A DNA stretch of 64,000 bases from Collinsella sp. An2 (GCF_002160065.1 NZ_NFJW01000001.1:186001-250000), one strand, 5' to 3'; counted from the stretch's first letter, positions 1 to 64,000 are shown. Numbers and translations: made by a program. Notes: a model not told the origin generated them from the letters alone.

Positions 1-142
1 CGACATGCAGTTTGCCAAGGACGTCTCGGACGACGTGACGGTGTTTCACGAGGGCAAGGTGCTCGCCGAGGGCACCATGGACGAGGTGTCGAAAAACCAG
101 ACGGTGATCGATGTGTATCTGGGACGAGGGGGCGATGCGTAG
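1..142 (+). CDS. urtD: Urea ABC transporter ATP-binding protein UrtD, C-terminal end only
   Basis: The window opens inside this gene; 46 codons up to TAG at 140-142 remain. The visible tail (DMQFAKDVSDDVTVFHEGKV, then LAEGTMDEV) is the end of an LivG/UrtD-type ABC ATPase, just after the H-loop. The assignment rests on this tail and on the next gene, urtE, whose GTG start overlaps this stop by one base, followed at once by urease genes. UrtD energises high-affinity urea uptake at the inner face of the membrane. A generic branched-chain amino acid LivG is the alternative, made less likely by the urease context. Confidence 0.75.
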   Translation, partial: DMQFAKDVSDDVTVFHEGKVLAEGTMDEVSKNQTVIDVYLGRGGDA

Positions 143-831
143 TGGCGCTCGAAATCTGTGACCTGACGGCGACCTATGGCGAGGGCACGGTGCTTCACGG
201 TGTGTCCCTTACGGCCAAGCCCGGAATGGTGACGGCGCTGGTGGGGCGCAACGGCGCCGGCAAGACCACCACGCTCAAGGCCCTCATGGGTCTGGTGACT
301 TCGCCAAGCGGCACGGTGTCGCTTGACGGGAAGGACCTCACGAAGCTTCCGGCATACGAGCGCGCCCGCGCGGGCATCGGCTACGTGCCGCAGGGACGCG
401 AGATCTTCCCGCAGCTCACCGTGAAGGAGAACCTCGAGCTGGGTATGGAGGCGAACCCCGAGGTCCGCTCCATTCCCGAGGACATCTTCGAGACCTTCCC
501 GGTGCTGAAGGAGTTTTTGGGCCGGCGCGGCGGCGACCTGTCCGGCGGCCAGCAACAGCAGCTTGCCATCGCCCGCGCGTTGGTGGCAAAGCCGCGGGTC
601 CTGGTGCTCGACGAGCCCACCGAGGGCATCCAGCCGTCCGTCATCCAGGAGATCGGCCGCGTCATCACGCGGCTCAAGCAAAACGTGGCGGTGCTGCTGG
701 TAGAGCAGTACCTGGAGTTTGCCCTCGACATCGCCGACGACGTTTATGTGATCGAGAAGGGCGAGATCGTGCAGCACGGGAAGCCCGGCGAGCTCGACGA
801 GGAGAAGCTCAAGGAGACCATGTCGCTCTAG
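142..831 (+). CDS. urtE: Urea ABC transporter ATP-binding subunit UrtE
   Basis: A 229-residue ABC ATPase of LivF/UrtE type. Walker A is GRNGAGKTT (about residues 35-43), the signature is LSGGQQQQLAIARAL and Walker B is VLVLDEPTEG; length and the IQPSVIQEI segment fit UrtE. It is the second ATPase of the UrtABCDE urea importer, which supplies substrate to the urease encoded directly downstream. The GTG start (142) overlaps the urtD stop, indicating translational coupling. LivF is the alternative family name; the adjacent urease operon decides for UrtE. Confidence 0.88.
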   Translation: MALEICDLTATYGEGTVLHGVSLTAKPGMVTALVGRNGAGKTTTLKALMGLVTSPSGTVSLDGKDLTKLPAYERARAGIGYVPQGREIFPQLTVKENLELGMEANPEVRSIPEDIFETFPVLKEFLGRRGGDLSGGQQQQLAIARALVAKPRVLVLDEPTEGIQPSVIQEIGRVITRLKQNVAVLLVEQYLEFALDIADDVYVIEKGEIVQHGKPGELDEEKLKETMSL

Positions 832-894
832 CCGGCATGGCGGGGCCCCGGGGTGCTGCTGGGGCAAAGATACGTCACACGAGAGGAGATGCGC

Positions 895-1197
895 ATGCAT
901 CTGACCGAGAAGGACCAGGAGAAGCTGCTGCTACATGTGGCCGGCGAGCTTGCGCGCGAGCGCCGGGCGCGCGGGGTGAAGCTCAACTATCCGGAGGCGG
1001 TGGCCTACATCAGCTCAGAGCTCATGGAGCGTGCGCGCGACGGCGTGGACGTGGCCGAGCTCATGAGTGCGGGGCGCGAGATCCTCACGCGTGACGACGT
1101 GATGGAAGGCGTGCCCGAGATGGTGCGCGAGGTGCAGGTCGAGGCCACGTTTCCCGACGGCACCAAGCTGGTAACCGTGCACGAGCCCATTCGTTAG
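895..1197 (+). CDS. ureA: Urease gamma subunit
   Basis: A 100-residue protein starting [17 protein letters not shown], exactly the usual UreA length. The small structural subunit assembles with UreB and UreC into the (alpha beta gamma)3 urease that hydrolyses urea to ammonia and carbamate in the cytoplasm. The ATG at 895 was chosen over upstream in-frame starts (853, 889) because it matches the family N-terminus and has GAGAGGAG at 881-888 at a proper distance; the ATG at 889 is too close to that site. First of seven urease genes in one operon. Confidence 0.96.
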
Positions 1198-1206
1198 GAG
1201 GTTGCC

Positions 1207-1653
1207 GTGAAGGTAGGAGAGACCATATGTGCCCCCGGCGAGATCGAGCTGAACGAGGGGCGTGAGACGCGAGAGCTCACCGTGACCAATCGGGGCGACC
1301 GCCCGGTCCAGGTGGGGTCACATGTCCATTTCTTCGAGGTGAACCGCTGCCTGGACTTCGACCGGGCGTCGGCCTATGGATACCGGCTCGACGTGCCGTC
1401 GGGCACTTCCATGCGCTTCGAGTCGGGGGAGACGTATCGCGTGCGCCTGACCCAGATCGGCGGGGCACGCCGCGTCTTTGGCCTGAACGGCCTCACGCAG
1501 GGCTCGCTCGACGAGGTCGGCTCCCTTGACCGGGCGCTGGGCCGTGCCGAGGAGCGCGGGTTTTTGACCTATGAGGAAGGCGTCGCCGTGGGATTTGACG
1601 GCAAGCGCTACACGCTGGGCGGCTCCGGCGTGTCGACAGGACGGGAGGCGTGA
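1207..1653 (+). CDS. ureB: Urease beta subunit
   Basis: A 148-residue UreB, with the family opening of a GEI motif followed by NEGR and the core [20 protein letters not shown]. It starts at GTG 1207 behind TAGGAGG. The C-terminal extension after the beta-barrel is longer than in the shortest UreB proteins (about 100 residues) but within the bacterial range. It is separate from UreA, unlike the fused Helicobacter form. The stop overlaps the ureC start region. Confidence 0.96.
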
Positions 1654-1655
1654 GC

Positions 1656-3377
1656 ATGGCGACGCGAATAAGCCGCGAGACCTATGCCTCGATGTACGGC
1701 CCCACGGTGGGCGACAAGGTGCGGCTTGCCGATACCGACTTGGTGATCGAGGTCGAGCGCGACCTGACGGTCTACGGAGACGAGGCCAAGTTCGGCGGCG
1801 GCAAGACGCTGCGCGACGGCATGGGCCAGTCGGTGAACACCACGTCTGCAGACGGTGACTTGGACCTTGTCATCACCAACGCGCTCATCCTCGACTACAC
1901 CGGCATCTACAAGGCGGACATCGGCGTCAAGGACGGCCGCATCGTCGGCATCGGGCACGCGGGCAACCCCGACGTCATGGACGGGGTCACACCGGGTATG
2001 ACGGTGGGCGCCTCGACCGAGGCGCTTGCCGGCGAGGGCCTTATCGTGACGGCCGGCGGCGTGGACACCCATATCCACTTCATCTCGCCCACACAGATCG
2101 GTTGCGCGCTCATGAGCGGCGTCACCACCATGATCGGCGGCGGAACAGGCCCTGCCGACGGCACCAACGCCGTCACCTCCACGCCGGGCCCCTGGAACAT
2201 CGAGATGATGCTGCGCGCCGCCGAGGCCTATCCGGTGAACCTGGGCTTTCTGGGCAAGGGCAACTGCTCGGCCGTGCCTCCGCTCGCCGAGCAGATCGAG
2301 GCCGGCGCCATCGGTCTCAAGGTGCACGAGGACTGGGGAGCCACCCCTGCGGCGATCGACTGCGCCCTGCGCGTCGCCGACGAGTACGACGTACAGGTGG
2401 CCATCCATACCGACACGCTCAACGAATGCGGCTGCGTGGAGGACACCGTGGCCGCCATCGGTGGGCGCACCATCCACACCTACCACACCGAGGGCGCGGG
2501 CGGCGGCCATGCGCCGGACATCATGCGCATCGCGGGCGAGCCCAACGTCCTGCCGAGCTCCACGAACCCCACGATGCCCTTTACGGTGAACACCCTCGAC
2601 GAGCACCTGGACATGCTCATGGTGTGCCATCACCTGGACAGCCGCATTCCCGAAGACGTGGCGTTCGCCGACAGCCGCATCCGTCCCGAGACCATCGCGG
2701 CCGAGGACGTCATGCACGACCTGGGCGTGTTCTCCATGATGAGTTCGGACTCGCAGGCCATGGGGCGCGTGGGCGAGGTTATTACCCGCACCTGGCAGAC
2801 CGCGTCCAAGATGCGTACCCAGCGCGGCCCGCTGCCCGAGGACGAGGGCCGCGGCAACGACAACTTCCGCGCCCGCCGCTATGTGGCGAAGTACACCATC
2901 AACCCGGCGATCACGCACGGCGTCGCGCACCAGGTGGGATCGGTCGAGGTGGGCAAGCTCGCCGATCTGGTGCTGTGGGATCCGCGCTTCTTTGGCGTGG
3001 TACCCGAGATCGTGGTGAAGGGCGGCATGATCTGCGCGGCGCGCATGGGAGACGCGAACGCGTCGATCCCCACCACGCAGCCGGTCATGATGCGCACGAT
3101 GTTTGGCGCGGACGGGCTCGCTCGGGCGCAGAGCTGCATCACGTTTGTCTCGCGCGCGGCGCTCGACGCCGGTGTGCGCGACCGGCTTGGCCTGGCGCGT
3201 CGCGTGGAGGCTGTGGAGGGCTGCCGTGGCATCGGCAAGGCCGACATGCGCCTCAACGATCGCACGCCTGCGATTTCGGTCGATCCCGAGACGTACGAGG
3301 TGCGTGTCGACGGCGAGGTCATTACCTGCGAGCCTGCGGACCGCTTGCCGCTCGCACAGCTGTATCACCTGTTTTAG
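1656..3377 (+). CDS. ureC: Urease alpha (catalytic) subunit
   Basis: A 573-residue catalytic subunit. Nickel and active-site elements are all present: HIHF (two nickel histidines), the carbamylated lysine context [31 protein letters not shown], the flap [20 protein letters not shown], and [20 protein letters not shown] with the metal-binding aspartate. The enzyme should therefore be functional. ATG 1656 ([21 protein letters not shown]) is preferred; GTG 1650 is possible and overlaps the ureB stop. Confidence 0.98.
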
Positions 3378-3397
3378 TGAAAGGACGGAGGACTGCG

Positions 3398-4000
3398 ATG
3401 CTCTGCGAGAAGATCATCGGCTCCCTAAACGACGGGGTCACCCACGCTGCGCTTGCGGCGCAGATGGGCGCCTATACCGTGGAGGAAGTTCCCTTCGCGT
3501 GGTTCGAGACGCATCGGCGCATCAATCGCAAGACGGGTGAGAACGGCACGGAAGTCGGTATTCGTCTGGACGACGAGGCGGCGCGGCGCGGCATTCACGA
3601 CGGAGACGTGCTAGGCGTGAACGTGGCTCGCTGCCATGTGCTGGTGGCGCATGTCGAGTCGGCATCGGCTATCGTGGCCGAGGTTGCGCCCGGCGATGTG
3701 ACGGCCGCCGCGCGCCTGGCATGGACGGTGGGCAACACGCACACACCGCTCTTTGCCGGCGACGGCGAGGGGTCCTTCCTGGTTCCGTGGTCCGAGCCGC
3801 TCAAGGTGGCCTTGGAGCAGCTGCCAGGCGTGCAGGTGCACGAGCGCGACGTTCTGCTGGATTCCGCGCGTCAGCTGTCGACGGGCGGCGGACACGGACA
3901 CGGCCATGCTCACGCTCACGGCCACGTTCATGGTCATGGCGACGCTCATGCCCACGAGCACGGCGAGGACGTTCCGGTGCCTGCCGAGGTTGCGCAGTGA
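3398..4000 (+). CDS. ureE: Urease accessory protein UreE, nickel metallochaperone
   Basis: A 200-residue UreE that delivers nickel to the UreG/UreF/UreD-apourease complex. The N-terminal domain is followed by the metal-binding domain with GDVLGVNVARCHVLVAHV and the GNTHTPLF motif. The C-terminus has a long His-rich tail (about residues 165-191, alternating GHGHAHAH), which in this family stores and sequesters nickel. ATG 3398 follows AAGGACGGAGG. The stop codon overlaps the ureF GTG start. Confidence 0.95.
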   Translation: MLCEKIIGSLNDGVTHAALAAQMGAYTVEEVPFAWFETHRRINRKTGENGTEVGIRLDDEAARRGIHDGDVLGVNVARCHVLVAHVESASAIVAEVAPGDVTAAARLAWTVGNTHTPLFAGDGEGSFLVPWSEPLKVALEQLPGVQVHERDVLLDSARQLSTGGGHGHGHAHAHGHVHGHGDAHAHEHGEDVPVPAEVAQ

Positions 4001-4677
4001 CGGCGGACCTCCTGCTTATGCAGGTGACCGACTCGACCTTTCCCATCGGCGCCTACGCACATTCCTTTGGGCTTGAGACCTACGTGACATGCGGCGTGGT
4101 CGCCGACGAGTCCTCTGCGGAGCGGTATGTGCGCCGTCAGCTTGCAGGGCCCCTCACCTATACGGAGCTTCTGGGGATGCGGCTGGCCTTCGAACGCGCC
4201 GGCAACAGCGATGTGCCCGGCGTGCTTGGGCTCGAGGCGACGATTGCCGCCCACCGTGTTCCGTGCGAGCTGCGGGAGGCCTCGCAGCGTCTTGCGGCGC
4301 GTTTCTGCCGCATGGTGCCCGAGCTGTTGGGTGAGTCTGCGGCCAAGCGCTTCGCCCGCTATGCGGACGCCGGCGGGGTGCATGCCGTCAACGTTGCCTA
4401 TGGCGTGTTCGCCCAGGTCGCAGGCATACCGCTGGAAGATCTGCTGCGACGCTACCTCTATACGCAGGTATCGGCTATGGTGACTACCTGCGTCAAGGCG
4501 GTGCCGCTCAGCCAGACCGCGGGCCAGCGGATACTGCGGCAAAGCTATGAGTCCCAGCAGGATGCCGTCGCGCGGGCGCTTGCCGCCTCTGAGGGCGACC
4601 TTTGCCGGTCGTTTCCCGGTTTTGACATTCGATCCATCGAGCACGAGACGCTCTACACGCGTCTCTATATGAGTTGA
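3997..4677 (+). CDS. ureF: Urease accessory protein UreF
   Basis: A 226-residue, all-helical UreF, with the family landmarks LLLMQVTDSTFPIGAYAHSFGLE at the start and DIRSIEHETLYTRLYMS at the end. UreF gates GTP hydrolysis by UreG during nickel insertion. The start is GTG 3997, in a GTGA overlap with the ureE stop; the longer upstream reading frame is ureE read out of frame. Confidence 0.95.
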   Translation: MTADLLLMQVTDSTFPIGAYAHSFGLETYVTCGVVADESSAERYVRRQLAGPLTYTELLGMRLAFERAGNSDVPGVLGLEATIAAHRVPCELREASQRLAARFCRMVPELLGESAAKRFARYADAGGVHAVNVAYGVFAQVAGIPLEDLLRRYLYTQVSAMVTTCVKAVPLSQTAGQRILRQSYESQQDAVARALAASEGDLCRSFPGFDIRSIEHETLYTRLYMS

Positions 4678-4692
4678 TGATAGGAGCCAGCC

Positions 4693-5307
4693 ATGGCATA
4701 CGTTCGCATTGGTGTCGCGGGCCCGGTGGGGTCGGGCAAGACCGCGCTTATCGAGGCGCTTACCCGCCGCATGGCCTCTCGGTACAGTATCGGTGTGGTC
4801 ACCAACGACATCTATACCAAGGAGGACGCCGAGTTTCTTGCTAAGAATTCGGTGCTCCCGCTCGACCGCATCGTGGGCGTGGAAACCGGCGGCTGCCCGC
4901 ATACGGCGATCCGCGAGGACGCCAGCATGAATCTCGAGGCTGTCGAGCACATGGTGGCACAGCATCCCGATATCCAGATCATGTTCATCGAGAGCGGTGG
5001 CGACAACCTGTCGGCAACCTTTTCTCCCGAGCTGGCCGACGCGACGATCTTTGTGATTGACGTGTCTGAGGGCGATAAGATTCCGCGCAAGGGTGGCCCG
5101 GGTATCACGCGGAGCGACCTTCTGGTGATCAACAAGATCGACCTCGCGCCGTACGTTGGGGCGAGCCTTGAGGTGATGGACCGCGACTCCCGCAGGATGC
5201 GCGGCGAGCGTCCCTTCGTCTTCACGAACATCCGCGCCGGCGAGGGCGTCGACGAGATTGAGCAATGGATTCGGTGCAACGTGCTGCTTGAAGGGCTTGA
5301 CGCATGA
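4693..5307 (+). CDS. ureG: Urease accessory GTPase UreG
   Basis: A 204-residue SIMIBI-class GTPase. The P-loop is [10 protein letters not shown] (about residues 10-19), then [16 protein letters not shown], the metal-binding [19 protein letters not shown] (Cys-Pro-His), the [17 protein letters not shown] segment and the base-recognition [11 protein letters not shown]. It couples GTP hydrolysis to nickel delivery. ATG 4693 follows GATAGGAG. The stop overlaps the ureD start by four bases. Confidence 0.97.
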
Positions 5308-6395
5308 GCACGGCGGCGCGTAACCGCTACGGTCGCATCTCCCGGCTTGAGCTTACGGCAGAACGTTCGGGCGACCGGACCGTGCTGTGCCGCGCCTACG
5401 CCACCTCGCCGTTTCGCATTATGAAGCCGTTCGGCGGCGATGCTGCGGAGGGGCGGGATGTGCGTGTGGGTCAGGATGACGCCGCCGCCGTGGCGGGCCT
5501 GGACGCGCTTGCGGGCCGGGGTGACGCGCCGGCTGCCGGGCAGGACGCGCTTGCGGGCCGGGACAGCGCTGCGATGGAGCGCGCAGGACAGGGCACCGAC
5601 GACCCCTCCTTCTTGCAGGTCATGGCCATGAGCTCGTCTGCCGGACTCCTCGCCGGAGACGAACAGCGGCTGAGCATCGAGGTGGGCCGCGACGCGGCGC
5701 TTTCAGTCGAAACGCAGGCCTTCGAGCGGGTGCATCGCATGGAAGAGGGCTGCGCGCGCCGATCGGTGGCGATTGCTGTCGACCATGGGGCGCGTCTGCG
5801 TTTCATGCAGCAGCCGGTAGTTCCCTATGCCGACTCGTGCTTCGTGGGAACAACGAACATCGCCCTTCAGGACGCGACCTCGGCCATAGCCTTTGGCGAG
5901 GTGCTTTGCTGCGGGCGTGTTGCACGGGGTGAGCGCTTCGCCTTCACGCGGTTCGAGAATCGTATCTCCCTGTGCGTGGGAAAGACGCCGATCTATGCCG
6001 ACACCACGGTGCTCGACCCGCGAGATGGCCTGGAAGATCTGGGCATGTTTGAGGGATTCACCCATTTGGGAACGCTGGTGGTCATAGCTCCCTGGCTTAC
6101 TGATACTGCCTTTGAGGAGGTTCGTGAACATCTTGCCCTGCTCTGCGGGGAGGGGAGCGCGCCCGGTGGATTGCGTAGCAGGCGTGAGGCCTCCAGCGGA
6201 GAGGAGCCCGCGTACAGGCCCCGCTTTCTGGGCGGCGTGACGCATCTGGGCACCGTCGAGGGAGCTACCGGATGGGCGGTCAAGCTGTTTGGCATGCAAG
6301 CGCCCGAGCTTCAAACGGTGTTGGATGGCGTCGCGGCCCAGTGTGGCTTTGCCGACGGCTTTCGTCGGATCGGTTCGAGTTCGGTCGGCGTGTAG
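5304..6395 (+). CDS. ureD: Urease accessory protein UreD (UreH) with a low-complexity insertion
   Basis: A 363-residue scaffold protein that binds apourease and recruits UreF/UreG. The family core is clear: [62 protein letters not shown] and a C-terminal GCGF-like region. About residues 47-103 carry an Ala/Gly/Asp-rich segment not normal for UreD, with the peptide DALAGR twice, matching a DNA repeat at about 5502-5520 and 5544-5562. This makes the protein longer than the usual 260-300 residues. It is last in the operon; no clear terminator is seen after it. Confidence 0.92.
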
Positions 6396-6555
6396 TAGCG
6401 TTGGCGCATGGTGGCAGGTCGATATGGCCATAAGGGGCGGCGATGCCCAGGTAAGCGTCGGATCTTTGCGGACGGTGGCGCGTTACGGTTGCCGGGGTTG
6501 TTCTGGCACACTTCGTGGATGCGCAAGAAAGTCTCGCACAACAGATGAACTCTGG

Positions 6556-6561
6556 TATACT
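6556..6561 (+). promoter_or_regulatory. -10 box of the tRNA-Glu promoter
   Basis: TATACT lies 11 bases before the first base of tRNA-Glu, the expected place for a sigma-70-type -10 element. No convincing -35 box is seen. Confidence 0.55.
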
Positions 6562-6572
6562 CTGTGAGCACT

Positions 6573-6649
6573 GTCCCCATCGTCTAGCGGTCTAGGACGT
6601 CGCCCTTTCAAGGCGAAGATCGCGGGTTCGAACCCCGCTGGGGGCACCA
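6573..6649 (+). tRNA. tRNA-Glu (anticodon TTC), CCA encoded
   Basis: A complete cloverleaf. The acceptor stem GTCCCCA pairs with TGGGGGC, the anticodon loop CTTTCAA gives TTC, the T arm is GCGGGTTCGAACCCCGC, and discriminator A is followed by encoded CCA (6647-6649). It is the insertion target of the prophage: the phage attachment core begins 11 bases after the CCA, and the 3' end of the phage integrase is read on the opposite strand through most of this gene. Confidence 0.97.
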
Positions 6650-8106
6650 CGCGAACACAGTGCGAACCCACCGCCGGGTTCGCACTTTTTTTGTGCCTCG
6701 AGCGCGAAGCGTATTTCCGCCAGATCTCCAACCTCGTCGCGGAAGTTGAAGCGCAGAAGAACGCAGTCCTCGAACAGGTAAGCCTCCCTGACAACGGCGC
6801 CAAATATCACGTCCTCGTCCGTCCGGTCGAACCCGTGCATCATGAACCCCACGATGTCATCCTCCGTGACCTCGCAAATCTGGCTCGCGAGGATTCCCCG
6901 GCGGTTGTGCAGGTTCTTCAGCTGTAGCTTTATCTCCTCGTTCCTGGAAACCATCTCGTCGTTCACGAAGCCCCTCATCGCAGCACTGGTGAGGTTGTGC
7001 TGCTCGCGCTCAAGCGCCGCGATCTGCTCCTCGACGGCATCCATCTCAGCCTGCTCCTCGCCGGGCTGCGCGTAGGCCTCGATGATGCGGTGGGCCATCA
7101 TGCGCATCTTCTCCTCGTCCGAACATACCTCCAGAACGGCCTCGGCTATGGAGTCCTCCACAAGTTCCCTGCGCACCCACGGGCGCCCGCAGCCCCCGTT
7201 CTCCTTGCACGCGTAGTAGTGGTAGCGCTTGCCCTTCTTCCCAGTCCCTGCGGTGCCGTGCATGGGCATCCCGCAGAACCCGCAGTAGAGCTTGCCCGTG
7301 AGTCTGTAAACGTCCCAGTTCTCGTTGGCCCTGCGCTTCTTGGGGACAACGGCCTGTGACTTCGCGAACGTTGCCTTGTCCACGATCTGCGGCATGCCGC
7401 CTTCGACCTCTATCCCGCCCCACGAGTAAAGTCCGGTGTAGGCTCGCTTGTTCAGGATGCGCCACGCCCAGTTGTAGTCCACCGGGCGTCCGGTCGTGGT
7501 TGTCCAGCCCCTCTGGGCCATCTCTCGGGCTATGGAGTTGACGCTGTGGCCATGGATGTGCATCTGGAACATCTCGCGCACGCAGGCGGCCTCTGCGTCG
7601 TTTATAACGTACCTTCTGGTGTCCGGGTCGGTGTCGTACCCGAAGATGCGGTAGCCGTTGTTCTGGGCCTTCAGGGCGTTGCCCTCCATGCCCCTACGTA
7701 CCTTGCGCGCCAAGTCCCTCACGTAGTACTCGCTCAGCAGTTCGAGCATACCCTCCTGCAACCCGCCCTCGGGGGTGTCCTCGACCTTCTCCGAGGCCGA
7801 GAGGACGCGCACGCCGCACTCGCGGAGCATCTTCTTGTAGGTCGCGGAGTCGTACCTGTCTCGGGAGAACCTGTCGAACATGTAGACAACGACGTAATCG
7901 CTCTCCGGCGCGTTGGCTATCATGCGCCGGAACTCAGGCCTGTGGTCGGTCTTCCCGGAGAGCGCATAGTCCGCGTATTCCGCAACTATGGCGATGTTCT
8001 CAGCCTTGCAGTAGTCCCTGCACACGCGCAGCTGATCGTCAATCGATGCCTCGCGCTGCTTGTCGCTGGAGTAGCGGGCGTACAGCACGGCCGTCTTCTG
8101 TGTCAT
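6592..8106 (-). CDS. int: Prophage large serine integrase
   Basis: A 504-residue large serine recombinase. The resolvase domain holds the catalytic serine in AVLYARYSSDKQREASIDDQ, plus VVVYMFDRFSRDRYD. A recombinase domain follows (NDAEAACVREMFQMHIHGHS), then a zinc ribbon (CGFCGMP with CKENGGCG) and a coiled coil (about residues 345-400) that controls directionality in this family. The start is ATG 8106 behind GGGGAAAGG on the minus strand. Its last 19 or so codons are read antisense through tRNA-Glu, so the C-terminal tail is made from host DNA in the lysogen. Confidence 0.95.
   Translation of the reverse strand: MTQKTAVLYARYSSDKQREASIDDQLRVCRDYCKAENIAIVAEYADYALSGKTDHRPEFRRMIANAPESDYVVVYMFDRFSRDRYDSATYKKMLRECGVRVLSASEKVEDTPEGGLQEGMLELLSEYYVRDLARKVRRGMEGNALKAQNNGYRIFGYDTDPDTRRYVINDAEAACVREMFQMHIHGHSVNSIAREMAQRGWTTTTGRPVDYNWAWRILNKRAYTGLYSWGGIEVEGGMPQIVDKATFAKSQAVVPKKRRANENWDVYRLTGKLYCGFCGMPMHGTAGTGKKGKRYHYYACKENGGCGRPWVRRELVEDSIAEAVLEVCSDEEKMRMMAHRIIEAYAQPGEEQAEMDAVEEQIAALEREQHNLTSAAMRGFVNDEMVSRNEEIKLQLKNLHNRRGILASQICEVTEDDIVGFMMHGFDRTDEDVIFGAVVREAYLFEDCVLLRFNFRDEVGDLAEIRFALEAQKKCEPGGGFALCSRGAPSGVRTRDLRLERATS
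6660..6669. other. Left prophage attachment core (attL), 10-bp repeat
   Basis: GTGCGAACCC occurs here and again at 42177-42186, the other end of the prophage. In both places GCACCA lies exactly ten bases upstream (at attL this is the tRNA end). The core is the left arm of a terminator hairpin at both junctions. The repeat and the hairpins are seen directly; its role as crossover site for the serine integrase next to it is inferred. Confidence 0.7.
6660..6692 (+). terminator. Terminator of tRNA-Glu built from the attL core plus phage DNA
   Basis: A perfect 10-bp stem, GTGCGAACCC with GGGTTCGCAC, has a six-base loop (ACCGCC) and is followed by seven T. The left arm is the attachment core and the right arm belongs to the phage, so the inserted phage appears to restore a terminator to the tRNA it displaced from its own. 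Confidence 0.8.
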
Positions 8107-8187
8107 AATTCGGTTGCCCCTTTCCGCACATGGGGTATTCACAGCCCCGGCGCTTGTCTGGCAGGACGTACGCGCCGGGGCGTTTCT

Positions 8188-8856
8188 CTATTGCTGCCTG
8201 GCAGAGAGAATCAGGTCGAGGCAGGACATCGCCTCCTGCATCGACTCGACGGCCTTTCGGTAGTCGTTGCTCTTAGTCTTCGTCGGCTTCGAGATGTAAG
8301 TGACGATGGCGCACGGCATATCGAAGTCGTTCAGGTCGATTCTCAGCGCCATGGTGTTCACGACCTTCTTCTGCTGGCGCTTCCCGCCCAGCGCGCCGAC
8401 CACGGCGCCGACTCCGCCCAAGAGAAGCCCGCCGACGGCCGCCGCGCCAATCGTGCCGCCCTGGATTTCGTCATCATCCTGAAGGACGGAATATCCTCGA
8501 ATATCGGAGAACGAGACGATGTAATCCTGCGGCTTCATGGCCGCTTCGGCTGCGAGCGAAATGCCGGCGGTCATCATCGCCAGCGTTGCCTTGCCGGCAA
8601 CGCCGAGGGCGCCTGACTTCTTCTTGATCTTTGCCGTCGCGTGGCGAATCTTCAGAAGCTGCGCGTCCTTGTCGATGGACAGATCTCCGAAGCGCCTAGT
8701 CTCGTGAAAGCTGTTTTCGATGGCCTTGAGGGCAGCCTTCTCCTCCTTCTTCTCGATTGAGGCCTGCTTTGCCTCGTCGGCCTTCTGTATCGCGGCGTCA
8801 GCGGCCATGCCGGCTGCGTTGACAGCCATTTCCTTCGCCTTGTCAAATAGACCCAT
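8188..8856 (-). CDS. Putative phage membrane-associated accessory protein, unknown function
   Basis: Not recognised. A 222-residue protein with a charged, coiled-coil-prone N-terminus (about residues 1-50, Ala/Lys/Glu-rich), a middle domain, and a Gly/Ala-rich hydrophobic stretch (GTIGAAAVGGLLLGGVGAV) resembling a glycine-zipper membrane segment. The start ATG 8856 (MGLFDKAKEMAVNAAG) follows GGGAGAG. It sits between integrase and repressor, where temperate phages often place lysogenic-conversion or superinfection-exclusion genes. That role is inference from position only. Confidence 0.6.
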   Translation of the reverse strand: MGLFDKAKEMAVNAAGMAADAAIQKADEAKQASIEKKEEKAALKAIENSFHETRRFGDLSIDKDAQLLKIRHATAKIKKKSGALGVAGKATLAMMTAGISLAAEAAMKPQDYIVSFSDIRGYSVLQDDDEIQGGTIGAAAVGGLLLGGVGAVVGALGGKRQQKKVVNTMALRIDLNDFDMPCAIVTYISKPTKTKSNDYRKAVESMQEAMSCLDLILSARQQ

Positions 8857-8887
8857 GTGACTCTCCCATCTAATCGAAAACAAACAG

Positions 8888-9097
8888 TTACTGCTCTTCT
8901 TGGAACTTCCTGAAGTCATCAACGGTCATTCCAAGAGCGTCGATAATCGCGCATGCCTTAGCCCATGTCGGCTCTTTGATCTTCCCGTTTAGCAGCTTTG
9001 AAATATATGGGGCATTAACGCCGCTCTTCTCAACGAGGTCTTTGGCTTCCATCGAGCGTTCGTCCATAGCCTTTCTGACGGCATCTGCAAACGTCAC
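8888..9097 (-). CDS. XRE-family (CI-like) repressor
   Basis: A 69-residue single-domain helix-turn-helix protein; AKDLVEKSGVNAPYISKLLN is the HTH. There is no C-terminal peptidase or dimerisation domain, so induction would not be by LexA-like self-cleavage. It is transcribed away from the cro-like gene, with four operator-like palindromes between them, which makes it the likely lysogeny repressor. Confidence 0.85.
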   Translation of the reverse strand: MTFADAVRKAMDERSMEAKDLVEKSGVNAPYISKLLNGKIKEPTWAKACAIIDALGMTVDDFRKFQEEQ

Positions 9098-9127
9098 GGT
9101 GGCCCCCTTTCCTTCTGTACACGCAAG

Positions 9128-9202
9128 ATTCTACCGTTTCCAATAGGAAATTGCCAATATGCAAAAAATCTTGTTGCCAAGTTGCCAATTAGCAACTACA
9201 GT
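9128..9202. promoter_or_regulatory. Divergent promoters of repressor and early genes
   Basis: Rightward: TTGCCA (9174-9179), 17 bases, TACAGT (9197-9202). Leftward, on the minus strand: TTGGCA (9157-9152), 18 bases, TAGAAT (9133-9128). Operator-like palindromes lie inside both spacers, as expected for promoters that repressor and Cro compete for. Confidence 0.6.
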
Positions 9203-9222
9203 AGTGGTTGCCAATTAGCAAC
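9137..9222. promoter_or_regulatory. Cluster of four operator-like palindromes
   Basis: Two identical 16-mers, GTTGCCAATTAGCAAC, lie at 9181-9196 and 9207-9222. Two weaker relatives lie at 9151-9164 (TTGCCAATATGCAA) and 9137-9150 (TTTCCAATAGGAAA), with a half-site at 9174-9180. Each is a near-palindrome with arms GTTGC/GCAAC. The arrangement resembles OL/OR sites of a phage switch; binding by the flanking HTH proteins is inferred. Confidence 0.75.
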
Positions 9223-9236
9223 TAGAGGAGGTGAAC

Positions 9237-9428
9237 ATGGACAAGATCGCGGAGAAGGTTGGCGCTTGGCTCCTCATCAGCGGAAACACCAAGGCGAAGC
9301 TCGCCAACGATTTGGGCATGTCGGTTGGGACGCTGAACAACCGGCTCTCCGGTGAGACGGAGTGGAGCTGGAAGGAGGTGTGTGACCTTGCAGAAATCAT
9401 CAACTGCAAACTGTCTGACTTTCGGTAA
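9237..9428 (+). CDS. Cro-like helix-turn-helix regulator
   Basis: A 63-residue protein with the HTH KAKLANDLGMSVGTLNNRLSG, first gene of the rightward early operon. ATG 9237 has AGGAGG (9226-9231) five bases before it; GTG 9231 lies inside that site and is unlikely. Opposite strand to the repressor and next to the operators, so probably the Cro-type early regulator. Confidence 0.8.
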   Translation: MDKIAEKVGAWLLISGNTKAKLANDLGMSVGTLNNRLSGETEWSWKEVCDLAEIINCKLSDFR

Positions 9429-9522
9429 GGAGCACGCAGCCTTCTGCGAGCGCCAGTTCGTCATCGAGCTGTTCCGACGCATCCGCCTGTGGAAGACGGA
9501 CGGGAAGCCGGAGAAGAGGTAG
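9382..9522 (+). CDS. Small early phage protein, overlaps the cro-like gene
   Basis: A 46-codon frame beginning inside the end of the cro-like gene. AAGGAGG (9372-9378) serves GTG 9382 or TTG 9388 (better spacing). The product ends in an Arg/Lys-rich helix (ERQFVIELFRRIRLWKTDGK). No family is recognised. Support is the strong ribosome site, the tight packing and the next gene starting four bases after its stop. Confidence 0.5.
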   Translation: MTLQKSSTANCLTFGKEHAAFCERQFVIELFRRIRLWKTDGKPEKR

Positions 9523-9525
9523 CCG

Positions 9526-9888
9526 ATGTACTGGACTACCTACATGCTCCGATACCTCGAGGAGCACGCCGACGAGGGCGCGGAGGCAATCGCCGAGGCG
9601 TTGGGCTGCTCCGTGCACGCGGTGGAGGTTCAGGCGAGCCGCTACGGCGTGTCGCTGCGAAAGCGGTGGCGCTGCCCCCGGTGCGGGATGGTCACCTTCA
9701 GGCCGCTGTCAACGGTGACCGGGTGGTGCTCCAACTGCACGAAGGAGGCTAGGCGCGACCGGATAGCGGAGGAGGTTCGGGCGCTAGAGGAGGAGGTGAG
9801 GCGGCAGGAGCGCGAAGACCGCGAGCGCCAGAGGCTCTACTCGCGGAAGCACCGCGCCAAGAAAAAGTTGAGAAAACGTGAGAAGTAA
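9526..9888 (+). CDS. Early phage protein with HTH-like start and zinc ribbon
   Basis: A 120-residue protein. About residues 15-45 resemble an HTH that reads as EAIAEALGCSVHAVEVQASR. A zinc ribbon follows, CPRCG and CSNC (about residues 50-72), then a long charged helix rich in Arg/Glu/Lys. Probably a DNA-binding early regulator; no specific family is assigned. Confidence 0.7.
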   Translation: MYWTTYMLRYLEEHADEGAEAIAEALGCSVHAVEVQASRYGVSLRKRWRCPRCGMVTFRPLSTVTGWCSNCTKEARRDRIAEEVRALEEEVRRQEREDRERQRLYSRKHRAKKKLRKREK

Positions 9889-9929
9889 ACGAGAAGTGGT
9901 CATCTACCAGCGGAAACGAGAGGAGAAAG

Positions 9930-10184
9930 ATGAACCGGAGCACAAAACAGGGCGCCCCCGACTACCACATCACGAGCGCCCAGTCCCAAAAGGGCAACCG
10001 AAGCGTACCACGCCACCGCAGGAGCGCGGCGGAAATCGAGCGAGAAAACCAGACGATGGCCTTCAAGGCGGGCCTCTTCCTCGGGTTCGGAATCGCGGCG
10101 CTCGCCTTCGCGATCATCCTGTGGGCGTGGGTAATCCCCACGATGGACAACGCCGTCTCAATCGCCCAGGGGATGGTTGCATGA
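9930..10184 (+). CDS. Small single-span membrane protein
   Basis: 84 residues. A polar N-terminal half is followed by one transmembrane helix (about residues 45-68, AGLFLGFGIAALAFAIILWA). ATG 9930 follows GAGAGGAGAAAG. The stop overlaps the next start (ATGA). Function unknown. Confidence 0.65.
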   Translation: MNRSTKQGAPDYHITSAQSQKGNRSVPRHRRSAAEIERENQTMAFKAGLFLGFGIAALAFAIILWAWVIPTMDNAVSIAQGMVA

Positions 10185-10516
10185 GGCGCATGGAGGCGCC
10201 GGGCAACCAGTGCGCACTTCCCGGACTAGACCCCAAGGGCGAGCAGCGCATGGCCGAGGCCCGCGCATGGGTGGCGGCCCACCCCGATGAGTGGGGCTGG
10301 TACAGGCGCAACGCCCGCCAGGAGTGCAGGCGCACGCACGACGGCAAGGCAAGCCCCAACCGCTGCATCTACGGCATGCGCATCGCCTTCGGCATCGAGC
10401 TGCCGAACCACATGGCGCCGTACCTCGCGCGCATCGCGATGGAGCAAGACCCCGAGATCCGCATGCGCGTGGCCAGAAGCGACGCCGACCAGTACACCAC
10501 GGCGGTGCTGAAGTGA
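10181..10516 (+). CDS. Hypothetical early phage protein
   Basis: 111 residues, basic, with two Cys (CALPG, CRRTHD) and a C-terminal helical part. No family is recognised. The start at ATG 10181 is supported by four-base overlaps at both ends (ATGA before, GTGA after), showing translational coupling with its neighbours. Confidence 0.65.
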   Translation: MRRMEAPGNQCALPGLDPKGEQRMAEARAWVAAHPDEWGWYRRNARQECRRTHDGKASPNRCIYGMRIAFGIELPNHMAPYLARIAMEQDPEIRMRVARSDADQYTTAVLK

Positions 10517-10965
10517 GCTGGCGCCTGCGCATGGTCGGCGAGGCCCATGCCATCGCCGAGGTTCCGGAGGTCGTGGGCAAGCAGCGGCCGCGCTACTCGC
10601 GGAAGCTTGGGCGGCCCTACACGCCGAGCAAGACCCGAGTGTTCGAGGAGTGCGTGCGCAAGGCTTGGCGCGAGCAGGTCGGCGAGGGATGGGCCGAGTT
10701 CTCCGGCGCCGTGACGGTCACGGTGGCCATGACGAGGGAGCTGGCCAAAAGCAACCCCAAGAAGTGGGCCGGAAGGCAGGACGTTCAGAAGCCGGACGCT
10801 GACAACGTGCTCAAGAGCTGTCTGGACGCCCTGAACGGGCTGGCCTACTCCGATGACGCCCATATCACCCGCGAGCTGGCGGAGAAGATGCCGCGCACAC
10901 CGCATGGGAGCGGCAACCAGATCTCAATCCATTGCATCTACTACGAGGAGGAGTTCGAGAAATGA
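10513..10965 (+). CDS. RusA-like Holliday junction resolvase
   Basis: 150 residues. The RusA-family catalytic motif is KPDADNVLKSCLDALNGLAY (about residues 95-115), with the metal-binding aspartates, followed by the conserved DDAHI. The enzyme cuts branched DNA intermediates during phage recombination and packaging. GTG 10513 overlaps the previous stop. The ERF and SSB genes 1.3 kb downstream complete a recombination module. Confidence 0.88.
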   Translation: MSWRLRMVGEAHAIAEVPEVVGKQRPRYSRKLGRPYTPSKTRVFEECVRKAWREQVGEGWAEFSGAVTVTVAMTRELAKSNPKKWAGRQDVQKPDADNVLKSCLDALNGLAYSDDAHITRELAEKMPRTPHGSGNQISIHCIYYEEEFEK

Positions 10966-11288
10966 GGTACTTCGAGGAGAACTTGTACGAAGGCGAGGAT
11001 CTGCATGAGCTGCACCACGACATCCTCAACAGCGTCGGTACAGTCGCGGGCAACCTCTTCTTCCACCAGTTCGTGGGGGCTGCGGCTACGACCGATCACC
11101 GCGAGACGCTTGCCCGCAGTGCCTACACGCTCATAGGGGTGTGCGAGGCCATCATCGCCCGCGTTCCCGAGAACGAGGCGAGAAATGCCCTTGCCAGAGT
11201 GCGCCAGCAGATTAGGCCCATCGAAGAGGGCGAGGCTGACGTTGCAATCGATGCCATCAAGAAGCTTCTCGTGGCTGTCTTTGACTAA
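10962..11288 (+). CDS. Hypothetical early phage protein
   Basis: 108 residues, acidic and helical. Central FHQFVGAAATTDHRETLARS suggests a helical bundle. No family is recognised. It is coupled to the RusA-like gene by an ATGA overlap. Confidence 0.6.
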   Translation: MRYFEENLYEGEDLHELHHDILNSVGTVAGNLFFHQFVGAAATTDHRETLARSAYTLIGVCEAIIARVPENEARNALARVRQQIRPIEEGEADVAIDAIKKLLVAVFD

Positions 11289-11301
11289 AGGGAGGGGAGC
11301 C

Positions 11302-11505
11302 ATGTCGCTCGTTGCTGACTGCAAGGCGGTGTTCGCGAAGATGACGGTGACCCTGCGGGGAACCCAGATGGTCTTCAGCCTGAGCACCGAGAGCGTGGGC
11401 CTGCTGCCGGAGCTGTCGAGGCTCACGGGGCAGATCGTGTTCCTGTCGATAGAGCCCGCGCAGACCGAGATGTTCGATGTCAACGCATACACGGAGGAGG
11501 ACTAA
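11302..11505 (+). CDS. Hypothetical early phage protein
   Basis: 67 residues, beta-rich, without membrane segments. ATG 11302 follows GGGAGGGGAG. No family is recognised. It lies two bases before the next gene. Confidence 0.6.
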   Translation: MSLVADCKAVFAKMTVTLRGTQMVFSLSTESVGLLPELSRLTGQIVFLSIEPAQTEMFDVNAYTEED

Positions 11506-11507
11506 CC

Positions 11508-11990
11508 ATGGAGATCACGAAGGACGAGAGGCTGGCGTTCCTGGCCGCCCTGGACAAGCGCGTGAAGCCGGCGCTCGATGACGCCAAGGCCGAGGCGCGC
11601 GCGGAGATCATGGACCGCTACGCCGAGGACGGCACCGACCGCAAGGCGATTCTGGTGGGCGGCGAGAAGGTCGGCGAGGTCGGCATCAGCTACTCGAAGG
11701 CCGCGCCGTACATCTACGCGGAGCAGATGACGGCAGCGCTCGACTTCCTGCGGCAGGTCGGCCTCGTGCAGGAGGCGCCCGCCAAGGGCTGGGAGCAGAG
11801 CTTCGACCTCATCGGCGGCAAGGTCGTTTACAAGCCCACCGGCGAGGTGGTCGAGTGGGCCGGGTGGAACCCCAAGGCCGCGAAGACGGCGGCCGTGCGC
11901 GGCTGCAAGCCCGAGGACGTCATGCGCGCCTTCGGCCCGCGCCTCGCCTCCGTGGACGCCATTGCGCTTCTCGACGGGGAGGTGGAGTAG
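11508..11990 (+). CDS. Hypothetical protein of the recombination module
   Basis: 160 residues. A charged helical N-terminus (about 1-40) is followed by a mixed domain with IGGKVVYKPTGEVVEWAGW. It is probably a phage recombination or replication accessory protein, judged only from its position in front of ERF and SSB. No motif is recognised. Confidence 0.6.
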   Translation: MEITKDERLAFLAALDKRVKPALDDAKAEARAEIMDRYAEDGTDRKAILVGGEKVGEVGISYSKAAPYIYAEQMTAALDFLRQVGLVQEAPAKGWEQSFDLIGGKVVYKPTGEVVEWAGWNPKAAKTAAVRGCKPEDVMRAFGPRLASVDAIALLDGEVE

Positions 11991-12236
11991 ATGGCCGAGG
12001 AGAGGAGCAAGACCTACATGAACAGCAACGACTACGTGGTCGAGAACGAGATCACCGTGCAAATCACGCTGGCAGAGTACAGAGACCTCGTTGGCTTCAA
12101 GGCCAAGCACGACGCAGAGCTGAGCAAGATCAGCAACGAGAAGTGGAAGGTCGAGCAGGAGAACAGGCGCCTCAAGGAGAAGATTCTCAGCCTCACCACC
12201 GAGTGCGGAAAGGACAAGGAAGAGGAGGAGCGGTAA
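11991..12236 (+). CDS. Small coiled-coil protein
   Basis: 81 residues. After about residue 30 it is a continuous heptad-like charged helix (EQENRRLKEKILSLTTECGK). It starts directly after the previous stop and ends in a TAATG overlap with the ERF gene. Function unknown. Confidence 0.6.
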   Translation: MAEERSKTYMNSNDYVVENEITVQITLAEYRDLVGFKAKHDAELSKISNEKWKVEQENRRLKEKILSLTTECGKDKEEEER

Positions 12237-12889
12237 TGGCCGAGGAGACCATTCAGGAGTCACCGGCCGTGGCGCTCGTGCGCCTGCTGGCCGAGGCTCA
12301 GGGCGAGATGCCCAACCCGAAGAAGTCGAAGGAGGGCCAGAAGGGCTTCCAGAAGTACAAGTACGCCACCCTTGACGCCGTTCTGGACATCGTGAAGGGG
12401 CCGCTGAACGAGCGCGGCATCTTCCTCACGCAGCCCACGGGCATGACGCAGGACGGCCGCATGTTCGTGCAGACGGTGGTGTTCCGCGAGGGATCTCAGA
12501 TGGTGCTGGACACCAAGCCCTTCGAGTACGACAGCGACCCGCAGGAGTTCGGCAAGCGCGAGACCTACGCGCGCCGCTACTCGCTGCTCACGGCCTTCGG
12601 CCTCGCCGGCGAGGACGATACCGACGGGGACACCGGCCCGAAGCAGCAGGCTCCCAAGCAGGCGAAGCCGGTGGACAAGCGCAAGAAGATGCTCGCCCGC
12701 GTGGCGCAGCTCAAGGCAACGCTCATGGAGCGCGGCCTCACGGAGGACGGGCTGGACGCCTACCTCATCGCGCACTACGACGTGGACTCCGCCGACAAGC
12801 TGACGGACGAGCAGCTGGTGGACTACGGCAAGCAGCTGGCCAAGACGGTCGAGGAGTACAAGGGCGAGGAGAAGACCAATGAGCATTAA
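12236..12889 (+). CDS. ERF-family single-strand annealing protein
   Basis: 217 residues. The ERF core is visible as KYKYATLDAVLDIVKGPLNE, GIFLTQPTG, then YDSDPQEFGKRETYARRYSL and the hallmark LLTAFGLAGEDDTDGD (about residues 100-135). A charged linker and a small C-terminal helical domain follow. ERF proteins anneal complementary single strands during phage genome circularisation and recombination. The SSB gene overlaps its end. Confidence 0.92.
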   Translation: MAEETIQESPAVALVRLLAEAQGEMPNPKKSKEGQKGFQKYKYATLDAVLDIVKGPLNERGIFLTQPTGMTQDGRMFVQTVVFREGSQMVLDTKPFEYDSDPQEFGKRETYARRYSLLTAFGLAGEDDTDGDTGPKQQAPKQAKPVDKRKKMLARVAQLKATLMERGLTEDGLDAYLIAHYDVDSADKLTDEQLVDYGKQLAKTVEEYKGEEKTNEH

Positions 12890-13268
12890 CAGCGTGACGA
12901 TCAGCGGCAATCTGGGCCGCGACGCCGAGCTTCGCGCCACGAAGAGCGGCATGCAGGTGCTGGGCTTCAGCGTGTGCGCTAACAGCCGCGTCAAGCGCGG
13001 CGATTCCTGGGAGGACAAGCCCAACTGGGTTGACGTGAGCATCTTCGGCAAGCGCGCGGAGAGCGTGGCCAAGTACCTGACCAAGGGCACGCACGTGACC
13101 ATCCACGGGCGCCTGAACCAGCGCACGTGGGAGACCGATGACGGCCAGAGGCGCTCCAAGCTCGAGGTCATCGCCGATGACATCGACTTCAGCGGAGGCG
13201 TGCGCAGCGATTCTGCGCCCTCCGGCGTGTCGGAACAGGACTACTACGACGAGGACTGCCCGTTCTAA
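12879..13268 (+). CDS. ssb: Single-stranded DNA-binding protein
   Basis: 129 residues. The OB fold spans about 1-105 (NSVTISGNLGRDAELR, WVDVSIFGKRAESVAKYL, VTIHGRL), with the conserved acidic partner-binding tip DEDCPF at the C-terminus. Phage-encoded SSB, overlapping ERF by 11 bases. Confidence 0.95.
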   Translation: MSINSVTISGNLGRDAELRATKSGMQVLGFSVCANSRVKRGDSWEDKPNWVDVSIFGKRAESVAKYLTKGTHVTIHGRLNQRTWETDDGQRRSKLEVIADDIDFSGGVRSDSAPSGVSEQDYYDEDCPF

Positions 13269-13278
13269 GGAGGGGAAC

Positions 13279-13635
13279 ATGCCAGAGCAGGAGACCACCT
13301 ACTCAATCGCCATGCTCGCGGCGGTGCGCTACCTGAGCGAGCTGGGCTACGAGAACATCAGCGAGGACGGATTCTCGTGCGACGAGGGCGCGGTGCAGAT
13401 CGTGGCCAACAACGGCGGAATCGCGCACCTCGTCATCGCCCGCGCCAAGCGCACGCGCGGCGCCGTGACCAAGCCCGCGGAGAGCGAGGCCAAGATGCGC
13501 CGCATCGCCATGGCCTACCTCATCGAGCACCCGGAGGCGCCGGAGCTCCAGTTCCACATCATCGAGGCGCTCGTGGGCGAGCACGCCACGGTGACCATCA
13601 ACGCCTCCATGTGCGCCTATCACTGGGAGCGCTAG
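13279..13635 (+). CDS. UPF0102/YraN-like protein, catalytic residues apparently lost
   Basis: 118 residues. The order AVRYLSELGY, GAVQIVANNGG, HLVIARAKR, EAKMRRIAMAYL and LQFHIIEAL follows the endonuclease-like UPF0102 fold. The usual GEIDLIA and FVEVK motifs appear here as GAVQIVA and LVIARAK, so the acidic metal ligands are missing. Family assignment is by pattern and moderate. Probably a DNA-binding or structural derivative. Confidence 0.55.
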   Translation: MPEQETTYSIAMLAAVRYLSELGYENISEDGFSCDEGAVQIVANNGGIAHLVIARAKRTRGAVTKPAESEAKMRRIAMAYLIEHPEAPELQFHIIEALVGEHATVTINASMCAYHWER

Positions 13636-13637
13636 GC

Positions 13638-14267
13638 ATGGCTGCGGCGTTCACAATCTTCGAGAAGTTCGGTGACGTGTGCGCCGCGCTCAACGAGGCC
13701 GACCGCAAGGAGCTGTGCTACGCGATCTGCATGTACGGGATGTTCGGCGAGGAGGTCGAGCTTCCCTACCTCCTGAAGGCCATCTTCATCAGCCTCAAGG
13801 AGGACATCGACAACTCCAAGGAGAGCCGCGCCCGCGGCTCCAAGGGCGGCAGGCCCCGCAAGGGCAGCCCGGTTCCGGCCGACTCGGCATCGCCGGAACC
13901 GGAGGTTTCCGAAAGCGAGAAACCGGGGGTTTCCGAAACTGCAAAACCCCCGGTTTCCGGAAACGCGGCGAAAACCGAAAGCCAAACCAAACCAAACCAG
14001 ACCAAACCAAGCCAGACCAAGGGTGGTAGGCGCTTCGCGCCGCCCGCACGCGATGAGGTCTCCGCCTACGCGCTGGAGTACGCGGAGGAGAAGCGACTCG
14101 ACCCCGGGGGCTTCGACGCCGAGCGGTTCGTGGACTACTACGCCAGCAACGGCTGGAAGGTCGGGAGAAACGCGATGAAGGACTGGCGGGCGGCCGTGCG
14201 CGACTGGGTGCGCCGCGACTGCCGGCCGAGGAAGGAGGCGAAGCGGGATGAGTACTCGGCTCTCTGA
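13638..14267 (+). CDS. DUF6291-type phage replication protein
   Basis: 209 residues. The N-terminal DUF6291-like domain (FEKFGDVCAALNEADRKELC, about 1-60) is followed by a basic link (SKGGRPRKG), a repetitive Pro/Ser/Thr-rich linker with three or four versions of ETxKPxVS (about 75-125), and a C-terminal helical domain (YYASNGWKVGRNAMKDWRAA) typical of phage replication initiators. It directly precedes a DnaC-like loader, so it probably binds the origin. Confidence 0.75.
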   Translation: MAAAFTIFEKFGDVCAALNEADRKELCYAICMYGMFGEEVELPYLLKAIFISLKEDIDNSKESRARGSKGGRPRKGSPVPADSASPEPEVSESEKPGVSETAKPPVSGNAAKTESQTKPNQTKPSQTKGGRRFAPPARDEVSAYALEYAEEKRLDPGGFDAERFVDYYASNGWKVGRNAMKDWRAAVRDWVRRDCRPRKEAKRDEYSAL

Positions 14268-14883
14268 CGCCATCGGCGCGCTGAGGCTGCCGAGCGGCGT
14301 CAGGCCCGCGAAGCCGGTTCCGTTCGAGCAGACGGACGATTATCGCAAGATCCGCGCCAAGATGCTCGAGAGCAGGCTCCGCAAGGCCGGGCTGCGCGGC
14401 GCGTACGCCACGGCGGCGTGCACCGAGGGCGCGCTGGCGTACCGCAGGGCTCGCGACGGGCGCGGGACGTACCTGCACGGCATGCCCGGCAGGGGCAAGA
14501 CCTACGCGGCTGCCGCCGCGGTGAGGCTCGCGGTGAGGGACGGCCTCACGGCCAAGCTCGTGACCGCCAAGGGCCTGCTGGACGCCATCAAGGCGGAGTG
14601 GGACGGCGGCGAGCGCGGCGCCCTGGAGCGCGCGGAGCGCTACGACCTGCTGGCACTCGATGACCTCGGTGTGGAGCGCCCCACGGAGTGGGCCATGGAG
14701 ACCCTCACGGGCCTCATCGACGCCCGCGTTGCCGCTGGGCTGCCCATCATCGTGACGAGCAACTACAGCCTCGGCGAGCTGCGCGACCGATGGGGCGGCA
14801 TGCCAGGCATGCGCGTCGCGTCGAGGCTCGGAGGGGCCTGCGAGCGCATCGAGATGGCGGGGCCGGACAGGAGGCTCGCATGA
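14248..14883 (+). CDS. DnaC-like helicase loader ATPase
   Basis: 211 residues, AAA+ fold. Walker A is GMPGRGKT (about residue 77), Walker B is LLALDDLG and sensor 1 is IIVTSNYSLGEL. It should load the host replicative helicase at the phage origin in partnership with the preceding DUF6291 protein, whose gene it overlaps by 20 bases. Confidence 0.9.
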   Translation: MSTRLSDAIGALRLPSGVRPAKPVPFEQTDDYRKIRAKMLESRLRKAGLRGAYATAACTEGALAYRRARDGRGTYLHGMPGRGKTYAAAAAVRLAVRDGLTAKLVTAKGLLDAIKAEWDGGERGALERAERYDLLALDDLGVERPTEWAMETLTGLIDARVAAGLPIIVTSNYSLGELRDRWGGMPGMRVASRLGGACERIEMAGPDRRLA

Positions 14884-15344
14884 GCGCCTACGTGCCCCCG
14901 GCGTCGCTCCTGCGCGGCCTCAGCGTTGCAAGCGCCTCGAAGTTCGGCATGCCAAACGTCGGCGCGCACTACGAGGGCAGGGGGGTGCGGACCAACCGCC
15001 TCGATGACGGCGCCCTGTGCGCCTTCTGCCGCAGGCCCGCGACCAACGCCCACCACGTGCCGGCCGTGGGCATGGGCGCGCGCAACGCGACCTTCGAGCT
15101 GTACGGCCACAAGCTCCGGCCCGCGCTGATCGCGCTGTGCGGCAGCGGAACGACGGGCTGCCACGGCGAGTGCCATTCCGGCGTGATGAGCGTCGAGTGG
15201 GTCTGGGACGAGGAGGAGTTCGCGGAGGCGTGGTGGCGCGGGGAGCTGCTCCGCGAGCTGGGGCCTGCGAGCCCGCTCCTCTACGACTACGGCTATTGGG
15301 CCATCAAGAGGCCCGGTTCAATCGTCAGGCGCATCCGCGCCTAG
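14880..15344 (+). CDS. HNH-like zinc protein
   Basis: 154 residues. CAFCRRPATNAHHVP gives a CxxC plus the His pair of a treble-clef HNH centre; a second set CGSGTTGCHGECHSG lies 40 residues later. Probably a phage HNH nuclease or NinG-like recombination protein. ATG 14880 overlaps the loader's stop. Confidence 0.7.
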   Translation: MSAYVPPASLLRGLSVASASKFGMPNVGAHYEGRGVRTNRLDDGALCAFCRRPATNAHHVPAVGMGARNATFELYGHKLRPALIALCGSGTTGCHGECHSGVMSVEWVWDEEEFAEAWWRGELLRELGPASPLLYDYGYWAIKRPGSIVRRIRA

Positions 15345-15357
15345 GAGGGAGAAGACC

Positions 15358-15747
15358 ATGGAGATTACGAGCTGCGAGCAGTACGTGCTGGCCGAGCTGG
15401 AGGCAGCTCAGGCGAGGGTGGAGAGCCTCACGGACAAGAACGCGAGCCTCCAGGCGCGCCTGCTGCTCGCCGAGGAGAGGGTGGACGCGCTCCAGAACGC
15501 CAAGCCCTCGCGCATCGAGGCCTACATCGCCGAGTACGGGAGAAAGCAGCTGTTCGATGACCTCACGTATGCCAATGCAACGCCGGCGATCTCGGCGGAC
15601 GGGAAGAAGACGGAGTTCCGCGTGTGGTGCGAGGAGTGCCTCAGAGACTACGGGCGCCCGGAGTGGATGAGCGCCGCCGAGTTCATCGAGTTCTTCGAGC
15701 CGGAGTTCCGCAAGGCGTACGAGAAGCACATCGAGGAGCAGCGGTGA
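15358..15747 (+). CDS. Hypothetical protein with N-terminal coiled coil
   Basis: 129 residues. A coiled coil (about 8-50) precedes a small domain with WCEECLRDYGRPEWMSAAEF. ATG 15358 follows GGAGGGAG. No family is recognised. Confidence 0.6.
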   Translation: MEITSCEQYVLAELEAAQARVESLTDKNASLQARLLLAEERVDALQNAKPSRIEAYIAEYGRKQLFDDLTYANATPAISADGKKTEFRVWCEECLRDYGRPEWMSAAEFIEFFEPEFRKAYEKHIEEQR

Positions 15748-15911
15748 GCGCCGAGGAGCGCGCCCGCATAGTCGAGCGCCACAGGAAGGAGATAGAGCGC
15801 CTCGAGGCCGAGGGGAAGCACTGGGAAGTGAACCGGGTGCGCCGCGAGCTGCACGTGGCGCTCATGGAGATGGAGGTGAAGGAGCATGGCGGACACGTGG
15901 GAAGCGATTGA
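15744..15911 (+). CDS. Small charged helical protein
   Basis: 55 residues from GTG 15744, in a GTGA overlap with the previous stop; almost entirely charged helix. Its end overlaps the next gene. Function unknown. Confidence 0.5.
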   Translation: MSAEERARIVERHRKEIERLEAEGKHWEVNRVRRELHVALMEMEVKEHGGHVGSD

Positions 15912-16188
15912 GCAGGATCTCGAGGAGGTCTTCGGCTACCGCGACGATGAGCGGCCGCAGGAGAGGGCGCACTCCTACATCAAGCAGAGGCAGGTGATGC
16001 GCGGCTTCAACGACACGGCGCTCCAGGTGGCGGCCACGGACATGTGCCGCAGGGCCTACGAGGCCGGCAGGGCCGAGGCGCTGGCGGGCATGCCGGAGAT
16101 TCAGGGCGTGGCGGCGGACCTCACGGAGGCATCCGGGAAGCTGCTGAACCTCGCGCTCGAGCTGCGCGGGACGGGAGGCGCCCGATGA
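15886..16188 (+). CDS. Hypothetical early phage protein
   Basis: 100 residues, mainly helical, acidic at the start (EQDLEEVFGYRDDE). ATG 15886 follows GGAGGTGAAGGAG. No family is recognised. Confidence 0.6.
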   Translation: MADTWEAIEQDLEEVFGYRDDERPQERAHSYIKQRQVMRGFNDTALQVAATDMCRRAYEAGRAEALAGMPEIQGVAADLTEASGKLLNLALELRGTGGAR

Positions 16189-16505
16189 CGCCGAAGAGCA
16201 AGTGGGTGCTCATGCCGAGCGTGCGCGTCTTCGATGACGTGACCGCGGGCAAGGAGCAGGTGACGAAGATCGCGGAGGAGACCTGCGAGGTCTACAGCGC
16301 GTGGGAGGACTACGCCGCGCTCGAGGGCGAGTACCCGGACGGCCACGACGTGCGCGAGCCGCTCCGCCAGAGGGTGATAGAGGAGTGCTGCGACGCCATC
16401 CAGGCAACGTGCAACCTCCTCGCCGCGCTCGGCGTCACGGACCTGACGGACGCGATGCTGGCGTGCCGGCAGCGCAACATGCGGAGGGGGCGAATCACGC
16501 GATGA
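16185..16505 (+). CDS. MazG-like nucleotide pyrophosphohydrolase
   Basis: 106 residues. The metal-binding pattern of the all-alpha NTP pyrophosphatases is visible: KIAEETCEVYSAWEDY and, about 40 residues on, RVIEECCDAIQATCNLL (EExxE then ExxxD). Such phage enzymes remodel nucleotide pools, possibly ppGpp or modified dNTPs. Substrate unknown. Confidence 0.75.
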   Translation: MTPKSKWVLMPSVRVFDDVTAGKEQVTKIAEETCEVYSAWEDYAALEGEYPDGHDVREPLRQRVIEECCDAIQATCNLLAALGVTDLTDAMLACRQRNMRRGRITR

Positions 16506-16804
16506 GGTTGATCAAGGGCGCCGCGTGCCTGATGGCCTGCGCACTTCTGTGCGCCGCGCTCGCGGGGTGCGAGGCAGAGGAGGAGCCGAGCTGGGGCGAG
16601 AGCGCCGAGTTTTCGCAGCTGATGACCGGGCAGGCGCGCTTCTCGGAGCACGAGACCGGAATCTACAGCTGGAGCATCATCGTTGACCACCAGACCGGCA
16701 TCCAGTACCTCGCCTACGAGCAATACAAGGGCGGCGCGGCGGTGTGCCCGCTCCTAGACGTGGACGGGACGCCGCTCAGGGTGCTGGAAGCAGGTGACGA
16801 GTGA
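16502..16804 (+). CDS. Putative lipoprotein, DUF6440-like
   Basis: 100 residues. It has a signal peptide (MRLIKGAACLMACALLCA) with lipobox LAGC (Cys about residue 23), then an acidic stretch and a DUF6440-like core (DHQTGIQYLAYEQYKGGAAV). Expected to be lipid-anchored outside the membrane. A surface lipoprotein among early genes could act in superinfection control; this is inference. Confidence 0.7.
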   Translation: MRLIKGAACLMACALLCAALAGCEAEEEPSWGESAEFSQLMTGQARFSEHETGIYSWSIIVDHQTGIQYLAYEQYKGGAAVCPLLDVDGTPLRVLEAGDE

Positions 16805-17070
16805 TGGCAGAGTGCAGGTTCCACGGCGAGTGCCGCCTCTGCGGGGGCCTCGCGCCCCGAGAGTGCGACGGCAGGGGCATGGTAACGACGCTCTCGGCAG
16901 TCGGCTACGTGTACGACAGGTGCAGCCGGTTCGAGCCGATGCCTGATAGGGACGCGCTGCTGAAGATCGCGGACGAGTGCATCGGCTTCGGCCTAAACGA
17001 GCACTGCGCGCGCTCCGTGCTCAAGGGTGTCGGGCACGACATCCGCAAAGCGCTGGGGGTGAAGGCATGA
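16804..17070 (+). CDS. Small cysteine-rich protein
   Basis: 88 residues. Six Cys lie in the first 45 (CRFHGECRLCGG, later CDG and CSRF), suggesting a zinc site, followed by a helical tail. ATG 16804 or the overlapping GTG 16801 could start it. Function unknown. Confidence 0.6.
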   Translation: MAECRFHGECRLCGGLAPRECDGRGMVTTLSAVGYVYDRCSRFEPMPDRDALLKIADECIGFGLNEHCARSVLKGVGHDIRKALGVKA

Positions 17071-17354
17071 GACTCCTGGCTGACGAGATAGACAAGCTCA
17101 TCGAGCACTACGACCAACTGGCAGAGAAGTGGCAGTACGAATACATGGACAGCGGCAAGCCGTCATCCCAGAGGGCGTGGGAGCGCAACGAGGCCATGGC
17201 GGACGCCCTGCGCGTGGCACGCGACGCCCAGAGGGGCACGCGAGAGCTGGTTGAGCTTAAGCTGGACGTTCTGGAGCTGGACGCGGGCGCCGAAGACCTC
17301 GCCGACAGGGTGAGGAGCCTCCAGAGGCGCGTCAGGGACGGCGAGATCGCATGA
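17067..17354 (+). CDS. Hypothetical helical protein
   Basis: 95 residues, highly charged, with heptad-like C-terminal half. ATGA overlaps at both ends. No family is recognised. Confidence 0.6.
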   Translation: MRLLADEIDKLIEHYDQLAEKWQYEYMDSGKPSSQRAWERNEAMADALRVARDAQRGTRELVELKLDVLELDAGAEDLADRVRSLQRRVRDGEIA

Positions 17355-17806
17355 GGCCGCTCGACGGCCAGATGACGCTGGACCTGTTCCCGGAGGAGCG
17401 CCGGGGGACGTGGAGGCCGTTCGAGGACACCCTTGACTGGCTCATCAACACGTGGCACTGCCCGGAGGAGGCTGTGCGGCCGTACGTGGAGCGGTGCTTC
17501 AGCGAGTTCGCCGAGACGTGGGAGGCCGTGGACCGGGCGCAGGAGCTCAAGTGGTTCTTCTCGGCCGGGCGCCGGCGCCAGCCGGGATGCGCGCCGGAGG
17601 AGCTGGGCATGTTCGACCATTCCATCGACTACCACGTGTTCTGGGACCGCTGCTGGGCCTCGCTCTGGATTGACGCGGAGGAGGCCCGGAACGTGCGGGA
17701 GTGGAACTACAACTACCGCCAGCCGTACACGGGGGCGCCCGCGCACGTCTGGTACATCGACAACGACGGGCGCGAGGTCAAGCGCACGTACGAGAGGAGA
17801 GACTGA
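17351..17806 (+). CDS. Hypothetical protein, Trp/Tyr-rich
   Basis: 151 residues, starting MRPLDGQMTLDLFPEE; this resembles the short QxTLDLF clamp-binding-like peptides at phage protein ends. It is rich in Trp and Tyr. No enzymatic motif is recognised. Confidence 0.6.
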   Translation: MRPLDGQMTLDLFPEERRGTWRPFEDTLDWLINTWHCPEEAVRPYVERCFSEFAETWEAVDRAQELKWFFSAGRRRQPGCAPEELGMFDHSIDYHVFWDRCWASLWIDAEEARNVREWNYNYRQPYTGAPAHVWYIDNDGREVKRTYERRD

Positions 17807-17807
17807 G

Positions 17808-17885
17808 ATGGTTATGGCGTACATCGCCTTCATCGTAATAGTGCTGGTGCTGATAGCCGTGTGCGCGGCGGACTGGAGGGACTGA
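17808..17885 (+). CDS. 25-residue membrane peptide
   Basis: The frame encodes one hydrophobic helix (AYIAFIVIVLVLIAVCAA) with a charged end, WRD. The ATG lies just after the previous stop and its own stop overlaps the next ATG. Very short, so moderate confidence. Confidence 0.45.
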   Translation: MVMAYIAFIVIVLVLIAVCAADWRD

Positions 17886-18025
17886 TGGACGCGATGACTG
17901 ACGGCAGGCCGTGGCACTGGGCCGTGGCCACGGCGCTGACGGTCGCGCTGCTGCTGCCGCTCCTGCCGGTGGCGGCCGTCGCGATCATGCGGGACAAGAT
18001 GAGGAGGGGAGCATGGAACAGATAA
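17885..18025 (+). CDS. 46-residue single-span membrane protein
   Basis: ATG 17885 overlaps the stop of the preceding membrane peptide. One transmembrane helix (about residues 12-34, VATALTVALLLPLLPVAAVA) is followed by a positive tail. It overlaps the ParB-like gene by 13 bases. The pair of tandem mini membrane proteins recalls small holin/spanin-like or exclusion peptides, but function is unknown. Confidence 0.5.
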   Translation: MDAMTDGRPWHWAVATALTVALLLPLLPVAAVAIMRDKMRRGAWNR

Positions 18026-18489
18026 CGATGCTGCCGCTCGATGAGCTGAAGCCCTATGACAACAACGCCAAGCGCCACACGAGGGAGCAGCTGGCGGCCG
18101 TGCAGGCGTCGATACGGGAGTTCGGCTTCAGGAGCCCCATCATCGCGTGGCACGACGAGGACGGCGCCGCGGAGATAGTGGCGGGCCACGCGCGAGCGGC
18201 GGCCGCCAAGGCGCTCGGGCTGGAGCGCGTGCCGGTGATATTCTGCGATGACCTGAGCGACGCGCAGAGAAGGGCGCTCACGCTGGTGGACAACCAGACC
18301 ACGATGATGACGGGCTGGGACTCCGACATGCTGGCGTACGAGCTGGACGTGCTGGCGCAGGACTTCGACATGGGGGAGCTGGGCTTCACAGATGCGGGGG
18401 AGGACGCGACCGACAGCCTCGATGAGGAGGCGGAGCCGAAGCGGAAGCAGGTGACCTGCCCGCACTGCGGCGAGACCTTCGAGGCGTGA
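18013..18489 (+). CDS. ParB-like nuclease-domain protein
   Basis: 158 residues. The ParB/Srx fold is clear: MLPLDELKPYDNNAKRHT, SIREFGFRSPIIA and IVAGHARAAAAKALGLERVP (GHAR motif). The C-terminus ends in half a zinc ribbon, CPHCGETFEA. In phages this fold is often placed just upstream of methylases or terminase genes. ATG 18013 follows GAGGAGGGG. Confidence 0.85.
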   Translation: MEQITMLPLDELKPYDNNAKRHTREQLAAVQASIREFGFRSPIIAWHDEDGAAEIVAGHARAAAAKALGLERVPVIFCDDLSDAQRRALTLVDNQTTMMTGWDSDMLAYELDVLAQDFDMGELGFTDAGEDATDSLDEEAEPKRKQVTCPHCGETFEA

Positions 18490-18523
18490 GACCACCCCGG
18501 GGGGATGGCGAAAGGCAGCGGGA

Positions 18524-18558
18524 GGCAGAGGGGCCGTGGCCACGAGGAGCCGCGGCCC
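18524..18558 (+). terminator. Probable terminator after the early operon
   Basis: GGGGCCGTGGC pairs with GCCGCGGCCCC across an eight-base loop, followed by a short TT. Strong stem but weak U-tract, so termination efficiency is uncertain. Confidence 0.5.
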
Positions 18559-18600
18559 CTTCTCATGCCGGGGCCACAATGCGCTGGGAGGTGATGGGTA

Positions 18601-18894
18601 ATGGGAGACCCTAGGACGAGGAACGGCAACGCGCGCAGGAAGCTCAGGGCGAGGCTCAGGGCGGAGGGAAGGCCGTGCCACATCTGCGGCCAGCCCATCG
18701 ACTACAGCCTGCCTGCCGGGCACCCGTGGTGCTTCGAGGTGGACGAGATCATACCCGTGAGCAGAGGCGGCAGCCCGCTGGACTACGCGAACGTGGACGC
18801 GGCGCACCGCATCTGCAACCAGAGGCGCGGCAACAGGATGCCGGGCGATGAGGGAGCGAAGGGCTTGCCGATAGTGCGCACCCGCCTGTGGTAG
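18601..18894 (+). CDS. HNH endonuclease next to terminase
   Basis: 97 residues. CHICGQPIDY gives a CxxC knuckle; the HNH core is EVDEIIPVSRGGSPLDYANV, with AHRICNQRRGN completing the site. An HNH protein directly before the terminase pair is standard in cos-type siphoviruses, where it is needed with TerL for DNA cleavage. Start ATG 18601 behind GGGAGGTGATGGG. Confidence 0.92.
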   Translation: MGDPRTRNGNARRKLRARLRAEGRPCHICGQPIDYSLPAGHPWCFEVDEIIPVSRGGSPLDYANVDAAHRICNQRRGNRMPGDEGAKGLPIVRTRLW

Positions 18895-19115
18895 CGGAAC
18901 ACGATGCCATGTGCACGCCGTGCAGGGGGCCGGGCCGGGGTGGCGTTTCGCCAGCTCGCTGCGCATCGCGCCGACAGACCGGGGGCATCGCCCCTCCCCG
19001 GGGTGCGACGGCAAGCCTCGCGGCCTAGGGCCAATTTCCCCCCGCCCAGTTGCGGGGCATAGGGGGGGGCTATCTCACGCCCGAAATACCATCTCTCCCG
19101 ACGAAGGGAGGCGCG
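18895..19115. other. Intergenic region before terminase; possible packaging site
   Basis: No gene is seen. The region holds opposed C- and G-runs (CCCCCCGCCC at about 19040 and a run of eight G at 19062-19069) and an 11-base motif ATCTCACGCCC (19072-19082) shared with 23745 and 39351. A cos site is commonly located here in HNH/TerS/TerL phages, but no terminus can be shown from one lysogen. Confidence 0.4.
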
Positions 19116-19580
19116 ATGGCTGACAGTAAGCAGGGCGTGCCGATGCCCGAGGACATCGCGCAAGACCCGGTGCAGAGCGCCATATGGAGGGACATAGCCC
19201 CGGAGGAGGGGAACAGGTTCACGGCGCAGGACGTGCCGACGCTGCGGCTGCTGTGCTACTGGCACGCCGTGGCGATACAGGCCCAGGAGGCCATAGCCAA
19301 GGGCAACGGCCACATCAACATCTTCGACCGCATCGGGACCAAGCCGTACAAGACGGATGACGGCCGGAGCGTGCCGCTGGTGCGCAAGAACCCGGCGCTG
19401 GGCATCCTGAAGGAGGCGAGCGCCGAGATCCGCGCGCTCTCGGACCAGCTGGGCATCTCGCCCAGGACCAGAGCGGCCGCTCCGGCTGAGGCGCAGCAGC
19501 CCCGCAGCGCCAACGGCCGCATCCTCAGCATGGTCCTCAGCGACCGCGAGGCCAAGGCGCGGAAGGCGGCGGGCGCATGA
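19116..19580 (+). CDS. terS: Terminase small subunit
   Basis: 154 residues. The helical core NRFTAQDVPTLRLLCYWHAVA, then LVRKNPALGILKEASAEIRALSDQLGIS, fits P27-type small terminases that recognise the packaging site. ATG 19116 follows GAAGGGAGG. It overlaps terL by four bases. Confidence 0.85.
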   Translation: MADSKQGVPMPEDIAQDPVQSAIWRDIAPEEGNRFTAQDVPTLRLLCYWHAVAIQAQEAIAKGNGHINIFDRIGTKPYKTDDGRSVPLVRKNPALGILKEASAEIRALSDQLGISPRTRAAAPAEAQQPRSANGRILSMVLSDREAKARKAAGA

Positions 19581-20998
19581 GGCCGCGGCAGACGCCGACC
19601 TACGAGGCGAACATCCCAGATAGCCTGAGCGGTGACGGCTTCATGGCCGCGCAGCTCGCCACGGCGTACTTCGGCGAGCCGATGCCATGGCAGCCGCACC
19701 TTCTGGACATCATGCTGGCCCGGGACGAGCACGACAAGTTCTGCGCGAAGACCATGGGCGTGAGCATCCCGCGCCAGAACGGCAAGAGCTGGGTGGTCAG
19801 GGCGCGCTGCTTCTACGGAGCCCTGAACGGCGAGAAGATCCTGTACACCTGCCAGCACGGTGACACCTCGGACGAGATGTTCCAGCAGCTCTCCGAGCCG
19901 TTCGAGGACGAGGACGAGCCGGAGCTGCACGCGCTGCTGAAGACGGTGCGCAAGACGAACGGCCAGCAGGCCATCCGCCTGAACAACGGTGGCCTCATCC
20001 GCTTCACCACGCGCACCGACTCCCTCGCGCGAGGCAAGACGTACGACGTTCTGATCTACGACGAGGCCCAAGACCTGACGAACGGGCAGCAGGCGGCATC
20101 GCTCCCGGCCATCTCGGCGGGAAGGAAGCACAACCCGCAGACCATCTACCTCGGGACGCCCCCGGCGCCGGAGAACAAGGGCACGGTGTTCCGCAGCCTG
20201 CACGATGACGTTCACGCCGGGCGCTCGGACATGGCGTGGGTGGAGTGGGCCGCGTCTGAGATAGGGGACAAGACCGACCGCTCAAGGTGGTACGAGTGCA
20301 ACCCGTCGCTCGGGACGCTCATCGACATCGCCGCAGTGGAGGGCGAGAGCCAGCAGATGCAGCCCGACGTGTTCGCGCGCGAGCGCCTCGGCTGGTGGTC
20401 ACCCATCGGAGGCGTGCAGAACCCCGCCCTGGACGGCAACAAGTGGCTGGAGTGCACGCGGGACGGCGCGGTGGCCGATGGGAAGCTGGCCTTCGGCGTG
20501 AAGTTCTCGCCGGACGGCGGCACAGTGGCCATCTCGTGGGCTCGCGCCGTCCTCGGAGGCCCATCCTACGTCGAGCTGTACGACGTGCAGAGCGCCGGGG
20601 GAGGAACCGCGAGCATCGCGGACATGCTGCTGCGGAACGAGAGCGAGATCGCGGCCGTCTGCATCGACGGCAAGACCGGCGCCGCGGCCCTCGTCCAGAG
20701 GCTGACGGACGGCAAGTTCCCGAAGAAGGCCATCATCACCGGCACGGCGGCCGTGGCCCAGAGCGCGGCCACGATGCTGCGGGACGAGGTGAACGCCGGA
20801 ACGGTCGGCCACGTTGCGTCACCGGCGCTGGACGAGTCAGCCGTGAAGTCGGTGCGCCGGAGCATCGGCCACGACGGCTGGGGCTTCGGAGACGGGCCGG
20901 ACAGCATATCGGCGCCCATCGAATCGGCATCCCTCGCGCTGTACGCGGCGCGAACGACGAAAAGAGACCCGCAGAGAGTGCAGGAGGCGAGCTTCTGA
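19577..20998 (+). CDS. terL: Terminase large subunit
   Basis: 473 residues. The ATPase part has Walker A SIPRQNGKSW (about residue 63) and Walker B DVLIYDEAQDL (about 155). The C-terminal RNase H-like nuclease part starts near KFSPDGGTVAIS with a first catalytic Asp, plus VCIDGKTGAAAL. It pumps and cuts phage DNA at the portal. Complete and intact. Confidence 0.93.
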   Translation: MRPRQTPTYEANIPDSLSGDGFMAAQLATAYFGEPMPWQPHLLDIMLARDEHDKFCAKTMGVSIPRQNGKSWVVRARCFYGALNGEKILYTCQHGDTSDEMFQQLSEPFEDEDEPELHALLKTVRKTNGQQAIRLNNGGLIRFTTRTDSLARGKTYDVLIYDEAQDLTNGQQAASLPAISAGRKHNPQTIYLGTPPAPENKGTVFRSLHDDVHAGRSDMAWVEWAASEIGDKTDRSRWYECNPSLGTLIDIAAVEGESQQMQPDVFARERLGWWSPIGGVQNPALDGNKWLECTRDGAVADGKLAFGVKFSPDGGTVAISWARAVLGGPSYVELYDVQSAGGGTASIADMLLRNESEIAAVCIDGKTGAAALVQRLTDGKFPKKAIITGTAAVAQSAATMLRDEVNAGTVGHVASPALDESAVKSVRRSIGHDGWGFGDGPDSISAPIESASLALYAARTTKRDPQRVQEASF

Positions 20999-22419
20999 TG
21001 ATTGACATGAACCTTGCGCCCGGGGTGTCCTCGGCGGCAGGACTCGAGCCGGAGGACAGGGACGTTGTGAGCGAGCTGGTGGAGCTGTGGGGCAAGAAGC
21101 GCCCGCGCAACCTGCTGCGCGAGAAGTACTACCTCGGCCACGTGCGCGTGAAGGATCTCGGCATCGCCATGCCGAAGAGCCTGGCCAAGAAGATTGACCC
21201 GCGCATCGACTGGCCGAAGAAGGCCGTGCACGCGCTGGCAGACCGCAGCGTGTTCGACGGCTACACGACCGACGATGACACGACCACGGAGGAGCTGCGC
21301 GAGATCTGCTCCGCCAACTCGCTGCCCGCGCTGTACCGGAAGAACCTCATCTGCGAGCTGAAGCACTGCTGTGGCTTCTGGACAGTGACCGAGGACGGCG
21401 ATGGCACGCCCATCATCAGCGCCTATCCTGCAACGTCGGCGTGCGCCCTGTGGGACGATGCGCTGAAGGCCATCCGCGCCGGCATGGTCGTGGCCGAGTC
21501 GAAGGCCGTGGCCGGGACGAGCACCCGCAAGCCGTCCATCATTGAGGTCTACAAGGATGACTGCATCATCGTGCTCCGCTGCGAGCGCGGGACGTGGCAC
21601 GCTGAGTACCTCGAGCACTCCATGGGGCGCCCGCTGATGGAGCCGATGCCCTACGGCGCCACGCTCGAGCGGCCGTTCGGCGCCTCGCGCATCACGCGCT
21701 CGGTGATGAGCATCACGGATGACGCGATCAGGCAGCGCGCCCGCATGGAGGTGGCAGCCGAGTCCTCGACGCTGCCGCAGATGTGGCTGCTCGGCACCAA
21801 CAAGCGCATGACCAACACCGAGAACAAGTACGATGCGTCGATGGGCGCCATCAACGAGGTCACAAAAGACCCAGACGGTGACTCCCCGACAGTCTGGCAG
21901 AGCGCGCAGCTCCAGATGGCGCCGCTCAGCGAGTACTTCCGCGGCCTCGCGTGCCAGATGGCGAGCGTCACCAACGTGCCGGTGAGCTTCTTCGGCGTGT
22001 CGAACGACAATCCCAGCTCATCCGACGCAATCGCGGCCGCGCTCGAGCCTCTGGTAATCGACGCCAAGAACCTGAACCGCGACAACGGCACCGCCATGCG
22101 CAACGTGGCCTACATGGCGCTGGCCGTTCTGCACGGGACGGACTACGCGACCGAGCGCGACGCCGGGAACAACATCAACCCGAAGTGGATGAGCCCAGCC
22201 TACCCGTCCGTGGTGAGCCAGAGCGACGCGATTCTCAAGCAGGTGCAGGCCATCCCGAAGCTCGCCAACTCGAACGTCATCCTCGAGCAGCTCGACTACA
22301 CGGACGAGCAGATCCAGCGCATCGAGAGCGACACGAAGAAGGCGCAGGCGAGCGCCGCGGTGATGTCGCTGCTGGCGCCGAGGGAGGGCAGCGATGGAGA
22401 TACCGCGCAGCCTGCTTGA
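20998..22419 (+). CDS. Portal protein
   Basis: 473 residues of SPP1 gp6-like portal. Landmarks: WPKKAVHALADRSVFDGY, MSITDDAIRQRARMEVAAES, then VPVSFFGVSNDNPSSSDAI and the C-terminal DYTDEQIQRIESDTKKAQ. It forms the dodecameric channel at the capsid vertex. ATG 20998 overlaps the terL stop. Confidence 0.9.
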   Translation: MIDMNLAPGVSSAAGLEPEDRDVVSELVELWGKKRPRNLLREKYYLGHVRVKDLGIAMPKSLAKKIDPRIDWPKKAVHALADRSVFDGYTTDDDTTTEELREICSANSLPALYRKNLICELKHCCGFWTVTEDGDGTPIISAYPATSACALWDDALKAIRAGMVVAESKAVAGTSTRKPSIIEVYKDDCIIVLRCERGTWHAEYLEHSMGRPLMEPMPYGATLERPFGASRITRSVMSITDDAIRQRARMEVAAESSTLPQMWLLGTNKRMTNTENKYDASMGAINEVTKDPDGDSPTVWQSAQLQMAPLSEYFRGLACQMASVTNVPVSFFGVSNDNPSSSDAIAAALEPLVIDAKNLNRDNGTAMRNVAYMALAVLHGTDYATERDAGNNINPKWMSPAYPSVVSQSDAILKQVQAIPKLANSNVILEQLDYTDEQIQRIESDTKKAQASAAVMSLLAPREGSDGDTAQPA

Positions 22420-23629
22420 TGAGCTGTCGGAGGAGGTCAACGCGCTCTCCGGCGCCGCGCAGGCGCAGGCAACCATCGCGCTGAACAACCTGTTCGCGGA
22501 GTGGGACGGCAGCGACTACGACGCGCTGCGCACCGCGGCCCTCGCCGTGCTCGAGTCGATACTCGGGGCCTACACGGACATGGCCGCGGCGCGCGCCGCC
22601 GAGTCGTACGACGCCATGCGCGCTGCGCAGGCGGCAGGCGGAACCTACGCGGCAGTGGCCGACTCCCGCAGGAAGCCCGGAGCGACCCAGGGCGCCATGT
22701 ACGCCATCACCAAGACGTTCGAGCAGACCCAGAGCGAGGACCGGTTCATGGCCGAGGTGCTGGACCGCGTGGACACGGAGATGCGCCGCGCCGCCAACCA
22801 GTGCATCGCGCACAACGCGAGCCGAGACCCGCGGAAGCCGACCTACGCCAGAGTTCCTGTCGGCGAGACGTGCGGCTTCTGCCTCATGCTGGCCAGCTTC
22901 GGCTACCAGTACACGAGCGAGGAAGCGGCGAGCCATGCGCATCGGAAGTGCAACTGCCGAATCGTGCCCAGCTTCGGCGATGCCGAGGTGAAGGGTTACG
23001 ATCCGGACGCGATGTACGGGCGCTTCAACGACTGCATGGCAGCCATCGGTGGGCGCCAAGGAATCAGGGACGAGTGGAACGCGCTGCCGAAGGCCGAGCG
23101 CGAGGCGTACACCAAGAAGCACGGCAACAAGGCGGGCGAGGCGTTCGACGCCTACGTGAACAAGCGAGTCTCGCAGGAAATAGAGACGCGAGACCCGGAG
23201 TGGTTCGCAACCGGGAAGGTTCCTTCGGTTGATTTCGCAAGCAAAGAGGTGGAGAAGCGCGCGACCGATGCCGAGAAAAGGACGGCGAGGCTGCTGGCCG
23301 AACACGGAATCAAGCCAGTGTTCATCCAAGACTTTGAGGTTGTGCGCGTTGACGGAAGGAAGCAGAGAATAGGCCTTCCAGACCTCGAGAACGGCATCGA
23401 GATCAAGACGCTCGGCACATCTGGAAACGCACACGGTGCCGTAAAGAACTACCTGGGAAACGCCGAGAAGAAGAAAGGGCTTAGATGCGTTGTCATTGAT
23501 AACTCGGAGTCGCTGCATATCTCCGACGATGACCTGAAGAAGGCGGCGGCAGATTTGGCCGGCGATTATCCTGGAATACCTGGCCTGCGTCTTCTGCTTA
23601 AAGACGGCACGTACTTCAAGGTTAAATAG
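22394..23629 (+). CDS. MuF-type minor capsid protein with C-terminal nuclease-toxin-like domain
   Basis: 411 residues in two parts. The N-terminal 270 or so are a phage minor head protein (ETCGFCLMLASFGYQYTSEE, then HRKCNCRIVPSF, the VG15/MuF-like Cys/His core). From about residue 280 the sequence becomes AT-richer and resembles CdiA-CT-type tRNA nucleases: KRTARLLAEHGI, then GLPDLENGIEIKTLG (a D...ExK pattern) and LRCVVIDNSESLHISDDDLK. Known MuF polymorphic toxins are injected with phage DNA; the toxin reading here is by pattern only. A terminator follows at once and no immunity gene is recognised beside it. Confidence 0.8.
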   Translation: MEIPRSLLDELSEEVNALSGAAQAQATIALNNLFAEWDGSDYDALRTAALAVLESILGAYTDMAAARAAESYDAMRAAQAAGGTYAAVADSRRKPGATQGAMYAITKTFEQTQSEDRFMAEVLDRVDTEMRRAANQCIAHNASRDPRKPTYARVPVGETCGFCLMLASFGYQYTSEEAASHAHRKCNCRIVPSFGDAEVKGYDPDAMYGRFNDCMAAIGGRQGIRDEWNALPKAEREAYTKKHGNKAGEAFDAYVNKRVSQEIETRDPEWFATGKVPSVDFASKEVEKRATDAEKRTARLLAEHGIKPVFIQDFEVVRVDGRKQRIGLPDLENGIEIKTLGTSGNAHGAVKNYLGNAEKKKGLRCVVIDNSESLHISDDDLKKAAADLAGDYPGIPGLRLLLKDGTYFKVK

Positions 23630-23633
23630 CAGA

Positions 23634-23683
23634 AGGCGGCTCCCAAGCCTCCAGTTGTAGAGGGGGGAACCGCCTATTTTTAT
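23634..23683 (+). terminator. Terminator after the MuF gene
   Basis: AGGCGGCTCCC pairs imperfectly with GGGGAACCGCCT and is followed by ATTTTTATT. It ends the terminase-portal-MuF transcript. Confidence 0.8.
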
Positions 23684-23698
23684 TATACCCGCATCTCA

Positions 23699-23729
23699 GG
23701 GCCGCGCTCAATCGGGCGCGGCCCATTTT
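23699..23729 (+). terminator. Second terminator hairpin
   Basis: GGGCCGCGC and GCGCGGCCC form a nine-base perfect stem with an eight-base loop, followed by ATTTTG. Two consecutive terminators make this a firm transcription boundary between the portal and capsid modules. Confidence 0.7.
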
Positions 23730-23744
23730 GCATCTCCCTGCGAA

Positions 23745-23755
23745 ATCTCACGCCC
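23745..23755 (+). promoter_or_regulatory. ATCTCACGCCC motif, copy 2 of 3
   Basis: The same 11 bases occur at 19072-19082 (before terS) and 39351-39361 (after the DGR reverse transcriptase). This copy lies just after a double terminator and 104 bases before the scaffold gene, so a start signal for late transcription is plausible. Identity is seen directly, function is inferred. Confidence 0.5.
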
Positions 23756-23859
23756 ATAAGACACTCTCCCGCGAGGCGCCGCACGGCACCGACCTACACG
23801 TTTTCGGCAGGCCGCACGGCAGGCCGGGCGCGCCGCACGGCGCGGGAAGGAGAAGCGAC

Positions 23860-24333
23860 ATGGCAGAAGAGAACGCGACGCCGACCGAGGGCGCAGCAGG
23901 GACCGAGCCGCACGGCGAGGAGCAGGAACCCGACTACAAGGCGCTCTACGAGGCGGAGAAGGCGCACTCCCGAAAGTGGGAGAAGCAGGCCAAGGCCAAC
24001 CGCACGGCCGCGGACGAGCTGGCGAAGGCTCAGGAGGCGGGCAAGACCGCCGAGGAGCAGATCGCGGACCTCAAGAAGCGGCTGGACGAGAAGGAGAAGG
24101 CCGAGCAGCGCGCGAAGCTCGCCGCCAAGGTCGCGGAGAAGAAGGGCATCCCGGCCGACCTCATCGTTGGCGATGACGAGGACTCGATGAACGAGTGGGC
24201 GGACAAGATGCTCAAGCACTTCCAGAAGAAGCCCGCGCCGAAGGTCGAGAAGCCAGGCAAGTTCGACCGGAGCGACGGCAAGGACGATTCGGAGATGCGC
24301 GGCTTCGCCCGCCAGCTCCTCGGCAAGGAATAG
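23860..24333 (+). CDS. Capsid scaffold protein
   Basis: 157 residues, DUF4355-like. An acidic start and a long central coiled coil (about 25-85, AEKAHSRKWEKQAKANRTAA onward) precede a basic tail (KFDRSDGKDDSEMRGFARQL). Scaffolds occupy the procapsid before DNA entry. ATG 23860 follows GGAAGGAGAAG. Confidence 0.85.
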   Translation: MAEENATPTEGAAGTEPHGEEQEPDYKALYEAEKAHSRKWEKQAKANRTAADELAKAQEAGKTAEEQIADLKKRLDEKEKAEQRAKLAAKVAEKKGIPADLIVGDDEDSMNEWADKMLKHFQKKPAPKVEKPGKFDRSDGKDDSEMRGFARQLLGKE

Positions 24334-24342
24334 GAGAAGACA

Positions 24343-25221
24343 ATGGCTAACGACACCAGCAAGGTCGTGCTCCCCAAGAGCGTTGTGACCACGCTCCTCA
24401 ACAAGGCGCGCGACACCTCCACCATCGCGGCCCTCAGCCCCAGCGTGCCGCAGAAGTTCGATGACCAGACTTACCTCGTGTTCAACCCCACGGCCGAGGC
24501 CGAGGTTGTCGCTGAGGGCGCCAAGAAGGGCGCCTACGACATCAGCACCGGCCCCATCGTGGCCAAGCGCGCAAAGGTCGTGACCACCACGCGCGTGAGC
24601 GATGAGCTGAAGTGGGCCGACGAGGACAACCAGCTCGAGATCATCAACAACATCCTCGCGGACCAGACCGGTGCAATCGGCCGCGCGCTCGACTACATCG
24701 TGTACCACGCCGTGAACCCCAAGGGCGGCGGCGCGCTCAGCGGCTACACCGCACTCACCGCTGGCGCATCCTCCGTGACCGCCACCGACTCCCCGGTTGA
24801 TGACATCGACTCCCTGACCGACAAGCTCATCGAGTACGACATCAACGGCTTCGCGCTCTCCCGCGGCTTCGCCAGCGACCTGCGAAAGCTCCGCGTGCCC
24901 GCGACCGGCACACGCCTCTACCCGGAGATTCCGCTGTCCCTGAACGTGGGCAACATCGACGGCATCCCCGCGGCAGTCTCCGGCACGGTCAACGGCAAGC
25001 TCGCCACCGCGCCCACCAAGGTGCTCGCCATCATGGGCGATTTCAGCCTCATCAAGTGGGGCATGGTGCGCGACATGTACTCCGAGATCATCGAGTACGG
25101 TGACCCGGACAACACCGGCGTGGACCTCAAGGGCTCCAACCAGGTGGCCTACCGCACCGAGGCCGTTCTGGCCTACGCGGTGCTCGACCCCAAGGCCTTC
25201 GCCGTGCTGAAGAGCGCGTAA
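24343..25221 (+). CDS. Major capsid protein, HK97 fold
   Basis: 292 residues. Typical HK97-fold features: an E-loop region (VVAEGAKKGAYDIS), TTRVSDELKWADEDNQLEII, and the C-terminal VLAIMGDFSLIKWGMVRDM with the A-domain strand VLAYAVLDPKAFAVL. Short spacing after the scaffold gene (GGAGAAGACA before ATG). Confidence 0.92.
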   Translation: MANDTSKVVLPKSVVTTLLNKARDTSTIAALSPSVPQKFDDQTYLVFNPTAEAEVVAEGAKKGAYDISTGPIVAKRAKVVTTTRVSDELKWADEDNQLEIINNILADQTGAIGRALDYIVYHAVNPKGGGALSGYTALTAGASSVTATDSPVDDIDSLTDKLIEYDINGFALSRGFASDLRKLRVPATGTRLYPEIPLSLNVGNIDGIPAAVSGTVNGKLATAPTKVLAIMGDFSLIKWGMVRDMYSEIIEYGDPDNTGVDLKGSNQVAYRTEAVLAYAVLDPKAFAVLKSA

Positions 25222-25234
25222 GGGGGCGGTGAAC

Positions 25235-25564
25235 ATGGCAAAAAAGCTCGTCCAGAAGGTCATCGTCCACGAGGAGGCGGACGTTTCCCCGCTCCTTCCC
25301 ATGGACGTTGCCCTCTTCAACGAGGACGGCACGCCCTTCACCGGAGGTGGCGGCGCCGCGCCCGGGAACGCCACCACCACGACCGCGGGCCTCGTGAAGA
25401 AGGCCAGCGCCACCACGGCCGTCGCGTCTCCCGACGCCACGGCGGCCGCTAACGAGACGGTGACTAAGGAGGAGTTCGACAAGGTCGTTGCGCTCGCCAA
25501 CGAGTGCAAGGCTCAGCTGAACGACCTCATCACCAAGGCCAAGAGCGCCGGACAGATGGCGTAA
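25235..25564 (+). CDS. Head fibre-like protein
   Basis: 109 residues. A basic beta-rich start (KKLVQKVIVHEEADVSPLL), a Gly/Ala/Thr linker, TAGLVKKASATTAVASPDAT and a C-terminal coiled coil (EEFDKVVALANECKAQLNDL) match phage head-fibre or decoration proteins. ATG 25235 preferred over GTG 25229, which lies in the ribosome site. Confidence 0.7.
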   Translation: MAKKLVQKVIVHEEADVSPLLPMDVALFNEDGTPFTGGGGAAPGNATTTTAGLVKKASATTAVASPDATAAANETVTKEEFDKVVALANECKAQLNDLITKAKSAGQMA

Positions 25565-25577
25565 GGGGACGTGGGCG

Positions 25578-25973
25578 ATGGCGGAGACGGTTTTCGCGAC
25601 GGTCGAGGAGTACGAGGCGCGCTACGGCGCCCCCGGTGACGAGAAGCGCCTTAAGGTGCTCCTCGGCGATGCGTCGAACTACATGCTCAGCGCCTTCGAG
25701 GAGGTCTACGGAACCTACGCGAAGGGCGTGTGCGACGCCTTCGACCGCAACGCCGGCGCCGTCTGCTGCCTGCTTGTGAGCAGGGTTCTCAACGCCCCCG
25801 CCGCCATGGCGGGGGCAACCCAGTACAGCCAGGGCGCGGGCGGCTACACGGCATCCGTGACCTTCGGCAGCGCCATGGGCGAGATGTACCTGGGCAAGAC
25901 AGTGCGCGAGGCGCTCGGGCTGGACGCGCAGATCATGCGCAGCCTGCACCCGATGGAGAGGGGCGAGCTGTGA
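25578..25973 (+). CDS. Head-tail connector (gp6/gp15-like adaptor)
   Basis: 131 residues, helical, starting ATVEEYEARYG, with LKVLLGDASNYMLSAFEEVY. The typical layout for adaptors that dock under the portal, directly after capsid genes. Stop overlaps the next GTG. Confidence 0.8.
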   Translation: MAETVFATVEEYEARYGAPGDEKRLKVLLGDASNYMLSAFEEVYGTYAKGVCDAFDRNAGAVCCLLVSRVLNAPAAMAGATQYSQGAGGYTASVTFGSAMGEMYLGKTVREALGLDAQIMRSLHPMERGEL

Positions 25974-26308
25974 ACCTCATCCAAGGCGAGCAGGTGACAG
26001 TGATCCGGCGCACCGCGAAGCGCGACGAGCTGGGCGAGCCCGCGGGCTTCACCGAGGAGCGCGAGCAGGTCGAGAACGTCGTGGTCTACCCGGGCGCGAC
26101 CGCCGATCTCGCCGCCTCCCGCCCCGAGGGCGTGACGGTCGCGTTCACGCTGTGCTTCCCGAAGAGCTACGAGGGCGAGCTTCGCGGCTGCTCCGTGCTC
26201 GTGAGGGGCGTCGAGCACAAGGTGGTCGGAGACCCGCAGCGGTACGCGCCGGAGAACACGCCCGGAGACTGGAACCTGACGGCGGAGGTGAGCAGGACAG
26301 ATGGCTAA
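25970..26308 (+). CDS. Head closure / connector protein
   Basis: 112 residues, beta-rich (VTVIRRTAKRDELGEP, CSVLVRGVEHKVVGDPQRY, ENTPGDWNLTAEV), the usual pattern of SPP1 gp16-like stoppers. GTG 25970 overlaps the adaptor's stop (GTGA). Confidence 0.8.
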   Translation: MNLIQGEQVTVIRRTAKRDELGEPAGFTEEREQVENVVVYPGATADLAASRPEGVTVAFTLCFPKSYEGELRGCSVLVRGVEHKVVGDPQRYAPENTPGDWNLTAEVSRTDG

Positions 26309-26591
26309 GTGCAGGTGCAAGGTCAAGTTCGGCCCCTTCAAGCCCAAGAGGAGCGGATACGCGGCAGTTATGAACGCATCCGCATGCCAGTCAATCCTGA
26401 AGGGCCACGCCGAGCAAACCAAGAGGGCCGCGACGCTCGCCCTCGGCGATGACGGTTACACGAGCGCCGATGGCTACAAGATCGGCGTGGCGCACGGCAA
26501 GCTCGCGAACGGCTACTACGTGCGCACCTACACGTGGCACGCGATGCGCGACAACCTGCTCTATAACACGCTGAAGGAGGCCCTCCGATGA
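26301..26591 (+). CDS. HK97 gp10-like tail completion protein
   Basis: 96 residues. AAVMNASACQSILKGHAEQT (helix) followed by VRTYTWHAMRDNLLYNTL fits gp10-type neck proteins. Eight-base overlap with the gene before. Confidence 0.75.
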   Translation: MAKCRCKVKFGPFKPKRSGYAAVMNASACQSILKGHAEQTKRAATLALGDDGYTSADGYKIGVAHGKLANGYYVRTYTWHAMRDNLLYNTLKEALR

Positions 26592-26935
26592 TGGACGTGG
26601 AGCGCGTGGTGGCGCAGCGCCTCATGGGTGCCACGGGCATCAAGGCCGTCCTCGAGGTTCCGGAGGAGCGGCCGGATGAGTTCATCTCCGTGGAGATGAC
26701 GGGCGGCACAGGTGACCGCTTCATCCGGCAGGCGAGCCTCGCCGTGCAGTCGTGGGCGCAGACGCGCCAGCGCGCCGCCGAGATCTCGCGCCTCGTGGAG
26801 GCCGCGGTGTCGGGAATCGCGGACGCGGAGCAGAACGTGTTCCGCGCCGTGGCAACCGGCTCGTACAGATGGCCAGACCCGGACTCGGGGCAGGCCAGAT
26901 ACCAGACGAACGTTGAACTGACGATTTGCGAATAG
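26588..26935 (+). CDS. Tail terminator protein
   Basis: 115 residues. FISVEMTGGTGDRFIRQASL, then QSWAQTRQRAAEISRLVEAA and a C-terminal YQTNVELTI strand fit gpU-like tail terminators. Position between neck and tail tube genes agrees. Confidence 0.75.
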   Translation: MMDVERVVAQRLMGATGIKAVLEVPEERPDEFISVEMTGGTGDRFIRQASLAVQSWAQTRQRAAEISRLVEAAVSGIADAEQNVFRAVATGSYRWPDPDSGQARYQTNVELTICE

Positions 26936-26952
26936 GAAGGAAGGGAACGGCC

Positions 26953-27537
26953 ATGGCAAACACGGTTGCTACCTCCAACAACGTGAACAACGTGTCCTCC
27001 GCGAAGGGCGTGGCGGGAGGCTACATCTTCTCGGCGCCTGTGGGCACCGACCTGCCGACCGACATCAAGACGCCCCTCGACCAGGCGTTCAAGGTGCTCG
27101 GATTCATCTCCGAGGACGGCTACGTGGAGACGCTCGAGAGCGACTCCGAGGACATCGTGGACATGAACGGCACGCTCATGGACTCGCCCACCACCTCCCG
27201 CGTGGAGAGCGCCCAGTTCACCCTCGCCGAGATCAAGGCGGAGACGCTGAAGGTGCAGTACGGCGAGGACAACGTGACGGACGCCAACGGCATCATCACG
27301 GTCAAGCACAACGGCGATTCCGCCTGCATCCGCTCCTACGTGCTGGAGCTGGTGCTCAAGAACGGGCGCCGCTGGCGCAAGGTCGTGCCCATGGGCCAGT
27401 CTGCCGAGCTTGATGACCTCACCATCGCCGTTGCGGAGCTGTGCGCCCGCGCCCTGACGATGAAGTACCTTCAGGACGAGGACGGCAACACCTGCTACGA
27501 CTACTACGAGTCCACCGAGACCGACCCCACGGAGTAG
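26953..27537 (+). CDS. Major tail tube protein
   Basis: 194 residues, beta-rich (VAGGYIFSAPVGTDLPTDI, FKVLGFISEDGYVETLESD), typical of siphovirus tube proteins. ATG 26953 follows AGGAAGGGAACGG. It precedes the frameshifted chaperone pair. Confidence 0.85.
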   Translation: MANTVATSNNVNNVSSAKGVAGGYIFSAPVGTDLPTDIKTPLDQAFKVLGFISEDGYVETLESDSEDIVDMNGTLMDSPTTSRVESAQFTLAEIKAETLKVQYGEDNVTDANGIITVKHNGDSACIRSYVLELVLKNGRRWRKVVPMGQSAELDDLTIAVAELCARALTMKYLQDEDGNTCYDYYESTETDPTE

Positions 27538-27547
27538 GTGATCCGGC

Positions 27548-27835
27548 ATGAATCAGGTCAAGTTCCAGGTCGAGGGCGTCGAGGGGAGCTTCTTCTGCGA
27601 CGCGGACCAGCTCACCAGCTACCGCACGATCAAGCAGTTCGCGCTCGGTGACAAGAACCCCGAGGGCCTCTTCGAGGCGCTCGAGCGCGTGTACATGGGC
27701 AAGGACGAGGAGTACGTGGACCGCGTGGGCGGCATGGACGGCCTCGCCAAGCTCAACGACGCTGCCACGGCGGCGGTGAAGGCAAAAAACTCCTCGGGTT
27801 CGTCTCGTGCCTCGAGGAGCACCGGGACGAAGTAA
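27548..27835 (+). CDS. Tail assembly chaperone, short form (G-like)
   Basis: 95 residues, acidic with an Ala/Ser/Lys tail. Near its end lies the heptamer A AAA AAC (27784-27790) in the correct phase for -1 slippage, giving the long GT-like product. Located between tail tube and tape measure as usual. Confidence 0.85.
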   Translation: MNQVKFQVEGVEGSFFCDADQLTSYRTIKQFALGDKNPEGLFEALERVYMGKDEEYVDRVGGMDGLAKLNDAATAAVKAKNSSGSSRASRSTGTK

Positions 27836-28185
27836 CCGCGGACTTTCAGCAGTACTACGGCATCCCCCTCCCTCTGGAGGGGGATGTGCCGGACCTTCGG
27901 CGCATGGCGCTCCTCTGGGCGCAGCTCCCCGCAGAGTCGCGCACGGCGCGCATGCAGGCGCCCACGCTCGAGTGGCAGACGGGTGACTACCTGCTCTGGC
28001 AAATCGAGTTCCAGCTTCGGAACCTCATCTGGGCGCTCACGTACGACAAGAAGCACCCGGTGCCCAAGCCGAAGCCCATCCAGACGCCGGGGCAGCTCGC
28101 CGAGGCGCAGCGGAAGCGCGATCACGCGCTCGCGGCGAAGGAACAGATAGACAAGCTGCTCGGATTGGAGGGAATGAATGGCTGA
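27548..28185 (+). CDS. Tail assembly chaperone, long form by -1 frameshift (GT-like)
   Basis: Slipping at 27784-27790 joins codons 1-81 of the short form to the -1 frame, continuing LLGFVSCLEEHRDEVTADFQ into the downstream frame that contains GTG 27886; about 212 residues. No stop lies between the slip site and that frame. The fused C-terminal part (MQAPTLEWQTGDYLLWQIEF) recruits tape measure in known systems. Confidence 0.85.
27784..27790 (+). other. Programmed -1 frameshift slippery heptamer
   Basis: The zero frame reads gcA AAA AAC; the canonical X XXY YYZ form. Directly after it CTCCTCG (27790-27796) and CGAGGAG (27813-27819) can pair as a stem, although the spacer is shorter than the usual 5-9 bases. 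Confidence 0.85.
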
Positions 28186-30979
28186 CGGCGCAAACGTCGG
28201 TTCCGCATACGTCACCCTGTTCCCGTCCATGGACGGGTTCGCCGACGAGCTGAACAAGGAGTTCGGCCCTGCCGGCACCAGCGCGGGCAAGGACTTCGGG
28301 GACGGCCTCTCCTCCGGCGTCGAATCGGGCGCGTCGGACGCGAAGCAGGCCGTCTCCGGCCTTACCGACACGGCATCAAAGGAGGCGGAGTCCATGGGCT
28401 CCGCCCTCAAGTCCGCGATAAGCGACGCGGGCAAGTCAATCTCAAGCTCGCTCTCCGGCTCCGGCATGTTCGACGGCCTGACATCCAAGGCGAAGGCCGC
28501 GGCCGATGGCATCACGAGCGCCTTCTCCGGCGTCAGGTCGGGCGTGTCCTCCGCCCTCAGCGGGGTGCAGGGCGCCATCAAGTCGGGCCTCTCCGGCGCC
28601 GAGAGCGCCGCGAAGAGCGCGATGAGCAAGGCCGCTGACGCCATCCCGGCGCCCATGAAGGGCGTGGGGAGCAAGGTCAAGGGCGCCCTGTCTGACGTGA
28701 CATCGGCGGCCAAGGCCGCTGTCGGTGACCTCGCACCCGCTCTCAAGGCCGAGGCGAGCAGGGCGGCGGACGCCTTCAGCTCCGGCCTCAGCAACATCAA
28801 GTCATCCGTCACGTCCGCCTTCGGCGGAATCAAGGGCGCCATCGCCGGACTCGGCATCGGCGCCGCCATCACGGAGTCCATAAGCGCTGCCGCCGAGGCG
28901 CAAACCTACATGTCGCGCCTATCGGCATCCGCCGACGCCAACAGCGTGAGCACCAAGGCCATGAACGCCACGTACACCGACCTCATCGGCGTGCTGGGCG
29001 AGACGGACCGCGTGGTGGAGACCTCCGGAAACCTGTTCGCGCTGTGCGGTGACAACCAGCAGCAGCTCAAGAGCCTCACCACGTCGCTCACGGGCGCGTA
29101 CTCGCAGTTCGGTGACGGTATGCCCATCGAGGCGCTCGCCGAGGCCGCCAACGAGACGGCCAAGGCCGGCACGGTCACGGGCAGCTTCGCGGACGCCCTC
29201 AACTGGGTTAGCGCGAGCACGGAGCAGTGGGGCGCCGCCATGGGCGGCAACAGCGCCGCGCAGGCCGCCTTCAACGCGGCCCTCGAGCAGGGCATGACGA
29301 AGGAGGACGCCTTCAACGAGGCCCTCGCCGCGTGCACGTCGGAGCAGGAGCGCCAGCAGCTCGTTGTCTCGGCCATGAACGCGCTGTACGGCGAGGCGGG
29401 CCAGAAGTACCAGGAGGCCAACTCCGACCTAATCGCGTACAACCAGTCGCAGGATGCCATGGCAACGAGCGTCGCGAACTTCGGCTCAAAGCTGATGCCC
29501 GCTGCCACGCTGGTGACCACGTTCGCCAGCACGGTGCTGGACGCCCTCTCGAACATGATCCCGCCCATCGACGTGAGCGCCATCACGAACGCCTTCTCGA
29601 TGCTCGGAACGACGGTCATGACCATCCTCATGCCCGCCATCCAGCCCATCGTGGCCGCGCTCCAGAACATGGCGAACACGCTCGGGCCGCTCATCATGCC
29701 GCTCATACAGCAGATTCTCATCCTGCTCCAGAACCTCGCCACGGTGCTCGCGCCCGTCGCGGCCGTCGTGGGCCAGATCGTCGCGGCCGTCATCAACGCG
29801 GCCACGCAGATTCTGGCGTTCGTCATCCCGGTAATCACCCAGATTGTCGAGATCATCAACCAGAACATGCCGGCGATTCAGAACATCGTCACGACGGTCA
29901 TGGGAGCCATCCAGACGGTCATCCAGACGGCCCTCGGAATCATCCAGGGCATCTGGAACGCCATCTGGCCCACGCTCTCCACGTACGTCGAGGGCGTCAT
30001 GAACAACATCAAGATAGTCATCGAGACGGTTCTCGGCGTCATCCAAGGCATCATCACCACGGTCACCGGCCTCATCTCCGGTGACTGGGAGCAGGTCTGG
30101 GAGGGCATCAAGCAGATCGCCCAGAGCGTCTGGGACGGCATCAAGGGCCTTGTCGAGAACGCCATCAACACGGTGAAGAACGTCATCGACAGCGTTCTGA
30201 ACACCATCAGCTCCATCTGGGACTCCATCTGGAACACGGTGAGGTCCACGGCGGAGAGCATCTGGAGCGGAATCCAGAGCGCCATCGACAGCGCCATCAA
30301 CGCCGTGAAGGGGACCATCGACAACGTTCTCAGCAGCATCAAGAGCGCGTGGGACAGCACGTGGAACGGCATCAAGTCGTTCTTCAGCGACATCTGGAAC
30401 GGCATCAAGAGCGCTGCGCAGGACGGCGTGAACAACGTCTACAACACGGTGACCAACATCAAGGACCGCATCCTCGGCTTCTTCTCCGGTGCCGGCAGCT
30501 GGCTCGTGAACGCGGGCGCCAGCATCATCAACGGCCTGAAGGACGGCATCATGAACGCCGTGGGCGGCGTGGTGAACGCCGTCTCCGGGGCCGTGAGCAG
30601 GATCAGGAACCTGTTCCCGTTCTCGCCCGCGAAGGAAGGCCCCTTCTCCGGCCACGGCTACACCACGTACTCCGGCAAGGCCCTCATGGGTGACTTCGCC
30701 GAGAGCATCAGGGCGCAGGCAGGCAAGGTGGCTGCCGCCACGGCATCCGTCATGGACGTGGCCAAGAACGGCCTCACGGCGCAGCTCACGACGGCCCGCA
30801 CGGTCGCGATCCGCACGGACACGCGCGACGAGTACGGCGGCACGCTCGAGACCATCACCGAGCTGCTGCGCGCCATCGCGGAGAAGGACGGGGACGTTTA
30901 CATCGACGGCGCCAAGGTGTCGGCGGCAATCGCTCGCCGCTCCCTTGCAACTGCCACAGGAAGAGGGGTGAGGATGTGA
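28178..30979 (+). CDS. Tape measure protein
   Basis: 933 residues, the largest phage gene. An N-terminal Ser/Ala/Gly-rich helical part (about 1-210), a domain with QQQLKSLTTSLTGAYSQFGD, a hydrophobic centre (about 430-600), then repeated amphipathic IWDSIWNTVRS / IWNGIKSAAQDG segments and a C-terminal FPFSPAKEGPFSGHGYTTYS block typical of tape measures. By family rule its length sets tail length: very roughly 140 nm at 0.15 nm per residue. Confidence 0.95.
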   Translation: MADGANVGSAYVTLFPSMDGFADELNKEFGPAGTSAGKDFGDGLSSGVESGASDAKQAVSGLTDTASKEAESMGSALKSAISDAGKSISSSLSGSGMFDGLTSKAKAAADGITSAFSGVRSGVSSALSGVQGAIKSGLSGAESAAKSAMSKAADAIPAPMKGVGSKVKGALSDVTSAAKAAVGDLAPALKAEASRAADAFSSGLSNIKSSVTSAFGGIKGAIAGLGIGAAITESISAAAEAQTYMSRLSASADANSVSTKAMNATYTDLIGVLGETDRVVETSGNLFALCGDNQQQLKSLTTSLTGAYSQFGDGMPIEALAEAANETAKAGTVTGSFADALNWVSASTEQWGAAMGGNSAAQAAFNAALEQGMTKEDAFNEALAACTSEQERQQLVVSAMNALYGEAGQKYQEANSDLIAYNQSQDAMATSVANFGSKLMPAATLVTTFASTVLDALSNMIPPIDVSAITNAFSMLGTTVMTILMPAIQPIVAALQNMANTLGPLIMPLIQQILILLQNLATVLAPVAAVVGQIVAAVINAATQILAFVIPVITQIVEIINQNMPAIQNIVTTVMGAIQTVIQTALGIIQGIWNAIWPTLSTYVEGVMNNIKIVIETVLGVIQGIITTVTGLISGDWEQVWEGIKQIAQSVWDGIKGLVENAINTVKNVIDSVLNTISSIWDSIWNTVRSTAESIWSGIQSAIDSAINAVKGTIDNVLSSIKSAWDSTWNGIKSFFSDIWNGIKSAAQDGVNNVYNTVTNIKDRILGFFSGAGSWLVNAGASIINGLKDGIMNAVGGVVNAVSGAVSRIRNLFPFSPAKEGPFSGHGYTTYSGKALMGDFAESIRAQAGKVAAATASVMDVAKNGLTAQLTTARTVAIRTDTRDEYGGTLETITELLRAIAEKDGDVYIDGAKVSAAIARRSLATATGRGVRM

Positions 30980-31692
30980 GCAGGGAGACGCCCATATACT
31001 TCGACGGCAAAGACCTCAGCACGCTGCTGTGGGTCACCGGCGTGAAGCGCACCATCCTGCCCGAGCGCAACATCACCACGACGGAGGTTCCGGGCGTGGA
31101 CGGCTCCATGGTGAGTGGGGTCTCGCTGGCCCCGCTCACGGTAACGGTGACGGCGCACATCCGCAAGGACAGCGTGCAGGACGTGACGGACGCGCGGCGC
31201 CTCATCGCCGAGGCGCTCGCCACCGACACTCCGCGGCCGCTGTTCCTGCCGGACGAGCCGAACCGCTACCTCATGGCCATGTACCAGGGCGGAGCGGAGA
31301 TGTCGCGCAACGCGCACAAGCCCGGAGTGGAGCTGACGTTCTACTGCGCAGACCCGGTTTCGTACGGCGAGGAGCGCGCGCTCGACGTGACGGGCAGGCG
31401 CCCGGTGAACGTTCGCGGCACCTACCCGTGCAGGCCGACCATCACGGTGAAGCCGCCCCAGTCCGACGAGTGGCGCATCACGAAGGTGAGCACGCAGGAG
31501 TTCGTGGCCGTGGAGGGGCCGTTCACCGGTGAGCAGACTGTCGTTCTGGACACCGCCAACGAGCGCTGCACCATAAACGGCAACGACGTTCCCGTTGTGG
31601 TCAAGAGCGACTACTTCACGCTGCTGGGCACCGAGGAAATCGAGGTGTCGGGTGGGACCGCCCATCTGGAGTGGACGGAGAGGTGGCAGTGA
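30976..31692 (+). CDS. Distal tail protein (Dit-like)
   Basis: 238 residues. SRETPIYFDGKDLSTLLWV, then VPGVDGSMVSG and FYCADPVSYGEERALDV are Dit/gp37-like signatures; Dit forms the hub between tail tube and tip. GTG 30976 overlaps the tape measure stop. Confidence 0.87.
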   Translation: MSRETPIYFDGKDLSTLLWVTGVKRTILPERNITTTEVPGVDGSMVSGVSLAPLTVTVTAHIRKDSVQDVTDARRLIAEALATDTPRPLFLPDEPNRYLMAMYQGGAEMSRNAHKPGVELTFYCADPVSYGEERALDVTGRRPVNVRGTYPCRPTITVKPPQSDEWRITKVSTQEFVAVEGPFTGEQTVVLDTANERCTINGNDVPVVVKSDYFTLLGTEEIEVSGGTAHLEWTERWQ

Positions 31693-33899
31693 TGCGCATC
31701 GACGTGTACGACAGGCAGGACAACTACCTTCACACCATCGGGACGGGCGAGCTGATCGGCTTCGTCTGGACGGACGAGCTGAACGGCGAGGACAGCGTGG
31801 CCATCAGCACCACGTGGCCCATCGGCGAGGGCATGCGCCTCATCTGGAAGGACCGCACGAACACGGTCCACGAGCACGTGTGCCAAGACCCGCAGGCCAT
31901 CCGCGAGAGCGGCGACGTGTACTACACGGACACGGCGCTCAACTCCATCTGCGAGCTGTTCGGTGACTACATCGAAGACAAGAGACCATACGGATACACC
32001 TACGAGCTGGCGCTCACGGTGTGCCTCGAGCCCACGCGCTGGGAGGTCGGCACGGTTGACATGCCGGGCACGGTCTCCGAGTCGCTGACGTTCTACGCCA
32101 CGGACTGCCGCACGGCGCTCAACTCCATCCTGGAATCGGGCGGCGAGCTGGAGACGGAAATCGAGATGGGAGCCGGCGGAATCACCCGCAAGGTCGGCAT
32201 CCGCCAGCACAGGGGCCTCACCGGAGGCCACAGGCGCTTCAGCTACGGCAAGGATCTCGTGAGCATCACCCGCACGGAGCACTGGGGCGCGATAACGGCG
32301 TGCTACGGCTACGGCAAGGGCGTCGAGACGGACTCGGGGGGCTACGGGCGCAAGCTCACCTTCGCGGACATCAACGGCGGCAAGGCCTACGTGGAGGATG
32401 CCGAGGCGCTCGAGAAGTACGGAAGGCCTGACGGCAAGGGCGGGCTGGCCCATGTCTTCGGGACGTACGAGAACCAGAACTGCGAGGACGCGGAGCAGCT
32501 CAAGGCCGAGACGGAGGCCCACCTCCAGAGCCACAAGGAGCCTGGCGTAACGTACGAGGCGAGCGTGGTGGACCTGCTGGCCATGGGCCGCGAGTGGGAG
32601 GCCGTGGGCGTCGGCGATGACTGCCAGATCGTGGACAGGTCGTTTTCGCCCGCTCTCCGCTGCGAGGGCCGAGTCTCCAAGATGGTCACCGACATGCTGG
32701 GCGGCACCATCGAGGTGACGCTCGGCAACGTCGTGCAGACCATGGGAGACCTGCTGGCCAACCAGTCGCAGGAGCTGTCGAGTCTCAAGGAGCACTCCGC
32801 GCAGTGGGACGTGGCGGCATCGACGCCCCCGGCGTACCTCCAGCAGATAATGGACGGTCTGAACGCCGAGTTCAACAAGCAGGGCATGTCGTACAGGCAC
32901 ACCAGCTTCGAGAAGGGTGACATCTGGGCATCGGTGCCCATGGACAGCACCGGAAAGCCCACGGTGCCGGGCGGCACGGCCATCCAGATGTGCGCGCAGG
33001 GCTTCCGCATCGCGGACGGCACTCTGGCGGACGGAACGTGGGACTGGCAGGTGTTCGGCACCGGGCAGGGCTTCACGGCCAACGCCATCGTGGCGGGGAC
33101 CATCACGGGCGGCAACAGCCATTGGAACCTCGAGACCGGCGAGCTTCTGTTCAAGCAGGGCATGATAGCCGACACCAGCGGCAGGAACACGTGGAACCTC
33201 ACCACCGGTGACATGGCGCTGTCGGGTGACGTGACCATCTCCGGTGGAACCATCAGGGACGCCAGCGGCAGAAGCACGTGGAACCTGAGCACCGGTGACA
33301 TGGTGCTCGCGGGCAACCTCACGGTAAGAGGCGGCAAGATCATGGACGCATCCGGCCGCAACGTGTGGGACTTGGCCAACAGCAACATGAGCCTGGACAG
33401 CCCGAACACGAGCATCACGGGCGGCATCATCCGCGGCGCCGGGAACAACTACTGGAACCTCGACACGGGCGCCCTGAACCTCGACTTCATCCCGGACAGC
33501 GTGCAGACGCAGCTGAACCGGCTCGAGAGCGACGTGGAGGACGCCCAGTGGGACGCCACCATGGCCCGGAACGTCACCAACCGCATCAGCTTCACGTCGA
33601 ACGGCATGGAGATCGAGGGCACGAACGGCCAGACGCAGAGCGTGGCCACCTACACCTCGGAGGGCTTCGAGGTCGATGCCGAGACCTGCACCATCAGGAG
33701 CTCGACGGGCTCGCTGACGGTGAAGAACTGGGGCATGTACGGCGAGTTCGACAACAACGTTCGCATGTGGATCACGGACGGCTCGCGCTACGGCGGGGGC
33801 CATCACTTCCTCGCGAGCGGAGCGGACTACACGTTCATGGTCAACAAGGACGGCGCGTACTGGAACGGACAGAAGCTGGCAGTCGAGACCAGCGCGTAA
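31692..33899 (+). CDS. Tail-tip (Tal-like) protein with beta repeats
   Basis: 735 residues. The N-terminal 380 form a gp37/endopeptidase-like tail hub (RIDVYDRQDNYLHTIGTGEL). Then come four or five repeats of about 30 residues with the pattern GGxxxDxSGRxxWNLxTGDM (about residues 475-600), which should make a trimeric beta-helix, and a short C-terminal beta domain. ATG 31692 overlaps the Dit stop. Confidence 0.85.
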   Translation: MRIDVYDRQDNYLHTIGTGELIGFVWTDELNGEDSVAISTTWPIGEGMRLIWKDRTNTVHEHVCQDPQAIRESGDVYYTDTALNSICELFGDYIEDKRPYGYTYELALTVCLEPTRWEVGTVDMPGTVSESLTFYATDCRTALNSILESGGELETEIEMGAGGITRKVGIRQHRGLTGGHRRFSYGKDLVSITRTEHWGAITACYGYGKGVETDSGGYGRKLTFADINGGKAYVEDAEALEKYGRPDGKGGLAHVFGTYENQNCEDAEQLKAETEAHLQSHKEPGVTYEASVVDLLAMGREWEAVGVGDDCQIVDRSFSPALRCEGRVSKMVTDMLGGTIEVTLGNVVQTMGDLLANQSQELSSLKEHSAQWDVAASTPPAYLQQIMDGLNAEFNKQGMSYRHTSFEKGDIWASVPMDSTGKPTVPGGTAIQMCAQGFRIADGTLADGTWDWQVFGTGQGFTANAIVAGTITGGNSHWNLETGELLFKQGMIADTSGRNTWNLTTGDMALSGDVTISGGTIRDASGRSTWNLSTGDMVLAGNLTVRGGKIMDASGRNVWDLANSNMSLDSPNTSITGGIIRGAGNNYWNLDTGALNLDFIPDSVQTQLNRLESDVEDAQWDATMARNVTNRISFTSNGMEIEGTNGQTQSVATYTSEGFEVDAETCTIRSSTGSLTVKNWGMYGEFDNNVRMWITDGSRYGGGHHFLASGADYTFMVNKDGAYWNGQKLAVETSA

Positions 33900-33908
33900 G
33901 GAGGAGAA

Positions 33909-35804
33909 ATGGCACTTTTCACGTTCACGCTCGACATGTACAAGGGGCCGCGAGTCGGCGAGCCGGTGTACATCCGAGTGGGAGACAAGAGCACCTGCGA
34001 GGTCAGGGCCACCATCACCGAGGACGGCATCCCCAAGGAGCTTGACGGCCTCCAGGCGCGCTTCGAGTGCTTCAAGCCGGACGGCCACGTGGTCATCTCG
34101 GAGCCGTTCGACGTGGAGGGGAGCGTCATCGAGTACGCGATGCCGGAGCAGGTGTCTCTGGCAGAGGGCCGCATCTCGCTGGCCTACTTCTCGCTCATCG
34201 ACTCGACGGGGCACATCGACACCACGCAGAGCTTCGAGATCATCGTGGAGCCGGGCGCCTCCGGAGGTGACATCAGCTCGAGCGACTACATCGGCGAGAT
34301 CGACGCGCTGCTCCGCCTCATGGAGAACCAGCGCCGCGAGTACGACGCCGCGGAGGACGCGCGCGCGGAGGCCGAGGACGGCCGCGTGACCGCCGAGCAG
34401 GGCCGCGTCGAGGCCGAAAACGCGCGAGTCGAGGCCGAGAACGCCCGAGCCGAGGCGGACAAGACGTGGAACGCCAACGAGGAGACGCGCAAGGCGAACG
34501 AGGCGGCGCGCGTGGCCGCAGAGCAGGGCCGCGCATCCGCCGAGGCGCAGCGCGTCGAGAACGAGCAGGAACGCCAAAGCGCAGAGAGCGCCCGCGCGTC
34601 GGCGGAGAGCCAGCGCGAGGCATCCGAGACCGCACGCGACACGGCGGAGGGCCAGCGCGCATCTGCCGAGCAGGCGCGCCAGACCGCCGAGACCGCGCGA
34701 GACTCCGCGGAGGACGCCCGAGCGGAGGCGGAGCAGGCCCGCGCGTCGGCAGAGACCGCCCGCGCATCAGCCGAGGGCGAGCGGGCGCAGGCCGAGACCG
34801 AGCGCAAGTCGGCCGAGACCGAGCGCGACACGGCAGAGGACGCCCGCGCCGCGGCGGAGGCACAGCGCGTCGAGAACGAGACCGCCCGCCAGAGCGCAGA
34901 GTCGGCACGCGCGCAGGCCGAGCAGGCGAGGGCAACCGCGGAGCAAGCGCGGGCGGACGCGCAGGATGACCGCGACGCGCGACAGGACCAGAATGACGCG
35001 GACCAAGCGAAGAACAACGCGGAACAGGCAGCTAACAACGCCGCGGCGCTGGGCATGACGTTCGTGATCCTCACCTCCGGCCAGTACGACCCCGAGACGC
35101 TCGAGCCGACCATCGAGGGCGAGAACGGCAAGATGTACCTCGTCCCCGACCCGAAGGGCGGCGAGGATGACGTGTACTCGGAGTGGATATGGGTCGAGAC
35201 CACCAAGAGCTTCGAGCACATGGGCAGTACCACCACGAGCTTCGACCCGATGAGCACCAACGACATCGACGCCGTGACCTCGGACCAGTCACCGACCGGT
35301 GACCGCGTGCTCAACCTGACGGGCCTGAGCTACCTGTGGGCGAAGCTCAAGGGCGCCTTCGCGGCCCTGACGCACACCCACACGAGGGCGCAGATCACGG
35401 ACTTCCCCGCGAGCATGCCCGCATCCGACGTGAGCGCATGGGCCAAGGCGCCGGAGAAGCCGACCTACACGCCGCAGGAGGTGGGGGCGGCCGCGGCCCA
35501 GCACTCGCACGCCGTGGCCGACGTGACCGGCCTCAGCGACACACTGGCAGGCCTACAGAAGCGCTCGACCTACGCGACGGTGGCCATCCAGCCCGCGGAC
35601 TGGCAGGGCACGACCTGCACCAAGCAGGTCTCCGGCGTCACGGCCGACTCCATCGTGCGGTGCGGCGCGGCGCCCGAGAGCGAGATAGCGGCGAGCGAGG
35701 CGCACGTCTACTGCTCGGCTCAGGGCGCTGGGACGCTCACCTTCAGCTGCGTGACGGTCCCCGCAGCGGCGGTGACCATGAACATCGAGGTTTGGGAGGC
35801 ATAG
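33909..35804 (+). CDS. BppU-like baseplate/fibre protein with long heptad stalk
   Basis: 631 residues. The N-terminal BppU-like domain (FTLDMYKGPRVGEPVYIRVG, about 1-115) anchors to the tail tip. About residues 135-380 are an uninterrupted 7-residue repeat of the type AExARxSAE, giving a very long trimeric coiled coil. A collagen-free C-terminal head contains HTHTRAQITDFPASMP (fibre motif) and a beta domain. It directly precedes the DGR target gene and probably carries or adjoins it. Confidence 0.85.
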   Translation: MALFTFTLDMYKGPRVGEPVYIRVGDKSTCEVRATITEDGIPKELDGLQARFECFKPDGHVVISEPFDVEGSVIEYAMPEQVSLAEGRISLAYFSLIDSTGHIDTTQSFEIIVEPGASGGDISSSDYIGEIDALLRLMENQRREYDAAEDARAEAEDGRVTAEQGRVEAENARVEAENARAEADKTWNANEETRKANEAARVAAEQGRASAEAQRVENEQERQSAESARASAESQREASETARDTAEGQRASAEQARQTAETARDSAEDARAEAEQARASAETARASAEGERAQAETERKSAETERDTAEDARAAAEAQRVENETARQSAESARAQAEQARATAEQARADAQDDRDARQDQNDADQAKNNAEQAANNAAALGMTFVILTSGQYDPETLEPTIEGENGKMYLVPDPKGGEDDVYSEWIWVETTKSFEHMGSTTTSFDPMSTNDIDAVTSDQSPTGDRVLNLTGLSYLWAKLKGAFAALTHTHTRAQITDFPASMPASDVSAWAKAPEKPTYTPQEVGAAAAQHSHAVADVTGLSDTLAGLQKRSTYATVAIQPADWQGTTCTKQVSGVTADSIVRCGAAPESEIAASEAHVYCSAQGAGTLTFSCVTVPAAAVTMNIEVWEA

Positions 35805-35806
35805 GA

Positions 35807-37489
35807 ATGATCTTCAACAGCATCGGAGGCGGGGGAGGAACCCCGAAGCTCAACTTCGACACGCCGTACGGCACGGCGCCCGAGACAATCGAAGCGACGT
35901 TCGAGAAGCCGGCAGACCCGAGCCAGCAGGGCTTCGTCTTCGGCGGATGGTACGTGGACGCGACGCTCCAGACGCCCTACGTGTGGGGCTCGGAGGCGCG
36001 GAACGCGACGCTCCACGCAAAGTGGGCCATCGAGCAGCCCACGGTGGCGCCCGCCACGCCCGGCACCTACGACGGCACTGCCAAGAGCCTCGGCACGGTG
36101 ACGGCCAAGGGAGCGGGCCAGGCGGTCGAGTACCAGCTCGACGGCGGGGGCTGGACATCGACGGCGCCCACGGCCACGAACGCCGGAACCTACACGGTGG
36201 GCTGGCGCGTCACGGCCGAGCACTGCGACGCGCTCACGGGCAGCTTCTCGGTGACCATCGAGGCCGCCGAGATCCAGGCATCCGTGAGCGGCACGGAGAC
36301 CACCTACACCGGCTCCGCGGTGAAGGCCAACGCCGTCACGGTCACGGCGCCGGCATCCGGCTACGAGCTGCGCTACGGCACCTCCGCGGGGACGTACGAC
36401 CTCACCGAGCCGCCGAGCTTCACGAACGCGGGCTCGCACACGGTCTACTACCGCATCACGGCCCCGAACTACGAGACCAAGACGGGCGCGTACACGGTGG
36501 CCATCGCCAAGGCGTCGTGCGGCCTCTCCATCCAGCCCTCGAGCATGACGGTCAAGGAGGGCGAGGGCAACGGTACCATCACGGTGACGCGCACCGGAAA
36601 CGGCGCCATCACCGCATCCGCAAACCCGGCGAACCTCTGCACGCTCTCCGTGAGCGGGAACACAGTGACGGTTGCCTACGCGGACGCCGGAACCGCGACG
36701 GTCACGGTGCAGGTCGCGGAGACGGCCAACTACCTCGGCGGCTCCGCCACGTGCACGGTCGAGCTGGAGTCCGCGCTCGAGATCGTCACGTGGGCCAGCG
36801 GAACGGACGAGCAGATTGCCGCCATGGTCGCTGCCGCGGACGCGGGCCAGATCAACCTCAGCGACTACTGGCACGCGGGGGACACCCGCACGGTGCGCCT
36901 GTCTGCGATGCAGCGCGGGGCAGTCGGCGAGACCCACGCGGCGCAGAACGTGCAGTTCGTGCTCAACGACGCCGGGCACTTCACGCTCGCGAACGGGAAG
37001 AAGTGCAACTTCGTGGTGCACCAGAAGGACTGCCTCAGCGAGTACGGCTACATGAACAGCTCGAACACGAACAACGGCGGATGGAACAGCTGCGCGCGAC
37101 GCACGTGGTGCAACGAGACGTACCGCAACGCCATCCCGGCATCGCTGCGCGGCATCTTCAAGCAGTTCAAGACGAGGGCGGCCAATGGGTCGGGCTCGTC
37201 AGCCGTCGAGAGCACCGACTACTTCGCGCTGCCCTCCGAGAAGGAGGTCTTCGGCTCCATCACATACTCCAACTCCTCGGCGGAGAGCCAGAACACGCAG
37301 TTCCAGTACTACAAGACGGCATCAAACCGCATCAAGAAACTCGGCATCAACGGCAGCGCCTGCTGGTGGTGGGAGCGCTCGCCTTACAGCGGCGACTCCG
37401 GCTACTTCTGCCGTGTGAACAGCGGCGGCACTGCCGGCGCCAGCAGTGCCAGCTACGCGACCGGTCTGGCGCCCTTCGGCTGCATCTAA
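35807..37489 (+). CDS. DGR target protein: tail receptor-binding protein with variable C-type lectin-like end
   Basis: 560 residues. About 15-75 is an InlB/Flg_new-type repeat (GGWYVDATLQTPYVWGSEAR). About 80-310 hold YDG/MBG-type and other Ig-like beta domains. About 320-560 is a DUF6273/C-type-lectin-like domain (NFVVHQKDCLSEYGYMNSSN, YFALPSEKEVFG). The last 44 residues (516-559), WWWERSPYSGDSGYF to LAPFGC, are the variable repeat. ATG 35807 follows GGAGGC. Expected at the tail tip, where variation would change host binding. Confidence 0.93.
   Translation: MIFNSIGGGGGTPKLNFDTPYGTAPETIEATFEKPADPSQQGFVFGGWYVDATLQTPYVWGSEARNATLHAKWAIEQPTVAPATPGTYDGTAKSLGTVTAKGAGQAVEYQLDGGGWTSTAPTATNAGTYTVGWRVTAEHCDALTGSFSVTIEAAEIQASVSGTETTYTGSAVKANAVTVTAPASGYELRYGTSAGTYDLTEPPSFTNAGSHTVYYRITAPNYETKTGAYTVAIAKASCGLSIQPSSMTVKEGEGNGTITVTRTGNGAITASANPANLCTLSVSGNTVTVAYADAGTATVTVQVAETANYLGGSATCTVELESALEIVTWASGTDEQIAAMVAAADAGQINLSDYWHAGDTRTVRLSAMQRGAVGETHAAQNVQFVLNDAGHFTLANGKKCNFVVHQKDCLSEYGYMNSSNTNNGGWNSCARRTWCNETYRNAIPASLRGIFKQFKTRAANGSGSSAVESTDYFALPSEKEVFGSITYSNSSAESQNTQFQYYKTASNRIKKLGINGSACWWWERSPYSGDSGYFCRVNSGGTAGASSASYATGLAPFGCI
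37352..37484 (+). repeat. DGR variable repeat (VR)
   Basis: 133 bases aligned without gaps to the template repeat at 38023-38155 (offset 671). There are 20 differences and every one is at a template adenine (A to G, T or C); no other template base differs. The 3' constant part GGTCTGGCGCCCTTCGG serves as the initiation-of-mutagenic-homing region. It ends five bases before the stop of the target gene. Confidence 0.95.
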
Positions 37490-37504
37490 AAATCGTGTAA
37501 TCCG

Positions 37505-37519
37505 CCGACGTTACGTCGG
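37505..37519 (+). promoter_or_regulatory. Hairpin/cruciform just after VR
   Basis: CCGACG TTA CGTCGG: a six-base GC-rich stem with a three-base loop, 20 bases past the end of VR. Known DGRs carry a short hairpin or cruciform at this place that promotes homing. A run of nine G (37521-37529) follows. Confidence 0.65.
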
Positions 37520-37583
37520 AGGGGGGGGGTGGCCGAGTTTTAATTAGCGGGAGAGCCGCGACGAGGACATGAAGGGAGGAGCG

Positions 37584-38024
37584 GTGTCGGTAAACGTCGA
37601 GGACAGGGATGAGTCGAAGGTCGAGTACCTTGAGGTAGCGCGCCAGATCAGCAAGCGCACGGCGCAGATGGTATCGAACGGGCCGCGCAAGTACCTAACG
37701 ACCTACGGTGACCACCTGATGAGATGCAGCCTGAACATGTTCACCCACGTGGACATAGCCAACTCCATCTACGTGACGTGCCAGGTTGACTACGAGGCGC
37801 GCCGGAAGCACCTGCTGGAGGCGCGCGGGATGTGCTTCAGCATCGAATCGACGGCGAAGTTGTACACCGACCTGATAACGGCAGCGGGCACTGTCGGCAG
37901 GGATAAGGCCTACGGGCGCCTTGCCGACATCGCCCGGCTGTGCCACAAGGAGCGCGGACTCATCAAGGGCGTGCTGGACTCGGACAAGAAACGGTACAAT
38001 GCGAACAAGGCCACAGCCCGATAA
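37584..38024 (+). CDS. avd: DGR accessory protein Avd
   Basis: 146 residues, four-helix-bundle type, very basic: VEYLEVARQISKRTAQMVS, LMRCSLNMFTHVDIANSIYV, EARRKHLLEARGMCFSIEST and ARLCHKERGLIKGVLDSDKK. Avd binds the reverse transcriptase and template RNA. GTG 37584 has AAGGGAGGA just before it and is preferred over ATG 37569. The stop lies in the first bases of the template repeat. Confidence 0.88.
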   Translation: MSVNVEDRDESKVEYLEVARQISKRTAQMVSNGPRKYLTTYGDHLMRCSLNMFTHVDIANSIYVTCQVDYEARRKHLLEARGMCFSIESTAKLYTDLITAAGTVGRDKAYGRLADIARLCHKERGLIKGVLDSDKKRYNANKATAR

Positions 38025-38155
38025 CAGCGCCTACTGGTGGTGGGAGCGCTCGCCTAACAGCGGCAACTCCAACAACTTCTGCAATGTGAACAGCGACGGC
38101 ACTGCCAACGCCAACAATGCCAGCAACACGAACGGTCTGGCGCCCTTCGGAAGCA
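38023..38155 (+). repeat. DGR template repeat (TR)
   Basis: The invariant donor copy. In the target frame it contains 12 AAY codons, the classic choice because mutating the two adenines gives many residues but never a stop. In VR 11 of these 12 are changed (to Gly, Tyr, Asp, Arg, Ser, Thr). It lies between avd and the reverse transcriptase, same strand, and its frame stays open into the reverse transcriptase. Confidence 0.95.
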
Positions 38156-38214
38156 CCTCGGCAACCAGGGACGGTAGCGAAAGCGAAGTCAAAGGTAGCA
38201 TCCGATATACCGAG

Positions 38215-39351
38215 ATGCAGGGGGCTGTGACCTTGGCCGGAGACGGCCTAAATAGGCGCCGCCACGCCGGGGAGGCTGGGACTCACCTGCTGCAAAAGGG
38301 CGGCATCGTCCGCTTCGATGAGGTGTTCACCTTCGAGCACCTCTACGAAGCGGGCACCGCGTGCTGCAACGGCGTGCGCTGGAAGGCATCGACGCAGATC
38401 TTCGAGGCCCGCCTCCCGTCGTGGGCCACCACGGTGCAGGACCAGCTCATGGACGGCACATGGCGCTCTCCCGGCTTCAACAAGTTCACCATCATGGAGC
38501 GCGGCAAGGTCCGCGACATCCAAGCCGTGCACATCGCCGAGCGCATGGTGCAGAAGTGCCTCGTGCGCTACTGCCTGCGACCGCTCGTCCTGCCGAGGCT
38601 CATATACGACACGCACGCCACGGTGCCCGGGCACGGCACGGAGCAGGCCCTCGCCCGCCTGAAGGAGCACCTGCGCTGGCACTACGCCAGATACGGGCAG
38701 GAGGGCTACGTGGTCACGATGGACTACCACAACTACTTCGGAAGCATCCTTCACGCCAAGCTCATCGAGATGTACGGGCGCCTGCCAATGGACGATAGGC
38801 TTCTGGGCCTCACCGCCTACCTCATCGACTGCTTCGACGGTGACCGCGGGCTGGGCCTCGGCTCCGAGGTTAGCCAGGTGTCGGCCGTCTTCTACGTGTC
38901 ACCGGTGGATCACGTGGCCAAGGACCGGCTGGGCGTGCACTGCTACGGGCGGTACATGGATGACTCGTACGCCATCCTCCCGACCAAGGCGCAGGCGGAC
39001 GAGCTGATGCGCGCCGTCAGGGCGAAGTCAGAGGAGCTGGGCCTGACCTTCAACGAGAAGGTCACCAAGGTGCGGCCGCTCAGGCACGGCTTCCGCTACC
39101 TCAAGAAGCGCGTGAGCCTCACGGAGACGGGCAAGATCGTGATGCGCCCGCAGCGCGACAACATCGTGCGCGAGCGCCGCAGGCTCAGGCACAACGTGCA
39201 GTCCGTGCTCGCCGGTGACATGAGGCCCGAGACCGAGCTGCAATCGTGGGAGTCGTGGAAGAGCCATTGCCTCACGCTCGACGCCCACAGGACGGTGACG
39301 GAGATGGAGGCGTACCGCCAGAGGCTCCTCGAGGACGCCGTGCTGGCCTAA
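38215..39351 (+). CDS. DGR reverse transcriptase
   Basis: 378 residues from ATG 38215. Palm motifs: VVTMDYHNYFGSIL (first catalytic Asp), GLGLGSEVSQVSAVFYVSPV with the SQ motif typical of DGR and group II-like RTs, YGRYMDDSYAIL (YMDD), LGLTFNEKVTKV and FRYLKKRVSLT. All catalytic residues are present. The start is uncertain: no strong ribosome site precedes it, and the frame is open upstream through TR. Confidence 0.94.
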   Translation: MQGAVTLAGDGLNRRRHAGEAGTHLLQKGGIVRFDEVFTFEHLYEAGTACCNGVRWKASTQIFEARLPSWATTVQDQLMDGTWRSPGFNKFTIMERGKVRDIQAVHIAERMVQKCLVRYCLRPLVLPRLIYDTHATVPGHGTEQALARLKEHLRWHYARYGQEGYVVTMDYHNYFGSILHAKLIEMYGRLPMDDRLLGLTAYLIDCFDGDRGLGLGSEVSQVSAVFYVSPVDHVAKDRLGVHCYGRYMDDSYAILPTKAQADELMRAVRAKSEELGLTFNEKVTKVRPLRHGFRYLKKRVSLTETGKIVMRPQRDNIVRERRRLRHNVQSVLAGDMRPETELQSWESWKSHCLTLDAHRTVTEMEAYRQRLLEDAVLA

Positions 39352-39361
39352 TCTCACGCCC
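39351..39361 (+). promoter_or_regulatory. ATCTCACGCCC motif, copy 3 of 3
   Basis: Identical to 19072-19082 and 23745-23755. It starts on the last base of the RT stop codon, followed by a hairpin CTTCGCT/AGCGAAG and the next gene's ribosome site. This could start a separate transcript for the fibre and lysis genes. Confidence 0.5.
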
Positions 39362-39403
39362 AGCTTACCCTTCGCTCAGACGTTCCCAAGCGAAGGGAGA
39401 GAA

Positions 39404-40303
39404 ATGCTACTCAACGGAATCAGGCTGACCGGCTACAGCTCCACCGAGGACGCCGCCCAGTTCGAGCTGGCGGAGACCACGGTGAAGGAGGTCGCTGCGC
39501 TCGACGGCCAGCTGCTCGCGGTGACCGATGACGATGGCACGGAGGTGGAGGCCTTCGTGGGCTACTCCGTGGACTACATCAAGCGCGAGGGCGAGATCAT
39601 CCGCATGCGCGCGGTGAAGACCATGGATGACACCACGGCCGCGGCCATCGAGCAGCTCACGCAGAAGGTGGACGCCGCGAGCGCCAAGGCCGAGCAGTCC
39701 GCCACGGCCGCCACCGAGGCGAAGACCCAGGCGGATGACGCCAAGGCGAAGGCCGACGAGGCGAAGTCTCAGGCCGAGGAGGCCAAGAAGGCCGCCGAGC
39801 AGTACTCCACCAAGGCAGACGGCGCCGCAGCATCAGCTACGGAGGCCAAGGAGCAGGCGGCCGAGGCCAAGAGCATCGCTGAGCAGGCCGGCACCTCGCC
39901 GAGCGTGCGCGCCGCATCCGCCATGTACGTCAACGCGACGGTCCTCACCAACCAGCAGGTCGCGGACGTTCGCGAGCTCATCGAGGACTTCGTGCCCGGC
40001 ACCGCATACGGCAAGGGCCTCACTCGTCGCTGGGACGAGAAGTACTACCGCATGGCCAAGGACATCGACGCGCAGACCTCCACGACATACCAGCCCGGCC
40101 CCGGGATGGAGTCGCTCTACACGCTCATCGACCTCGCTCCTGACGGAATCCGCATCTGGCACCAGCCGACCTGCGCGGAGGACAGCTTCACCCTCGGCGA
40201 GAAGGCGCACTACCCGGACGCCGAAGGCCCCATCTACGTGAGCAAGCGAGTGGGCAACACATCCGTGCCCGGGGCTGACGAGTGGTGGGTGCTCGAGTCT
40301 TGA
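39404..40303 (+). CDS. Minor tail protein with coiled coil and possible carbohydrate-binding end
   Basis: 299 residues. A small N-terminal domain (about 1-75), an Ala/Lys/Glu coiled coil (about 80-165), then a helical segment (NATVLTNQQVADVRELIEDF) and a C-terminal beta domain ending RVGNTSVPGADEWWVLES, reminiscent of small carbohydrate-binding modules. Follows GAAGGGAGAG. Confidence 0.7.
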   Translation: MLLNGIRLTGYSSTEDAAQFELAETTVKEVAALDGQLLAVTDDDGTEVEAFVGYSVDYIKREGEIIRMRAVKTMDDTTAAAIEQLTQKVDAASAKAEQSATAATEAKTQADDAKAKADEAKSQAEEAKKAAEQYSTKADGAAASATEAKEQAAEAKSIAEQAGTSPSVRAASAMYVNATVLTNQQVADVRELIEDFVPGTAYGKGLTRRWDEKYYRMAKDIDAQTSTTYQPGPGMESLYTLIDLAPDGIRIWHQPTCAEDSFTLGEKAHYPDAEGPIYVSKRVGNTSVPGADEWWVLES

Positions 40304-40656
40304 TCGAGCAGATTCTGGGCTACGTAGTGGCGCCGGTGATGACGCTCGTGATTGGCGCCCTCGCCGGCTCCCTAAAGGCCTCGCTGAAGCGCGAGCGCGA
40401 CAGGGATGCCGCGAAGGAGGCCGAGCACAAGGCCCTGTGCATGGGCATGCGCGAGATGATGCGCCGAGAGCTCTACGAGATGCACCGGCGCTACGTGGTC
40501 GAGGGCGAGCCTATGCCCTACGAGGAGAAGGAGCGTGAGGACGAGGTTTACCGCGTCTATCACTCGCTCGGGGGCAACGGGACCGGAACCCACGTGCATC
40601 AGGAATTGCAGGCCGCCTACGTGGGCGGCCAGAAGGGAGAAGGAAATGGACGGTAG
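40300..40656 (+). CDS. Small membrane-anchored phage protein
   Basis: 118 residues. One transmembrane helix (about 4-25, ILGYVVAPVMTLVIGALAG) is followed by a charged helical domain. TTG 40300 overlaps the previous stop; GTG 40282 is an alternative. Probably part of the lysis module, such as an XhlA-like partner. Confidence 0.6.
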   Translation: MIEQILGYVVAPVMTLVIGALAGSLKASLKRERDRDAAKEAEHKALCMGMREMMRRELYEMHRRYVVEGEPMPYEEKEREDEVYRVYHSLGGNGTGTHVHQELQAAYVGGQKGEGNGR

Positions 40657-40891
40657 CAAGGTCATCTACTGGCTCGTGGCGGCGCTCGTGCGCGCGCTCA
40701 AGACCGCATGCCAGACGGCCGTGGCCCTCATCGGAACGGAGATGGTGGCCATCACATCGCTCGACTGGACGCAGATCGCGGCAGTCTCGGCCACGGCCTT
40801 CGTGCTCTCGGTGCTCACCAGCATCGCCGGAGTGCCCGAGGTGCAGGAGGGCGAGAGCCTGCCCAAGCTCGCGAAGGGGGCGAAGGAATGA
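40646..40891 (+). CDS. Holin, r1t-like
   Basis: 81 residues, two hydrophobic helices (VIYWLVAALVRALKTACQ and IAAVSATAFVLSVLTSIA), charged C-terminus, directly before the endolysin with an ATGA overlap. ATG 40646 follows GGAGAAGGAA. Confidence 0.8.
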   Translation: MDGSKVIYWLVAALVRALKTACQTAVALIGTEMVAITSLDWTQIAAVSATAFVLSVLTSIAGVPEVQEGESLPKLAKGAKE

Positions 40892-41949
40892 ACTTCGAGA
40901 CCTGCGAGGCCGATGTCAACCTCATCCTGAGCAAGCACTTCACCGAGGGGCGCGGCGGGCATCAGGTCGATAAGATCGTGGTGCACTACAACGCGGGCAA
41001 CCTGACGTGCGAGGGCTGCTTCAGCGTGTGGCAGAACCGCGAGGCATCCGCACACTATCAGGTGGAGAGCAACGGCCGCGTCGGCCAGCTCGTCTGGGAC
41101 CGCGACACCGCGTGGCACTGCGGAGTCTTCAGCCAGAACCAGCGCAGCATCGGCATCGAGCACGCCAACCTGAGCGACGGCACCATCACGGAGACGTGCC
41201 TCGACACCGGAGCGCACCTCGTGGCCGCGCTATGCAAGATGTACGGCCTCGGCCGCCCGGAGTGGCTCGTCAACGTCTACCCGCACAAGCACTTCTCGCC
41301 AACATCGTGCCCGGGCCAGATCTACGGCAGCCAGAAGGACGCCTACATCCAGCGCGCCCAGCACTGGTACGACGTGATGACCGGCGCCATCCAGCCCGAG
41401 CCGGAGGAGCCCGCGACGCCCCTGCCGGACGCGCTCAAGGGCTTCCAAGACCTCGACCCGAACGCATGGTACGTCTCGGCCATCGAGGAGTGCGTGCTCC
41501 AGGGCTACATGTCCGGCTACGACTCCGCGCACTTCGGCCCCACGGACCACATCACCCGCGGGCAGGCCGTGTGCGCCATCTCCAACGCTGCGCGCGCGGA
41601 CCTCACCGAGATCCTCGAGCCGTTCAAGGACGTGGCGCCATCGCCCTACTACTACACCGCGGTGTGCTGGGCGGTGCAGGAGGGCATCGTCTCCGAGCAG
41701 GAGAACTTCCGCCCGGACGATGCCGCCACGAGGGCCGAGATGTGCGTCATGCTCTGCAACTGGCAGCACGGCGAGAGCGTCGGCCAGCCCACGGGCTACC
41801 CCGACTGGCCCGAGGTGCCCGAGTGGGCGCAGGAGGCAGTGGCATGGGCCGTCGAGCAGGGCGTCATCTCCGGTTCCGGAGGGAAGCTCAACCCCAACCA
41901 GCCGTGCACGCGCGCCGAGGCGGCCGCGATGCTCGCCAACCTCCTCTAG
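40888..41949 (+). CDS. Endolysin: N-acetylmuramoyl-L-alanine amidase with three SLH domains
   Basis: 353 residues. The amidase_2 domain (about 1-165) has the zinc ligands in KIVVHYNAGN, SIGIEHANLSDG and CPGQIYGS. After a Pro/Glu linker come three SLH repeats (about 185-353: DLDPNAWYVSAIEECVLQGY; ITRGQAVCAISN; EWAQEAVAWAVEQGVISG). SLH domains bind pyruvylated wall polymers, so the lysin is matched to a host with SLH-anchored surface proteins, as seen at 56942. Confidence 0.93.
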   Translation: MNFETCEADVNLILSKHFTEGRGGHQVDKIVVHYNAGNLTCEGCFSVWQNREASAHYQVESNGRVGQLVWDRDTAWHCGVFSQNQRSIGIEHANLSDGTITETCLDTGAHLVAALCKMYGLGRPEWLVNVYPHKHFSPTSCPGQIYGSQKDAYIQRAQHWYDVMTGAIQPEPEEPATPLPDALKGFQDLDPNAWYVSAIEECVLQGYMSGYDSAHFGPTDHITRGQAVCAISNAARADLTEILEPFKDVAPSPYYYTAVCWAVQEGIVSEQENFRPDDAATRAEMCVMLCNWQHGESVGQPTGYPDWPEVPEWAQEAVAWAVEQGVISGSGGKLNPNQPCTRAEAAAMLANLL

Positions 41950-41992
41950 CCATCACGGCGGGCCTTAGCAAGCTGTCACCCGCCTGAATGGA

Positions 41993-42018
41993 ACGGCCCC
42001 TTGCGAGGGGCCGTTTTT
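41993..42018 (+). terminator. Terminator after the lysis genes
   Basis: ACGGCCCC and GGGGCCGT, loop TTGCGA, then TTTTT. End of the late transcript. Confidence 0.9.
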
Positions 42019-42176
42019 CTACACTAATATATATGGCGCTGGAACCAATGCCGGATGGGTGCGCTGGGGCTGCCGCGCTCATGCGGCCTTCAGGGAGATG
42101 ACTATGCAGAATCCCCCTGAAATCGTAATCACGGTGGGTTCGGGTAATCTCTTGCCCGGTGCACCATTGCTCAACC
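42019..42176. other. Right end of prophage, no gene seen
   Basis: After the terminator about 160 bases lead to the attachment core without a credible gene. GCACCA at 42161-42166 lies ten bases before the core, mirroring the spacing from the tRNA CCA to attL, so this is probably the phage arm of attR. Confidence 0.55.
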
Positions 42177-42186
42177 GTGCGAACCC
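42177..42186. other. Right prophage attachment core (attR), 10-bp repeat
   Basis: GTGCGAACCC, identical to 6660-6669. The host DNA following it supplies the right arm of a second terminator hairpin, presumably the original terminator of tRNA-Glu. Confidence 0.7.
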
Positions 42187-42216
42187 GCGAGACGTTTACT
42201 CTTGCGGGTTCGTTTT
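42179..42216 (+). terminator. Original tRNA-Glu terminator, now stranded at attR
   Basis: CGAACCCGC pairs with GCGGGTTCG around a loop containing a further GAG/CTC pairing, followed by TTTTG. With the prophage removed it would sit directly behind tRNA-Glu. Confidence 0.65.
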
Positions 42217-42239
42217 GCTTTGCATCGAAGGCGAGCGTT

Positions 42240-42411
42240 GCTGGCGCCTCATCATCACCACTCCGATGCCAATCGATGTGCTCGCCTCATCACCGCGCCG
42301 TCGTCGACTGTTGCACGGCCGTCGCGTCACCTCACCGTCGAGGTCGTCCATCGCGCGGCTACCTCATCATCGCTCCGCCGAGGTTGTCCGTCGTGCGACC
42401 GCCTCATCATC
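42240..42411. repeat. Degenerate CCTCATCATC repeats
   Basis: CCTCATCAyC or a close variant occurs at about 42247, 42285, 42330, 42362 and 42402. The clearest pair is a 40-base unit (GAGGTCGTCCATCGCGCGGC at 42340 and GAGGTTGTCCGTCGTGCGAC at 42380). No coding frame is convincing. Confidence 0.55.
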
Positions 42412-42422
42412 CCAAACTTAGT

Positions 42423-42490
42423 CCAGCAACTACCTTTGACTAAGAAAAGCCGAAAAATCAGGCCAATTGTTAGTCAAATATAGTTGCTGG
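42423..42490. repeat. Long inverted repeat with 21-base arms
   Basis: CCAGCAACTA cc TTTGACTAA (42423-42443) is matched by TTAGTCAAA ta TAGTTGCTGG (42470-42490): 19 of 21 paired, 26-base loop. AT-rich compared with its surroundings. It adjoins tandem copies of AGTTGCTGGTCTACTTTT at 42482 and 42502 and a variant near 42540. Confidence 0.8.
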
Positions 42491-42602
42491 TCTACTTTTT
42501 GAGTTGCTGGTCTACTTTTGCAAAAAGATGGTCAATGGCAGTCGCTGGACTACAGCCCCGCCGGTGAACGTCCCTCAGCGCAACGCGCCCGCTTGGCCTC
42601 GC

Positions 42603-43388
42603 CTAGCCGCGAACAGCAGCGTATCGTGCAGCGCGGCGCTCTTCTGGGGTCATGCGTGCACACGGTGAGAGAATCACGTGCGTGCGACAATAGTCTGCAC
42701 AGAGGTCGCATCCGCTGCAGGCATCTGCATCGATTACGGCGCTCGGCGGCTGGAACGAGAGCGCCGGGCATCCGGTGATCTGCACGCAGCGCTGGCAGCC
42801 CACGCAGGAATAATGGTCGACTTCCGCAGGCTCTGCAGGATGAGCGGTCTGCAGCAGTGCGCAGGGCGATGCGAAGATTATGGCGTGCACGCCGGGTACT
42901 TCCGCCATGTCGCGGATGATGTCCTGGCATCCGCGGGTGTCGAAGGGATCCATAACGGTGACGTCTGCGGCGCCCGCCTGCTCGGCAAGCTCTGCCAGAC
43001 GCTTGATGCCCTCGTTGTCGAGATAGCCCTTGCTAGATGCCAGTATGCACGGCAGCACGATCTCGCCCTCGGAGGCAAGGTGGTCGAGCGGCGCGGAGAT
43101 CCCATCGTCGCCACACGCAGCAACAAGCTGCTCGTCGCGTATAAAATGCACGCAGACCTTAGGCCGCGCCTCGTCTTTTCCGGGAATGGCCTGCGCATAG
43201 CGTGGCAGCAGACGAGCCATGCCGCCGGGGCAGGTGGTTGCTGCGGGATGCACCTCTCCGACTGCTGGACAGCCCGCATCGCCGCAAAACACCTTGCCGC
43301 GCCCGCGTCCCACGGCATCCTTGACCGTGACGTAGGCGGCTCGATGGGGGCATCCCGGGCAGCAAATGCCCTGCTGGGCCTTATGCAT
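42603..43388 (-). CDS. 4Fe-4S protein related to the ferredoxin end of indolepyruvate oxidoreductase
   Basis: 261 residues. It starts with CCPGCPHRAAYV and VFCGDAGCPAVG, the style of the cysteine-rich part of IorA-type oxidoreductases, then an alpha/beta domain (VTVMDPFDTRGCQDIIRDMA) and at the end two cluster motifs, CVGCQRCVQITGCP and CSGCDLCADYC. The TPP-binding domains of IorA are absent, so this is a ferredoxin-like electron carrier of unknown partner. ATG 43388 overlaps the FKBP stop and follows GGGAG. Confidence 0.75.
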   Translation of the reverse strand: MHKAQQGICCPGCPHRAAYVTVKDAVGRGRGKVFCGDAGCPAVGEVHPAATTCPGGMARLLPRYAQAIPGKDEARPKVCVHFIRDEQLVAACGDDGISAPLDHLASEGEIVLPCILASSKGYLDNEGIKRLAELAEQAGAADVTVMDPFDTRGCQDIIRDMAEVPGVHAIIFASPCALLQTAHPAEPAEVDHYSCVGCQRCVQITGCPALSFQPPSAVIDADACSGCDLCADYCRTHVILSPCARMTPEERRAARYAAVRG

Positions 43389-43839
43389 TCTCGTCATCTC
43401 CCGTATAGGGCTCGCGCGACAGCAGCTCGAGCTCGAAGTTGAGCGGCATGCCTGCCATGGGATGGTTGAAGTCAAAGACCGTCATGCCGTCGTCTTCGAC
43501 CTTCACCACGCGGGCAAGCTGCTGGTAGCCCTGCTCGTTCATGAGATAGATCATCTCGCCCACTACCAGGTCGTCGTAGTTGGGAATGTCGACCGTGGGC
43601 ATCTGGTAGAGCAGCGCCGGGTTTGGCTCGCCGTAGGCATCTTTGGGCTCCAGGCGGACCTTCTTCTTGTCGCCCGGCTCCATGGTGCTCACGGCTGCCT
43701 CGAAGCCAGGAATCACCTCGTGGTTGTTCTCGATATAGGTGAGCGGCGTGCGACCGATGGTGGTGTCAAAGACCTCCCCGTCGTCAAAGCTGCCGGTGTA
43801 GTGGACACATACTTTCTGTTTGAGAGAGAAGTTCGCCAC
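43381..43839 (-). CDS. FKBP-type peptidyl-prolyl isomerase, SlyD-like
   Basis: 152 residues. VCVHYTGSFDDGEVFDTT, then the flap-inserted chaperone (IF) domain (KKVRLEPKDAYGEPNPALLY, about 70-120) and DDGMTVFDFNHPMAGMPLNF are SlyD landmarks. There is no His-rich tail, so a role in nickel handling for the urease is not indicated. GTG 43839 follows AAGGAG. Confidence 0.92.
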   Translation of the reverse strand: MANFSLKQKVCVHYTGSFDDGEVFDTTIGRTPLTYIENNHEVIPGFEAAVSTMEPGDKKKVRLEPKDAYGEPNPALLYQMPTVDIPNYDDLVVGEMIYLMNEQGYQQLARVVKVEDDGMTVFDFNHPMAGMPLNFELELLSREPYTGDDENA

Positions 43840-43952
43840 GAATGCTCCTTGTCGTGCGACGCCGCCAGGCCCGCAGGTACGTGGCGGCGGCAAAGGGATA
43901 TGCCGCAGTTACTATAACGCATCGATGCAAGGTGGTCCCGCGGTCGCGGCCG

Positions 43953-45029
43953 CTAGAAGCCGTGACGCTCGGCAAACGCCTCAGATGCCTCATAGATGCC
44001 TTCGACCGTCTCGGCCCAGGGAACGAAGTCGGGTGTGTCGTAAACAGCGCCTTCCGCCTCCCACACCGCTTGGTGGGTGAGCTCCCACGGTTCGCGCACC
44101 TGGGGGCGAACCGGCAGGTAGGGGTCGATATAGGTGGGGTTGAGCAGGAAGAATGCTCCGCCCTCACAGCGTTCGGAGAAGTCGCGCAGGGCTCGCCGCG
44201 CCGGTCGCTCGCGGCCTGCCTTGAACAACAGCAAGGTGCGAGCGAGCAAGAACCAGGGCGAGTCGTCCACGGAGACCTGGCCGGACGCCTCCGGCGCGCT
44301 GCCTTCTGCGGTGTTTTCGGGCGACCCCAACTCGCGAACGAAGGAGAAGAAGCCGTCCTCGTCCTCCAGGCGCGCCAGTGCGAGCATCACGGTGCCCTCG
44401 GCGTGGCTGGGGTAGCCCTGCGCCCTCATCACGCAGCGCGCATAGGATGCAGCCGCCTTGTAGCGGGCGGTCGCCAGGCAGAGCTGCGAGATGGCCTCGA
44501 GCGTATGGAGCCAGCCTATGGCCATGGGGTCGCTTTGCGTAAGCTGCGCCTCGGTCAGGCCGGTGGAGTTTAGAGCCTCTGCGGTCCAGAAGCCCGGGGC
44601 GTCGATATCGAATCCGCACCCTGAGTTCTCGAGATGCTCGCGGGTGCGCGCCTCGATTTTCATGAGGTCGCTGATGCATGCGTCGAGCGGTGTGTCGGCA
44701 AGCATGGCGCCGACCAGGTGCGCATCCACCACCAGGTGGTCGGTCTGGGCGATCTTATACAGCGCAAGGCGCGTCTCGTCGAACAGCTGGCCCCGCTTGC
44801 GTTCGAACTCCTCGTCGGGAAGGTCGGCCATGCGGTTGAGCTCGGACATGAGGTGCGCATGGGTGTGAGCATAGGCCAAAAGCGCCTGGGCGTGCGGGGT
44901 CGTTGCGTACTTCTCGGGGCGCTGCCACACGTCGTCGTGCACAAGCTCGCGCGCAGCCGGCGTCAAGTCGGGATGCTCGGCAAGGTAGGAGCGCTCCAGG
45001 TAGGCGGGCACATAGCTGGACGGGTCCAT
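43953..45029 (-). CDS. Conserved hypothetical protein, TPR-like
   Basis: 358 residues, Ala/Leu/Glu-rich helices throughout (YKAAASYARCVMRAQGYPSH, TVMLALARLEDEDGFFSFVR), consistent with tetratricopeptide-like repeats. No catalytic motif. Coupled to the upstream gene by an ATGA overlap, and similar to it in style; both probably come from one ancestral repeat family. Confidence 0.7.
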   Translation of the reverse strand: MDPSSYVPAYLERSYLAEHPDLTPAARELVHDDVWQRPEKYATTPHAQALLAYAHTHAHLMSELNRMADLPDEEFERKRGQLFDETRLALYKIAQTDHLVVDAHLVGAMLADTPLDACISDLMKIEARTREHLENSGCGFDIDAPGFWTAEALNSTGLTEAQLTQSDPMAIGWLHTLEAISQLCLATARYKAAASYARCVMRAQGYPSHAEGTVMLALARLEDEDGFFSFVRELGSPENTAEGSAPEASGQVSVDDSPWFLLARTLLLFKAGRERPARRALRDFSERCEGGAFFLLNPTYIDPYLPVRPQVREPWELTHQAVWEAEGAVYDTPDFVPWAETVEGIYEASEAFAERHGF

Positions 45030-46108
45030 CAGTTCTCACCATCCATACGCGACGACGACGTGGTTTCGGTGTGGGAGGTCTGGTGCTCCAGCGCCTCGCG
45101 TACAAGCTCGTGCGTGGCAACCCACGTGGCAAAGCTTGCGTTGGTGGGGGAGCCCATGCCCTCCTGCAGCAGAGGCGTCGCTTCGCTGATGGCCAGGATG
45201 AGCTCGTCTTCGCTGCCGGGCGTCACGTGCACGCGGGCATACACGCCGTCGGGGAACTCGGCCTGGAAGTAGAGGGCGCTCGCTGCGCGCGGGTAGCTGC
45301 GCAGAATGGTGCGAAGCACGCGCGTCGCCCCGGTAAGATCGAGTTCGTGATAGGCGATCGCCAGCTCGGCGAGAAGCGTCCAGGCGTCCGGCGTCTTCTC
45401 GGCAAGGTGATGCCGGCGGCGCAGCTGCACCGGCGGCAGGAACGAGGTTGCATGCTGGCCGCGGAAGCGCTTGAGGTCATCCCGGCTGCACTCGAGCTTC
45501 GCCAGGGCGAGCAGCGCGGTCAGGCGCACGTCGGCGGGGTCGTCGGGCGCGATGGCCAGGCTCTCCTCCGCGGTCGAAAGCGACAGCTTGTAGCGGCCGG
45601 CGATGAGCGCGCGAGACGACAGGGCCGCCAGCCAGCGCAGGTAGGGGCGACGCGCAAGGTCGCCGGCATACTCGCGGCTGTAGGGGTCCGATGCGTTCTC
45701 CACGGCTTGCTCGTAGTCGCGGCGCACCTCGTCGCGGTGCGCCAACAGGTACTCGACATACGCGGTGTTCGATTCCGATTCCAAGGCGGCGAGCATGCGC
45801 TTTGCGTCCCAGTTGGCGGGATCCAGGCTGCTGGCCTCCTCAAGCTCGTGCTCTGCCTTGGCGGTCTCCTCCTCGGCCGCGGCGTCGTCAACGATGAGTG
45901 GCACGCGGTAATCGATGATCTCGGTTGCCCTTGTTACCAGGTGAAACGACCGGTCGCGGTCGGTTACGATCAGGCTCGACGGGTTGTCCTGGAACGTCTC
46001 CATGGTCTTCTCGATGAAGATCGCGTTGTCGAGCGGATAGATGCGCTCACGGCGCATCGCTTCAAGGACGAGCCGGTGGCAGTCCTCTTGGATGGGGTCG
46101 AACGCCAT
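45029..46108 (-). CDS. Conserved hypothetical protein, TPR-like partner
   Basis: 359 residues, helical repeats (EHELEEASSLDPANWDAKRM, YKLSLSTAEESLAIAPDDPA, DVRLTALLALAKLECSRDDL). ATG 46108 follows GGGGAGGAGGAG. With the following gene it forms a two-gene operon of unknown role. Confidence 0.7.
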   Translation of the reverse strand: MAFDPIQEDCHRLVLEAMRRERIYPLDNAIFIEKTMETFQDNPSSLIVTDRDRSFHLVTRATEIIDYRVPLIVDDAAAEEETAKAEHELEEASSLDPANWDAKRMLAALESESNTAYVEYLLAHRDEVRRDYEQAVENASDPYSREYAGDLARRPYLRWLAALSSRALIAGRYKLSLSTAEESLAIAPDDPADVRLTALLALAKLECSRDDLKRFRGQHATSFLPPVQLRRRHHLAEKTPDAWTLLAELAIAYHELDLTGATRVLRTILRSYPRAASALYFQAEFPDGVYARVHVTPGSEDELILAISEATPLLQEGMGSPTNASFATWVATHELVREALEHQTSHTETTSSSRMDGEN

Positions 46109-46693
46109 GACTCCTCCTCCCCAGAGTCGAATGGTGCGTCGGACAGTCCTGTCCGGCATGTGGGCCGCCTCGGCATTCGGACGAAGCGGACCGTCTTTGA
46201 TATCCCAACAGTGTACCCCGGCAAGCGGACAGAGGTCGCGGGCGCCGCTTGCTTGCCGGCGAGAATCACATAGCTTGCAGCTCCGGCGCCGACGGGGCCC
46301 AGACACGGGTAAGGCTCCGGTGACGGTGGATTTCCGGCGCGGATAGGCTTTCGACGCCGAGGGAGCTCGTGCATGGCTGGAGATCCCGACGTCGAGGGGG
46401 TTTAGGCGCGAGAGCCCGCCGGGGAAGGCGGGCTTTAGGAAAACGCCGATTACAGCCTCCTTGCATCCCCTCGTGCACACTCGCTTCGGAAAAGGGCGTC
46501 CGAAACGCGACTTGCCGAGTAGACCAGGATGTCCGACGGACAGAACCCCTGGTAGATGGCTCAGGGCTTAAGGGCCTACACGGCGGTTCCGGAAAGGGAC
46601 GCCCTTTTCCGAAGCGAGCGTGCATTGATGGCCGCCGCGAAGGCCCACATTCAGTGCTTCCTTAGGGCAGACGAGCGACGAGCCCCGAGAGCC
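46109..46693. other. Intergenic region with a nested palindrome
   Basis: 585 bases without a credible gene. A GC hairpin, AGCCCGCC/GGCGGGCT, lies at 46413-46434. A 151-base element with long inverted arms lies at 46474-46624 and is listed separately. Confidence 0.6.
46474..46624. repeat. 151-base element with 27-base inverted arms
   Basis: The left arm from 46475 (GCACACTCGCTTCGGAAAAG then GGCGTCC) is matched by the right arm 46597-46623 with one mismatch. The 95-base loop contains a second hairpin (ACCAGG/CCTGGT with inner GTCCG/CGGAC, about 46523-46552). No frame runs through it. It could be a MITE-like insertion or a structured RNA. Confidence 0.75.
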
Positions 46694-47086
46694 CTATACG
46701 AGCGAGGTCGCGTCGTCTTCGTTAGCGACGATCTCGATCACCATACCGTGCGGCAGGCAGACGATCTGCTCTCCCACCTGCGAGATGGGATCGTGGTCGA
46801 CGCACACCTGGTTCGAGCAGTCCGCCGCCGTCACGTCGACCGTCCCGCCGCCGATGACCACGGTGTTGTGGCCTTCGTCGGGTTCGGTGCCGGTGACCAC
46901 GGTGTATTCGACAGACGATGAGAGCGGGTCGACGCGGCGGAAGCCGTCTTTGGTTTGGCACACCACGACCGCTCCGTCGTCGTCGACGGGGAAGGCGGCG
47001 CTCCAGGCGAACCACGCCGCGGCGACAACGAGCGCGATGGCAACGATCACCGCGAGAACGCGATCGCCCGTTTTCAGCTGTGCCAT
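46694..47086 (-). CDS. NusG domain II-containing secreted protein
   Basis: 130 residues. An N-terminal membrane anchor (RVLAVIVAIALVVAAAWFAW) is followed by a NusG-II-type domain: TVVIGGGTVDVTAADCSNQV, CVDHDPISQVGE, IVCLPHGMVIEI, with the two conserved Cys regions. In other bacteria it accompanies electron-transfer or FMN-binding proteins; here it stands alone. ATG 47086 follows GGGAGG. Confidence 0.85.
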   Translation of the reverse strand: MAQLKTGDRVLAVIVAIALVVAAAWFAWSAAFPVDDDGAVVVCQTKDGFRRVDPLSSSVEYTVVTGTEPDEGHNTVVIGGGTVDVTAADCSNQVCVDHDPISQVGEQIVCLPHGMVIEIVANEDDATSLV

Positions 47087-47529
47087 GGTTCCTCCCTGGG
47101 TGTAGCGTGTCGCGCCGCCGGCCGGCGTTTGCTGTTCGACATGATAGCGTCCGACACGCCGAGCGAACAGGGGCTCTTGTGTGCAGGTCGCGTCGCCGCG
47201 GGGCCAGAGCTGTGTGCTTTCCGCGGGCAGCGTTCCAGTCACACCTGCTCATCGGTGCGGTGCCCGCGCCTGCACGAGGGGTCGGTACACGTTGAGCGGT
47301 GCTTTGAGGCCATCGACCGAATCGAACGAATAGATCTTGCATGGGCGCGGTACGTTGAAACCGATATGTGACGAGGCGGGGAGGCGCCGTATCGCCACGG
47401 TATCCACCCGTCGTTCGATGTGTCGCCCGTCGCGGCGCCCCGTCCGACGAGGTGCATGCAAGGTCCGTACGAGGCCCGGAGGGGGCTTCGTTCAGCATGC
47501 CCGCAAGGGCTCGTGTTTTGGAGGCACAC
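47087..47529. other. Intergenic region, no feature recognised
   Basis: 443 bases between divergent genes. Open frames here lack ribosome sites and family resemblance. Promoters for both flanking genes must lie here but none is convincing. Confidence 0.5.
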
Positions 47530-48744
47530 ATGGGACGTTTTACCAATCCTCGCGACCTGTATTTTGGTGAGGGCGCTCGTCACGAGGTCAAGAACCTCAA
47601 GGGCTCCCGTGCCATGATCGTCACCGGCGGCGGTTCCATGCGCCGCGGCGGCTTTTTGCAGGACGTCGAGGCCGACCTCAAGGAAGCCGGCTTTGAGGTA
47701 CAGATCTTCGAGGGCGTCGAGTCCGACCCGTCGGTCGACACCGTGATGCGCGGCGCCAAGGCCATGCAGGACTTCCAGCCCGACTGGATCATCGGCATTG
47801 GCGGCGGCTCGCCGATCGACGCGGCCAAGGCCATGTGGCTCTTCTATGAGTATCCCGACGAGAAGTTCGAGGATGCCGTGAAGCCGTTCAGCTTCCCCGA
47901 GCTGCGCACCAAGGCGAAGTTCTGTGCCATCGCTTCGACCTCCGGCACCGCGACCGAGGTCACGGCGTTCTCCGTCATCACCGACTACGAGAAGGGCATC
48001 AAGTACCCGCTCGCCGACTTCAACATCACGCCCGACGTGGCTATCGTCGACCCCGAGCTCACCTACACCATGCCGCAGAAGCTCTGCGCGCACACCGGTA
48101 TGGACGCGCTGACCCACGCCATCGAGGCCTACGTCTCCACCGCGGGCTCCATGTTCACCGACGCCAACGCGCTGCACGCCATCCGCGAGATCGTCGAGTG
48201 GCTGCCCAAGTCCTACACCGGCGACCATGAGGCTCGCCAGCACATGCACGAGGCCCAGTGCATCGCCGGCATCGCCTTCTCGAGCGGCCTGCTGGGCATC
48301 GTGCACTCCATGGCGCACAAGACCGGCGCCGCCTTCACGGGCGACCACATCATCCATGGTTGCGCGAACGCCATGTACCTTGGCAAGGTCATCCAGTACA
48401 ACAGCAAGGACGCCCGCGCCAAGAGCCGCTATGCCTACATCGCCAAGGAGGTCCTGCACCTCGCGGGCGAGACCGAGGACGAGCTCGTGGCTGCGCTCGT
48501 GCAGGAGATCCGCGACCTCAACGACAAGCTCAACATCCCGCAGGGCATCAAGAACTACGGCAAGGGCGGCGTGAAGGCCGACGAGTCCATTATCGATTAC
48601 GAGGAGTTCGAGGCCAAAAAGCACGACGTCGCGGCCAACGCCATCCTCGACGCTTGCACGCTCTCCAACCCGCGCCAGCCCACGCAGGAGGACATGGAAA
48701 AGCTGCTCGAGTGCGTCTACAACGACGTCGACGTGGACTTCTAA
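47530..48744 (+). CDS. Iron-containing alcohol dehydrogenase
   Basis: 404 residues of group III ADH. The nucleotide site has GGGSPIDAAKAM (about 95-106), then ASTSGTATEVTAFSVITD, the metal site around HTGMDALTHAIEAYVS, MAHKTGAAF and GDHIIHGCANAMYLGKVI. It probably reduces an aldehyde to an alcohol in fermentation; substrate unknown. ATG 47530 follows TTGGAGG. Confidence 0.93.
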   Translation: MGRFTNPRDLYFGEGARHEVKNLKGSRAMIVTGGGSMRRGGFLQDVEADLKEAGFEVQIFEGVESDPSVDTVMRGAKAMQDFQPDWIIGIGGGSPIDAAKAMWLFYEYPDEKFEDAVKPFSFPELRTKAKFCAIASTSGTATEVTAFSVITDYEKGIKYPLADFNITPDVAIVDPELTYTMPQKLCAHTGMDALTHAIEAYVSTAGSMFTDANALHAIREIVEWLPKSYTGDHEARQHMHEAQCIAGIAFSSGLLGIVHSMAHKTGAAFTGDHIIHGCANAMYLGKVIQYNSKDARAKSRYAYIAKEVLHLAGETEDELVAALVQEIRDLNDKLNIPQGIKNYGKGGVKADESIIDYEEFEAKKHDVAANAILDACTLSNPRQPTQEDMEKLLECVYNDVDVDF

Positions 48745-48831
48745 GCAACGTTTCGCTTTGTGCCCGCGCGTCCGCGCCCGGCGATGCACGCCGGAGCGGT
48801 TGTGCCGCGGCTTTTGCAGTAAGCACCTTTT

Positions 48832-48858
48832 GGGAGGCCCTTCGGGGCCTCCTTTCTT
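48832..48858 (+). terminator. Terminator after the alcohol dehydrogenase
   Basis: GGGAGGCCC, loop TTCG, GGGCCTCC, then TTTCTT. A stable tetraloop terminator. Confidence 0.85.
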
Positions 48859-49240
48859 GTGTGGGAGATGCGGAGGGAGAGGCGCGTTCGGTGCAATTTC
48901 TGAAAATGGATGCAGCCTGGCACGGAATATCGGCTCAAACAGCCATTTTTCGTGCTGAGTTGCACCCATATTCACGTTTTGCACCGAAGTTTCATCCATG
49001 CGAAGGTGCCTCGCGAGGACACCTCGTGCAGATATTTCAACGGGAGTTTCACAAACCTGTATTACAAGTTCATGAATGTGCATACCAATGAGTAGAAACG
49101 TGCTATTCTCTCGACCTGCTACATATTTGGAAGCTTTGCATGCAGTTTGATGTATGCATATGCGGACGGTGCGACACGTGCCGCCCGCGTGGAACGGATT
49201 GGTCCCGGTGGGGCCGGGACAGAACGGGGAAGTGGTTGGT
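48859..49240. other. Upstream region of argC
   Basis: 382 bases without a gene, AT-richer than its surroundings. Near-palindromic pieces TTCATGAATGTGCATA (about 49072) and ATGTATGCATATGC (about 49151) resemble degenerate ARG boxes, but no argR is in the window to support this. Confidence 0.4.
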
Positions 49241-50311
49241 ATGGCCATCAAGGTGGGAGTCGTCGGAGCGGCAGGCTACGCAGGGGCGGAGCTTGTGCGC
49301 CTGCTCGTTGCCCATCCGGATTTCGAGCTCAAGGTCATCACCTCGAACGCCGACGCCGGCCAGGCGCTTTCCTCGGTGTATCCCGCCTTCTGCGGCGTGA
49401 GCGACCTGGTCTTCTCCACGCACGACGATCCCGCCCTGAAGGAGCTTGATGCGGTCTTTCTAGCCGTTCCCCACACGGCGGCCCTCGCGGCGGCGCCGGG
49501 GCTTCTGGAGGCGGGGGTAACCGTCATCGACCTCTCGGCGGACTACCGCCTGTCCGATCCTGCGGTCTACCAGCAGTGGTACGGCGTTGAGCACACCTCT
49601 CCCGAGCTGCTTGAGACGCGCGCGTTCGGCCTGCCCGAGCTCTTCGGCGAGGATCTTGCCCGTGCAGCCGCCCGGCACGTAGCAGGCGAGGCGGTGCTTG
49701 TGGCCTGTGCTGGCTGCTATCCCACGGCAACATCGCTTGCCGCCGCCCCCGCGGTGCGCATGGGCTGGGTGTCGCCCACGGGCCCCGTGGTGGTGGATGC
49801 CATCTCGGGCGTGACGGGTGCTGGCAAGTCCTGCAACGCGCGCACGCATTTCTGCAGCGCCGACGAGAACGTCGAGGCCTATAACGTGTGCCGTCATCGC
49901 CACACGCCCGAGATCGAGCAGATTCTGGGCCTTGCTGGTCGCGTCGTGTTTACCCCGCACCTCGCGCCGCTCAAGCGCGGCCTGCACTCCACCGTCACCC
50001 TGCCGCTTACACCCGAGGCGGCACATGACCTTACGGCCGAGGCCGCCGTCGAGGCCTATCGTTCCTTCTACGAGGGCCGCGACTTCGTGCGCGTGCTCGA
50101 CGCGGGGGCGACCCCCAAGACCTCCTCTGTTGCCGGCTCGAACGCATGCCAGGTGGGGCTTGCCGTTAATCCCCAGGCCGGTGTGCTTGTGGCCATGGGC
50201 GCCATCGACAACCTGTGCAAGGGCGCCGCGGGCCAGGCGATCCAGTGCGCCAACGTCGTCTTCGGCATGGACGAGCGACGAGGCCTGCCGGGCATCGCTC
50301 TTCCCGTGTAA
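49241..50311 (+). CDS. argC: N-acetyl-gamma-glutamyl-phosphate reductase
   Basis: 356 residues. The NADP fold opens VGVVGAAGYAGAELVRLL; the catalytic Cys lies in LVACAGCYPTATSLA; HRHTPEIEQ and SVAGSNACQVGLAV are family signatures. Third step of arginine synthesis. ATG 49241 (GGGGAAG ahead) is preferred to upstream in-frame starts. First gene of argCJBD. Confidence 0.96.
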   Translation: MAIKVGVVGAAGYAGAELVRLLVAHPDFELKVITSNADAGQALSSVYPAFCGVSDLVFSTHDDPALKELDAVFLAVPHTAALAAAPGLLEAGVTVIDLSADYRLSDPAVYQQWYGVEHTSPELLETRAFGLPELFGEDLARAAARHVAGEAVLVACAGCYPTATSLAAAPAVRMGWVSPTGPVVVDAISGVTGAGKSCNARTHFCSADENVEAYNVCRHRHTPEIEQILGLAGRVVFTPHLAPLKRGLHSTVTLPLTPEAAHDLTAEAAVEAYRSFYEGRDFVRVLDAGATPKTSSVAGSNACQVGLAVNPQAGVLVAMGAIDNLCKGAAGQAIQCANVVFGMDERRGLPGIALPV

Positions 50312-50408
50312 CGCGGGCGGCGGTGCCATTGTGGCCGGGCGCGTTGCTCGGTACACTGGACGCACTGGCTTTTGTGGGGCGGCAGGCCCCAAACAATAGG
50401 GGGAAACC

Positions 50409-51677
50409 ATGATTGACATCAATCGTTTCGATGCGACGGTTCGTTCTGTGCCGGACGGCGGCGTGACGAGCGCCAAGGGCTTCAAGGCTGCCGGCGTGCA
50501 CGCGGGCTTCCGCAAGAATCCCGAGCGCCTGGACATGGCCATGGTCGTCGCGGACGAGCTGTGCGCGGGTGCGGGCGTCTTCACCACCAACCGCTTCTGC
50601 GCTGCACCCGTCACCGTGTGCCGTGAGAACCTGGGTGAGGGTGGCTGCGGCATGGTGCGCGGGCTTGTGGTGAACTCGGGCAACGCGAACGCCGCCACGG
50701 GCGAGGAGGGCCTCTCCGTTGCGCGCGAGACCTGCGACATCGCGTCCCAGGTGCTCGCCTGCGAGCACAACCAGGTGCTCGTGGCGTCGACCGGCGTGAT
50801 CGGCGTGCCCCTGCCCATCGGGTCGTTCGAGACCGGCATCCCGCAGGCGTGCGACGAGCTGTCGCGCTCCGGCGGCGCCGCGGCCGCACGCGCCATCATG
50901 ACCACGGACACGCATCCCAAGGAGTACGCCGTCTCCTACGAGACGGAGACCCTGGAATACGTGGGCAGCACCTTCACCGTGGGCGGTATGTGCAAGGGCT
51001 CCGGCATGATCATGCCCAACATGGCCACGATGATCTGCTGCATCACCACCGACGCCCCCGTGGAGCCCGAGACGCTGCACGGGCTACTTTCCGGCGTCGT
51101 GGCGAAGACCTTCAACAAGGTCACGGTGGACTCCGACACCTCCACCAACGACACCTGCATCATGATGGCCTCCGGTGCCGCCGCTCCCGGCGTGCAGCCC
51201 ATTCAGGAGGGAACCGACGCCTACGAAGAGCTTGAGCGCGCCGTGCGGATCGTGTGCGAGGCCCTGGCACGCGCCATCGCCTCGGACGGCGAGGGAGCAT
51301 CGCGCCTTGTGACGGTAAACGTCACGGGTGCCCCCAGCGACGAGGACGCCGACACCGCCGCCCGCGCGGTGGCGAACTCTCCGCTCGTAAAGACCGCCAT
51401 CGCCGGCCGCGACTGCAACTGGGGCCGTATTGCCATGGCGCTCGGCAAGTGCGGCGTCGCCTTCGACCAGCGCGACGTCTCTATCGACATCATGGACATC
51501 CCGGTGTGCCGCGGCGGCCTCACCGTCCCGTTTGACGAGGACGAGGCGCTGCGTCGCTTCGAGGCGCCCGAGATCATCATCACCGCCGACCTGGGTGCCG
51601 GCGACGGATCCGCCACGGTGTGGACTTGCGACCTCACCCATGACTATGTAAGCATCAACGGGGACTATCGCTCGTAG
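50409..51677 (+). CDS. argJ: Bifunctional ornithine acetyltransferase / N-acetylglutamate synthase
   Basis: 422 residues. The self-cleavage region MCKGSGMIMPNMATM contains the Ala-Thr bond that splits the precursor into two chains; Thr is the nucleophile. FTTNRFCAAPVTVC and RDCNWGRIAMALGKCGV are further signatures. It recycles the acetyl group, so no separate argE is needed. A 97-base gap separates it from argC. Confidence 0.97.
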   Translation: MIDINRFDATVRSVPDGGVTSAKGFKAAGVHAGFRKNPERLDMAMVVADELCAGAGVFTTNRFCAAPVTVCRENLGEGGCGMVRGLVVNSGNANAATGEEGLSVARETCDIASQVLACEHNQVLVASTGVIGVPLPIGSFETGIPQACDELSRSGGAAAARAIMTTDTHPKEYAVSYETETLEYVGSTFTVGGMCKGSGMIMPNMATMICCITTDAPVEPETLHGLLSGVVAKTFNKVTVDSDTSTNDTCIMMASGAAAPGVQPIQEGTDAYEELERAVRIVCEALARAIASDGEGASRLVTVNVTGAPSDEDADTAARAVANSPLVKTAIAGRDCNWGRIAMALGKCGVAFDQRDVSIDIMDIPVCRGGLTVPFDEDEALRRFEAPEIIITADLGAGDGSATVWTCDLTHDYVSINGDYRS

Positions 51678-51776
51678 CCGGGTCGCGCGGCGACGGGGAG
51701 CTGCCTCGCGCCGCGCCTGCCTGGGCTTAGAGCCCGTCCCCTGGAGCCGCCGATCAGGCGGAGACAGGACATACCC

Positions 51777-52760
51777 ATGAAGTACGCACGCGACTCACGC
51801 CCCTCGCTTTCTAACGAAAAGACAGCAAAGCTGCTGTTCGAGGCGCTTCCCTGGATTAAGAACCTCACCGGCAAGACGGTCGTCATCAAGTACGGCGGGT
51901 CTGCCATGGTCGACGAGAAGCTCCGTGCCGACGTCATGGGTGATATTCTGCTGCTGAAGATCATCGGCGTGAAGCTCGTGCTGGTGCACGGCGGCGGCGC
52001 GGCCATCAACGAGGCGCTTTCCCACTACGACCTGCCCGTCGAGTTCAAAAACGGCCAGCGTGTGACCACGCCCGAGATCATGGACATCGTGCGCGAGGTG
52101 CTGGGCGGCAAAGTGAACCAGGAGCTCGTGGCGGCCCTGAACCAGCACGGAAACGTGGCGGTGGGCGTGTCGGGCGGAGACGCGGGCACCATCATGGCCG
52201 AGCAGCTCGACCCTGCCCTGGGGCGCGTCGGTAAAATCTCGCGCATCAACGCCGACTATCTCGAGAGCCTTATGGACAACGAGTATATTCCTGTGGTGGC
52301 AACGGTCGCCCAGGGTGAGGACGGCGGGTTCTATAACATCAACGCCGACGTCGCGGCGGGGCATATCGCTGCGGCGGTTCACGCGCACAAGGTCATGTTC
52401 CTCACCGATGTTGACGGTCTGTACGAGGACTTCTCCGACAAGGACTCGCTCATCTCCAACCTGACGCTTGAGGAGACCGAGGCCATGCTTGCCAGCGGTG
52501 ACGTGGCAAAGGGCATGATTCCCAAGCTGCAGTCGTGCATCACGGCGCTGCGCGGCGGCGTGTACCGTGCGCACATCATCAACGGCACCACGCCGCATTC
52601 GCTGTTGCTGGAGCTGCTCACCAACGCCGGTGTCGGTACGGTGATGCACTCCACCACCGAGGCGTACGAACACGATTGGAGCCCGCATCCGCTTGGCACG
52701 TTTGCGTCGCGCCTTACCGAGAACATCGACGGCGCGCTTGACGACGTCGAGGCTCTGTAA
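51777..52760 (+). CDS. argB: Acetylglutamate kinase
   Basis: 327 residues, slightly longer than usual (about 290-300). VVIKYGGSAMVDEKLR, LVLVHGGGAAINEAL, GVSGGDAGTI and FLTDVDGLYEDFSD are amino-acid-kinase signatures. Second step of the pathway, normally the feedback-controlled one. ATG 51777 follows GGAGACAGG. Confidence 0.97.
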   Translation: MKYARDSRPSLSNEKTAKLLFEALPWIKNLTGKTVVIKYGGSAMVDEKLRADVMGDILLLKIIGVKLVLVHGGGAAINEALSHYDLPVEFKNGQRVTTPEIMDIVREVLGGKVNQELVAALNQHGNVAVGVSGGDAGTIMAEQLDPALGRVGKISRINADYLESLMDNEYIPVVATVAQGEDGGFYNINADVAAGHIAAAVHAHKVMFLTDVDGLYEDFSDKDSLISNLTLEETEAMLASGDVAKGMIPKLQSCITALRGGVYRAHIINGTTPHSLLLELLTNAGVGTVMHSTTEAYEHDWSPHPLGTFASRLTENIDGALDDVEAL

Positions 52761-52839
52761 CGGAGACCCCGGTCGCCTGTGAGCAGGCGGCTCCCTTCAC
52801 GACCACGCTCATTTCCATTTGAACAAGAAAGGTCCCACC

Positions 52840-54120
52840 ATGTCGCTCGCACAACAAAAGGCCCTGGAAGATACCTACCTCATGCATACCTATGGACGCT
52901 CGCCCGTTGAGTTTGTGGGCGGGGAGGGCATGGAGCTCGTCGGTGACGACGGCCGCACCTACCGCGACTTTTTGGCGGGCATCGGCGTGTGCTGCCTGGG
53001 CCACGGAGGGCTGGTTGCCAAGGTGATCCAGGAGCAGGCCGCAAAGCTCGTGCACGTTTCCAACTATTTCTATATCGAGCACCGCGGCCAGGTGGCGGCG
53101 CTGCTCTCCAAGCTGGCAAACGACGACCTTGAGGGCGCTCGCGCCGTCGCCGACGCCATTGCCAGCGGCGATGCCGACGCCGTGGCCGCGGCGTGTGCGC
53201 CGAAGCCGGGCGAGCAGGTGTGGAAGACTTTCTTCTCCAACTCGGGCGCCGAGGCCAACGAGGGCTCCATGAAGCTCGCGCGCCTCTATGCGCATCGCGC
53301 CGGCAACGGAGGCAACACCATCGTGTGCCTGCGCGGCGGCTTCCACGGGCGTACGCTCGAGACCATTGCGGCCACCATGCAGGATCGGCTTCAGGACAGC
53401 TTCAAGCCGCTGCCGGGAGGTTTCGTGGCTTGCACTCCTAACGATGTCGATGAACTGCGTCGCATCTTCGACGAGCTGGGCAGCGAGATTTGCGCCGTCA
53501 TGCTCGAGCCGATTCAGGGCGAGAGCGGCGTGCATCCGCTGACGAAGGAGTTCGTGCAGGCCGCGTACGATCTGGTTCACGGCGTGGGCGGCGTGCTTAT
53601 TTCCGACGAGGTCCAGGCGGGCCTGTTCCGTCCGGGCAAACCTTTTGCCGTGCAGCTCTTTGATGTTCATGCCGACATCATGAGCCTTGCGAAGGGTATC
53701 GCCGGCGGCGTGCCGGCCGGTGCGTTTGTTGCCAAGCAGGAGATCGCCGACGTCTTTCGTCCTGGCGACCACGGCTCTACCTTCGGCGGCAGCTGCCTGG
53801 CGGTCGCCGCGGCCGAGGCCGTGCTCACGCGCTTGGTGCAGGGCGACTATGCCGCCCATGCGGCGGAGGTTGGCGCGTACATGGTCGAGCGTCTTGCGAC
53901 CGTGCCGCATGTGACCGAGGTCCGCGGCTCGGGCCTCATGCTGGGCTGCGATCTGGACGAGGCCGCCGGCGACGCTCATGACGTGGTGGCGCGCGCTCTT
54001 GAGGCGGGCTTCGTGATCAACGCGACGGGTGCCCACACCCTGCGCTTCCTGCCGCCGCTCATCTGCGAGCGCGCGGACGTCGACGACCTTGTTGCGTGCT
54101 TGACGAGCGTGCTTGGGTAG
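52840..54120 (+). CDS. argD: Acetylornithine aminotransferase
   Basis: 426 residues, class III PLP enzyme. SNSGAEANEGSMKLARLYAH, LRGGFHGRTLETIAAT, ISDEVQAGLFRPGKPFA and the PLP-lysine site MSLAKGIAGGVPAGAF. It has an Ala/Asp-rich insertion of about 30 residues (around 90-120) ahead of KTFFSNSGAE not present in typical ArgD. No argF or argR follows; the gene is succeeded by repeats and a tRNA. Confidence 0.95.
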   Translation: MSLAQQKALEDTYLMHTYGRSPVEFVGGEGMELVGDDGRTYRDFLAGIGVCCLGHGGLVAKVIQEQAAKLVHVSNYFYIEHRGQVAALLSKLANDDLEGARAVADAIASGDADAVAAACAPKPGEQVWKTFFSNSGAEANEGSMKLARLYAHRAGNGGNTIVCLRGGFHGRTLETIAATMQDRLQDSFKPLPGGFVACTPNDVDELRRIFDELGSEICAVMLEPIQGESGVHPLTKEFVQAAYDLVHGVGGVLISDEVQAGLFRPGKPFAVQLFDVHADIMSLAKGIAGGVPAGAFVAKQEIADVFRPGDHGSTFGGSCLAVAAAEAVLTRLVQGDYAAHAAEVGAYMVERLATVPHVTEVRGSGLMLGCDLDEAAGDAHDVVARALEAGFVINATGAHTLRFLPPLICERADVDDLVACLTSVLG

Positions 54121-54133
54121 GGTGTCGCGCAGC

Positions 54134-54285
54134 GCGGCGTTTGGCGCCGGCGGTGGCATGCTTTGGCGCGCGCGGTGTTTGGTGCTGGCGGCATGTTGTG
54201 ACGGGCGTGCTGCATGGTACCGGCGGCACGCTGTGACGGGCTTGCCGCTGGGTGCCGATGACGCGCCGTGACGGATGTGCCGCCG
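54134..54285. repeat. Degenerate tandem repeat of about 36 bases
   Basis: Four imperfect copies of a unit around TTTGGTGCTGGCGGCATG then TTGTGACGGGC, starting near 54136, 54175, 54211 and 54246. No coding frame. Sits between argD and tRNA-Val. Confidence 0.5.
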
Positions 54286-54338
54286 TGCCCTTTTCGATTC
54301 TCGGCCGTTCTGCCGCTGGCGTTTCCGGCGGCGTACGG

Positions 54339-54344
54339 TATACT
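54339..54344 (+). promoter_or_regulatory. -10 box of the tRNA-Val promoter
   Basis: TATACT nine bases before the tRNA start, the same hexamer as at tRNA-Glu. Confidence 0.55.
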
Positions 54345-54353
54345 GGTCCGCAC

Positions 54354-54429
54354 GGGCGATTGGCGCAATGGTTAGCGCAGGTGCTTTACACGCACAAGGC
54401 TGGGGGTTCGAGTCCCTCATCGCCCACCA
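54354..54429 (+). tRNA. tRNA-Val (anticodon TAC), CCA encoded
   Basis: The acceptor GGGCGAT pairs with ATCGCCC. The anticodon loop TTTACAC gives TAC. The T arm is GGGGGTTCGAGTCCCTC-like and CCA is encoded at 54427-54429. Its last 20 bases recur downstream, a sign of past integration. A hairpin ACGGCCCC/GGGGCCGT with TTTCCTG follows at about 54440. Confidence 0.96.
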
Positions 54430-54439
54430 CTTGGTTGTG

Positions 54440-54467
54440 ACGGCCCCGGCGACGGGGCCGTTTCCTG
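54440..54467 (+). terminator. Terminator of tRNA-Val
   Basis: ACGGCCCC GGCGAC GGGGCCGT followed by TTTCCTGTTT, 11 bases after the CCA end. Confidence 0.7.
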
Positions 54468-54589
54468 TTTGTGGTTCTTGCTTGGACTCGAACCCGTAAG
54501 GGCCCCATGGTGAGCAAAGCGCGTGAGCGACTTTGCCAGCATGGGTCGCAAGGCGCGGGACGCGCCGCAGCGGGTCCGGCGCCGTGAGG

Positions 54590-54996
54590 CGCCGGGGAGT
54601 CCCTCATCGCCCACCATGGCATCGAAAGGCCTTTCCGCAGCTGGGGAGGCCTTTTTGCGTTCTGCATAAACGTGTTTTTTAGCACTCGATAGCACATCGG
54701 TACCTAACTGTTCGCTTTCGAGCATGACGTTGCGAGCGGCTGCGCTGTTCTGCGGCAATTCGCACGCACGAATTCTATGTTGCGGCAATCCGCACGCTCG
54801 GGGCCCCGATATGGGTGCTCGAGCGTGTGGATTGCCGCAATATATGCGCTCCGTCGGTCTCGTCCGTGTATATTGCCGCGATTTGGGCGCTGCGGTCGCG
54901 ACCGTTCGGACGCCAGGGGCGCCGTTCGGACAAAGGCGCTTGCGACGAGGTGTTTTTTCCGATACGTTGAGGAAATCCAGTATGTCTACGCTGTTT
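54590..54996 (+). repeat. 407-base direct repeat, left copy
   Basis: Near-identical to 56496-56902 (constant offset 1906), flanking the DUF4143 ATPase gene. It contains the tRNA-Val end duplicate, a hairpin (CCTTTCCGCAGCTGGGGAGG with T-run, terminator-like), and an inverted repeat: TTGCGGCAATCC then GCACGCTCG (54780-54800) against 54820-54840 with one mismatch, plus two further half-sites. Confidence 0.9.
54597..54616 (+). repeat. Duplicate of the tRNA-Val 3' end (att-like)
   Basis: GAGTCCCTCATCGCCCACCA is identical to the last 20 bases of tRNA-Val (54410-54429). A third, two-mismatch version (TTCCCTCATCGCCCGCCA) lies at 56505-56522. Such duplications are footprints of elements that integrate into tRNA ends. 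Confidence 0.8.
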
Positions 54997-55063
54997 TCTG
55001 AAGGCAGCCTACTACGCCGTGCTTCTGGGCACAGGATAGGGTTTCTCTGCCACCATCACTCGA

Positions 55064-55146
55064 AATTCGGAAAATCACCGTTGAATTATTCGGAAAAACA
55101 CGGTTGAAAAATTCGGAAAATCAATGTTGAAATATTCGGAATATAA
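55064..55146 (+). repeat. Four AT-rich 21-base tandem repeats
   Basis: ATTCGGAAAATCAcsGTTGA recurs four times (near 55068, 55089, 55110 and, partly, 55132) directly before the ATPase gene. Much lower GC than the neighbours. Probably its promoter or operator. Confidence 0.65.
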
Positions 55147-55184
55147 TGGTTACGAATCATAATGCCTGGATGAGGGGTGAGCAT

Positions 55185-56492
55185 ATGGCACGGCAGGGCA
55201 TTGCGCCGGAGGGTTACCTTCCTCGCGTGGTAGATGAGCAAGTCGAGCGATACCTGGAAATCTTCGGAGCCGTTGAAATAGCGGGCACCAAGTGGTGCGG
55301 CAAGACGTGGACCGCCCGCGAACACGGCGCAAGCGTTTCATATGTTGATGACGATCTTGACCTTGCACGTGCTGACCCTTCTCTTATGACGCTCGGTGAT
55401 CGCCCGCACGTTATTGACGAATGGCAGCTCGTTCCGCGCATTTGGGATGTGGTGCGCCGCAGCGTGGACCGCGAGCGCGGCCTTCGCGGTGGCTGGATTC
55501 TCACAGGGTCGTCAACGCCGTTCCTGCGCACCAACAAGGATGGGGAGGCGCCGAGCCATAGCGGCGCTGGGCGCATCGGGCGGGTGCGCATGCACCCGAT
55601 GTCGCTCTTTGAGAGTGGGGATTCTACCGGTGGTGTCTCTCTTGCCAGGCTTTTTGAGGGAGACTTTGAACCGTGTCTTGCTCCAGACGATACCCGCGAG
55701 CTCATCGATCTCTGCTGCAGAGGGGGATGGCCCGAGGCCGTCGGCTCCGAAGTTTCAAATGCCCAGACGCTCGCACGGGAATACCTGCGGCTCTTTTTTA
55801 CGGAGAGCGTGCCCAAGGCCGGTAAGGACGCCGATGTGGCCGCTCGGCTCGTGGCGTCTCTCGCACGCAACCTCGGTCAGGCGGCGACCTACACAACCAT
55901 TGTCCGCGACATGTACGGCGAAGAGGACGGCACCTCGGTCATCGCGCAGGGGACCGTGGCATCCTACCTCTCTCTGCTCAAGGCTTCCTATCTTATTGAG
56001 GAGTACCCCGGATGGGTTCCTCCGACGCGCTCGCGTAAGCGCCTGGCAGTCAAGCCCAAGCGCTACCTTGCCGATCCCTCCCTTGCAGCAGCCCAGCTGG
56101 GGATGGCGCCCGATGCGCTGCTGCGTGACTGGCAGACCTTTGGTCTCTTGTTTGAATCCCTTTGCATGCGCGACCTCACGGTCTATGCCCGCGCGCTGCC
56201 AAACGTGGGCTTTGAGCCGGTGCGCTACTACCGTGATGACGCGGGCCTTGAGGCGGATGCGATCATAGAGCTTGCGGACGGGCGCTGGGCGGCCTTTGAG
56301 TTCAAAGTGAGCGAGGACAAGGTTGCCGATGCCGCGAGCAGCCTCCTGCGGCTCAAGCGGAAGCTCTGTGAGAACCAGCGCGCGCGGGTGCGCGAGCCGG
56401 AGTTTCTTGCGGTGGTGACCGGCATCTCAAAATACGCGCGGCGTACATCCGAGGGCGTGTACGTGATTCCCATACGGGCCCTGAGGGCCTAG
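55185..56492 (+). CDS. DUF4143-type AAA ATPase
   Basis: 435 residues. P-loop GTKWCGKTWTA (about 34-44), Walker B-like PHVIDEWQLVP, sensor GGWILTGSSTPFLR, then the DUF4143 domain with RMHPMSLFESGDS, a winged-helix part, and a C-terminal nuclease-like fold (LEADAIIELADGRWAAFEFK, AAASSLLRLKRKL). The family is common and mobile in gut bacteria and of unknown function, perhaps defence. ATG 55185 follows GAGGGGTGAG. It is flanked by 407-base direct repeats. Confidence 0.88.
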   Translation: MARQGIAPEGYLPRVVDEQVERYLEIFGAVEIAGTKWCGKTWTAREHGASVSYVDDDLDLARADPSLMTLGDRPHVIDEWQLVPRIWDVVRRSVDRERGLRGGWILTGSSTPFLRTNKDGEAPSHSGAGRIGRVRMHPMSLFESGDSTGGVSLARLFEGDFEPCLAPDDTRELIDLCCRGGWPEAVGSEVSNAQTLAREYLRLFFTESVPKAGKDADVAARLVASLARNLGQAATYTTIVRDMYGEEDGTSVIAQGTVASYLSLLKASYLIEEYPGWVPPTRSRKRLAVKPKRYLADPSLAAAQLGMAPDALLRDWQTFGLLFESLCMRDLTVYARALPNVGFEPVRYYRDDAGLEADAIIELADGRWAAFEFKVSEDKVADAASSLLRLKRKLCENQRARVREPEFLAVVTGISKYARRTSEGVYVIPIRALRA

Positions 56493-56495
56493 CGT

Positions 56496-56902
56496 CGCCG
56501 GGGGTTCCCTCATCGCCCGCCACTGATCTGAAAGGTCTTTCCGCAGCTGGGGAGGCCTTTTTGCGTTCTGCATAAACGTGTTTTTTAGCACTCGATAGCA
56601 CATCGGTACCTAACTGTTCGCTTTCGAGCATGACGTTGCGAGCGGCTGCGCTGTTCTGCGGCAATTCGCACGCACGAATTCTATATTGCGGCAATCCGCA
56701 CGCTCAGGGCCCCGATATGGGTACTCGAGCGTGTGGATTGCCGCAATATATGCGCTCCGTCGGTCTCGTCCGTGTATATTGCCGCAATTTGGGCGCTGCG
56801 GTCGCGACCGTTCGGACGCCAGGGGCGCCATTCGGACAAAGGCGCTTGCGACGAGGTATTTTTTCCGATACGTTGAGGAAATCCAGTATGTCCACGCTGT
56901 TT
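56496..56902 (+). repeat. 407-base direct repeat, right copy
   Basis: Same content as the left copy with scattered substitutions. It starts four bases after the ATPase stop and ends 39 bases before the start of the surface-protein gene, so it supplies that gene's upstream region. Confidence 0.9.
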
Positions 56903-56941
56903 GCGTGCGTACAAGACAGCTAAGGAAAGGCCGGTGCCGCC

Positions 56942-59900
56942 ATGTTCCGTTCCGCAATCGAAATAATGTTCGGGGGGGGGACGCTCGTTCTGAGCGTCTA
57001 GCTCAAAGATGGCAGATGCTGGCTGTCGTTGTTTTGATGGTACTTGCGGCATGTATTGCGGTGGCGGTGTCCGGTGGCGCACAGCCCGTTTTGGCAGAGG
57101 CGTTGGGCGATGCGTTGTCGAGTACGAGTTCTGCAACGGTGGCCGTGGAACCCCGCGAGGGGAACGACCATGACACCAGCCACAGTGGCTGGACTGCCAT
57201 CACCGGCACACAGACCCTGAGTGGCGGTAACTACTATCTAAATGGTGATGTAACGGGCGACCTGACCATCACCGGCACCGTCACCCTCTGCCTCAACGGA
57301 TACGTTTTAACGGGCAGCGGTAACGGTTCGGTCATTACGATAAGCAGTGGCGGAAACTTAACGCTGTGCGACTGCCGGCCAAATACCACGCACAGTGGTA
57401 TTTCCTACACCGGAGGCGTTATCACCGGCGGAAAAACCACTGGTAGTGACAGAGCCGGCGGCGGGGTCGAAGTGTATCCAACTTCGGGTAACGCCTCCTT
57501 TACTATGTATGGCGGCACCATCGCAGGGAAAAGTAGTGAAGAGTCTGGTGGCGGTGTGACCACATGGGCTAATACAACTTTTACGATGTACGGCGGCACG
57601 ATCACCAACAATACGGGTGATACTGGCGGTGGCGTGCGTAATGGTGGCACGTTCTATATGTACGGCGGAACCATTTCCGGCAATACGACCGCCTGGAAGG
57701 GCGCTGAATTGTATGTGAACAATGTGGCTAACATCCAAGGCGGAACCATTGGGAGCGGTACAGTTTACATTGCTGGTAGTAAAACGCTCAATATATCCGA
57801 CGGATATATTGGCTCCTCTTTTGATGACACAAGCGACACTGCCAACATTACAGGCGGGTATTTTGCCAACGGCGACGCCACAGCGAATACTGTCGCGGGG
57901 AGAGCGGTTGCCAGCGGTTGTACCGCTGTGGACATTTCCCAAGGAAACCATTACGGCGATACGGACTATCAAAACGGCTACCCCTATGCGGTGTATACGA
58001 CCGGCAGCACTTCGGGGTACGGTGTAGCTAGTGTGACCGTGACTTACGGCACAAGCTATACCCCAATCGTTTCGGGCAATACTCACAATGTAGAAGTCAG
58101 CTATTCCTACAAGGACAGTAACGAAGAAGCGGTAAACGACACCCCGTCCGCCGTGGGTACCTATACCGGCACCGCCACATTTGCTGCGTACATCGACGGG
58201 GCAAACAAAATCTATTATCCCGAAACCGATGTGAGTTTTATCGTAACCATCAATTCTGCTACGCCGAGCATCACGGCAACCGTATCCTATGGCTCGACGC
58301 AGACCAACATATTCACCTACGGCGATACCATCACCATTTCGGGCACCGTCACGGCGGCCCCCTCGACCAACGGCGTCAGCCTGTTGGCCGAACCGGAGCA
58401 AAACCAGGTGGGGTTGTATGTGTCGAGGAATGACAGCCCGATTGCCAAAGCGGATGTGACGACGACTGATGGTAGCTTCATCCTTCAATACAATACTGCC
58501 AGTCAGCTGATGCCCACGGGAAGCCAGACCCTCACGGTGAAATACGGCGGCAGTTCTGGCCTGACCAGCGGCGAGGCCACCGCGACCATCACGCTGAATC
58601 AGAAGGCGGTTACAGCCTCTCTCAGCGGTACGACGGCCAAAACCTACGACGGCGAGACCAACGCGCCGACTGGGCTGACTGTCGGTCTGAGCGGCGTACT
58701 TTCAGCCGATACCGTGACGGTTTCGGCTGAAAGTATCACCTACGACGATGCCAACGCGGGCGCCAACAAGACCATCACCGCTACGGGTATCACTCTCAGC
58801 GGTGACGATGCGAAGTGGTACAGCCTGTCCAGCGACACGGCCGCTACCACCGGCTCCATCACCGCGGCAGCTTCTTCTGTGGACACCGCGCCGGAGGCCA
58901 ACACTAGCTTGACCTTCACCGTCACAGCCCAAGCTCTGGTGACGGCGGGCTCAGCCAGCAATGGCACCATGGTGTATGCCCTGGGAACTAGCGCGGACGA
59001 TGTGCCAGCTGATAATTACAGTGCGACCATCCCTACCGGCACCAACGCGGGCACATACTACGTCTGGTACAAGGTGCAGGCAGATCAAAACTACAGCGAT
59101 ACCGCCCCAGTCTGTGTGACCGTGACCATTGCCAAGGCCACGCCCGAGCTAGCTCTGGCGGCCTCTCCTGCGTCCCTGCGGGGTCGGGGTACCGTAACGC
59201 TGACCCTCACCGGCGTGCCGGAAGGCGGCGGGAGCGTCACGGTGGCCTGCGACGACGGCAGCATCACCGTGGCGGCGGGCGACGACGGCGCTTGGACGGC
59301 CAGCCTGCCCAACCGCACGCAGACGTACACCTTTACCGCCAGCTTTGACGGGAACGACAACTACGACCCCACCAAGGCTTCCTGCACCGTGGAGGTGACT
59401 TATCGGAGCACCTATGTCCCGCCCGCGCACACGGACGGCCCCAGCACCTCCGGCTCCGAGGGCTGGGATGACATCAAGGATGAGATCGCGGGCGCCGAGG
59501 GCGGCGGTTCCATCGTCATCGATATGGGTGGCGAGACCGAGGTGCCCGGCGAGGTCTTCGAGGAGGTCGCCGGCAAGGATGTGGACGTGACCTTCGAGCT
59601 GGAAGACGGTGTGAGCTGGACGGTGAACGGCCAGGACGTGCCCAAGGGCGCCGACATCGGCGACCTCGACTTGGGTGTGGGCATGGGCACCGACGGCATC
59701 CCCGTGGACGTGATCAACGCCGTCACAGGCGAGGTCGGCACCGTGCAGATCGCCCTGGCTCACGACGGCGAGTTCGGCTTCGAGATGGTTCTGACGGCCC
59801 CGCTGGGCCGGGAGAACGCCGGATACTGGGCCAACCTCTATCACTACGACGAGGACGACGAGCGGCTCTCCTTCGAGACCGACGCCCGGATCGACGACGA

Positions 59901-60549
59901 CGGGAGCGTCTCCCTGAGGCTCTCCCATGCCAGCCAGTACGCTATCGTCATCGATAAGGTCGGCCACGCGCTGCCGTTTGCGGACGCGTCCGAGGGCGAG
60001 TGGTACTCGGAGCCCGTCCGCTGGACGTGGCTCCACGGCGTCATGACCGGCTACGACGACGGGTCGAACCTCTTCGGCACGGAGGACGCCCTCACGCGCG
60101 CCCAGCTCGCGGCGACGCTCTACAAGGCCGCCGGCTCGCCCGCGGCCGACCCCGCCGGTGTAGAGAGGTACTCCGACTGCGCCTACGGCGCCTGGTACGC
60201 GGAGGCGGTCTCCTGGGCAACCGACCAGGGCCTCATGACCGGTTACGACGACGGCTCCGGCCGCTTCGCGCCTGACGCTCCGCTCACGCGCGAGCAGCTT
60301 GCCGTGGTCTTCTGGCGCGCCGCGGGCTCGCCTGCGGCCGAGGCGGACCTCGGCGCCTTCCTCGACGGCGGCGAGACGTCCTCGTGGGCGAGGCCGGCGG
60401 TCATATGGGCGGTCTCCACGGGCCTGCTCAAGGGGTACGGCAACACCGGCGAGCTCGACCCCGCGGGCACCCTCACCCGCGCCCAGGCGGCGACGGTGCT
60501 CTACCGCCTCGCCACGGAGGGAGCGGACGAGACTCTCGGCTCCCGCTAG
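56942..60549 (+). CDS. Giant SLH surface protein, phase-off by one base in a poly-G tract
   Basis: ATG 56942 (AAGGAAAGG ahead) reads MFRSAIEIMFGGG and then hits TAG after nine G (56972-56980). With ten G the same start runs on through a signal peptide (MLAVVVLMVLAACIAVAVSG) for about 1202 residues. The other in-frame start, ATG 57016, lacks a ribosome site and a basic n-region. Domains: parallel beta-helix with MYGGTI repeats (about 75-250), Ig/MBG-type domains (about 340-810), a Gly/Ser linker, a small domain, and three C-terminal SLH repeats (FADASEGEWYSEPVRWTWLH onward). Wall-anchored adhesin-like protein. Confidence 0.85.
56972..56980 (+). repeat. Homopolymer of nine G inside the surface-protein start
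   Basis: Lies 30 bases after ATG 56942. Nine G puts the ATG out of frame with the 3.5-kb frame; ten (or seven) would join them. Position and length match contingency loci known from other bacteria. Confidence 0.85.
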
Positions 60550-60575
60550 AACCCCGAGATCGTTTCGGATGCTCC

Positions 60576-60612
60576 GGCCCGGGACGTCTCAGCGGACCGT
60601 CCCGGGCCGTCT
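60576..60612 (+). terminator. Terminator after the surface-protein gene
   Basis: GGCCCGGGACG pairs with CGTCCCGGGCC across an 11-base loop, followed by GTCTTCGTC. Strong stem, weak T-tract. Confidence 0.7.
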
Positions 60613-60659
60613 TCGTCAAGGGGCTCCTTCCTCGTTCCCGAGCCGTATCCCTCGCCCTA

Positions 60660-61090
60660 GTTGCGTGCACGATTCCAAAGTCGATAGGGGGTTCCGGCCG
60701 TTTCCACCCTGCGTCGTTGGTCGATTCGAGTGGTTACTGGGCATGGGAGACGCGTCCGGTTCGAGTGACTGGTCAATTCGAATGTCCGCTGGGCAAGAGG
60801 AGCGTGGCCTGGTGCGGTCGTTGGTCGATTTCGCTGAGCACTGGGCACGTGCAACGGGAGATTTTCGCGTGTTGGTCCGCGGTGGGACCGCCTTGCTGCC
60901 CAGGAGGTCGACATCTTGACCACACCCGCATGCATGCGAGCGGGGCCGCTGCCCAGCGCGCGTTCCAATTGACCACGCGCTCTTCAATTATGCGATCCCC
61001 ATGCCCAGCGCGGGTCCATATTGACCATGCCACGGCTAATGAGGGCGATTGTGGCCGAATCGCGCTCGTAACTCTCGTCCAGCGCACGCA
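60660..61090. repeat. Palindromic array of six 26-base elements with 52-base period
   Basis: Forward copies at 60718, 60770 and 60822, and inverted copies at 60897, 60950 and 61002, share TGGTCrAT at one end and CTGGGCA at the other. Spacing is 52, 52 bases forward and 53, 52 inverted. It is bordered on the left by GTTGCGTGCACG and on the right by GCGCACGCAAC, motifs that recur at 62230-62400. No gene is seen. Confidence 0.75.
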
Positions 61091-61218
61091 ACGTAAAAAC
61101 GCCACATGCAGCTCGCGCGTCCAAGGACACAGACCCGCGACAAGACGGGAGTAAGCTCGCTCGTATGACGCATCACCTAGATAACGGCCACAACGGGATG
61201 CAGTCGCTTCCCATGAGA

Positions 61219-61443
61219 CTACGCCAACAGCCAATCGATGAGATTCAACTGCTCTATACCGTTGTGGTCGCTCGACCCAATGCGGTCCAAGGTGAGCAGT
61301 GTCTTGGGGTAGGCATCGTCCAGCCGCTCGAGCGGACGCAGCTCGCGCTCTAGGGTCGACTCATCCAGTACAGACAATGCGACCTGGAAGTAATGCGGCC
61401 TGCCCTCGCGCTCGGCAACAAAGTCGATTTCCAAATCGCCCAA
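61219..61443 (-). pseudogene. DUF4143 ATPase remnant, C-terminal end only
   Basis: A 74-residue frame reading EIDFVAEREGRPHYFQVALS, then ERELRPLERLDDAYPKTLLT and IDWLL, the last 70 residues of the DUF4143 family (a different subfamily from the gene at 55185). Nothing of the ATPase part is left upstream. A short palindrome TTCATCCA/TGGATGAA lies at about 61534-61555. Confidence 0.75.
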
Positions 61444-61587
61444 GCGGCTTCATTTATATTCGACGCATCGTTTGCTTGCAAGACATGTTTCGATCTGTCC
61501 AACCAAATGGATGAAATTCGGTGAAGCTTCAAGTTCATCCAATTAACTGGATGAATTTGCCAGAATTGATGGTTGGCTCGAAAGGTG

Positions 61588-61859
61588 ACGCGAGAGATGC
61601 TGCGCAAGTGCGGATGTCAATTGAAAGCGCCACCAACGACGACGTGAAACCCGTGCCACGATCCAGCGTCGAGTGCTGGGAAATGTCGAGGCTTCCGGTT
61701 GGCGCCATCGCGGTGATCGAGGGCAGGGACAAGCCATATCTCTATCGCGGAAAGGCATACCGCAGAAGCGACACGGTAGATGTGCTCAGGACGCTTGGCC
61801 TGTATTCGGCCGTCAGCGTCTGCATCAATGCGGCGATAATACCGGCTGATGAACCGTGA
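61588..61859 (+). pseudogene. AlbA_2/Schlafen-type regulator fragment
   Basis: The stretch GAIAVIEGRDKPYLYRGKAY then RRSDTVDV matches the centre of AlbA_2-domain regulators or helicases. The rest of the domain is missing and no start fits. Family assignment is by pattern on about 35 residues. Confidence 0.45.
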
Positions 61860-62210
61860 AGGGCAAAAATGGGCCAATCGCATACCAACGAGAGATGTTG
61901 GCTATATCGACGAAGTGAGGGTGTGGCCCTGCGGAGCGTGAAGCGGGTAGTTTCCATGCCGATTCGCGATGCGTGCGATGCTGACGAGGCGCGGGAAATG
62001 CTGATGCGGTGCACCGGTGATGCCTGTGTGGTCGGAGGGGTGTCGGATGGGTTCTGGGCAGGGGGTCAGACCTGGTAGGTCTCTCGTCCGGTATTCCCCG
62101 GTGCATTTCGTAAGGAGCGTGCCCCTCGGGATACCCCTAGGGAGTAGGGGAGGCGCCTGCCTTTTTCGAGATGTCCTCTGAGGAGTGGGTTCGGCCCCCA
62201 CGTACGTCTT
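61860..62210. other. Non-coding, decayed stretch
   Basis: No gene recognised. A hairpin CCCCTA/TAGGGG lies at about 62133-62149. Likely degraded mobile or regulator DNA continuing from the two remnants before it. Confidence 0.45.
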
Positions 62211-62405
62211 GAGTTGCCTACCTCGAATTCAAGTTGCGTGCGCGCTTTAAAAGTTGATAGAGGTTTTCGGCCATAATCACCTCCAATTGAGGGCGATTAT
62301 GGTCGTATCGCGCACGCAATTTTCATCGGGCGCACGCAATTTCAGTTGGGCGCACGTAACACCTGCCACGCGCACGTAACTCGACAACGGGGTACGCAAC
62401 TCGCG
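62211..62405. repeat. Array of 20-base repeats in palindromic layout
   Basis: CGCACGCAAT at 62311 and 62331, CGCACGTAAC at 62351 and 62371 and GGTACGCAAC at 62391 recur exactly every 20 bases, with the other half of each unit variable. On the left, GTTGCCTACC, GTTGCGTGCG and GTTGATAG at 62213, 62233 and 62253 are the inverted version with the same period. The centre pairs GGCCATAATCACC (62270) with GGGCGATTATGG (62291). Confidence 0.75.
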
Positions 62406-62582
62406 TGGAGCAGCGCGTCTCGGGTCCTCCGGAAGGGTCCTTCAGGAAGGTCCTTGGGGAATTCTCTTGTTGACAACACTGCGGGCAAGAAGGCGTGCAG
62501 CCGGTCCGCCCCTATGGCCGTATACTCGGTGCGTACGTATGATTCGCGCTTGGGCAGCCTTGCCCGCCCGGAAGGACTCATC

Positions 62583-63065
62583 ATGGAGAAGATCGCCAGC
62601 TTCACCGTCAACCACCTCGTACTCAAGCCGGGGGTGTACGTCTCGCGCATAGACACCGACCCCGCCACGGGTGCGCAGGTAACCACGTTTGACCTGCGTC
62701 TTACCGAGCCGAACCACGAGCCGGTGATGAACACCGCCGAGTGCCATACTATCGAGCATCTGGGCGCGACGTTTTTGCGGAACCATCCCGATTGGGCCTC
62801 GCGCGTGGTCTACTTTGGGCCCATGGGATGCCGGACCGGCTTTTACCTGGTGGTGTTTGGGCAGGTGAGTTCTCAGGAGATTCTCCCGCTTGTTCGTGAG
62901 CTCTTTGCGTTCGTTCGCGACTTTGAGGGCGAGATTCCGGGCGCGCGCCCCGAGGAGTGCGGTAACTACTTGGATCAGAACCTCCCCATGGCCAAATGGC
63001 TGGCGGCGCGCTATCTGGAGCGCGACCTGGACCACGCCGACGAGACGCGCCTGCAGTATCAGTAG
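62583..63065 (+). CDS. luxS: S-ribosylhomocysteine lyase (autoinducer-2 synthase)
   Basis: 160 residues, normal length. Zinc ligands: the HTIEH motif in NTAECHTIEHLGATFLR and the Cys in EECGNYLDQNLPMAKW; FGPMGCRTGFYLV holds the second conserved Cys. It splits S-ribosylhomocysteine into homocysteine and the AI-2 precursor. ATG 62583 follows GGAAGGA; upstream in-frame codons lie in repeat DNA and are ignored. Confidence 0.97.
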   Translation: MEKIASFTVNHLVLKPGVYVSRIDTDPATGAQVTTFDLRLTEPNHEPVMNTAECHTIEHLGATFLRNHPDWASRVVYFGPMGCRTGFYLVVFGQVSSQEILPLVRELFAFVRDFEGEIPGARPEECGNYLDQNLPMAKWLAARYLERDLDHADETRLQYQ

Positions 63066-63229
63066 GGGCGCCCGACCACCAGCAGGAACGCAAGAACCCG
63101 CGCGCCGAGCCACCAGCAAACACGCCGCGCCCCATCGCGCGCCGAGCATCGCCTGTTTGTTTCGCGTGGTCTCGCGCCAGCGGCTACAATGAAATGCGCA
63201 TCTGCGTCCACTCCAAAAGGAGCTGTTCC

Positions 63230-64000
63230 ATGGCCCATACCGTCCTGCCCGAAACGCCAACCGGCGAGCTGCGCGACCGCTTGCGGCGCGTCCGCTACAT
63301 CTTCACCGACCTCGACGGCACCATGTTGGGGCCGGGATCGTGCGTGCTTGCGAATGCTTCTGGCGAGCCAAGCCTCGACTTTGTGCGCGCGCTGCTCGAA
63401 CTCAAGCAGGCGGGCATCGAGGTCATCCCGTGCTCGGGACGAAATCGCTCGATGCTCCACGAAGATATTCGCCTGCTGGGCCTCAACTCCTTTATCGGCG
63501 AGATGGGCGGACTGCTCATGCTCGACAACAGCGAGAGCCGCTGGGAGTACTACACGGCCGACATGCCGTTCAATCCCGCCTGGGGCTACTCGCCGCACGA
63601 GTGCATCGAGGCCACGGGCATCCTCGACGAGTTCTCGACGCGGTGGCCGGGTCTTCTGGAATACCACAACGACATGTCGACGGGCTACAAGCACCGCGAG
63701 GTCACCGTCGGCCTGCGCGGCGAGATTCCCGATGAGGAGGCGCGCGCCATCATTGAGCAGTCCGGCGCGGAGCTCGACTGGGGAGACAACGGCTTTCTGA
63801 ACTACATCTCGGCTCCGACTACGCTCAAGCTGCCGGAAGGCGTGCGGGGCCGTGCGTTCAACATCATGCCTCGCGGCCTGAACAAGGGGCGCGGCATCAA
63901 GCGCTTCTGCAGCCTGCGCGGCATCGACTTGTCGGAGACGCTCGCGATCGGCGACGCTCCGTCCGACTTTCTCATGGCGGACACGTGCGACACGTTCCTC
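63230..64000 (+). CDS. HAD-superfamily phosphatase, cut by window end
   Basis: 257 codons visible. Motif I is FTDLDGTMLG (nucleophile Asp and DxD), motif II is VIPCSGRNRS, and motif III/IV is LAIGDAPSDFLMADTCDTFL at the edge. The large cap between suggests type IIB (Cof- or mannosyl-3-phosphoglycerate phosphatase-like). ATG 63230 follows AAAAGGAGC. Substrate unknown. Confidence 0.88.
   Translation, partial: MAHTVLPETPTGELRDRLRRVRYIFTDLDGTMLGPGSCVLANASGEPSLDFVRALLELKQAGIEVIPCSGRNRSMLHEDIRLLGLNSFIGEMGGLLMLDNSESRWEYYTADMPFNPAWGYSPHECIEATGILDEFSTRWPGLLEYHNDMSTGYKHREVTVGLRGEIPDEEARAIIEQSGAELDWGDNGFLNYISAPTTLKLPEGVRGRAFNIMPRGLNKGRGIKRFCSLRGIDLSETLAIGDAPSDFLMADTCDTFL

What the first reader, a model, noticed from the sequence alone, without database searches (positions are those of the whole stretch)
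35807..39351. Complete diversity-generating retroelement in a prophage, with all 20 VR/TR differences at adenines
Seen: VR (37352-37484) and TR (38023-38155) align over 133 bases without gaps; 20 substitutions, all at template adenines, none elsewhere. Eleven of 12 AAY codons are changed. An Avd-like gene and an RT with intact YMDD lie alongside, all on one strand. Known: DGRs mutate adenines during cDNA synthesis and target C-type-lectin-like ends of tail proteins (BPP-1 Mtd). Inferred: this phage switches hosts or receptors by retargeting its tail tip; the surface-protein decorated host wall is the likely ligand.
Basis: partly seen in the sequence, partly recalled or inferred. Interest (0 to 1): 0.92.

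Follow-up and report, generated by a model that had tools for sequence, protein, structure and literature searches.

The report
Prophage diversity-generating retroelement, ordinary type
A dormant virus in this bacterial chromosome carries a complete, well-known type of self-mutating cassette that uses a reverse transcriptase to rewrite the tip of one predicted tail protein; it is a genuine and probably working example, but close to textbook.

Summary
VR 37352-37484 and TR 38023-38155 align over 133 bp without gaps. All 20 differences sit at TR adenines (p about 3e-14), and 11 of 12 AAY codons differ. One refinement: only 18 of the 20 lie in the mutable core. The last two (37480-37481) fall in the 3' initiation zone (IMH/IMH*); the first is the same fixed C(VR)/A(TR) mismatch in every relative compared, and a C/T mismatch follows at 37485.

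The gene order, target-Avd-TR-spacer-RT, is that of Bordetella phage BPP-1. The RT carries the DGR signature LGSEVSQ and YMDD and matches BPP-1 Brt. The small protein folds like Avd. The target ends in DUF6273, a recurrent DGR target domain. The element lies in a siphovirus prophage next to tRNA-Glu.

Activity could not be tested on this phage, because the only other public copy found is identical. In a related phage, two contigs differ at exactly 20 of 8,362 bases, all in VR and all at TR adenines.

This is a new member of a known kind. Host switching and the wall ligand remain inference. The one mildly new point is that the spacer RNA matches neither Rfam DGR-type family.

The parts
35807..37489 (+). 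DGR target gene (560 aa): Flg_new repeat (aa 16-72), Ig/YDG-like linker region, C-terminal DUF6273 (aa 416-556) containing VR
   Evidence: Pfam and PHROG matches; homologous to targets of Faecalibacterium phages Taranis, Roos and Pioen; DUF6273 in 9 of 10 aligned targets
37352..37484 (+). Variable repeat (VR); mutable core up to about 37461, then the GC-rich initiation (IMH) zone with mismatches at 37480-37481
   Evidence: alignment with TR; fixed C/A mismatch in relatives
37502..37522 (.). Candidate target-recognition hairpin/cruciform: CCGACG-TTA-CGTCGG with flanking CC/GG pairs, 17 bases after VR
   Evidence: z -1.0, weak alone; stronger hairpins of 8-13 bp in the corresponding place in most relatives
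37569..38024 (+). avd-like accessory gene (151 aa), stop codon overlapping the first 2 bases of TR
   Evidence: PHROG 3206 'Avd protein of DGR' 2.7e-4, matched by 8 of 9 relatives; AF2 four-helix bundle, pLDDT 86; Z 14.4 to BPP-1 Avd in 8ub8 and Z 13.0 in 4dwl
38023..38155 (+). Template repeat (TR), 36 adenines; no adenine change can create a stop codon in the VR frame
38156..38280 (+). Spacer of the template RNA (equivalent of BPP-1 Sp); conserved motifs shared with L010, L043, L019 and L020
   Evidence: no Rfam match
38281..39351 (+). DGR reverse transcriptase (core; exact start codon uncertain, frame open upstream)
   Evidence: PHROG 1423 4e-69; PDB 8ub7 (BPP-1 Brt) 2.4e-13; LGSEVSQ and YMDD
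6592..8142 (-). Large serine integrase of the prophage, at the tRNA-Glu end
30976..35804 (+). Dit (30976-31692), Tal-like tail protein (31671-33899), BppU_N protein (33909-35804): tail-tip module directly upstream of the target

Best explanation
This is a complete, intact and probably functional diversity-generating retroelement of the BPP-1 layout inside a siphovirus prophage. The TR-spacer transcript is bound by the RT-Avd complex and copied with errors opposite adenines. The cDNA, homing through the shared GC-rich initiation zone and the downstream hairpin, replaces VR at the 3' end of the target gene and so randomises about 15 residues of a C-type-lectin-like (DUF6273) domain on a predicted tail or receptor-binding protein. 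Shown here: the parts, adenine specificity, no second VR, and recent adenine-only VR change in a related phage. Inferred: activity in this prophage, the lectin fold, the tail position of the target, and receptor retargeting.
For: VR/TR pair with adenine-only differences. RT homologous to Brt (hhalign 99.6%; 8ub7 2.4e-13) with DGR motif LGSEVSQ and YMDD. Avd-like fold and PHROG 3206. Same order and spacing as BPP-1. 24 related loci with TR/VR pairs in which 82-100% of differences (100% in most) are at TR adenines. Contigs L021 and L023: 20 differences in 8,362 bp, all in VR, all at TR adenines, TR identical. TR codons cannot mutate to stops. The insertion site lacks the prophage in two same-genus genomes. 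DGR activity published for phages Roos and Pioen (PMC11792537), whose targets are homologous to this one.
Against: The only other copy of this phage found in public viral contigs is from one isolate and identical, so no change was seen in this phage itself. The hairpin after VR is short, with a 3-base loop unlike the GRNA consensus. The target structure model failed. No profile-profile similarity of the Avd or the target to the BPP-1 proteins by sequence.
Confidence: 0.95

Rival explanations
1. A decayed or silenced DGR: the 18 substitutions record past activity, but the element no longer homes, for example because the short hairpin or spacer RNA is impaired.
For: Weak hairpin (6 bp, TTA loop, z -1.0); spacer not recognised by Rfam models that match most relatives; no VR variation available for this phage.
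Against: All ORFs open, YMDD and DGR motif intact, TR free of codons that could become stops; the spacer is conserved with L010 and L043; no non-adenine differences in the VR core.
Confidence: 0.12
2. An ordinary duplicated gene segment (recombination or gene conversion cassette) without retrohoming, with the A bias due to chance or base composition.
For: Direct repeats next to a gene are common (general knowledge; no tool result favours this).
Against: p about 3e-14 for adenine restriction; same pattern in 24 relatives; linked DGR-type RT and Avd.
Confidence: 0.01
3. The RT is a group II intron, retron or antiviral (DRT) enzyme and its place beside the repeats is coincidental.
For: NCBIfam lists weak matches to group II RT, Drt and retron models, all far below their cut-offs.
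Against: Best solved relative is BPP-1 Brt; LGSEVSQ motif; TR/VR and Avd in nearly every related RT locus.
Confidence: 0.01

Closest known systems
Bordetella phage BPP-1 DGR (mtd-avd-TR-brt)
   Same: Gene order, VR at the 3' end of the target, avd stop abutting TR, 133/134-bp repeats, spacer of about 125-145 nt, RT family, Avd fold, adenine-only substitutions
   Different: Target unrelated to Mtd by sequence; RT about 26% identical; hairpin loop TTA, not GRNA; spacer does not match Rfam Phage_DGR, which the BPP-1 spacer does
Faecalibacterium phages Roos, Pioen and FP_Taranis (DUF6273 targets; DGR activity shown for Roos and Pioen, PMC11792537)
   Same: Homologous target with C-terminal DUF6273, homologous RT (about 34-35%), gut prophages
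   Different: Spacer RNA of Roos is RT-2, RF03077; this one is not
Eggerthella lenta prophage DGRs, clades 2, 3, 4, 7 and 10 (PMC8778435)
   Same: mtd-avd-TR-ert architecture in high-GC gut actinobacterial prophages; activity seen in a lysogen (DSM2243phi4)
DGR of the Eggerthellaceae MAG RGIG4335 prophage (L010)
   Same: Closest RT in the genome collection (57%), same layout, homologous DUF6273 target and spacer RNA
   Different: Tail genes upstream of its target differ; 10-bp GTTA-loop hairpin
Tentaclins (PMC10743442)
   Same: DUF6273 / C-type-lectin domain hypermutated by a DGR, combined with Ig-like repeats
   Different: Here the lectin-like domain is C-terminal; in tentaclins it is N-terminal

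Membership tests
Diversity-generating retroelement | TR/VR near-repeat with differences confined to TR adenines | tested here: met
   20 of 20 at A; 18 of 18 in the core
Diversity-generating retroelement | DGR-clade reverse transcriptase ([LIVMF]GxxxSQ, YxDD) | tested here: met
   LGSEVSQ and YMDD; PDB 8ub7 and Brt matches; no tree built
Diversity-generating retroelement | Accessory Avd-type four-helix-bundle protein | tested here: met
   PHROG 3206; AF2 and VIA Z 14.4 to BPP-1 Avd, with the caveat that helical bundles score high in general
Diversity-generating retroelement | GC-rich initiation zone at the 3' end with fixed IMH/IMH* mismatches | tested here: met
   Shared GGTCTGGCGCCCTTCGG, then C(VR)/A(TR) in all relatives compared
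Diversity-generating retroelement | Hairpin/cruciform shortly downstream of VR | tested here: inconclusive
   6-bp stem, TTA loop, z -1.0; clear hairpins in most relatives
Diversity-generating retroelement | Structured spacer RNA after TR | tested here: inconclusive
   z -1.6; motifs shared with four relatives; no Rfam match; own model hit E 0.002 but tied with a chance hit
Diversity-generating retroelement | VR changes in populations while TR stays constant | tested here: inconclusive
   Met in related phage L021/L023; for this phage only one isolate sequence was found
C-type-lectin-fold DGR target | VR displayed on a C-type-lectin fold | tested here: inconclusive
   DUF6273 is C-lec by published models (PMC10743442); own model pLDDT 40.6
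BPP-1-type tropism switching | Receptor specificity changes with VR | not testable with these tools
   Needs phage and host experiments
Rfam RT-2 RNA (RF03077) | Covariance-model match in the TR-RT spacer | tested here: not met
   met in most other relatives

The most novel reading that the evidence does not exclude
The template-RNA spacer of this DGR and its nearest relatives (L010, L043, L019, L020) is a distinct structured RNA type, neither RT-2 (RF03077) nor Phage_DGR (RF03022), possibly paired with a divergent, non-GRNA recognition hairpin. That would make this a sub-lineage of DGR ribonucleoprotein that current RNA models miss.
Probability: 0.35. Interest if true: 0.35.

Novelty: new member of a known kind. 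Interest (0 to 1): 0.25.

Why it matters
It adds a complete DGR from a sequenced genome to a class known largely from metagenomes, and its target domain (DUF6273) recurs across gut phages of unrelated hosts. The related contigs L021 and L023 show the mechanism in action with no background differences. The link between Rfam RT-2 RNA and the TR-RT spacer in most of the relatives gives that RNA family a concrete role to test.

Tried and rejected
Second VR elsewhere in the genome: none. The TR reads open in frame with the RT (TTG 37921 to 39351), suggesting a TR-RT fusion; rejected as chance, since no other locus has an RT frame open through TR. Full-length AF2 of the target: unusable, so no fold search was run with it. 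Searches of target and Avd against PDB sequences: nothing relevant. hhalign of the Avd and target profiles with BPP-1 Avd and Mtd: nothing. A spacer RNA model built without the window hit the right place at E 0.002, but a chance hit elsewhere scored the same. Direct repeats as attachment sites: only 11-16-bp chance matches, as expected for a serine integrase. Exact patterns for sister phages with other VRs: only the same isolate.

Full report
What is there. Given 36 adenines in 133 positions the chance of this is 2.7e-14. No other copy occurs in the window or the 2.54-Mb genome, and the genome has a single RVT_1 gene.

A correction to the count. The alignment consists of a mutable part and a 3' initiation zone. 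After the last AAY codon (37460-37462) VR and TR share GGTCTGGCGCCCTTCGG, then differ at 37480-37481 (AA in TR, CT in VR) and again at 37485 (C in TR, T in VR), the last just outside the reported interval. In every other DGR compared (L010, L011, L012, L013, L019, L020, L021, L023, L024, L025) the first base after the shared tract is likewise C in VR and A in TR. In the same phage with two different VRs (L021 and L023) it is C in both. It is therefore best read as the fixed IMH/IMH* type of mismatch known from BPP-1 (PMC3240598), not mutagenesis. The mutagenised substitutions number 18, still far beyond chance (3.7e-13).

The machinery. RT 38281-39351: PHROG 1423 at 4e-69, best solved relative the BPP-1 RT in 8ub7 at 2.4e-13, hhalign 99.6% with Brt, DGR motif LGSEVSQ and YMDD. 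Avd-like 37569-38024: PHROG 3206 in 8 of 9 members of its alignment; AF2 gives a confident four-helix bundle (pLDDT 86), whose best solved matches are S23-type bundles and BPP-1 Avd (Z 14.4, 2.1 A over 112 residues for 8ub8; Z 13.0 for 4dwl). Helical bundles score high in general, so this supports but does not prove the assignment. The BPP-1 record fetched here has the same order and nearly the same spacing: VR 134 bp, avd ending at the base before TR, 144-base spacer, brt.

The target. 35807-37489 starts 2 bases after a BppU_N protein, itself after Tal-like and Dit genes, so it belongs to the tail-tip operon by position. Its C-terminal domain is DUF6273 (3e-14), shared by 9 of 10 DGR targets aligned; the targets of Faecalibacterium phages Taranis, Roos and Pioen are homologous to it. 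Published models assign DUF6273 targets to the C-type-lectin fold (PMC10743442). My own model was too poor to test this. None of the TR codons can be turned into a stop by changing adenines, as expected of a template kept for diversification.

The prophage. A serine integrase lies at tRNA-Glu, with terminase, protease, capsid, tape measure, Dit, Tal and endolysin in order. In two same-genus genomes tRNA-Glu is followed after about 0.55-0.65 kb by the sequence found here at 42.6 kb, with no prophage between.

Is it active? Not testable on this phage: the one other public copy found (IMG/VR 2788500618) is identical over 9,669 bases, and pattern scans found no sister phage. Twenty-four related loci from phages and genomes all have adenine-directed TR/VR pairs, and 13 of 67 genomes of the host's family (this one included) carry a homologous RT. 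Published work shows DGR activity in Roos and Pioen (PMC11792537) and in an E. lenta lysogen (PMC8778435).

Mechanism. Following current knowledge of BPP-1 (PMC3240598, PMC12875486), the TR transcript with its 3' spacer recruits RT-Avd, is copied with errors at adenines, and the cDNA replaces VR, guided by the initiation zone and a downstream hairpin. Here the hairpin candidate (37502-37522) is weak (z -1.0) and has a TTA loop; most relatives have 8-13 bp hairpins with varied loops, so the GRNA loop is not universal in this group.

The spacer RNA. In 17 of the related loci and in the annotated phages Shimadzu and Roos the segment right after TR matches Rfam RT-2 (RF03077); in BPP-1 it matches Phage_DGR (RF03022). 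The window spacer matches neither, and neither do L010, L043, L019, L020 and L037. The window and L010 spacers share motifs and similar predicted folds, but statistical support is weak (z -1.6; own model inconclusive). This is the only part I would call possibly new.

Verdict. A true, complete DGR of a known kind in a prophage.

Noticed in passing
L029:1189-1413, L021:5684-5910, L024:5771-5948, L057:5691-5911 and others: Rfam RT-2 RNA (RF03077) lies between TR and RT in 17 related DGR loci plus phages Shimadzu and Roos, which suggests that RT-2 is the DGR template-RNA spacer.
   Followed up: partly
L021/L022 versus L023: Near-identical phage contigs from different metagenomes that differ only in VR: 20 of 20 differences at TR adenines, a clean natural record of recent DGR activity.
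   Followed up: yes
window 37921-39351: The RT reading frame is open through TR in the VR frame, giving a possible TR-RT fusion ORF; not conserved in relatives.
   Followed up: yes
window 42408-42500: A roughly 85-bp sequence just right of the prophage has many dispersed copies in this genome, some matching on both strands at the same place (palindromic repeat family).
   Followed up: no
window 40765-41949: Phage endolysin: amidase_2 plus three SLH domains, presumably for binding the host wall polymer. The host protein 56686-60549 also carries SLH and YDG domains.
   Followed up: no
L067:1763-1783 and L068:1763-1783: In two same-genus genomes without the prophage, a 21-bp copy of the tRNA-Glu 3' end sits about 165 bp after the tRNA, perhaps another tRNA or an old attachment site.
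   Followed up: no
G020:C6 (L030, L040) and G018 (L033, L041): Single genomes of the host family with two DGR-type RTs each; in G020 they are 6 kb apart on opposite strands.
   Followed up: no
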